From NCBI RefSeq assembly GCF_019649055.1, contig NW_026570590.1, positions 1-34,295 of the forward strand: a stretch of DNA of 34,295 nucleotides, written 5' to 3'. Made by a program: the position numbers and the translations under genes. Under the pieces are notes generated by a model. The model was given only the letters and a program-made list of their open reading frames with translations, did not search any database and was not told where the DNA came from. The number at the start of each line of letters is the position of its first letter. Within the stretch, counting starts at the first letter, position 1. This DNA comes from Paramacrobiotus metropolitanus (taxonomy: Eukaryota; Tardigrada; Eutardigrada; Parachela; Macrobiotidae). This document shows positions 1-34,295 of the stretch, piece by piece.

Positions 1-197
1 TGTGTCATGACATTTGCGTAATATGATTACTCTTTCGATTCCTTGTTGCAGTACCGGATTTGTGGGTAGTTATTCATTATTTACAGGTATACATGCACCT
101 TCAGGCATTCAGTTCGACAAGAAAAGCTCACCGATCTGACAATCGTGTAAGAAAGGACAAAACGCGTGAAACGCTTACCCGAAGGCATTTTTGTGAG

Positions 198-201
198 ACA
201 G
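198..201. repeat. Target-site duplication, left copy (ACAG)
   Basis: ACAG lies immediately before the 5' LTR and is repeated immediately after the 3' LTR at 18317-18320. A 4-bp duplication fits Ty3/gypsy integrases and fixes both element ends. The 197 bases to the left show no gene. Confidence 0.85.
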
Positions 202-538
202 TGTGAGCGGGGGTTCACTAGCGTTCACGTCCACGACGCTACGCCAGCTGGATTACGTGTCTGTGTTGTGTCTCGCTCTGATTGGCTAGTGGGCGCGGCA
301 TAGCACGTGCTGCACAGTGTTACACACTGTTGAATTGGCTCTACGATTTGCGATCGAGCTGCGCCGATCACTTGTTGATTTCTGGTCTCCAGACTTTCAA
401 TATTATTAAAAGTTAGCTATTAGCGGTGCGACGTTTCGCGATTCCGCGTAGTTCGCTATACATATCGCATAGCTCACTCCACGGGATAGATTCCGTTTCT
501 GTCTCCGTATCTGGATCACAGTTGGATCTAGCATTAGA
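202..538 (+). repeat. 5' long terminal repeat (337 bp)
   Basis: It is a direct repeat of 17980-18316 at a constant offset of 17778, with no mismatch seen by eye. It starts TGTGAG and ends ATTAGA, so the usual CA end is absent. Inside are CCAAT-like boxes (gattggc, about 280-286; gaattggc, about 333), a CACGTG E-box in gcacgtgc (about 304-311) and an AT-rich stretch (about 397-413). These are plausible promoter elements, but I cannot place the transcription start. Confidence 0.95.
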
Positions 539-549
539 TGGTAGCAGAG
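539..549 (+). other. Primer-binding site, initiator tRNA-Met type
   Basis: TGGTAGCAGAG begins at the first base after the LTR. It is complementary to CCA plus the 3' acceptor strand of metazoan initiator tRNA-Met (CTCTGCTA-CCA). Complementarity to the usual initiator-tRNA T arm does not clearly continue beyond 11 nt, so another tRNA with the same acceptor stem is possible. Confidence 0.7.
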
Positions 550-1426
550 CCGACAGCGGTTCTCTGATTAAATTGATTTGACTCGTCAGGCATATCTGGC
601 CTGTTATTTGACGTGTTATCCGCGACCAGCAAGGCGCAGGTCTGTATTACAGCAAAGTGCAACACCACAAGCGGTGCAAGTTCCCCATCTGACGTGGATT
701 TCCAGCTTCGGTTTTCGGTACGGTATCTTCAGCGAAGAACCGTGCTGTTTCCCTAGCTGTGCACGAGTACAAGAGTTCAGTCGTCAGTGTTCCTCGGTGT
801 AGAGTCTTCAGTGAAGACCTACACTGGTGTCACTGATACTCGGCAAGGCTTCAGCGAAGCCTAAGCCGTGGGCCACAAGAGGCGAAGCGCCGAAAGGGGC
901 GCACGGGAAAAGATAGATCAGACTCCTCCAAACTGGTTGTAGAGCACTACTGTTGCTACGGCACAGCCGGCACAGTAATAGTTTAATAGCGCGAGGCACG
1001 CTACGGAACAGCGGCGACGCGGGAGCGGAATTGGAAGAAGAATCTGGATCATTCGGATCATTTTCCCCGTGGAACGCGGAACGGACGGACGGTTAACAGG
1101 TAGAAAACCGTTAATAATTACGGGATTGGTTAAACGGCAAAATTGGTAATTTTCATTGGTCCGTACTGAGCTGAGCATAAAATTAGGCGGAGTTTTGCAC
1201 GCGGCGCGCATGTCTGGCCGTTGACCGTGACGTCAGGCAGATATAAAATCTAAGTGGACTAACGCTATTGGTCAGTTATCCGAGCTGTGATTGGCCGAAA
1301 ATTGAATCGAATAATTTGAGCTAGCTGACCAATAGGAACGAAGTAAACAACCCGAATGGGGATTTTCCGTTGAACTCGAGTCGTAACGGGAAATTTGATT
1401 TGAGATGAGATAATTGAGCGGGAAAG
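550..1426 (+). other. Structured 5' leader
   Basis: Untranslated region with no convincing ORF. It holds three hairpins sharing the core CTTCAGYGAAG: 726-738 (TCTTC/GAAGA around AGC), 804-818 (GTCTTC/GAAGAC around AGT) and 846-862 (AGGCTTC/GAAGCCT around AGC). The last sits inside an outer stem CGGC 841-844 / GCCG 865-868. A TATAAA string occurs near 1241. In retroelements this region usually carries packaging or dimerisation signals; that role here is inference. Confidence 0.6.
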
Positions 1427-1933
1427 TGACCTTTAAACTTGAATTGAGTTGAGAAGTGACCTTTTGAGTTCAGACAAAGGAAAAGTGACCTTTGATCAAA
1501 ATCGAGTTAGAAAGTGACCTTTAGTATAATTGAGCCGGAAATTGACCTTTAACTCGAAATTGAGCTGGAAAGTGACCTTTGAACAGAAATTGAGTCGAAA
1601 AGTGACCTTTACCAAAAAGTTGGAATTGACCAAATTGACTTAGTTAAGTGACCTCTATGATCTGAAAGTGATTAATAGTGACCTTTAACGAAGTTGAAAT
1701 TGAAGTGAATAGTAGTACAGCGACATCAGCAGCTGTAAGATTTCATTCGTAAAACGTGTTCCAACTGTAAAACGGTTTCGAAAGTTTTGTCTAAAGAGTG
1801 ACCTTTAGGGCAAATCTCTCGAACTTTTTAACGAAAAAGTGACCTTTAAACGGGACTTAATCGAAAATTTTCAACCGAAAAGTGACCTTTAACAGGGACT
1901 TAGCAAAATTTCACAGAACGAAAGTGACCTTTA
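1427..1933 (+). repeat. Degenerate minisatellite with fixed TGACCT core
   Basis: Thirteen TGACCT copies, all in one orientation, start at 1427, 1457, 1486, 1515, 1543, 1573, 1603, 1649, 1679, 1799, 1840, 1883 and 1925. All but one (1649) are followed by TT, and most read AGTGACCTTT. Spacing is 28-30 bp for the first seven and 41-43 bp for the last four. The sequence between cores (roughly gaaattgagt) is loosely conserved, whereas the core is nearly invariant. It ends about 75 bp before the gag start. Confidence 0.85.
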
Positions 1934-2007
1934 GGACAATTGAATAAACCATACAATAACGTTTGTGTGAGAACAATTGACAGGGGCGTCAAAGTTATCC
2001 GATCAAT

Positions 2008-5000
2008 ATGGACAAAGACCAAGAGGAACCGACATCACACGGCAGCCAGGGAAGCAGGAGCTCCCGAGGATCACAGCAAGGTGCAGTTGATCCTTATAAA
2101 AAGGAATACAAGTCGCTCGCACGCCCAGTCGGCCACGACAGACAGACCCGAGCGGCTGTGACCTTTGCAAGAAAGGACAGCAAGGGCAGCGATAGCACAT
2201 ACCAAGTGGCGCTAGGAGCTACACAGAATGAAGAAAGCTCTAGTGACGACCAGAAACATACTCCCGCGTCTGCGGCGGGAAGTAAACCGATGAACCAGAA
2301 AAAAGTCACTGGTGAGGACGGAACCACAAAAACGGAAGCGGAAGCAGTCGGGGCATCGCAGCTGGATGCTACCATTGTCAGAATAGAAGAGCAGGATAAA
2401 AAGGCAAACCTGACTCAATCGGAAGGTGGAAACCCAAAGGTCACCGAAGCGGAACTGGCTGAACTTGGATTGAGTGACCTTTCGCTGAATGACAAAACGG
2501 CGGATGATGACCTTTGGGCAACTCCAATGGTCTCCGATGAATCAAACGAATCATATTTCACGGATGACGAGACGACAATGAACATGTCCTTCCAAACTGC
2601 GATGAAGGAAGCTGACCGTGCTGAAGGGATAACACCATTCAAAGACATACCGGAACACCTTATCGAACGCACACAAACGGGAAAGGTCATCAATGTTCGA
2701 CCGCCATCACCGAACAGTCCCACAACGACTTTGAGGACTCGCGTGAGGGAGTTGGAAAGCGAACTCGAAGCCAAGGAAAGTCAGGCAATGAAACGAACAA
2801 AAGAAAACCGGGATAAACTGTCGTCCCTGGAAGCCCGGATTTATGAATTGGAACAACAACAAGTTGACTTGGAAAGCGCAGCAGACGAATGGAAAATCAA
2901 ATACGAACGTCAAAGAGAACTCGCGGAAGAATATTTGAAGATGGCAGATGACAGAGAAATGGAAGGTCATCTCGCAGTCGGTGACCTTAATGAGAGTATG
3001 TCCGAAGAAACAGCGGAAAGGTCACGGCACTTAGCAGAATTGAAGGACGAATGCGACTCGCTGAAGTCAAAGGTCACCGAAGCTGAAACGAAAAGAGATG
3101 AATATGCAACCAAACTCGCCGATGCTACTCAGAGGTTGTTGACGAACACCACTGAAGTCTTCAAGCTCAGGAATGACCTGAAGCTGCGCGACGAGAATAT
3201 CGGGACCCTTCAGAAGGAGTCATACGACCACCAGAGAAGGGCTGATGAAGCCGCTAAGGTGGCAAAGGACTTGCGAGATCTTACAGCCACCGAAGGTGTA
3301 CGGTTGAATAATGAAATAAGACAGGTGTTGGAAGAGAACAAAGCGTTGAAGGAGGACAACAAAAAGGTCACCGAAGAGATCAAAGAGTTGAAAGAAGCCG
3401 CCAAGACAATTGCCGACCAGGGCTTGAGATGGGAGCATGAGGCGCGCCTCCTGGACACAAAGGTCACGGCACTTGAATTGAAAGATAAAGAGTGGCAACA
3501 GACGGTCCATCAGAAGACACAGGAGATCATCAAACTCAACACGGAGTTGATCGATATGACCCAAACGGCAATGATGAGAGAAGATGAGGTCAATCAGACA
3601 AAAACCCAACTGAAAGCGGCAGCCGATGAGTATTCGAAACTGGAAAGAGACGTTACCCAGTTGGCGGAACACATCAGGAAAGTGGAAAATGATACTGAAA
3701 AGGTCACCCAGGAAAAAACGTTCCAACTACATCAGCACATGTTGAAGGTCAACGAAGAGAATCAAAAATTGAAAACTGAAAAGGAGGAATATCAGTTGAA
3801 AGTCAGACGCCTTGAAGACGAGAATAAGGCCCTCAACATGTCAAACAAACACAAGGATGAACAGCTTCTGCAATATGGAGTCAGAACAGCAGCAGTGGAA
3901 TCACCCCCGCCCAGTTACAGCAAGGCGCATGAAACGGGCACGGGTAAAAGTTTCAACTTCGAGATGCCACTACGAACTGGTACCGGCAAAGGAAATGTCA
4001 AAAATGAAACGAACGGCGACAAGGATAAAGACGACAAAGAACTACCATCAGGAGGTTATCCGCAAACGAGTCACGGTGATCCCTCCCAATTTCCCTCGCA
4101 CATTGAAACGAACGTCTTCTTCGATGAAGGGAGAAGAGACCGACCGCCCAGCCAGCAAGAGCGCCCACGAAAGTCCCGTTACGGAAAGGCGAAACGAAAT
4201 CAAAATGAAGATGAAAGCAGCGAAGAGGAGAACGACCCAACAGCAGAATCAACAGCGGCACAATTGACAAAGGCACTTAATTCGATGGCTCGGAAAACGA
4301 CGCTAGTGACCTTTGATGGAAGTCGGGATGCAGTTAATGGCTGGACACAATTGGTCAGGGATACGCAGCGAACCTACCGACTCACTGATGATCAAATCCT
4401 AATCGAAATAGCCAGTGCGGTGAAGGGACCGGCAAAAACCTGGTTCGAAGGAGAGAGAGAAATCGCACTCCAGGAAGAGATCGAATATACGGTTACAGAA
4501 TGGATGACCAAATTCAAGGATGAATATGGTGACCGCGACGAAGAAGTTCTTGGCTTACGGGAAGCCATGGCAAGGAAATTTGACCTAGGAAAAGAAACAC
4601 ATGACCAGTTTTACCAGGCGATAATGAAATATAAAGCGAAGCGGATTATCACTGAGAAACAAGCAGTCGGTTTCCTGATTGAAGGATGCAGAATAGACAG
4701 TGACCTTTATAAGGCACTGCGAACGCAACAGTGCAGAACACCAACCGAAATCAAGGATTTTTTCCGACATTGGTCGGCGGGAGAGGAAAAATATAAAGCG
4801 CCTAAAGGTCAACGTAATCAGGAATACGTGACCATCCGCCAAGGCCAAGTGGAGAATGTACCGCAACAGCGAATGGCAGCTGCACCAGTCCAGCAGCAAA
4901 TGGAATATCGTGCGGAAAACCCTGTCAGAGAGATCACCGAAAGAGTGACCTTTATTGACGGTCAGACGGGACAACCGATAACGTACGCAATGGTAGCAGC

Positions 5001-5811
5001 AATACAAGCGGCGGCTCAAGTGAGACCGGCACCCCAGAATGCGGCTCCGCCAGTACCACAGAACGCGGCCCCCTTGAACGTGGGGTTACCACAACAAGGA
5101 GTGGGCAATGGAAACTTTGGCGGAAATGGTTATGGAAACGGAAATTGGAATGGAGGTCAAGGGAACTTCCAAAACCAGAATCAAGGTCAAGGTTACTTCC
5201 GGAATCAACAAGGTCAACAAGGGTCACGGACAGAGTTTAAGTTCCAGCTGATTGATGGATGGGTGGCGAATGGAGTGCAGATGTGTCAGTACTGCATGTA
5301 CGGAAACCACCAGACGCAGGGATGCAAATTCGCCAACACACCACCGGAACAGAACCCGAACCTGTTTGCCTTTAACGAGTGGCAACGACTGCGCGGGCTC
5401 GGTGGTTGGCGTCAAGCAGTCGCAAACGGATATGACCTAATTGGCCAATGGTATCAGCACAAAGCAAACTTCCCAAATCAACAAGGAAACGGGAATAATG
5501 GAAATGGCGGCGGCCAAAATGGCGGCTATGGCCGTGGCGGCTACCGCGGCGGCTTCAGAGGAAGGAACAGAGGCTTTGGCCGCGGAAATTGGAACGGCGG
5601 CAACCGAAACGGCGGAAATGGAGGCGGCCAAGGAAACTACCAACAGGGTGGTGGCCAAAATAATGGTGGTGGCCAGAATAATGGAGGCGGACAAAATTAT
5701 GTCCCGGTAAATAACGGCGGACAAGGAAACGTGCAAGGCAACGTCCAAGGAAATGCGCAAGGCGCTCAACAAGGAGGTGCGCCGGTTCAGGGAAACGGGC
5801 AAGATCAGTAG
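2008..5811 (+). CDS. gag: Gag polyprotein (coiled-coil, capsid, zinc knuckle)
   Basis: 1267 residues, two to three times a usual Ty3/gypsy Gag. Residues 1-240 are polar and disordered. About 250-640 is a long Glu/Lys/Leu-rich coiled coil. About 765-930 resembles a retrotransposon capsid (motifs such as WTQLVRD and AKTWFEGER). A single CCHC zinc knuckle has Cys1093, Cys1096, His1101 and Cys1106, and the tail is rich in Gly, Asn, Gln and RGG-like repeats. The ATG at 2008 follows the leader repeats and opens the long frame. Gag would assemble the particle and bind genomic RNA. The last 94 nt overlap the pol frame (-1), and the stop codon lies inside the frameshift hairpin. Twenty-three AGGTCA-type motifs lie in the gene in all codon phases. 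Confidence 0.93.
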   Translation: MDKDQEEPTSHGSQGSRSSRGSQQGAVDPYKKEYKSLARPVGHDRQTRAAVTFARKDSKGSDSTYQVALGATQNEESSSDDQKHTPASAAGSKPMNQKKVTGEDGTTKTEAEAVGASQLDATIVRIEEQDKKANLTQSEGGNPKVTEAELAELGLSDLSLNDKTADDDLWATPMVSDESNESYFTDDETTMNMSFQTAMKEADRAEGITPFKDIPEHLIERTQTGKVINVRPPSPNSPTTTLRTRVRELESELEAKESQAMKRTKENRDKLSSLEARIYELEQQQVDLESAADEWKIKYERQRELAEEYLKMADDREMEGHLAVGDLNESMSEETAERSRHLAELKDECDSLKSKVTEAETKRDEYATKLADATQRLLTNTTEVFKLRNDLKLRDENIGTLQKESYDHQRRADEAAKVAKDLRDLTATEGVRLNNEIRQVLEENKALKEDNKKVTEEIKELKEAAKTIADQGLRWEHEARLLDTKVTALELKDKEWQQTVHQKTQEIIKLNTELIDMTQTAMMREDEVNQTKTQLKAAADEYSKLERDVTQLAEHIRKVENDTEKVTQEKTFQLHQHMLKVNEENQKLKTEKEEYQLKVRRLEDENKALNMSNKHKDEQLLQYGVRTAAVESPPPSYSKAHETGTGKSFNFEMPLRTGTGKGNVKNETNGDKDKDDKELPSGGYPQTSHGDPSQFPSHIETNVFFDEGRRDRPPSQQERPRKSRYGKAKRNQNEDESSEEENDPTAESTAAQLTKALNSMARKTTLVTFDGSRDAVNGWTQLVRDTQRTYRLTDDQILIEIASAVKGPAKTWFEGEREIALQEEIEYTVTEWMTKFKDEYGDRDEEVLGLREAMARKFDLGKETHDQFYQAIMKYKAKRIITEKQAVGFLIEGCRIDSDLYKALRTQQCRTPTEIKDFFRHWSAGEEKYKAPKGQRNQEYVTIRQGQVENVPQQRMAAAPVQQQMEYRAENPVREITERVTFIDGQTGQPITYAMVAAIQAAAQVRPAPQNAAPPVPQNAAPLNVGLPQQGVGNGNFGGNGYGNGNWNGGQGNFQNQNQGQGYFRNQQGQQGSRTEFKFQLIDGWVANGVQMCQYCMYGNHQTQGCKFANTPPEQNPNLFAFNEWQRLRGLGGWRQAVANGYDLIGQWYQHKANFPNQQGNGNNGNGGGQNGGYGRGGYRGGFRGRNRGFGRGNWNGGNRNGGNGGGQGNYQQGGGQNNGGGQNNGGGQNYVPVNNGGQGNVQGNVQGNAQGAQQGGAPVQGNGQDQ

Positions 5812-5832
5812 GCACCGGTGAGCCTACTGATC
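5790..5832 (+). promoter_or_regulatory. -1 ribosomal frameshift signal (gag to pol)
   Basis: The heptamer G_GGA_AAC at 5790-5796 is in register with the gag codons, as an X_XXY_YYZ slippery site requires. A 6-nt spacer (5797-5802) follows, then a perfect 11-bp stem: gatcagtaggc 5803-5813 with gcctactgatc 5822-5832, loop 5814-5821. The gag stop TAG (5809-5811) sits in the stem. The pol frame is -1 relative to gag and is open from 5715 onwards. All four expected parts are present. Confidence 0.9.
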
Positions 5833-8800
5833 GACCCGACCCGAAACCACCGGATAAAAGGGGAACGGAAAGGTCACCACTGCAGAATGGTACTGTAGTG
5901 AATGTGACCACTGCAACGGCTATAAGGATGCCGTCAGCGCAAAAAGAAAGTGGACCGGCTATATGGATGCCGCAACCACAGCAAACGGCTATACGGATGC
6001 CGCCACAGCAAATTGAGACGGCTAAATGGATGTCGTCATTGCAAAAGGAAATTGAAACGGCTATAAGGATGCCGTCACAGCAGCAAAAAGAACTGGTTAT
6101 CGGGAAACCAGTACAAGTGGATAAAAGGTCACCGCAGAATGGTACTGCGAGTGGAAACGCGCAACGGGACCAAAGGTCACCGCAGAATGGTACTGCGAGT
6201 GAAAATCGTCGTGACGGTAGCGCGACACTGCGAACAGCGCAGCAAAATGAAAGGTCACCGCACTGCAGCGAAGAAGTGCTGGCGCAACGACGCGCACAAC
6301 GGAATGCAAAGATTAAACAGGCGTTGCTGAACCAGAAGAAACCGCAGAACGATACTGCGCAAGAGGTAAATGAGCAACATGCAAAATTCCGGAAATACTT
6401 GGCAGAGAACGATAAGGCGAATGAGCCAAGTTGCGATTGTTACGGGGAACCAAAACCAAAGTTTTGGAATTGTTCCGAGGACGAGGAAGAGAAACTGATA
6501 AGGCAAAAATGGATGGAACAGAATATCGCTGTTACCAGTAAAGATGAAAGGTTACCTTCCGTAGGAAAAGTCCAAGTGAAAAGTAAAGGAGCAAGTGCGA
6601 ACGCTAAAGGTCACGGTGAAAGCGCCGTGTTAAAAGGTCAAGAAACAGACTTGACACTGCGAACAGCGCAGCATAAGAATAGCGAACCGGCACAGCAGAA
6701 CTCCGACGATTCACTTGTGGATGCAGTAACGCTGCAACGGAAGGAATTATGGCAAAAAGTAGCCTACAGACCGAACGGCAATCACGGGATGTGGATACCC
6801 GTGACGCCAAAAGCAAAACAGAAAGCGGGAATGTCTCAAGAAGATTACTGGGACATGCGAGAATTACGAACGCAACATGAGAGAAAACGACTGGAAGAAT
6901 TGGTTACCGGGAAAGAAGTCGAAAGGTCACCGAACCTTGCACCAGTATTCAATGCAATTGAATACAAGAATGCACAAGCTGACCTGAATAACTCGCGAAA
7001 CGCACCGCCGGAAGATAAACCGCTGAATTATGGAGAAAAGGTCCCCATACAAAAGTTGACGGGCGGCGGATTCGTCATAAAGCGCAATGAAAGGTCACAA
7101 GACTTAGCGCAAAATGAACAAAAAGAACGGTCAAATGAGATGGTGCAAATGCAACAGAGTAGTGCAGTCGAAAGGTCACGGGACTTCTCACAAGCACTAC
7201 AAAAGGATGCCAATGACAAGTCACCAGCCCGAACGGACGGAATGTCTTCGCAGACTGACCCGACGAAAACGAACAATGAAGTATCTGCAAAAGTGATTGA
7301 ATGGATGACCGAAAAGGGATATGATATGGTTACATACGAAAGGTCACCAGATGAGATGAAAGATAGCGAAGAAGATGAATTGAAGCAAGCTGATCAGATA
7401 ACAAGTGAAGTTATTGAAAAATTGCGAGATAAACGAAACGAAAACCGCAAAGAGGAACTGATTCATGAGACGATAAATGAAGTGACTAAAGGTCACGTGG
7501 ATAGCACAAAAGCAAACTCGCAAGTGCAGAATGGTGAAAAGGTCACCAGTGGTAAAGTGGCTGCAGAGAAGCCAGCAGACAAGAAAAAGCCGCAAAAATT
7601 CTACGACGTTCGAACTAACGTCCCACACAGGATTGATAAGCTGAGCGAAATACTGAAAGGTCACAGTACTTCAGCGAAAGGACCAGCGCTTCCCGATATG
7701 GATCCGGGACCAGTATCGCTAATTCCTGTGAAATGCAAGATCCATACACTGAAGATTCAAAACGGAAAACTGCCCAAAAGAATTGAAGCGTACACACATG
7801 AAGTGAAAGTGGGAGATATAAAGGTTAACGCAATGTTGGACACCGGCGCTGAGACGTCGCTGATCAGCAAACCGTTTTGTGAGAAAAATGGACTTCATAT
7901 GCTCCCACTACCACCAGACAGACTGGTGAGAATAAATGGAATTAGTGGAACGTCAGGATTCACGGTGACGCACTACTGTGTAGCACCAGTGACCTTAAGG
8001 AAAAAGACTAGTGAACATTCCTTTTACGTCCGACCGAAGTGTGACGACGTGCAGGTGTTACTGGGATTTGATTTCCTGGAAAAGAAATTTGTACTTATGG
8101 ATAATGAAGGCGAAGAAGAAAAAGAGGATGACCCGAAACCAGTTGCCAAAGTACAAGTCGGAAAGGTCACCGAACTCGTAAAGCAGACGGGAAATACTCA
8201 AACGGCTAATAAAACGCTAATCCCAGTACCAGAGGCACCGGGAATCGAGCAGAAAAAGACGGCAAAGAAAGAATTGTCGACATTTGAGCAGTTGAAATTG
8301 ATCCAATTGGAGATTGAAAACACATTAAATCGGACACTGCTGACACAGAAGGGAAGAGAAAAGGTCATCCCAGTACCAGAGGCACCGGGAATGACGAGAG
8401 TGCAGCAGAATGAGATTAGCCAACGGACAATCCCGGTACCAGAGGCACCGGAGAAGAAAAGTGAAAGTGCAAATGTCAACGAAAGGAAAAAGGAACCGCT
8501 TGCGCCAGATACGGATGAGGCGATCATATTTCTCCCGGACGGGAGAAGTATGATCGCAGATAACGGTGAGCAAAGAGCCACAGAAAAAGAATATGTCGAA
8601 AAAGTTATCCCAGTACCAGAGGCACTGGGAAAGGAAAACGAAAGGTCACCAGTGACAAGAGTTGTGAACTTGAAACCAGAGCGCACTTCGAACCTTTTCG
8701 AACCACGACCGGCTACCGAAAATGAAACCGAAGAAAAAGATTTGCAAAGAGTACCAGAGCGTACCCCGAATTTTTTCGAACCTCGATCTGCTACTGAAAA

Positions 8801-11800
8801 TGACGAAAGGTCACCAACACTCGAAGAGATAGCTGCTACACAGAAAGAAGCGGCGGTCGCAGCAAAACAATCGCTCGTGCCTGGTATGGAGTGGGCAAAG
8901 CCTATCCCAGTACCAGAGGCACTGGGAATAAAGACGGCCAAAGTGGATAAAAAGAGTGAAAGGTTACGGATATTGAAACGAATAGCTGAAGAAGAACAGA
9001 TGTTCGCGAGCGAAATCCGCGACAAAGCGCTTGAACGATTGAAAGGTCACCAGCTGAATAAAGAAACAGAGATTATTGAAATATCCTCCGACGAAGCGAG
9101 TGTAACGGAAATCGAATGTGGGCAGAAAACCACAACACAGAAGGTGGTTGCCAACCCGCAAACAAACCGAAGGATATTAACTCCAGAAGAACGAATGGGG
9201 AGTTGCGGACACGGTTACTACGAGGATCCGTGTAGAGTGCAACCACAATGGGAATGCACTGAATGTTGCCAAGACGCCTCCCAAGATGACCTTTCAGAAT
9301 GGCCGAGATGTAACGCTGCACTAGCAGACCTTAAAGGTCACGTCCACAAAGAATTGAAAAGTATTATGCGGACAAACGAAATGTGGAAACCACACATCGA
9401 ACGGTATCATTGGAACAGATATCGGACTTGGTTGTCATGTGTGAAAAACTTCATTACGGGGAGAGGAAAATGGCTGAATCATTGGCAGCAACGCGTGGAC
9501 AACGGAATCCAAGACCCTCTTGACCCGGTATCAACTGAACGGAAACTTGAAAGAGAGATAGACTCAATGAACGAGGAAGTACAGCTGTGGGAAGAAGCGA
9601 GGATAGAACTGTTCTGGGACTTTCGTATAAACCATATGTACAAAGGTCAAGGGAGAACAGTCATATTCCCAACAGGACTTGGTACACCGGTATACGAATC
9701 GGTGGTGATATTCTGTAAAGCACTCAAAGACGATAACTGGGAGATATTCGACAAATACTGGAGGGAATTTGAAGCGGAAATTCCTATATTCGATACAAAG
9801 GAAATGCGAGAATTGCAGATAACCCGGAAAAGAAGGTTACCGGGGCTGACGAAAAAAAAGAAGGTGACCTTCGCACCAGATCCAGATGGAGTAGAATACC
9901 CAGAACGAGGCGGTGATACATGGTGCATGTATGAAACGATTCCAAGTGACGACTGGGTCACTGAAGAGCTGATGGCAAATTGCGTTTTTGTTGGTCCTAA
10001 ACGACCTAAAGGTTATGAAACGGTCCAACAGGATGAAGGGGATAAGGTGACTGTAAAAGAAACGGAGAAGGAGGACACAGCTAAAGAGATAGCTGAAGGA
10101 GGATCGAACGAAACGGAGGAATCACGCACATCAGCCTTCAATGTCGCAAAGATGTTAACGGACAGAGGAGAGATGTGGAAGAAGTTTAAAGAGGAGTTGG
10201 AAAAGATATCGAATGAACAGCAAAACCCAGTAACTGAGGCAAAAAACGGGGGAAGGTCACTCGATAACGGTGAGGAATGTCCGCCGGTCGAGTCGACCGA
10301 AAAGCCAAGAATGAGCCCCGAAGAAATTGATGAGTTGGAAAAGTCAAAATTGGAAGAAGAAAGGTCAAACTCTGATCAGTCAGAAAGGTCACCAACAAGA
10401 ATCCGGGTAGCGAGGAGTCACCCGAGAATCGCTGCACGAAATGGAAGAAAAGCAAAGGAAGCGGACAAACCTCTGCTCAAAAATTTAAAAACGAAAAAAC
10501 TTAGCGATTCACGGGAAAATGAAAGTGACCTTTCATTAGAAGATGAGGGAGTTGACGAACGTCCACTTGAGAAAGTTGACAAAGGTCAAGCTACTGCACA
10601 AGAATACGAGAGCAGTGATTCGGACTCTGAATGGACGAGTTCAAGCGATAACTCAACGACTTCAGAAGATTCAGGTGTAAGTGACCTTTCAGAACAAGAG
10701 GACTTACTGGATTTGGATGAAGACGACGAGGTGGATGAAGAGAAAGAAAAGGATATTAAAGTCAGAAGATTGAAAGTGGAAAAGGCTAGAATGTCGAAAG
10801 ATGTGATCAAAGTCTACAGTGATCAAAGAATCAAATTGAAACCGTCAAACTGCACACGGGTAAAGGTCAAGATGGGAAAATATGCACCGGCTCAGAGCAA
10901 GTTGATGTTTACACCGACCCCACAAGTGGAAACTGAAGTGCAACCGTTGGCAGGAGTGACGGATCACAGGGGAAAATACTTTGAAATCGTCATTGCGAAT
11001 CACAGTAGCAAATACCGAGTCGTGAAGAAAAATCAGCTTCTCGGATACGTTGAACCGTACGAACATATGGAAAATGTAAAGGTCAACGCTGGGACAGTAA
11101 AGAACGTACTCGAAGACCCAGAGGTGGACGACACGACGAAAGCGGAACTGACAAAAATAATTGGAAATCTGAAATTAGGACCTGACCTAACCGAAGAACA
11201 AAAGAACGACGTGTACAACGCGTTCTGGGAATTCTGGAAAGTCCTACCGACGTCAAAGAAACCGTACGGAGATGTGAAAGGGGTCACTCACGTTATCGAT
11301 ACGGGAGACGCGAAACCAGTCAAATGTAATCCGGCCAGAACGAGTTGGACAGGCCGTGAATTCATTACAAAGCATATAGAAGAGATGTTGGCACAGGACG
11401 TGATCGAACCGTCAGACGCCGAGTGGAGCTTTCCAGTCGTGCTGGCTGTGAAAAAGAACGGCGACGGAACGATGGGAACAAGATTTTGCGTCAACTACAT
11501 TATGCTAAATAAGTTGACGAGGAAGAATAACTACCCGTTACCGAATCCGGACGAGTTGCTTGATGCGTGTGCAGGCAACAAATACTATGGAAAAATGGAC
11601 TTACAAAGTGGATTCTGGCAGATCCCAATGGATCCAGCGTCAATCAACAAGACGACCTTTGTAACGCAAGATGGAATGTATCGATTTAAAAGAATGCCAT
11701 TTGGAGTTTGTAATGGACCAGCAACATTCCAATTGTGCATGGATAAAGTACTGTCGAAAGCGAAAAGAAAGGGTTGCATTTTCGGGTACATTGACGACGT

Positions 11801-12857
11801 GATTTTCGCCGGAAAAACTTGGGCGATCTTCATGCAGAATTTGAGAAACGTCTTAATGAGTTTAGTCGAAGCGGGATTCACGATCAAACCGACCAAATGC
11901 GAATTCGGAATGAGACAAATGGGATTCCTGGGACATATCCTTAGTGAAGATGGAATTCGAATGGATCCTGAAAAGGTCACCGCAGTATCCGAATTCAAAC
12001 GACCTCAAACTGAACGACAATTAAGGTCATTCCTTGGACTGGCGAACTATTACCGCAAGTTCATAATGGGATATGCACAAAAGACTTGCCATTTGTACGA
12101 ACTGTTGAGACAAGATAAACAAGTGAAGAAGGACTGGACAAAGGTGCACGAAGAGGAATTCAACAGTCTGAAACAACTGTTATGCGAAGGTCCAGTATTG
12201 GCGAAATTTGACCCGGCAAAGCCGACCGTTATTGAATGTGACGCGAGTAAAGAGGGAATCGGAGCGGTATTATCTCAAGATGGCCACCCGATCGCATATG
12301 CGAGTCGCGTGTTACATGGAGCTGAAAGAAATTACGGCGTAACGGAATGGGAATGTCTGGCGGTAGTGTTTGCTGTCAGAAAATTCAAACCGTTTATTGA
12401 TTATGCGGAATTCACCGTAAGAACGGATCACCAGGCGCTGACCAACCTATTGAGGTCGGAAACGAATAAAGTTGGAATGAACCCGCGTTTGACCAGATGG
12501 GCAATGGCGCTGCAAGGTCACCAGTTCAAAATCGAGTATAAGCCGGGAAAGTATTGTGACAATGCGGACGCGTTATCAAGAGCGCCGATCGAAGGGCCAA
12601 CGTGTCACGAAGAAGAATTTGATGAAATCCCAAACTTCGAGGACTACAAGAAGGAGTTTGACACGAAAGAACCAGCAATTGAAATTGGACAGTTGTTCCT
12701 GCAGATGGTGGAACAGAGAGAAAAACGGTTAAAGGTCACTTCAGCTACGGCGAAGGAGTCGGCTGAAAACGAAGCAAAAGTGAACCGCGTAAAAAGCTGG
12801 TTGCCCACCGTGAGTGACTTAAAGGTCACCGGACTTGAAATGGAATCAGAACCTTAG
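5796..12857 (+). CDS. pol: Pol part 1: protease, reverse transcriptase, RNase H
   Basis: There is no ATG near the start; the frame is open through the gag overlap, so it is entered by -1 slippage. Residue numbers below count from the GTG at 5898. Residues 1-590 are low-complexity, with ERSP, KGH and SPQNGTAS repeats. The aspartic protease has DTGA at 648-651. A roughly 1000-residue linker follows, with IPVPEA repeats and an unrecognised Cys/Trp-rich segment (about 1095-1320). Reverse transcriptase starts near 1800 and has YIDD at 1964-1967. RNase H has its first catalytic Asp (ECDAS) near 2115, and further acidic positions (TEWE, TDHQ) are present. Such a long protease-RT linker is unusual for the family. 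It ends at TAG 12855-12857, in frame with the integrase ORF. Confidence 0.93.
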   Translation, partial: RARSVGTGEPTDRPDPKPPDKRGTERSPLQNGTVVNVTTATAIRMPSAQKESGPAIWMPQPQQTAIRMPPQQIETAKWMSSLQKEIETAIRMPSQQQKELVIGKPVQVDKRSPQNGTASGNAQRDQRSPQNGTASENRRDGSATLRTAQQNERSPHCSEEVLAQRRAQRNAKIKQALLNQKKPQNDTAQEVNEQHAKFRKYLAENDKANEPSCDCYGEPKPKFWNCSEDEEEKLIRQKWMEQNIAVTSKDERLPSVGKVQVKSKGASANAKGHGESAVLKGQETDLTLRTAQHKNSEPAQQNSDDSLVDAVTLQRKELWQKVAYRPNGNHGMWIPVTPKAKQKAGMSQEDYWDMRELRTQHERKRLEELVTGKEVERSPNLAPVFNAIEYKNAQADLNNSRNAPPEDKPLNYGEKVPIQKLTGGGFVIKRNERSQDLAQNEQKERSNEMVQMQQSSAVERSRDFSQALQKDANDKSPARTDGMSSQTDPTKTNNEVSAKVIEWMTEKGYDMVTYERSPDEMKDSEEDELKQADQITSEVIEKLRDKRNENRKEELIHETINEVTKGHVDSTKANSQVQNGEKVTSGKVAAEKPADKKKPQKFYDVRTNVPHRIDKLSEILKGHSTSAKGPALPDMDPGPVSLIPVKCKIHTLKIQNGKLPKRIEAYTHEVKVGDIKVNAMLDTGAETSLISKPFCEKNGLHMLPLPPDRLVRINGISGTSGFTVTHYCVAPVTLRKKTSEHSFYVRPKCDDVQVLLGFDFLEKKFVLMDNEGEEEKEDDPKPVAKVQVGKVTELVKQTGNTQTANKTLIPVPEAPGIEQKKTAKKELSTFEQLKLIQLEIENTLNRTLLTQKGREKVIPVPEAPGMTRVQQNEISQRTIPVPEAPEKKSESANVNERKKEPLAPDTDEAIIFLPDGRSMIADNGEQRATEKEYVEKVIPVPEALGKENERSPVTRVVNLKPERTSNLFEPRPATENETEEKDLQRVPERTPNFFEPRSATENDERSPTLEEIAATQKEAAVAAKQSLVPGMEWAKPIPVPEALGIKTAKVDKKSERLRILKRIAEEEQMFASEIRDKALERLKGHQLNKETEIIEISSDEASVTEIECGQKTTTQKVVANPQTNRRILTPEERMGSCGHGYYEDPCRVQPQWECTECCQDASQDDLSEWPRCNAALADLKGHVHKELKSIMRTNEMWKPHIERYHWNRYRTWLSCVKNFITGRGKWLNHWQQRVDNGIQDPLDPVSTERKLEREIDSMNEEVQLWEEARIELFWDFRINHMYKGQGRTVIFPTGLGTPVYESVVIFCKALKDDNWEIFDKYWREFEAEIPIFDTKEMRELQITRKRRLPGLTKKKKVTFAPDPDGVEYPERGGDTWCMYETIPSDDWVTEELMANCVFVGPKRPKGYETVQQDEGDKVTVKETEKEDTAKEIAEGGSNETEESRTSAFNVAKMLTDRGEMWKKFKEELEKISNEQQNPVTEAKNGGRSLDNGEECPPVESTEKPRMSPEEIDELEKSKLEEERSNSDQSERSPTRIRVARSHPRIAARNGRKAKEADKPLLKNLKTKKLSDSRENESDLSLEDEGVDERPLEKVDKGQATAQEYESSDSDSEWTSSSDNSTTSEDSGVSDLSEQEDLLDLDEDDEVDEEKEKDIKVRRLKVEKARMSKDVIKVYSDQRIKLKPSNCTRVKVKMGKYAPAQSKLMFTPTPQVETEVQPLAGVTDHRGKYFEIVIANHSSKYRVVKKNQLLGYVEPYEHMENVKVNAGTVKNVLEDPEVDDTTKAELTKIIGNLKLGPDLTEEQKNDVYNAFWEFWKVLPTSKKPYGDVKGVTHVIDTGDAKPVKCNPARTSWTGREFITKHIEEMLAQDVIEPSDAEWSFPVVLAVKKNGDGTMGTRFCVNYIMLNKLTRKNNYPLPNPDELLDACAGNKYYGKMDLQSGFWQIPMDPASINKTTFVTQDGMYRFKRMPFGVCNGPATFQLCMDKVLSKAKRKGCIFGYIDDVIFAGKTWAIFMQNLRNVLMSLVEAGFTIKPTKCEFGMRQMGFLGHILSEDGIRMDPEKVTAVSEFKRPQTERQLRSFLGLANYYRKFIMGYAQKTCHLYELLRQDKQVKKDWTKVHEEEFNSLKQLLCEGPVLAKFDPAKPTVIECDASKEGIGAVLSQDGHPIAYASRVLHGAERNYGVTEWECLAVVFAVRKFKPFIDYAEFTVRTDHQALTNLLRSETNKVGMNPRLTRWAMALQGHQFKIEYKPGKYCDNADALSRAPIEGPTCHEEEFDEIPNFEDYKKEFDTKEPAIEIGQLFLQMVEQREKRLKVTSATAKESAENEAKVNRVKSWLPTVSDLKVTGLEMESEP
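5878..6671 (+). repeat. Cluster of short hairpin repeats at the start of pol
   Basis: Small inverted repeats recur here. CGCAG-n7-CTGCG occurs at 6133-6149, 6181-6197 and 6343-6359. CTGCG-AACAG-CGCAG occurs at 6228-6242 and 6657-6671. A longer relative, CACTGCAG-n7-CTGTAGTG, is at 5878-5900. Between 5917 and 6085 a unit like acggctataaggatgccgt (ACGGC/GCCGT ends) recurs five times and is read as AIRMP. Several hairpins directly follow an AAAGGTCAC motif. All are inside the open pol frame. Confidence 0.75.
8221..8926 (+). repeat. Five IPVPEA(P/L)G repeats with hairpin potential
   Basis: Copies start at 8221, 8368, 8431, 8608 and 8904. Each has the form TCCCRGTACC-AGA-GGCACYGG(G)A, in which the two arms can pair. 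In copies 3, 4 and 5 the variable positions pair (CGGT with ACCG, or CAGT with ACTG); copies 1 and 2 have a mismatch there. The peptide is IPVPEAP/LG. They lie in the disordered linker between protease and RT. Confidence 0.7.
12855..12857 (+). other. In-frame UAG separating RNase H from integrase
   Basis: The protease-RT-RNase H frame ends at TAG 12855-12857, and the integrase frame continues in the same phase, with its first ATG only 12 nt later (12870) inside an AAAGGTCATGG string. Integrase is normally part of the same polyprotein, so expression requires stop readthrough, termination-reinitiation, or a product lacking integrase. A recent single-base nonsense change is the main alternative. 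Confidence 0.8.
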
Positions 12858-12869
12858 AACGGAAAGGTC

Positions 12870-15140
12870 ATGGGACGGGATGAAACAGCGCAGAATAAAG
12901 ACGACCTTTGGGAAACGGACAAAGTTACACAGGCGTTGAACGAATGTCCGATTAAGTTGTTGAGATTCCCAAAACAGACGAAAAAGAGATACAAACCGCT
13001 ACCACGCTGCAAGGTCATCAAGGACTGGAATGAACTTAGCACAGCGACAGTCCGCATTGTCAACCTGCAAGGTGACGAGGAAGAGGAAGATGACTCGAAT
13101 TTACAATTGCGCAATAAACAGTTAAAAGATCCCCATTTGGCAATGATAATAGACGAATTGGAACACCTACCAGATGCTGAAACGAGATCGAAATTTGAAG
13201 TTCATTACCAGTTGTGGAACGGCATATTGTACCGAGTAAAGGATAAAAATGGAAGACTTGAAAGGTCATATGTGGTACCGTTGTCAATGCGAAGAGCGAT
13301 AATTCACGCATTGCACGACGAGAAAGCGGCAGGACATTTGGGATTCGAAAAGACATTGACAGCAATCCGGCTCCGATATTATTGGGACCGAATGAGTACA
13401 GATGTGAAGAATTACATAACTGCCTGTCAAGGATGTCAATTTCGTAAAACACCAAGGAAATGCCCACCTGGTAAATTGCAAGAGATAAAGGTCGGACATC
13501 CGTTCTTTCGAGTCTACGCGGATCTGAAAGGACCATTGCTACCGACGAAGAAACGTGGATATAAGTACATAGCGGTGTTTATTGACCAATTGACGAAATA
13601 TGTGATCGCTGTACCGATGAAAACGGCAACGGCTAAAGAATTTGCGAAAGTGTTCGTGAAACACGTGATATTGGTACACGGAGCACCGCACATCCTACAC
13701 ACGGATCGTGGACGGCACTTCACAGCTGAAGTTTTGACAAAGGTCACCAATGTGTTTAAGATTAAACACACATTTGGAACAGCATATCACCCAGAAGGTC
13801 AAGGCCAAGTCGAAAGACAGATGCAGACGATTGCGGATGGCTTGGCGCAATACTTGAAAGCGGGAAACGAAAGGAAGTTCAACAAGTACCTCCCATATGT
13901 CATTTCGGCGATGAACAGAGTCGTACACGCCACGACCGGATATTCAGCATATTATATGCTGCACGGCAGAGAAATGACAATGCCGGAAGACGTGGTCACA
14001 AAAACGAATATCCCGGACGATTATGGGACCCCAGATGAATGGGTGGAGACCATGAAAAAGAATTTGACCTTTGCCGAAGAGGTGGCGAGATGTAACATCA
14101 AAGATGCATATGAAAAGAATGCGGAAATCTACAACAAGAAGAAATCGGAACCGAACTTCAAAGTCGGCGACTTTGTATTGATACGGCTCCCAAAGGATAC
14201 GAAACAAGGGAAGAAGGAAAACCAATCGGACTTTAAGTCAAAATATGATAAAGTATGGAAAATCCTTAGCTTCCCGCGAGCAAACGAAGCAGAGGTCATT
14301 GAGCAGAACCCAAAGAAGGAAGCGGACTTAAAGGTCGTCTCAATCGACCGCCTGAAACCATGGCACCCACCGTTGCCAGATGAAAAGTTGGAAGGCAATC
14401 CTCAAGGAGAGATGGAATCAGAGCGAAGTCCACAAAATGATTTGGATCCCCAACGCAAATCATTTTTCGAACCACCTCTGCTACCCGAAAAGGAAAAGTC
14501 GGAAGAAGATAAACTCAGTGAAGCCGAGCATGCTCCGAAAAATGGTACCAGTCAATTTTTCGAACCACGCTCTCTGCTACCTGACACAGGTGGAGATAAA
14601 CCAAAAAAGAAGAGGGGGAGACCGAGGAAAGAGGATAAAGACTTCGAGACAGCGGTTACAATCAAGTTGAACGCAGAAGCCGGAAATTTGGCAGAAAGGT
14701 CACTGGGAAAAGAGACCGAGTCAGGCTCAAAAGTAGCAGAACGTACTGCGAATGAATCTTTAGCGTCCAAAAGGGACTTGCAACAACCCTTTTTTGAACC
14801 ACGCACTGCTACCGGAGACAAAGATGACCTTTCGAAACAGCGAACTGGCGCCGAGATATCAGAGCGCGATTCGAATTTTTTTGAACCACGCACTGCTACG
14901 GTGAATGATAAGGACCTCATAGAAACGAGAAAAGAGGAGATAGAAGCGGTCAAATCTAAAGCTGAACAATTGGGCCGCGATATAGCGAAAGCCATTGATG
15001 AGAGAAAGGTTAAACAGAAGAGAAAGAAACTGACTCCTACAGAATTGTTGACCCAGAAAGGTGAAGTGGAAGATGCGGCCGACAAAGAACTCCTTGATCG
15101 GATAACTAAAGGACGCAAAGACAATAACCCACAAAAATAA
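12870..15140 (+). CDS. Pol part 2: integrase with GPY/F-like module and disordered tail
   Basis: 756 residues. The N-terminal zinc finger (HHCC type) uses His149, His156, Cys186 and Cys189. The catalytic core has Asp218, Asp279 and Glu315, with the canonical 35-residue spacing between the last two. A GPY/F-like module follows (near 430-480, ending in DRLKPWHPP). From about 490 the protein is disordered and repeats FFEPR-type segments that also occur in the first pol ORF. I see no chromodomain. It catalyses insertion of element cDNA into the host genome; the ACAG duplication is its footprint. It is in the same frame as the preceding ORF and separated from it by one UAG. The chosen ATG is the first after that stop. 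Confidence 0.92.
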   Translation: MGRDETAQNKDDLWETDKVTQALNECPIKLLRFPKQTKKRYKPLPRCKVIKDWNELSTATVRIVNLQGDEEEEDDSNLQLRNKQLKDPHLAMIIDELEHLPDAETRSKFEVHYQLWNGILYRVKDKNGRLERSYVVPLSMRRAIIHALHDEKAAGHLGFEKTLTAIRLRYYWDRMSTDVKNYITACQGCQFRKTPRKCPPGKLQEIKVGHPFFRVYADLKGPLLPTKKRGYKYIAVFIDQLTKYVIAVPMKTATAKEFAKVFVKHVILVHGAPHILHTDRGRHFTAEVLTKVTNVFKIKHTFGTAYHPEGQGQVERQMQTIADGLAQYLKAGNERKFNKYLPYVISAMNRVVHATTGYSAYYMLHGREMTMPEDVVTKTNIPDDYGTPDEWVETMKKNLTFAEEVARCNIKDAYEKNAEIYNKKKSEPNFKVGDFVLIRLPKDTKQGKKENQSDFKSKYDKVWKILSFPRANEAEVIEQNPKKEADLKVVSIDRLKPWHPPLPDEKLEGNPQGEMESERSPQNDLDPQRKSFFEPPLLPEKEKSEEDKLSEAEHAPKNGTSQFFEPRSLLPDTGGDKPKKKRGRPRKEDKDFETAVTIKLNAEAGNLAERSLGKETESGSKVAERTANESLASKRDLQQPFFEPRTATGDKDDLSKQRTGAEISERDSNFFEPRTATVNDKDLIETRKEEIEAVKSKAEQLGRDIAKAIDERKVKQKRKKLTPTELLTQKGEVEDAADKELLDRITKGRKDNNPQK
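14462..14905 (+). repeat. FFEPR repeats (T-run plus GAACCACG)
   Basis: Four copies start near 14464, 14556, 14789 and 14875 with a run of T followed by (C)GAACCAC and then CTGCTAC a few bases later. Two more lie in the first pol ORF near 8694 and 8768. They encode FFEPR(S/T)AT-like segments in disordered chain. The spacing is irregular, so this is a dispersed rather than a tandem repeat. Confidence 0.7.
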
Positions 15141-15280
15141 GATTAATGGGGGTTCATGATATTAGGAACGGAAGTTCGAAAGGTGTAAGGGTCATAAGAC
15201 GTACACCGGCCAGTCGTTATCGCTTTCATTGGTAGTGGAAAGGTCACCAAACTCTGACGAAAATTCATCAAAAATGTCAA

Positions 15281-15293
15281 AGGTCAAAGGTCA
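15281..15293 (+). promoter_or_regulatory. Perfect DR1 of the AGGTCA half-site
   Basis: AGGTCA-A-AGGTCA is a direct repeat spaced by one base. This is the arrangement bound by HNF4, RXR and COUP-TF type nuclear-receptor dimers. It is the only copy I found with 1-bp spacing; other motifs in the element are single half-sites. Confidence 0.5.
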
Positions 15294-15785
15294 TCGAAAC
15301 GGGCGTCAGAAAGGTCATTACGGATGAAAAATCAACAGAAAGGTCATCCAATCGAAAGGTCATCAGACTCGGACTGAATCACACGGGAGAAATGAAAGGT
15401 CAAGATATGCGAATTCAAACAGAACTGCGAAAAGGTCACGGGAGTCCGGAATCATCAGAGAGGTCGAAAGGTCCTCAAAGTAGTCAGAACGGTCATCACA
15501 AGGTCATCGAAGAGGAAAGGTCATCAAAAATTGTCGTCCAGTTGAAAGGTCATCAGACTCTGAATGAAGCACAAAAAGAAGTTAAAACGTCGACCGAAGC
15601 AAAAGCGGAAAAAGTGAAAGGTCAATCGAAAGGTTAAGAGACTCTGGCAGAAATCCAAATGGAACAGCCAAAAGGTCACGAAAGATCTAGATCAGCAAAA
15701 ATGAAAGGTCATCAGACGAGATTGTGAAGCCAGATCGCCGAAAACCATAAGGTCAAGTGACCAATGAACCAAAGGTCAAGCGCAA

Positions 15786-16166
15786 ATGAACTCAAAGGTC
15801 AAATGTCAAATGAACCAAGTGTCAAGTGAAAGGTCAAGTGACAGACCAAGTGAAAGGTCACGGGACTTGACAGAAAAAGACGAACAGCCTAAAGGTCAAG
15901 AAACATCTGAAACTGCGACGGAAGAAACTCAACTGAAAGGTCACGGGACTTCAGAAAAAGGGGAGAAAGAAAAGGTCATGCTCCCAATGGACAAGGCAGC
16001 GGCAGAAGCAGAAGCTGCATCTGCGCGACAGGTGTACCAGAAATCGTTGTTTACACTGCTGAAAGAGGCTTCAGCGACGGAGAAACCGAAAGGTCAAGAA
16101 ATTTCACTGACGACCGAGAAATCAAAAGGTCACGAGACTTGGCCGCAAAAAGAGAAGACTGACTAA
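15786..16166 (+). CDS. Possible small ORF in the 3' region (126 codons)
   Basis: An ATG-started frame whose product is hydrophilic and built largely from translated AGGTCA motifs (KGQ, KGH, ERS), with one stretch (about residues 70-100) of more ordered, Ala/Gln/Leu-rich sequence. A shorter frame of the same character is at 15392-15637. I recognise no family. It may be an accessory protein or a by-product of motif repetition; the latter is at least as likely. Confidence 0.2.
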   Translation: MNSKVKCQMNQVSSERSSDRPSERSRDLTEKDEQPKGQETSETATEETQLKGHGTSEKGEKEKVMLPMDKAAAEAEAASARQVYQKSLFTLLKEASATEKPKGQEISLTTEKSKGHETWPQKEKTD

Positions 16167-16720
16167 CCGAAATTGACTCAGTCTTCGTCCGGATCATTGG
16201 CGAGATTGACAACCGATGAGAAACAGTGTCAGGAAACAGACCCAACGGACTCGGCATTCCCCCAGAAACCGGATACGTGCGGTACACCAGCGAAATGATA
16301 CATGCTACCAGAACACAACAAAAATGCGTGGAGAATGGTCATAACTGAAGCGACATTGGATAATATGTCGAACAAATGGAACGACATGACCTTTTAAGTT
16401 ACAAGGCTGTCAACTTCGAACGGGAAGAACTTTGTACTCGAATAATGGCGAACAGATCAGAAACAGTCGAATGTTAATTAGTTATCGATCGAGCACTTGA
16501 ACTGGTGTAAACGTCAAAAACGTGAAAGGTCACCATGCGAGAATGAGCTTAATAATGCAACGTGAAAGGTCATCACGTTAAAGTACCGAAAAGGTCATCG
16601 GAAGCGATTATGATGGTTAAGTATAAAGGTCACGTGACATATTACTTAAACTGTATTCGTATATTTGTGGTTTTCAGTGTTTATAGCACAGAACCAGAAA
16701 GGATAAAGAAATCATGTGGA

Positions 16721-17190
16721 GCATTTATTGGGGTTGAAATTGATTCGGTCTACAAAGCCGGCCCCAAGGGAGTTGTTACGGCAGTTAGCCGGCTCTCCTC
16801 CTTAAGCGATTCAGTGTTATAAATTGGCAAGAGAAACTACGGTAATCAAGCCGGATCTCTTGAAGACGAAAGGGGGCCACAAGCGGCGAAAAAGAGAAAG
16901 ACAACAGGTGGAAATATTAATGGGGTTGAATTTGATTCGGTCCATTAGCCGGCCCCATCAGAGACGCTACGGTGTACTATGCCGGCCACTCTCCTTAAGC
17001 GATTCAGTGTCAAAACTTAACGAGAGAAATAACGGTAATCAAGCCGGATCTCTCGTACCGAAGATGGGCCACAAGCGGCGAACAAGAGTAAAAGATTTAA
17101 TGTGGAAGCGTCATGGGGTAAATTTAATGCGGTAGTTAGCCGGCCCCATCAGAGATGCTACGGTAAACTCTGCCGGCACTCTGGCCGCTC
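16721..17190 (+). repeat. About 190-bp tandem repeat, 2.4 imperfect copies
   Basis: Copies begin near 16721, 16912 and 17105 (the ggggt landmark recurs at about 191-193 bp). Shared landmarks are gattcggtc, GCCGGCCCC, ttaagcgattcagtgt, cggtaatcaagccggatctct and gggccacaagcggcgaa. The third copy is truncated. The units contain GCCGGC palindromes and no AGGTCA motif, in contrast to the flanking sequence. Confidence 0.75.
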
Positions 17191-17948
17191 GAGGCATGTT
17201 GAAGTTGGATGTGCGACGGAAAGGTCAAATCGAAATCTTTATCAGGGAGGCAAGCAAAGAAGTGCTTGAAGGCCGCAGAAAATTGGCTAAGTTCCTCCAT
17301 GACCTTTAATCGAAGTTTGAAGCGAAGTTGGATGACCTTTGGGATCATTACCGCCCAAGAGAGTCACCGTATTGGAATTTAAGTCGCATGACCTTTTGGG
17401 ACCATTAACCCAAAACGAGTCGCACATCTCAACGGATCATCCCAACAAAGGATGACCTTTACCAGGGAGGAAGCGAACTACGCTTGTCTTAAGACGTCCC
17501 TCCATGACCTTTATGGATCTCATTTTAAGTCGTACAATTGATACGCACCATATCCCAAAGATTGAAGCAGTATTCCCTAAGTCGTACTTGATACGCACCC
17601 GATTCTCAAGCGGATTGTGATGAAAGTCGCACTATGGATGCGCAGAATTGCTCAAGCGAGCGGAATGGGCCAAGGTGCGGAAAACGGTGGACAGGACCTG
17701 TGACCTTTACGAGTCAGAAATGGAGGATCCTAGTCTACATTGATTAATTGCTTCTGTTGATCTGTTTAACTGTTGATCTGTTTTTGTATTAGAATTGATA
17801 TGGAATAGTATTTTGATACAGATCTCTTTATTTCACATTGTGCATTTGGAATTGATGTGATAAAATGGAATAAGAGAATTTGATGTTTTTGAGCACGCAC
17901 AGACACCGGCGACCGCCGTCTTTTCGTGGATTCGGGAGTGTGTCCAGC

Positions 17949-17979
17949 CTCAACGGAGCTCGGCATCCCCCCAGAGGCA
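17949..17979 (+). other. Polypurine-tract region before the 3' LTR
   Basis: Plus-strand priming should occur directly upstream of 17980, but only a short purine stretch (AGAGG) follows a run of six C. A very similar 27-nt segment (caacgga-ctcggcat-cccccaga) occurs at about 16243-16268, which could be a second copy of the same signal. Confidence 0.35.
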
Positions 17980-18316
17980 TGTGAGCGGGGGTTCACTAGC
18001 GTTCACGTCCACGACGCTACGCCAGCTGGATTACGTGTCTGTGTTGTGTCTCGCTCTGATTGGCTAGTGGGCGCGGCATAGCACGTGCTGCACAGTGTTA
18101 CACACTGTTGAATTGGCTCTACGATTTGCGATCGAGCTGCGCCGATCACTTGTTGATTTCTGGTCTCCAGACTTTCAATATTATTAAAAGTTAGCTATTA
18201 GCGGTGCGACGTTTCGCGATTCCGCGTAGTTCGCTATACATATCGCATAGCTCACTCCACGGGATAGATTCCGTTTCTGTCTCCGTATCTGGATCACAGT
18301 TGGATCTAGCATTAGA
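17980..18316 (+). repeat. 3' long terminal repeat (337 bp)
   Basis: It is identical by eye to 202-538. It is followed directly by ACAG (18317-18320), the right target duplication. The match to the other LTR indicates a young, possibly still mobile copy. Confidence 0.95.
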
Positions 18317-18320
18317 ACAG

Positions 18321-19558
18321 CAACAGTTATGAAAAACAATTAACTATCAGACACACATAGCAAGAAGCATAAGAACTGTGTCAGCCAATTTGCCATTGTA
18401 AGCCTAATCAATAAACACTAATATCTGCTGCTCAAAGAACGCCGGTGTGCTATAAATATAATGCTGCATGCTGCTGTGCATCAGAAAATTTACTGAACCA
18501 CCACTGGATTAGCTTGAGACTTGAATAATAACGAAACAGATAACCGAACAAATTAAAGACAACCAAAAAAGCGAAAATGACTCCAAACATGCGCATTAGT
18601 TTTCCAGTATGCTGACGCGCCGGTACGGCTGATTCCATGCTGTGCAAGCCAGCTTAATTCGGTTGTCGTGATCCTTCACCTCTTTCCACACTGCCTGCAA
18701 TATTACCATGACAAGTAATATTCCTGATAAATTGATACATAAGATTCGCGACGTGACAGGGGAACCTCGTTCTACTGCGTTTTTGAAGCAGAGATTAAGT
18801 CTAGCTGTAGTGAAAGGAAATGCTGCTGCTGTTTTGGGCACCTTGAATATGCGTCCTAGGATTTTTGATAGCAATAACGATTTTGGCTGTTTTTTTAACG
18901 TTTAAATTTGAATCATTTTAAGTAGTATTACGAGAATGCACTTTTTGTAACATTGATGGCCTTTGCCCAATAAAATCAGTAAGATACGATAACTACAGGT
19001 TTACTCCTGTTAGCACGGGCTTTTTTGGCGCGGGATCGGTTTGCTCTTCACCTAAAAATCTGTCGCCAAAGCTTGTAACCTGGCAGCAAAATTTATCACT
19101 ACACGTCTTCGAACGGCGCTTTTTCGATATTCCTGTAGTCCTGTACTACAAATACAAGCAGTAATGCCGATACCGAGGCAAATAAAGCTGTTTCAGTATT
19201 TCTTTCTATTGCTCCGTTTATCGAACTGTAAATCAGCACGGTGACAAACAGCAAGAAACCTTTTGTAGAAAAAGAAAAGCCGGTAGAGCAACGAGAAATA
19301 CGGCCATGTACATGTAATTTACATGTACATGCACATGTACCTCCTGCTATGTACACATATTTTTTTTATTGCATAGTTGTACCTGTAATTAATGCTTTAA
19401 TTACGGATTTTATTGCAAATTTATATGCAGAGCGTTGCAGACGCCGCTCCTTATTTATCTTGTGATCGCAGTTATGTACAGTACAAAGTCTATAACAACT
19501 GCAGCGTGCAATGAGTTAAATAGGTCGTGCGTCTTGCTACAGACAGTAATCATTGGTT
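18321..19558. other. Host intergenic DNA, no supported gene
   Basis: Short minus-strand open stretches at 18450-18647 and 18596-18874 encode hydrophobic segments and might be remnants of a membrane-protein gene; I could not join them into a convincing product. A 27-nt palindrome of CATGTA units lies at 19305-19331. Confidence 0.4.
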
Positions 19559-20600
19559 TTAGTTTTTACCGTTTACATGGCGGGATAAACTGGCCAAGTG
19601 AATGTTGAGTACGTTTGGGAAAACTACCGGCCGGGTACGGCACTGCCGGCATTTTGCTGTTATTGCCGTCCAGATCTGCTTACATCTTCGTTGCATTTTG
19701 GGCGTTAGTAAAACCAAGGCCGATGGAACAATGACAGCAGGTACGAAATACGAGTACGAAGCAATACTGGATAATAGATTATAAGTTCCATGGTTCGGGC
19801 AGAAATCCGAAATGAACAGGTTAACCTTTCCTGGCGTCCAAGAAATTACTTCGATACAGGTTACAAGACTTAATATTAAAAACCGGTTGTTCTTGTCTTT
19901 CGTTTCTTCCCCGTTGTCGTGCCTCTGAGGATGCTTGCGGTGAAAAGCAAACTGTACGGCTGTCACGAGGTAAAAGAGGGTATGAGCGATATACGGTAAG
20001 AACACTCCGAAGATGTCAGCCACCTGAATGAAGGTTTTCTTCGGCCCCGCGTAAACACATCCGATATGGTCGAACCCTTCATCGGCCATCACGGCAGCCA
20101 AATAATACAACATACACGCATGTATGGCGCAAAATATCGTTACCGAGATAATTATGGCCATCTTTGCTGAATACCGGTCCCGGTAGAAAATGGGAAAACT
20201 TATGGCAATCAGTCGGTTAAACGCAACCGCCGCATGACTCCATATTAGGAGCGCTGGCGACAACGTCTCTGTATACAAAACCATGAAACACATTGACCTT
20301 GGTGGAGGATTGGCTGCACAGTACGTAGGGCCCAAGTAATAAAGCACTGGGATATTAATAACAATAAATAAAATGTTCATTAAGGTAAGAAAGAGAACAT
20401 GAATCTCATATATAGGAGGTAAGTGAATATAATCGTGTGCGGTACTTCAGCAAAACTGCTGCTGTCCCGTTCAATGCAACCACTGCGATGAGCAAAAGCG
20501 TTGACCATATTAGAGTTGTCTGGGCATCTGACTTTTTTGTATCTGAAGTCGAAGCATTGCCCGTGCTTGATGTGTTACACGCTAAGGTCACGGATGCCAT
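19559..20600 (-). pseudogene. Rhodopsin-like GPCR, frameshifted after TM1
   Basis: Seven hydrophobic segments can be read on the minus strand. TM1 (LLLIAVVALNGTAAVLL) is in the frame starting at ATG 20600. TM2-TM7 are in another frame, which runs from about 20430 to the stop at 19559. Class A features are an Asn-Arg-Leu motif in place of DRY after TM3 (AFNRLIAI), a TM6 Ser-Trp-Thr-Pro (ISWTP) and basic loops. TM7 lacks NPxxY (VPSALVLLTP). Between TM1 and TM2 the frame shifts by one base near 20415-20430. No intron with sensible splice sites resolves it, so this is a pseudogene or carries a sequencing indel. The N-terminus has N-glycosylation sites (NTS, NAS), fitting an extracellular end. The ligand is unknown. 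Confidence 0.75.
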
Positions 20601-22200
20601 ATTGTTATCGACTAAAGTTTAGAAAGGATTCAAAATCTGAGCAGCCGAAGAAGCATTTGAACAATATGCGCTGGAAAATACGTGTTGGAGCGGCAGCAAT
20701 TCCTATATACCGGCCGTAGCGTGACACACCAAATTCTCTTGTCAGTCTTAGGTTCCTATGTACTTGCAGCCAGGTGCGTAATTACAAGGAAACATTGAAA
20801 ACCATGATAATGTAAACACAGCCTTCATCTGAGCGAAATTGGCCATTTTTTATCTGCAATGTAATCAACTGTCTCCGAGCCGCATTTCCGGACTGTTCAT
20901 AGCAGCTGCTGTATACACTATACTCCGTACTTGGATTGTCGTGCGCGTTTTAATGTTTGTTTTGTAAAATCGAAGAATCGGCACATGGTGTAATATGGAT
21001 GTCCTGTGTCTGGGCGCACCACAATCAAACACAGAAATGTCAATCAACATTGCCACACAAATTCTGCAGCAGCAATGAATCACCACAACATCATCATGAT
21101 CGGGAATGATTAGTGCCCGATGTTGTTTTTCTTGGCATCTTTGCTGTGATTAAGTTTTGTTATTATTGTAACAAAGATATACGAGTATGCCTGTATACGA
21201 GTATCAAAGTGGAAGAAATCAATGAAATTAATACAATCATGCCATTTCGCTAGAGTAGTAATTTTGAATTTATGTATTAACCGTGAATCGATTTGGCACG
21301 TATTACTAGTGTGTTACGCGAAATTAGCATGAAAACCGTCTAAAAACATTACGAAAGAGAAGTCCATTTCCTAGAGCCACAAGGTAGTTTATTACAACAG
21401 TAGAAAGTTGACTACTATTCTAGTGGGTTGGTTAATCCACCTTAGTCACGATCTGTCGGTTGTTAGTGTGGGAAACGCGTCCGCGATGCTGACCGGAAGC
21501 TGACTACCTTTTATTCAGTTGACAACGGTGGGAGATGCACGATCATCCCATGGCAGTTAAGCAACGTAACGCAAGGCCATCGCAAGGTTTACTAGCAAGT
21601 TCAAAGTACACTAAAGCAAGATTCAGCGAGCGAAGCAGGCTGATGAGCATAAAGTACGGGGCAAGAAGCGCTGAAGGCGCGTAGTAAGATACGGGAGCAA
21701 GTTCAAGCAAGCTGCAGCAAGGCTAATTTTGAGATATTTCTGACTGTGAGATGCAGTCGGTAAAATGTAGGAAAATCAGGATTCGGATCTTCATAACACA
21801 ACACCCAATAAAAAGTAGAGGAGGGCAATTAACACTTCTACTGGCGGTATATTCTAATTTCTATCGTTACATTATCGTTTCCTCTTGATTAGTATGTTGT
21901 TAGTCCAGATAACGTTGTAGCCTGTAGTAAATTTCAGGGCTCCTGTAAGGCAATAAACGAGCAGTACATAGCGAGCACAACCAAAGTGATATTCTGAGAA
22001 CCACGGTCAAAACTTGACAGCGGTTAATGGACAGTGGATGCGTAGCTGAGTTTCCTAGTGGACCGGAATACCATTATTTTTTTTATAACAGTTACTGATG
22101 TCAAATGCAGTTTTCGAACACCTTAAGAAGTATCACGTAACGGTGTAAGTACAGTCGATTGAGTACTGACACAAAATTCTTAATTGAAAACCTTCATTTA
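20601..22200. other. Host intergenic DNA, nothing recognised
   Basis: AT-rich sequence without a convincing ORF on either strand. A short tatacgagtat direct repeat lies at about 21179-21205. Confidence 0.4.
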
Positions 22201-22202
22201 AA

Positions 22203-22800
22203 CTATCCTGGCACTGGCCAGCGATTGCACTCATCACACACAGCGCGTTTCCCCCGTTGTATTTGGAGAGATTGCCGCTGCCTAGGGTAGAGAAATCTGT
22301 CGTCCGTTTCTAGCATGTGGCGAAGCGATGCCGTTCCAAACTTTTTCCAGCAGCTTTTTAATTCCGCACCCCCATGATCCGCAATTTCAACCGCGGTAGC
22401 AATAAAAATGATATCTTGGCTCCAGGCTTCCCGCCAGCCTTGTTTAGTCAAATTATCACTGTTCGCGTGCTCGGCTACTGCTCCGCAGGGGCGGTAGTAC
22501 TATAGTTTCTCTCCCAACGAATTTATTCGTTAATACGAATGTACTCTTGGCACGCTTTTCTCACTCCTCGCCAGACTGTGTCCAAGTAACTGTGTCAGGA
22601 GGAACGTCACGATAGTAATACGGAACATTTGCAGCACATTGGGCGACAAATGGATCGTTGGTAAACATCAGACTGGACGAAATTTGTGCCAGGATTTCGG
22701 ACAGCTCCGATGTCGAAACAATGATATTATGCGGGCAATGCCTAAAGGTCAGTAGTGCTAGCCCTGAACATGACCAGTACAGAATTCCACTGTCGGCCAT
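22203..22800 (-). other. Possible coding fragments, minus strand
   Basis: Two open stretches (22561-22800 and 22203-22451) have balanced, protein-like composition, for example SELSEILAQISSSLMF and EIADHGGAELKSCWKKFG. A good donor (GA|GTGAGA) follows the first, but the phase of the nearest acceptor does not match the second. They may be exons of one gene, of two genes, or noise. No family is recognised. Confidence 0.25.
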
Positions 22801-23545
22801 TAATTTAAGAAATAGTCGTTCGATTCAGTTACTGGAAATAGTCGTTCAATTCAGTCACTTTTTACCAGTGGAGCACCGATGAAATCGAAATAGTTACTTA
22901 CTACTTCACGCGCGTCGACAATGAGCACCAGCTGCACCACCATGCCCAACAGGGGACTGGTGCCGGTTTAGAGTGTTTATTTCAACTTGGAACGCTAAGG
23001 AATGGAGTTTACCGATGTCGAATGAAGAAAACCGAGCAAACTGGTTGCATTAGGTGAGGCTCTATACAAGTACGGCATGAGAACTGAAGCCCTAAATTTC
23101 GAAGTGTTTGCTTCCCGCTGGCTTTTATTGCAGTCTTACGCTGGCGGGGGTGACTCTTATGATATTGTCGCTGTTGATTAGGAGAGAAGGAGGAGGATGT
23201 TCCAGTGCACTCCAAGTTTATATATTTATGAATCTTTTTCGTACCCTAGATATTGCCCTATAGTGAACTGATTGTTAAGTGACCAGAGTAGCGCGAAAAT
23301 TGCGTGACATCTGGAATTTCTAAATGCTGGCGGCCGTTAGTATTCCTCTTCTCTAAGTATTACCTTAGGTTTAGGTTTAGGTTTAATGTTTAACGTCTGT
23401 AAATACAAGGAATCACTCCTTATCGAGACTTACAGACATGCTCAGTAAAATTTACACGGGACAAAATTTCCTCAACAAAACAGTTTTTTTGCAGCACAGC
23501 AAGCATTCACCTGCTTGAGAAAACAGCATAGTTCGACAAATACTA
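22801..23545. other. Host intergenic DNA with a short TTAGGT repeat
   Basis: No gene seen. (TTAGGT)3 occurs at 23365-23382, too short to call telomeric. Confidence 0.4.
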
Positions 23546-24532
23546 TTAACTAAGTATACAGTGCGCGACACCAACAACATTCAATACATATATCCACTCC
23601 CTTACAAAAACATTGGATGGCCAGAATTTAGGGTCCATAATCTTTTCAGACATATCCTTAAATGTCCCGATACGGGCAAAAGTGGATGTTCGTTTGTCTC
23701 CATTCGGCGGTACGAAAACACTTACAAATCGTGTCTGGATTCCATCTGCATTCAACTGCGCGGCGAGGAATTCGTTGTATTCTTTTGCAGTCTTAAACTT
23801 CGAGTTTCCAAGACGTGGGATACCACGGACACAAAAATCCGCATGGGGCTTTCGATTACACTGCAGCGTTCTTACCAGTTCACTTCGAGGTTCTTCAGTC
23901 GTCGCATCGATCGCCATGGTGCCACGAATCATACGGGGCTGCCGTTTCACAGCTCCAGCGTAAGAATCAGTTGTTGATTTACTTGCTGATGGTGTCCTAG
24001 AGGCAGGTGTGGGACCACTCGGGGTGCCCTGGGTCGCGGGGTTCTTGGGTGGACATGTTGATGGATTACCTTTAACGAGTCGAGGGGCTGGTATTTTCCG
24101 TGGTTTCCATAATTTACCTGATTTTTTCAGCGCTTCTTGCTCATCAATTGAGAAGCCAAAATTATCGCGGAGCGAACTGGTGAATTCTTCATCCATCTCA
24201 TATCCACCCGCTACGCTGACAATTCCACATTCTGTCAAATAAACACGCTCATGAAGGCTCTCCATGGCTTCGTTCAGAACATCCACATTTTCGAGAGCTA
24301 GCATCACAGTACTCTCAGTAACGATAGGGACAGATGGTGTAACGTCCACAGTTTTGGCCTGGGCAGCTTGGAGAACCTGCAGCTGCTGTTCTAGTGCCTT
24401 CTTCTTTTCACCCAACAATCTGACTTCGAACTCCAGATCACTCAGAAACTCAATAACTTTTTTAAACTCAGGTAGAAAAGTTTTCCATGTCGCAGAAGCG
24501 TTAAAATCGAACTTAAAACTCGGTGGTTTCAT
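23546..24532 (-). CDS. Coiled-coil protein with ORF1p-like C-terminus
   Basis: 328 residues from ATG at 24532. Residues about 35-65 form a Glu/Lys/Gln/Leu-rich coiled coil. About 165-215 is Pro/Ser/Thr-rich and disordered. About 235-320 is a folded segment of the form FCVRGIPRL ... EYNEFLAAQL ... FWPSNVFVREW. The order coiled coil, linker, then a small alpha/beta domain ending in a WP-containing strand resembles ORF1 proteins of some non-LTR retrotransposons (pseudo-RRM type). No reverse-transcriptase ORF follows downstream (below 23545), so it is either an orphan fragment or a domesticated gene. The 5' flank repeats ATTCTACCAAATATT. Confidence 0.5.
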   Translation of the reverse strand: MKPPSFKFDFNASATWKTFLPEFKKVIEFLSDLEFEVRLLGEKKKALEQQLQVLQAAQAKTVDVTPSVPIVTESTVMLALENVDVLNEAMESLHERVYLTECGIVSVAGGYEMDEEFTSSLRDNFGFSIDEQEALKKSGKLWKPRKIPAPRLVKGNPSTCPPKNPATQGTPSGPTPASRTPSASKSTTDSYAGAVKRQPRMIRGTMAIDATTEEPRSELVRTLQCNRKPHADFCVRGIPRLGNSKFKTAKEYNEFLAAQLNADGIQTRFVSVFVPPNGDKRTSTFARIGTFKDMSEKIMDPKFWPSNVFVREWIYVLNVVGVAHCILS

Positions 24533-24930
24533 GATATATCAGAATATTCAAAAATATTCAAAATATTTGGTAGAATGAGGTTGGTAGAATATTTGGTAGA
24601 ATGACTTAGCAATGATAAGAAGAAAATCGTCCGGAACAAGGTCGGCGTGAATTCAGCTCCACGGCTTCATACACGGAACACTTCGTCAATCCTGTGTATG
24701 GCCAATTTTCTCCATGTCGGGATATCTACAACCCGCAGATCGCCCTCGTCCCACACTTTGGGACTACTGTCCGGGTGAAATCCGCTGAATCTGTCATAAG
24801 CCACAATGCACATGTTCGTGATCGATTACCGTTCGAATCAATCAGCAATCATTCAGCTGCGTTATAAGCAGAAAGAGTATCACTTTCGTTACCTTATGAT
24901 TGTGCGCTTATTAGCTATTATTACTAAAGC
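24533..24930. other. Host intergenic DNA, no gene seen
   Basis: Contains two direct copies of a TTGGTAGAAT-type string at about 24569-24604, upstream of the coiled-coil gene. Nothing else was recognised. Confidence 0.35.
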
Positions 24931-25686
24931 TTACATTGGAAAGTAATTGCGAATGCTCTGCCAGTCCTCGGGATAGGCCAAGGTGCGCAACCAGCCTGAG
25001 TAGACGGTCGTGACCTTTGCTAGCATGTTCTGCGTGACAGGCGGGAAGTTGTTGTTTTGTGCGCACATCAAGAAACTGGTGATGCACATCTCGCCGTCGC
25101 TGCAGCGCAGAAGCAGCTTCGGGAGGGTAACTTCTAGTTTATCGATGTCCAGTTCGAGCGATTCATCGGATAGATCCACCATCTACTCTCGCTCATGCGC
25201 TGGCAGGCGACGTAAGACTACGTCCTTGCCATAACGTGGTTTATAATGATTGTTACGCTCAAAGACCTGGTGCACCTGGGGACCAAAGAGGGCGAAAATC
25301 TCCCAGTTGCACAACACGACGAAGCTGCAAGTATGCATCAAGTACTGAATATCGTATGCCGCTCCGTGTTTCAACTTGAACTCTTCTTGCTGGAAGACTC
25401 CGACTGGGTCGACGTTAATGTGGTCAGGGAGTACGAGAAAACGCAGCTTAGTTTCCATGACATCTAACAGTGGATTCAGAAACCCAGGGTGATTTGTTGG
25501 AAAGACTCTCAAGAGCGTCAGACTGATGGTTGTTGCCTTGATTGAGCGGCCGAAGCAGTTGCCGGTGTCGGTTTCCAGTAAGTAGTGATGGCCGTCGGGT
25601 TGTAGGTGCCAGCAGCTTTCGAAGGAGATGCTGACGTGTTCTTTCGTCCTAGAGTTGTTTAACAACCGCCGCCATAAGCCACACAC
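24931..25686 (-). CDS. Hypothetical protein interrupted by an in-frame UAG
   Basis: The minus-strand frame 25686-25183 and the frame 25182-24931 are the same phase, separated only by TAG (25185-25183), which is followed at once by ATG (25182). Both halves have strongly coding-like codon choice with C/G at third positions, and contain ordered sequence (for example FKLKHGAAYDIQYLMH and TVYSGWLRTLAYPEDW). An upstream open stretch at 25760-25975 (ending near a CG|GTACGG donor-like site) may be an earlier exon. I do not recognise the family. The stop could be a recent nonsense mutation, a readthrough codon, or mark two cistrons; the true start is unknown because the first codon in frame is GTG. 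Confidence 0.45.
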
Positions 25687-26332
25687 CTTACATCAAGCAT
25701 ACACGCAACCGAATCAAAAATTAAAACGGCGGTACTCTTCACGAGCCGGTTGTTATTCGAGTATCCGTACCGTTTGGCTTTCATTTGCGAATGCAAGTCC
25801 AAATGCGACAAAATGTCGCTCAGCAGCAAAGGCGTCAAATCGCAAATTCAGGCAGTCAGCATCGATCGACCAAATTGGATATCTAAAGAAAGAATATTGT
25901 TTTAAACGAAGGTTGTCCAACTTTAAGCTGCTAAACGGCTTTGCCAGGGATATTTCTTCTTGTGTGATTCCTCCAGTTATCCATCGGCGGTAGATCATCA
26001 CGGCTGTTCAGATGTGTCTCCAGGATTTTCGGCAGGATTTCTGCCATCCACTGCGTCGGTTGCGCGTCCCTTGCGAGACTGGCAGAAACAAACATACAAT
26101 CTTTTTGTTCAACGCGCAGATGAAATCGGCAGCAGTCCGGCAGACAGTCTCGGCCCGAACGGCTTAAACCCAGTTTAGATTAGGATCACTTGAAATCACG
26201 CCGTATCCGCAGCATGAGTTTGGATGCAGTGCATCCCACAATCCCTGTCGCAGCAGTCAGACAGCATGTGCAGCATAACGGCTGGTCGGAAACGAAAGGC
26301 TCCGTTGTCTTTCTCACGCAGTGCCGCAAAAA

Positions 26333-26362
26333 CTTCAACGTCTTCGTTAGAAGACGTTGAAG
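26333..26362. other. 13-bp perfect hairpin at a gene end
   Basis: CTTCAACGTCTTC (26333-26345) pairs with GAAGACGTTGAAG (26350-26362) around a GTTA loop. The stop codon of the minus-strand ORF (26349-26347) lies in the loop. Confidence 0.7.
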
Positions 26363-26637
26363 TCTTCTTCTAAGACACCTCTGTACGAAAGGTCAATGTC
26401 CCAGTAGGATGGCAGCTGCCAGACGTCCTGCACTTGTATCCAGCGCGCTTCGGCTATTTCGGAGTCGGAGTGGGTGAAGGCGTGGTCGCCGCCGATATCC
26501 TGGATATAGCCCAGCCACCAGGTGTCGCCACCATGGCAAACGGCGACCGTGTTGTGAAACCTGATTTGATTGGAAACCCTGTTGTGAAACCTGATTTGCC
26601 GTCTGAAACGGCGGCATCGCACCCGGCGAACGCGCAT
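26347..26637 (-). CDS. Hypothetical terminal exon, minus strand
   Basis: The last ~65 codons use C/G-ending codons and encode an ordered sequence (for example GDTWWLGYIQDIGGDH and DSEIAEARWIQVQDVW, ending EEDFNVF). The EIAEARW segment is faintly like the C-terminal part of a Nudix fold, but no Nudix box is present, so I do not assign it. Upstream codons (26637 to about 26560) are repetitive (gttgtgaaacctgattt occurs twice) and may be intron. The stop lies in a hairpin loop. Confidence 0.4.
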   Translation of the reverse strand: MRVRRVRCRRFRRQIRFHNRVSNQIRFHNTVAVCHGGDTWWLGYIQDIGGDHAFTHSDSEIAEARWIQVQDVWQLPSYWDIDLSYRGVLEEDFNVF

Positions 26638-26639
26638 TC

Positions 26640-26956
26640 ATTACATATGAGGCCTGAAGACAAAGTCACCGAAATCATGAATTCACACAAAGCCGTAAGT
26701 TGGGACGGTTCGCGTTGCATTTATCAGATAAACGACGTATCTGCTTACTTGATCCATCTCGGTAGCGTTAGTGAGCAAAGGTGAGCCTCTGCTTTTGCGT
26801 AGAAGTACATACAGTATTTGGCGGGATACAGCTTACTTTAAGCGGAATCGAGGACTGTATCTTATTGAACTTACAATTTATTAATCCTTAAACGTTAGCA
26901 GTTGCTTATCTTATCTTCATAGATGTAACGGTAGGCCGAATTCGATGAATCTTGAG
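26640..26956. other. Host DNA between hypothetical exon and P element
   Basis: No supported gene; it may include upstream parts of the preceding minus-strand gene. Confidence 0.3.
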
Positions 26957-26964
26957 TAGTCAAC
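26957..26964. repeat. P-element target duplication, left (TAGTCAAC)
   Basis: The same eight bases occur at 32947-32954, next to the right terminal repeat. An 8-bp duplication is the signature of P-superfamily transposition. Read strictly with both inverted repeats starting ATATGCCCC, the duplication would be 7 bp (AGTCAAC) plus one shared T. Confidence 0.85.
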
Positions 26965-27107
26965 ATATGCCCCTTACCTATGCCCTGAAAGATTTTTAGC
27001 ATTTTAAAATCGATGTGCGAAGCAGGTGCGCGCTCGGTTTTCGTGCCAAAGCTGTCGTCAGAGCCCGCTACCCACGGGTGTTGCGCCAGATTCGCAAATC
27101 TTGCTTT
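26965..27107 (+). repeat. Left terminal inverted repeat (143 bp)
   Basis: Starts ATATGCCCCTTACC. Its reverse complement is at 32805-32947, with a single difference (gccaaag versus gccgaag). Similarity stops after ttgcttt. Confidence 0.93.
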
Positions 27108-27462
27108 TCACTTGACTGCACTCAGTCTTAATTCATTTTACTTACGCAAGGCGCAAGCAAAATTTTAGTGTAACACGGCAGTGGAGATAACTTATCCTCA
27201 TACGAATTGTCAATTTGTTACATCGAAAATGAAGCCTGAAATAACCGCAATTGGAATCAAAATAGTACAGTACTGCCATTTATAAATTTGAAAATGTGGA
27301 CCGAAAATCCACAATTCCAAGAAATTAAAAAATAATTATCCACGGATACCGGTACCCATGAAAAAATTTATCAGGCAACCGTCTTACTTGTAATTTCAGG
27401 AATCTGATGTAAAATTGAAATTTGTAAACGAGCTTAACTATATTAAAAAGAATAAATCACAC

Positions 27463-30400
27463 TTAATTCTCAAGTTTTCCCCTTTTTGTCGCATAATTCG
27501 TCAGGTTTTTTTTTATTTTATTTTGCTTCAGTTTTGCCAGTTTCGCCGGTTGTTCAGACATCTTTTCCGGCCGCTTCTTCCCAAATTTCAAATCAAAAAG
27601 ATCGTCACGCTTATTTTTAACATAGTTCTTCAACAAAAGATTAAACGTTTTGCGCAAAAGAATGTACTCGACTTCTACGTATGAGTTACACGAGCAGAGA
27701 TCAGAAAGAGGGTGAAAATTACTCAAGCTCATTTTAATGAGCATTAGCTTCAAAATCACAGCCAGTTGCGATTTACTCTTTATAAACTCCGGGAATTCCA
27801 CCGCTTTCATAAATAAATTATAAGCACTTTTACAAAGGAGAAAAGTTGCTTTCCTGGGAAGCGAGAGTCCAGAAAGTTCAGCCCTACTTCTCGCTCCTAT
27901 GTACGATGCACCGGGGAGATCACTTGATGACGAGAAAATATCCACCAGTTGTCCGCGACACATTTCGCAATTTGAATTTCGATCAGCCGTTCTAGCCAGC
28001 GCTGCCGTAGCATCGGCAATGGCATCCCCAAAAATATCCGCTCTATCACATTTTTCAGTTTGGTGTCCTAACAAGGTTTCAGGTCAATAAAGTTAAATAT
28101 CCATTATAAAAATTATTTACCTAACGACTCCCATGTAGAGTGAATAATATCCAGCATTCCAGTGCAGATCCACAAATGACTATCTTTTGCAATAAGCCTA
28201 AATAACCGAGAAAAATCGTTGTAATAAAATTTTATTTGCAATACACGATCAACCGGTACATTAAAATTTATCGCATAAATATATTATATATTAGGCATTA
28301 AATCTGCTTTATCCGTACTGTTCCAGCAACATGTTTTTTTCTTCTAAGGTAATTTCTTCCGATCCTATTAGAAGTTTCGACTCTTCCGAATTAGAAAAGC
28401 AGTAATCACGCAGTTGATGATTAGATTTTTTCCTGCGCTTTGGGAAGGGAGCGTCAGAAATCGATATCATGGTTTTCCTTGTTTTGAACCGGCTTCCAAC
28501 GTTTGGGCTTTCGGTCAGTTCCTGGTACGCTTCGATATTACTGATATTTTGGCGCACTTTTCCTGCAGTTAATTTGGTTGTTCCTAATTTTATAGCCGCA
28601 TTGAGCTCCTGCAAAATAACAAACATCATAAAGTCTAGTAAAATTTCTGACAAGAGGCTACTCGCTTCTATAGCATCGCTGCACTGCTTTCTTGGCAGTA
28701 TATATTCTGCACCGCGTTCGAGAGCAACCCTGGAAATTTCTTTTATGCCGTGTATAGTTGCATGTAAGCCTGTCCATGTCTGGCGAGGGAGTGATTCGCG
28801 GATGCACTGCGGATGCGGCCCGATTCCGCTAAGCGAATCCAGCATTTCCTGTAAAAGTTAATCCAAGAAATTAGTGCGAATAAAAACAGTATATAAAAGT
28901 ACAAATAAAAACCCACTGCAAATTTCCGATCAATATTTTCAAGAGTGATAACTTCGAAAAGAGGTTGTTTAAAACGGTGGGCTTGCTGTATAGACGACGT
29001 TGTTAAAGGATAATAAAATCCTCGCACATAGTGGATAAAATTAAGGATAATTTCAAGCCCGAACTTTATGGAGGTCACTTCTTCTCCACGAACTTCCGCC
29101 ATTCGTACTAGTAGTGGGTGGAACGGCGTCTGAGACACCAACATCGTTAAACATCCTACTGTACGGTCGGAAAATAACTGCAAGAACAACAACAGCACAA
29201 CCATGATTAATTGAAACTTAAAATAATACATAAATGTGCGATTTAAATATTCACCCCTTCCGCCGTTCTGGTGGACATTTTCTCAAAGGTATTAGGCCAT
29301 AAAAGTTTTCGTGTGATATCAGGAGCGTATTTCACCGGCGAGCAGCGCTCTAAATCAAAAAGTGTTTGGAGGAGGGATATATCAAAAATCCAATCGCCAA
29401 ACTGAAACAAAAATACATTTTAACATAATTTGCATAATTTAGTAATTCACAAAATAAAAATATGCGAAGTGATACTCTACATACAAATAATTTTCCGTTG
29501 TTGGAAGCTCTCAGAATGTTCGCCCATATCCTTTTCAGCAGGTGGCTAATATCCAAAATAATAATAACCATTTCGTTTTCGAGGTACGGATGAGGGAACT
29601 TCCAAGGAAAGACGTTTTCCTGAACGCGGAGGACAGAGCGGCAGCCGACATTTTCAGCCCCATGGTCCGAACATAATCCCCTGTTCCGAAACTTTGTATA
29701 CATTGCTAGCAGTCGAAGATTTCGGAGTAAGATTTTTGCCAAATCTTTCCCTTTCAGGTTTTTCACAAAATGATACGAGACGATTTTCCGCACGTTTCCC
29801 ACAATACTTTGGATAATAAATATTAATACGTTTTTCGCCGGAATCACTTCTTCCTGATTTTCTGCTACTCCAGTAACACGTCCATTCACGTACTCAATCT
29901 GCTGTGTCTGGTACGTAACATCACATATTAAGTTCACATCCCTATACGCATCCGGAATAGTCTCACAGAACTCTCCAAGTTTCCTCATGTGCTCCACATC
30001 TTCCCCATCATCAATGTCATAACTGGCTGTGTGATCTCGCAGAGTCCGACTGTGAGGAAGCGCAGCGCCAAGCACACGACGAAAAAAGTCGTAACAGGCA
30101 GCCGACAGATTTTTTGCCACAGCACACATTCGTTTAATCCAGGGGGAATATCGTCGCTGTTTTGATTTTTTAGAAGCTGAGACTATTAACTCTTTCGCGA
30201 ATTTTGCCACAGATGATATCTGCTGATTATGTAGAAAAACCTCGGTGTCGTCGGATTCGTTGCCTTCTTCATTCGGATCACTATGCGCCTCAATGTCATA
30301 GTTGGCACATGCAGGATCGTTGCTAAGTGTTGCCATCAATTCATCACACTGCTTTCCGATAACTAGGCACTGGTGTTGAATAACAGCATTCCTATCCGTA

Positions 30401-31516
30401 ATCCGAAAAGTCAAAAGTTTCTTCAGCGAGCGCTCATTCGATACTGTTTCATTCCCAATATAATCTTTTAACTCGTTACCAACCAGAACACCGTTAATAA
30501 AGAACGCTGGTGCTGCATCTGGCAGTATTCGTACGAGTACGGTATCATGATGAACGGTTTCCGGGGTAGACGCGGTAACAGAAATTTTGCCAAGTAGAAT
30601 GTCGTTGTCAGAGCGTTGCAAGACAGTGAATCCACATTCATTGATTACGGGATCACATTCAGCGCTCTTCAACTTCATGAAAAATTTTGAGGAGAAAAAC
30701 TGATGTTGCCCATTTTCTGCCAGTCGATTCAGCAGCCGCCGTGGAGGTTGAATAATTTTAGTCGGATTTGATGATCCCGGCCGCTCCGTAGGCACAGCTG
30801 ACAGAGATAATCTTGGCGTTAATCCGGTCCAAATAATGTCGTCTGTACGGAAATGCTGACTGCAGATGCGGTGATGTTTCAGAAATCCCGTCTTTTCAAG
30901 GTCTTTTCTGTCGCAGAAGGCAAAGAATGCCCGATAGCGCTGGTCTTCGCTTTTGTTAGGGATTTTAAAAAACGAAATATCCGCAAATTTGTTCGGTCGG
31001 TTGCTGCATCCATACACCACGCAAAGGGTTCCACCGTCAATCCTTGGACAACGCTCCGGTGCGGCTTCGTAATAGTGGTATGGATTGATGCAAATTTCGC
31101 CTTCTTCCAAACAGCAAGTTTCCATTGGCAGAAGGTTTTTTAACTTCGGTCCTCGGAATGACCTGACAACTGCGTGATTAATCGGCATATCCCGCCCAGA
31201 TATCTGCAAAAAATTAGATCTTAATGCAATCAACCTTCTGCCATGTTTTTTAATAAAAATGATTCTATTTATTTTAAAGCTGTTTTATTTAAGTATGAAA
31301 ATAAAAAGCGAATTACTCGAATACTGGAGCGGCCACGGAGGCCGACACAACCAGTCTTTTCGGTATCGCCACAAGTAACGGCAATAAAGAGATGTTGCAT
31401 GGCGTCCAAATCCGTTCTGAGTCTTCGCAGGACCACAGTAATAACTGTCTTAGCGTATCTAACTTTGGTTAATGGAGATCGGTGTAGAAGCAGTTTTTCG
31501 TGCCACGATAAGTTGT
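27463..31516 (-). CDS. P-type transposase with fused SMAD MH1 and THAP domains
   Basis: Exons by splice signals and frame: 31516-31317, 31203-29485, 29401-29255, 29177-28917, 28848-28319, 28197-28121 and 28067-27463; introns are 53-121 nt with GT-AG ends and matching phases. Domain order: an MH1-like zinc domain across exons 1-2 (TGCVGLRGR; METCC; CINPYHYYE), a THAP finger (CVVYGC, then FFKIPN, ICSQHF, SAVPT), then the P-element RNase H core. Catalytic candidates are Asp 29920-29922 (LICDVTYQ), Asp 29665-29667 (SDHGAENV) and Glu 28666-28668 (CSDAIEA). HLLKRIW and a C-terminal C-x2-C (NCEMC) also fit the family. It would bind the long inverted repeats and cut and paste the element. The N-terminus is uncertain: a strong acceptor (gttaacag) precedes 31516, so upstream exons exist; an unspliced start would be ATG 31538. 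Confidence 0.82.
31317..31516 (-). other. Exon with N-terminal half of the MH1 domain
   Basis: Encodes a helical stretch (TVVLRRLRTDLDAMQHLF) followed by KTGCVGLRGRSSIR, which lines up with the SMAD MH1 segment where the first zinc cysteine precedes the DNA-contacting beta hairpin. The donor CGA|GTAATT and the acceptor ttttttgcag|ATA at 31203 join it in phase 0 to GRDMP...CINPYHY. All four MH1 zinc positions (three Cys, one His) are present across the junction. Confidence 0.7.
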
Positions 31517-31585
31517 CTGTTAACAAAACAATGTGCACAATTCATGTTTTTATTAATTTATTATTTTAAATTTTTTGTTGCTCAC

Positions 31586-31918
31586 CGGTCACGCCCATCT
31601 TTTTTTCTTCCTCATGTTTCCTCTTTGCTGAATCCCGCCTGAGCTGCTCTTTCACCGCTTTTCTTTTTCGGTCCTAAATCAGCGGAATAAATTAGCAAGC
31701 ACATAAAATATTCAAGCGCATAGCTACCCAGCTGCACCGCAGAGAAGTTAAGCACAAAATCAGTAACGAAATAATTGATAGCCAATATGTAATTCACCTC
31801 GTCTCGTTTCAGCTTCGGTATCTCTCTCTGGTATGTTCCGCGATTTCGACTGGTACAGCCCGTAGACGGTAGTTGAGAGCATTTGGAGATAGTTGTATCA
31901 AGTCCGCATCGGTGAACG
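31586..31918 (-). other. Candidate upstream exons of the transposase
   Basis: An 88-nt open segment 31673-31586 is bounded by gatttag| and |GTGAGC. It joins exon 31516 in the right phase across a 69-nt intron and encodes a basic, charged stretch (starts DRKRKAVKEQLRRD). Before it, 31918-31798 is open in the phase that joins it (ends PKLKRDE|GTGAAT, intron 124 nt), while the next frame over the same DNA is also protein-like up to an (AG)n run. A 16-nt start exon ending CTGTGAAG|GTAGGC at 32428-32413 (ATG 32428) is also possible. I cannot choose between these. Confidence 0.35.
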
Positions 31919-32804
31919 CTGAATGTGATTCGTTAAAATCTTTCAAACACTGAACTGGTTCTTGTGCAAAAGTGAATAATTTATTTAATGTGGTGTATTT
32001 AGGTAATGCTTTAACTCGAACTTATTCCAAAAAATAATTTTACGGATTAGAAAAACACATAAATGCACACATAAATACGTACAGATAAAACCTCAGCTGT
32101 GAGCGAGGTGCTGTCAGAACTATGGGATATCGGGTTACTGCCGAGCACTTCAGCACTGTTCAGCCCATTTGTCCATCGTGATGGTTCGGACAGTCCAATT
32201 CATACGAGCATCACGATTCACGCGGTTTACAAGTTGAGCAATTTAACAATCACCGAGTATCTGAAAATAATAGAAAAAGCTTTATTTACTGACCATTATA
32301 GCCCTCGCATGATGTTACTTGTACTGGCAAAAAAAACTCAAAATACAGTATAGAAATAAAAAAATTTTAAAATAAGCATTTGAGCTACCATCAGGCTGTA
32401 TCAACTGCCTACCTTCACAGTTCGCCATTGTTAACTTATTCATATCAGTTGCACAGGCGACATGGAGAAATCGACGTTCATCCTGAAGTATATCACGGTG
32501 CCTTGTTGAAATCCATTCCACATCAAAGGGGCGCAGTGAACAGACAGCAAAGTCCCACGTATGTTTGTGGCACTCGGGTAGCCGATCGTGTAGCAAACTG
32601 CGTGAAGAGCCAATCTTTGCCACAACTGTACGCTCGGCACAGCGGTAATTTCAATAAGACGATAAACGATATTCCATTTCAGGTTGTAATAAACATTCAG
32701 GCAAAGAACGAAAACGATAAGATGTACAGTACAAAAGTAGGATTCCAACTGATATTTCAGAAATAAATATTGCGAAATAAGAGTAAGTACTAAAATGAGT
32801 GAAG

Positions 32805-32947
32805 AAAGCAAGATTTGCGAATCTGGCGCAACACCCGTGGGTAGCGGGCTCTGACGACAGCTTCGGCACGAAAACCGAGCGCGCACCTGCTTCGCACATC
32901 GATTTTAAAATGCTAAAAATCTTTCAGGGCATAGGTAAGGGGCATAT
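32805..32947 (-). repeat. Right terminal inverted repeat (143 bp)
   Basis: Reverse complement of 26965-27107 with one mismatch. It ends ...GGGGCATA(T) and is followed by TAGTCAAC (32947-32954, sharing one T). It lies upstream of the transposase, so it probably contains or abuts its promoter. Confidence 0.93.
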
Positions 32948-32954
32948 AGTCAAC

Positions 32955-34295
32955 CCTTGAAAGTCTGAACAGAATGTTTAGGCACGAAATGGAGACAACG
33001 AAAACGCTGGTAGTTTTCTACGTGTTTCTTTTGAGGGTTTATTGCAGAAAGAATTGAAAACAGACAAAAGAAAATGCAAGTGAAATTTAGGCAAAGCCAC
33101 GGCCAATGATAGTACAGATAGTGGAAACAATAGCTCCATAAAACATATTATATATTACTGAAACATTTACTGTCCAGTCTCTATCTCCAATTTGTACCGA
33201 GGCCTCTATTTTTCGTCTTCAAATGTTTTTTAGGATCTCTTATCTTAAGAAGAAGTTATACCATGTCGGGTAACAAAAATTTTAATTTTCCGAACTTTGT
33301 GGTTGGAATTAGTATGGTCTGTCCTAACTTCACACCACACCAATGCCCAAACAAATTTCCATTTAAAAAGTTATTCAGTTTTTTGTGAAGATTGTTGTTA
33401 TCGTTTTGGCGGACTGGCGATCTTTCTGCTCTGCTGCCACCTGTGCCTGTGGTCAAATCGTTTAGTTGAATGACCGCAGTTGGCAAAGAAACGGCACGGC
33501 CATCTAAACGCGCTTCCTTTATTCTAGAGAAGATTGCATGGTTTCAGGAATAACAGCCCACTGGCAAGTGAAATAGGGAGCAGACTGAAATCTTGTGTAT
33601 GCAGTAAGGACAAGATGAGATAACAAAAGCCGTGAGGCAAAGGGAAAGATATAACACTGTTCCGTGAGCGGTCGCTACTCACCAGTGGTCATTCTGTGCA
33701 TACATGAGCAAACTAACTGTGGCGGCACTGCAGGCGCAAAAATGAAAGATTCGGCGAAAGTGCAGAACAAAGAACGTTCTCCGCAGAATTCTGAGCAATT
33801 TGGCAACTTCAATTCGTAAAATCAATAACTAATTCACAAATCGTGATAAAATTCTCAGATTTGATCAGAATGTAGAAAAATCATTCGCTAACAACTTTAG
33901 GGAGGCTTTTCTTTGTAACTGTATTCTAACTCTCAACACAAAATAAAAGTGACTTCCGGTGAACAAAAATGCAAATTTTAGAAGCATTTTAAACTTTAAA
34001 CAGAAAAACTCTTCTCAGAGTTTTTCCTATTTCAGTAAACCCCACTTCTACGTTGGAGGTCAATTTTTTTGGAATCACTGAAATTTGTTATTACATTTCG
34101 AAAATTTGGATTGAAAAACATCGTTTTTTTTCGGTTTATTTCATACAAACATTTTTTTCTCTCATGAAGGTGTGTAGTATAATCATTTTGGTTGTTATAA
34201 ATTGTATGAGTTCGGATGTTAACGTTTCGCTCAACGAGCACAAGCGATTTTGCCACTCAGACCACGAACACGGTATAACTTCTCGTTAAACAAAA
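32955..34295. other. Host flank, no supported gene
   Basis: AT-rich DNA with only short, unstructured open frames on both strands. I see no RNA gene or repeat of note. Confidence 0.45.

Follow-up and report, generated by a model that had tools for sequence, protein, structure and literature searches.

A short word written along a tardigrade LTR retrotransposon

A young 18.1-kb LTR element of the tardigrade Paramacrobiotus metropolitanus carries one short word, AAAGGTCA, along most of its length, so that the coding sequence of a mobile element is constrained at the DNA level by about 100 copies of a single word, which selection preserves base by base. Related lineages of the element have different words in the same places, an observation that goes beyond the original prediction for this sequence and that, for the two lineages concerned, suggests a private recognition tag. 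In our preferred reading, to which we give a probability of about 0.4, the word serves as a self-tag dispersed over the double-stranded DNA of the element, to which a protein of the nuclear-receptor type would bind and thereby keep the element expressible.

The element occupies positions 202-18316 of the window (the whole stretch of 34,295 nucleotides analysed) and is thus larger than the 1427-17706 initially proposed. Its Ty3/gypsy-type character is seen in the identical 337-bp LTRs, the ACAG on both sides and the PR-RT-RNase H-IN domain order recognised with Pfam (Table 1). The sequence following the 5' LTR, TGGTAGCAGAG..., presumably resembles the complement of initiator tRNA-Met. A protein search with gag yielded 21 homologues, and two scans of viral contigs confirmed no relatives. 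The long pol linkers also contain other short repeats.

Table 1. Parts of the element and distribution of the word (positions in the window)
Feature	Position	Strand	Description	Basis
5' LTR	202-538	+	337 bp, preceded by ACAG; no exact word	identical to 17980-18316
Likely primer-binding site	539-560	+	TGGTAGCAGAG...	sequence directly after 5' LTR
Leader array	1412-1945	-	13 AGGTCA, every one on the minus strand; 12 are exact AAAGGTCA	partly ~30-bp tandem repeats
gag ORF	2008-5811	+	24 AGGTCA (14 exact AAAGGTCA, both strands)	ORF and word counts
pol ORF	5898-12857	+	protease, RT, RNase H, long linkers; 37 AGGTCA (30 exact AAAGGTCA)	Pfam, counts
Integrase ORF	12870-15140	+	8 AGGTCA (5 exact AAAGGTCA)	Pfam, counts
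3' untranslated cluster	15241-16632	+	29 plus AGGTCA, 1 minus (16387)	positions, densities
Second 3' cluster	17222-17706	-	6 minus AGGTCA, 1 plus (17222)	positions
3' LTR	17980-18316	+	337 bp, followed by ACAG	identical to 5' LTR

Between positions 1427 and 17706, AGGTCA/TGACCT occurs 120 times (81 plus, 39 minus), with nine copies in the remainder of the window. A first-order Markov model predicts about seven (7.2 for 1412-17710), an approximately 17-fold excess, and the flank 18400-34295 holds 9 copies against 6.0 expected; these values bear out the original prediction of about 119 copies, a 13-fold excess and flanks at chance level. The true word is longer than AGGTCA: AAAGGTCA is found in 96 exact copies in the same interval, with 0.88 expected, and 18 of its 24 one-mismatch forms appear at most twice each, the other six (three first-base changes, AAAGGTTA, AAAGGTCG and AAATGTCA) being seen four to six times. 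Information is limited to these bases, the next one being rarely G (2/120). On the 5' side, constraint reaches no further than the two bases AA that precede the half-site (at position -2, A in 99/120 and C in 6/120; at most 0.15 bit at each position from -3 to -12), and the longer A/T-rich extension that had been proposed was not found. The sequences flanking the 120 sites are unrelated to one another.

The word reaches its highest density in untranslated DNA, the catalytic domains hold few copies, and exact copies are absent from 202-1411 and 17711-18316, LTRs included. Untranslated sites form strand-coherent blocks (5 runs among 49 sites, with 0/10000 permutations giving as few), whereas the orientation runs in coding DNA are random (31 runs, p 0.80). 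Across the genome, AAAGGTCA is concentrated in a single transposon lineage and otherwise rare, not every genomic cluster being tied to an element, and AAAGGTCAN{5,30}AAAGGTCA pairs number 2524 compared with 47 for the reversed pattern.

Selection on the word acts on DNA

Plus-strand copies in the first pol ORF fall in the three codon phases 13, 8 and 9 times, exactly as first counted. In 1000 codon shuffles per ORF that kept the protein, gag, pol and integrase had on average 0.97, 2.48 and 0.35 copies of AAAGGTCA (maxima 5, 8 and 3), against 14, 30 and 5 observed, and both orientations exceed the synonymous expectation in coding DNA. A protein-level cause is rejected by these results, together with the synonymous conservation described below, and the constraint on the word acts on DNA, in agreement with the earlier claim that nucleic acid rather than protein is its target.

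We compared 30 copies of 4.25 kb each, covering 13 sites. Synonymous change amounts to 17/979 where the third base falls inside the motif and to 10397/35731 elsewhere; the codon-matched expectation is 273, so that synonymous change within the motif is suppressed about 16-fold. Only 20% of motif columns are polymorphic, with a minor fraction of 0.0087; in controls matched for region and phase the values are 49% and 0.090, and 0/2000 draws were as low as the motif. Sites were kept in 296/319 cases on the plus strand (11 sites) and in 57/58 on the minus strand (2 sites only), and a more distant copy (L072), at 72% nucleotide identity, retains 9/13 sites. The synonymous-rate signal is so clear that the word can be outlined from it with no experiment. 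The leader array is conserved in six other copies and differs in size between copies.

A neutral spread of short repeats by slippage or template switching might be evoked by this variable array size, by the leader units resembling ~30-bp tandem repeats and by the other repeats of the pol linkers. It is nonetheless highly improbable given how strongly synonymous change is suppressed within the word, the unrelated flanks of its copies and the sites retained in L072. Synonymous shuffles and decay inside versus outside the motif in related copies had been named beforehand as the two refuting tests of the original prediction, which withstands both. Motif counts exceed those of the shuffles; change proved unequal across the related copies, leaders included, with the word kept, and neutral spread is rejected on that ground.

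Related lineages carry other words

The word of the present lineage (A) is AAAGGTCA; in leader and gag, lineage B mainly uses AGCTCA/AGATCR and lineage C uses AGATCG, as AACGATCT, the B and C words being looser than the A word and defined from few pieces. We know of no receptor sites corresponding to AGATCG or AGCTCA. Lineage B has almost no AAAGGTCA and lineage C few (4 in 5 kb), and five are present in a 4.25-kb copy not assigned to a lineage (L074). Paired B words lie upstream of 8/8 B gags and paired C words upstream of 11/16 C gags, compared with 0/21 for paired B or C words upstream of A gag matches. The hexamers encoded by the motif are rarely compatible in proteins of the sister clade (P0028, 3/23; P0036, 1/16; controls 0.36 and 0.34) and often so in the own-clade pol homologue P0039 (26/30 versus 0.67 in controls). 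Among the single-protein identity tests, 1/21 reached p<0.05 (P0028, 0.042), and a test of word switching at homologous sites between lineages gave a weak excess only. The protein tree was built without P0038, whose aligned piece is shorter than 350 residues.

The lineages are 93% identical in RT/RNase H but only about 52-55% in gag, a disparity in keeping with the main rival of the self-tag reading, in which a reader encoded by the element itself (Gag or the pol middle region) would bind the word and protect or mark its own DNA, word and reader changing together. A matching pattern is shown by the targets of VANC21 and VANC6, which belong to VANDAL families related to each other, as presented in the accessible part of PMC5735166. 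We give such a reader a lower probability than the nuclear-receptor reading; Pfam recognised no DNA-binding domain in gag or in the pol linkers, and an element-encoded reader offers no reason for the A word to coincide with the site of a known receptor (see below). The structure model of the pol middle region has a mean pLDDT of 41, too poor to interpret.

A function in the genomic RNA, as a protein-binding site or through pairing between UGACCUUU in the leader and AAAGGUCA downstream, would fit the strand-coherent blocks outside genes (13/13 minus in the leader, 29/30 plus in the first 3' cluster) and the AACGANCT-type words of lineages B and C, nearly all of which are on the sense strand. 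We consider it improbable: in coding DNA both orientations are enriched and their runs are random, and the two sites on the minus strand are retained no less well than the plus sites. The repeated RNA-binding site of the original prediction is disfavoured for the same reasons.

Candidate readers of the word

Sites of NR5A/ERR or ROR receptors are extended on the 5' side, either as in TCAAGGTCA or by a longer A/T-rich stretch, and since the word has neither these readers are disfavoured. Receptor dimers are rejected because no dimer spacing is preferred, with one DR1 pair among the 120 sites (gaps 0-8). Over all of its 8 bp, AAAGGTCA is identical to the NBRE, which NR4A receptors bind as monomers according to the available text of PMC6912296. 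In the same genome, three exons of one contig (C45) code for an NR4A-like DNA-binding domain; compared with the human NR4A1 query they reach 83, 76 and 67% identity, and the first of them reads CEGCKG (L063). The proposal of a host orphan receptor is partly supported by this match and by the candidate domain; the NBRE comparison falls short in that the words of lineages B and C are mostly different ones, and with words differing between related lineages one fixed host receptor is insufficient by itself.

According to the self-tag reading, a sequence-specific DNA-binding protein would occupy the tag along the chromatin of the element and act as an enhancer spread over its length or as a coat against silencing, thanks to which 18 kb of DNA could stay transcribable. 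In lineage A the reader would most simply be the host NR4A/HR38, bound as a monomer to the NBRE, and the related lineages might be read by other receptors of the tardigrade set. Several observations sit uneasily with this reading. One host NR4A cannot account for three words, and both lineage C and L074 still contain AAAGGTCA; no exact motif occurs in the LTR or from there to position 1411, which is odd for a promoter-proximal enhancer; about 100 sites exceed the need of an ordinary enhancer; and monomer binding does not require strand-coherent untranslated blocks, which local duplication could cause. The tag might alternatively act on the cDNA, a host DNA-binding protein coating the long reverse-transcribed molecule and aiding its nuclear entry or protection. 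The spread of sites in both orientations along most of the copied molecule, over coding and non-coding DNA, speaks for such a coat; the uneven distribution, with the densest arrays in the leader and 3' region, makes it unlikely.

The availability of several words in one host provides a natural experiment for finding the readers and for asking whether transposons keep their expression or anti-silencing private by means of tags, and for the nuclear receptors of tardigrades it raises a question of binding that can be put to the test. P. metropolitanus has 42 C4-type zinc-finger proteins, and one group of their tree is almost only tardigrade, in the portion of PMC12941274 available. More broadly and more tentatively than for the self-tag itself, we envisage an animal LTR family that writes a lineage-private word lengthwise, through genes and intergenic DNA alike, and changes it between lineages in one host, its readers being host nuclear receptors of this partly tardigrade-specific set; in that case, transposons and receptors would co-evolve, with AGNTCR as their common alphabet of half-sites.

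Comparison with known systems

Known NBREs number a few per promoter. In the gypsy insulator of Drosophila, also carried by a Ty3/gypsy element, about a dozen sites for the host protein Su(Hw) are clustered in the 5' untranslated region, that is, a single cluster of another motif, in contrast with some 100 sites lengthwise in the tardigrade element. Private transposon tags have so far been described, to our knowledge, in the VANDAL elements of Arabidopsis, which are class II transposons. The lineage-A word, unlike the VANDAL words, coincides with a nuclear-receptor site. The original prediction knew of no retroelement with this design; the open-access literature searched, seen in part, likewise contained none, but a similar design exists in these DNA transposons (PMC5735166).

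The closest known design is that of VANDAL21/Hiun and its VANC protein (PMC5735166; PMC10398659, both in the portions available). As in the tardigrade, a short word is present at high density in one transposon family, related families have different words, and non-coding DNA contains tandem, same-orientation blocks whose array size differs between copies (PMC5735166). The VANDALs, which have a VANA transposase, differ from the tardigrade LTR element in that their words are mainly non-coding, whereas in the latter they extend through gag and pol too, in every phase; the VANDAL reader, VANC, is element-encoded and was demonstrated by ChIP and EMSA (PMC5735166), compared with a candidate nuclear receptor in the tardigrade. 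Within retroelements, AGGTCA-type half-sites are also known from the nuclear-receptor response elements of Alu repeats (PMC1785376). These are reported as DR2 pairs that multiplied as a non-coding SINE was copied, compared here with many selected single sites in one coding element.

Distribution of the word in the element

The excess of AGGTCA/TGACCT that the original prediction had put at about 119 copies within a retrotransposon, with only chance occurrence in the flanks, is borne out by our counts (120 in 1427-17706 against about 7.2 expected; 9 against 6.0 expected in the flank). The actual unit is AAAGGTCA, present 96 times for an expectation of 0.88. Eighteen of its 24 one-mismatch forms occur at most twice and the remaining six 4-6 times each, while the motif profile carries nearly no information 5' of position -2 and, at +6, chiefly avoids G. 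Coding needs do not explain this abundance, since codon-preserving shuffles of the three ORFs gave means of 0.97, 2.48, and 0.35 words where 14, 30, and 5 are observed. The density of AAAGGTCA follows coding freedom.

Features of the window and density of exact AAAGGTCA
Feature	Position	Words per kb	Description
LTR element	202-18316		Ty3/gypsy-type; two 337-bp LTRs, identical to each other; ACAG flanking both ends
5' part	202-1411	0
Leader		20.1
gag	2008-5811	3.7	No Pfam match
Protease + RT + RNase H ORF (first pol ORF)	5898-12857	4.3	Pfam domains
Protease		0
RT-RNase H		0.8
Pol linkers	5912-6089; 8213-8934		Repeated peptides, IPVPEAPG-type x5 and AIRMP-type x5, for which the motif does not account
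Stop	12855-12869		Divides pol from integrase ORF in the window copy, both in one frame; frame open (~3,000 codons) in several other copies
Integrase ORF	12870-15140	2.2	Pfam domain
3' region		13.2
Tandem repeat	16788-17182		193 bp, ~2 copies, GCCGGC-rich, without motif, within the 3' region
GPCR ORF	19559-20380 (minus)		Adjoins element; rhodopsin-type; 7tm_1, Srx, Srsx models
P-element-like DNA transposon	26965-32947		Bounded by 143-bp inverted repeats, 99% complementary
THAP + P transposase-like domains	29350-31233 (minus)		Within P-element-like transposon

The identity of the two LTRs points to a recent insertion. Proteins encoded in the window have matches among Paramacrobiotus metropolitanus entries. 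The C-terminal part of Gag contains a CX2CX4HX4C knuckle, recognized by eye in the translation, and its relatives are publicly annotated as, for example, myosin-2 heavy chain-like, golgin, or bicaudal D homolog. Elsewhere in the genome, dense AAAGGTCA clusters occur on another contig (C1:202657-219706 and C1:565258-567723), with no RT nearby among the 100 matches listed; they may be parts of other or more diverged elements.

Conservation of the word as DNA

We aligned 30 oriented copies (the window and 29 others at 83-93% nucleotide identity) across 4.25 kb around RT (window 9750-14000). Variation affects 20% of the columns within the 13 exact sites of the window, with a mean minor fraction of 0.0087, against 46% and 0.084 in non-motif columns and 49% and 0.090 in controls matched by region and codon phase, none of 2000 draws being as low as the motif. 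Each site is found unaltered in 24-30 copies out of 29-30, on the plus strand (296/319 over 11 sites) as on the minus (57/58 over two). Where the amino acid is unchanged, third bases differ in 17 of 979 cases inside the motif (eight of them at TTA codons; codon-matched expectation, 273) and in 10397 of 35731 outside, counts that are not independent events owing to the shared ancestry of the copies but that compare inside and outside within the same copies. The motif thus changes less than its surroundings, and of the DNA or RNA constraint originally proposed, the synonymous rate and the retention of both orientations favor selection as DNA. In L072, a more distant copy at 72% nucleotide identity, nine of the 13 sites are retained, and its 4.25 kb contain 17 exact words.

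The untranslated leader of six other copies holds 8 to 14 exact words each, on the minus strand throughout. Compared with the window, its motif columns differ by 9.9% and its other columns by 21.9% (4 of 2000 control draws reached a value this low), the 5' end being poorly aligned in two of the six rows. Within the window leader array, seven units have the whole word in common whereas 12 bases on one side show pairwise identities of 0.19-0.71, a comparison weakened because the other side is partly conserved too. We conclude, with a probability of about 0.9, that the word is a selected, lineage-specific double-stranded DNA tag.

Different words in related lineages

The Gag tree of this genome separates a 19-row clade, which includes the window (lineage A), from the pair of homologues P0028 and P0036 (100/100 support). 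KVT, one of the peptides encoded by the word, occurs 3-7 times per protein in 19 of 21 homologues and is absent from that pair because lineage B DNA carries other words than AAAGGTCA, which is found once per piece in L069 and L071. The B leader is enriched in AGCTCA (22 vs 1.8 expected), AGATCA (11 vs 2.1), AGATCG (11 vs 2.4), AGCTCG (10 vs 2.0), AGTTCG (10 vs 1.5), and AGGTCA (5 vs 0.7); in B pol pieces several AGNTC words are only loosely enriched, 2- to 4-fold, and a piece mostly 3' of pol (L076) has little excess. In lineage C (L077, gag 71% identical to P0028), the leader favors AGATCG (17 vs 1.8) and AGATCA (10 vs 2.0), and the clearest 8-mer is AACGATCT, with 12 copies in 5 kb; AAAGGTCA is still present four times. 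These B and C words, defined from few pieces, are looser than the A word. Nearly all of those with the form AACGANCT (L069, L070, L071, L073, L075, L077) are in sense orientation, in contrast to the A word within coding sequence. L074, of unassigned lineage, has five AAAGGTCA in 4.25 kb.

Across the 169.8-Mb assembly, to which the window contributes bases 1-34295 of contig C370, the C pair of AACGATCT was counted 56 times and its reversed pattern 9 times, the B pair (AACGAGCT then GAGCTGA) 38 times and its reversed pattern 7 times; 29/56 and 16/38, respectively, are located at a listed gag. We scored pairs up to 1.6 kb upstream of 45 gag matches grouped by identity to P0028. The B pair precedes all eight matches at 79% identity or more and 0/37 others, the C pair 11/16 at 63-73% and 0/29 others, and neither precedes any of the 21 at 56-61%, the window among them. 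This split by gag lineage strengthens the association of words with lineages. Lineages A and B are 93% identical in RT/RNase H, 84% in protease, and 52-55% in gag. Lineages whose polymerases are almost alike thus bear distinct words at matching locations. In the two B pieces L070 and L073, none of 12 alignable sites matches the A word exactly. Comparisons of homologous sites (4/21, 5/21, 5/22, and 3/16; scrambled controls, 6-9%) do no more than suggest that one word directly replaced the other site by site.

Candidate readers

Both orientations exceed synonymous expectation in coding DNA, both are conserved, and pairs show no fixed spacing, which points to a monomeric DNA-binding protein. Such a reader might be made by the element itself, like the VANC anti-silencing proteins of Arabidopsis VANDAL transposons, the closest known design: according to excerpts of PMC5735166, VANC21 binds YAGTATTAY and VANC6 targets contain AGTTGTCC/AGTTGTAC. 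As far as excerpts of that paper and of PMC10398659 describe them, VANDAL words are arranged in tandem and in one orientation, in non-coding arrays that change fast. Pfam searches detected no DNA-binding domain in our element beyond the integrase zinc finger, but the one predicted fold was of poor quality, so an element-encoded reader is a plausible alternative.

The favored candidate is a monomeric nuclear-receptor-type protein. AAAGGTCA equals the NBRE, the monomer site of NR4A receptors, in the excerpted text of PMC6912296, and contig C45 encodes an NR4A-like domain in three exons (83, 76, and 67% identity). Through such a reader the tag may keep the element expressed, a tentative proposal to which we give somewhat less than even odds. 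The words of all three lineages match AGNTCR, each lineage preferring particular bases at positions three and six, a shared form that possibly reflects a nuclear-receptor half-site alphabet; that other receptors recognize the B and C words is a guess. The genome also encodes FTZ-F1-like, ERR-like (two), and RXR-like (two) domains, assigned by reading, and excerpts of PMC12941274 report 42 C4-type zinc-finger proteins in P. metropolitanus, with one tree group almost exclusively tardigrade.
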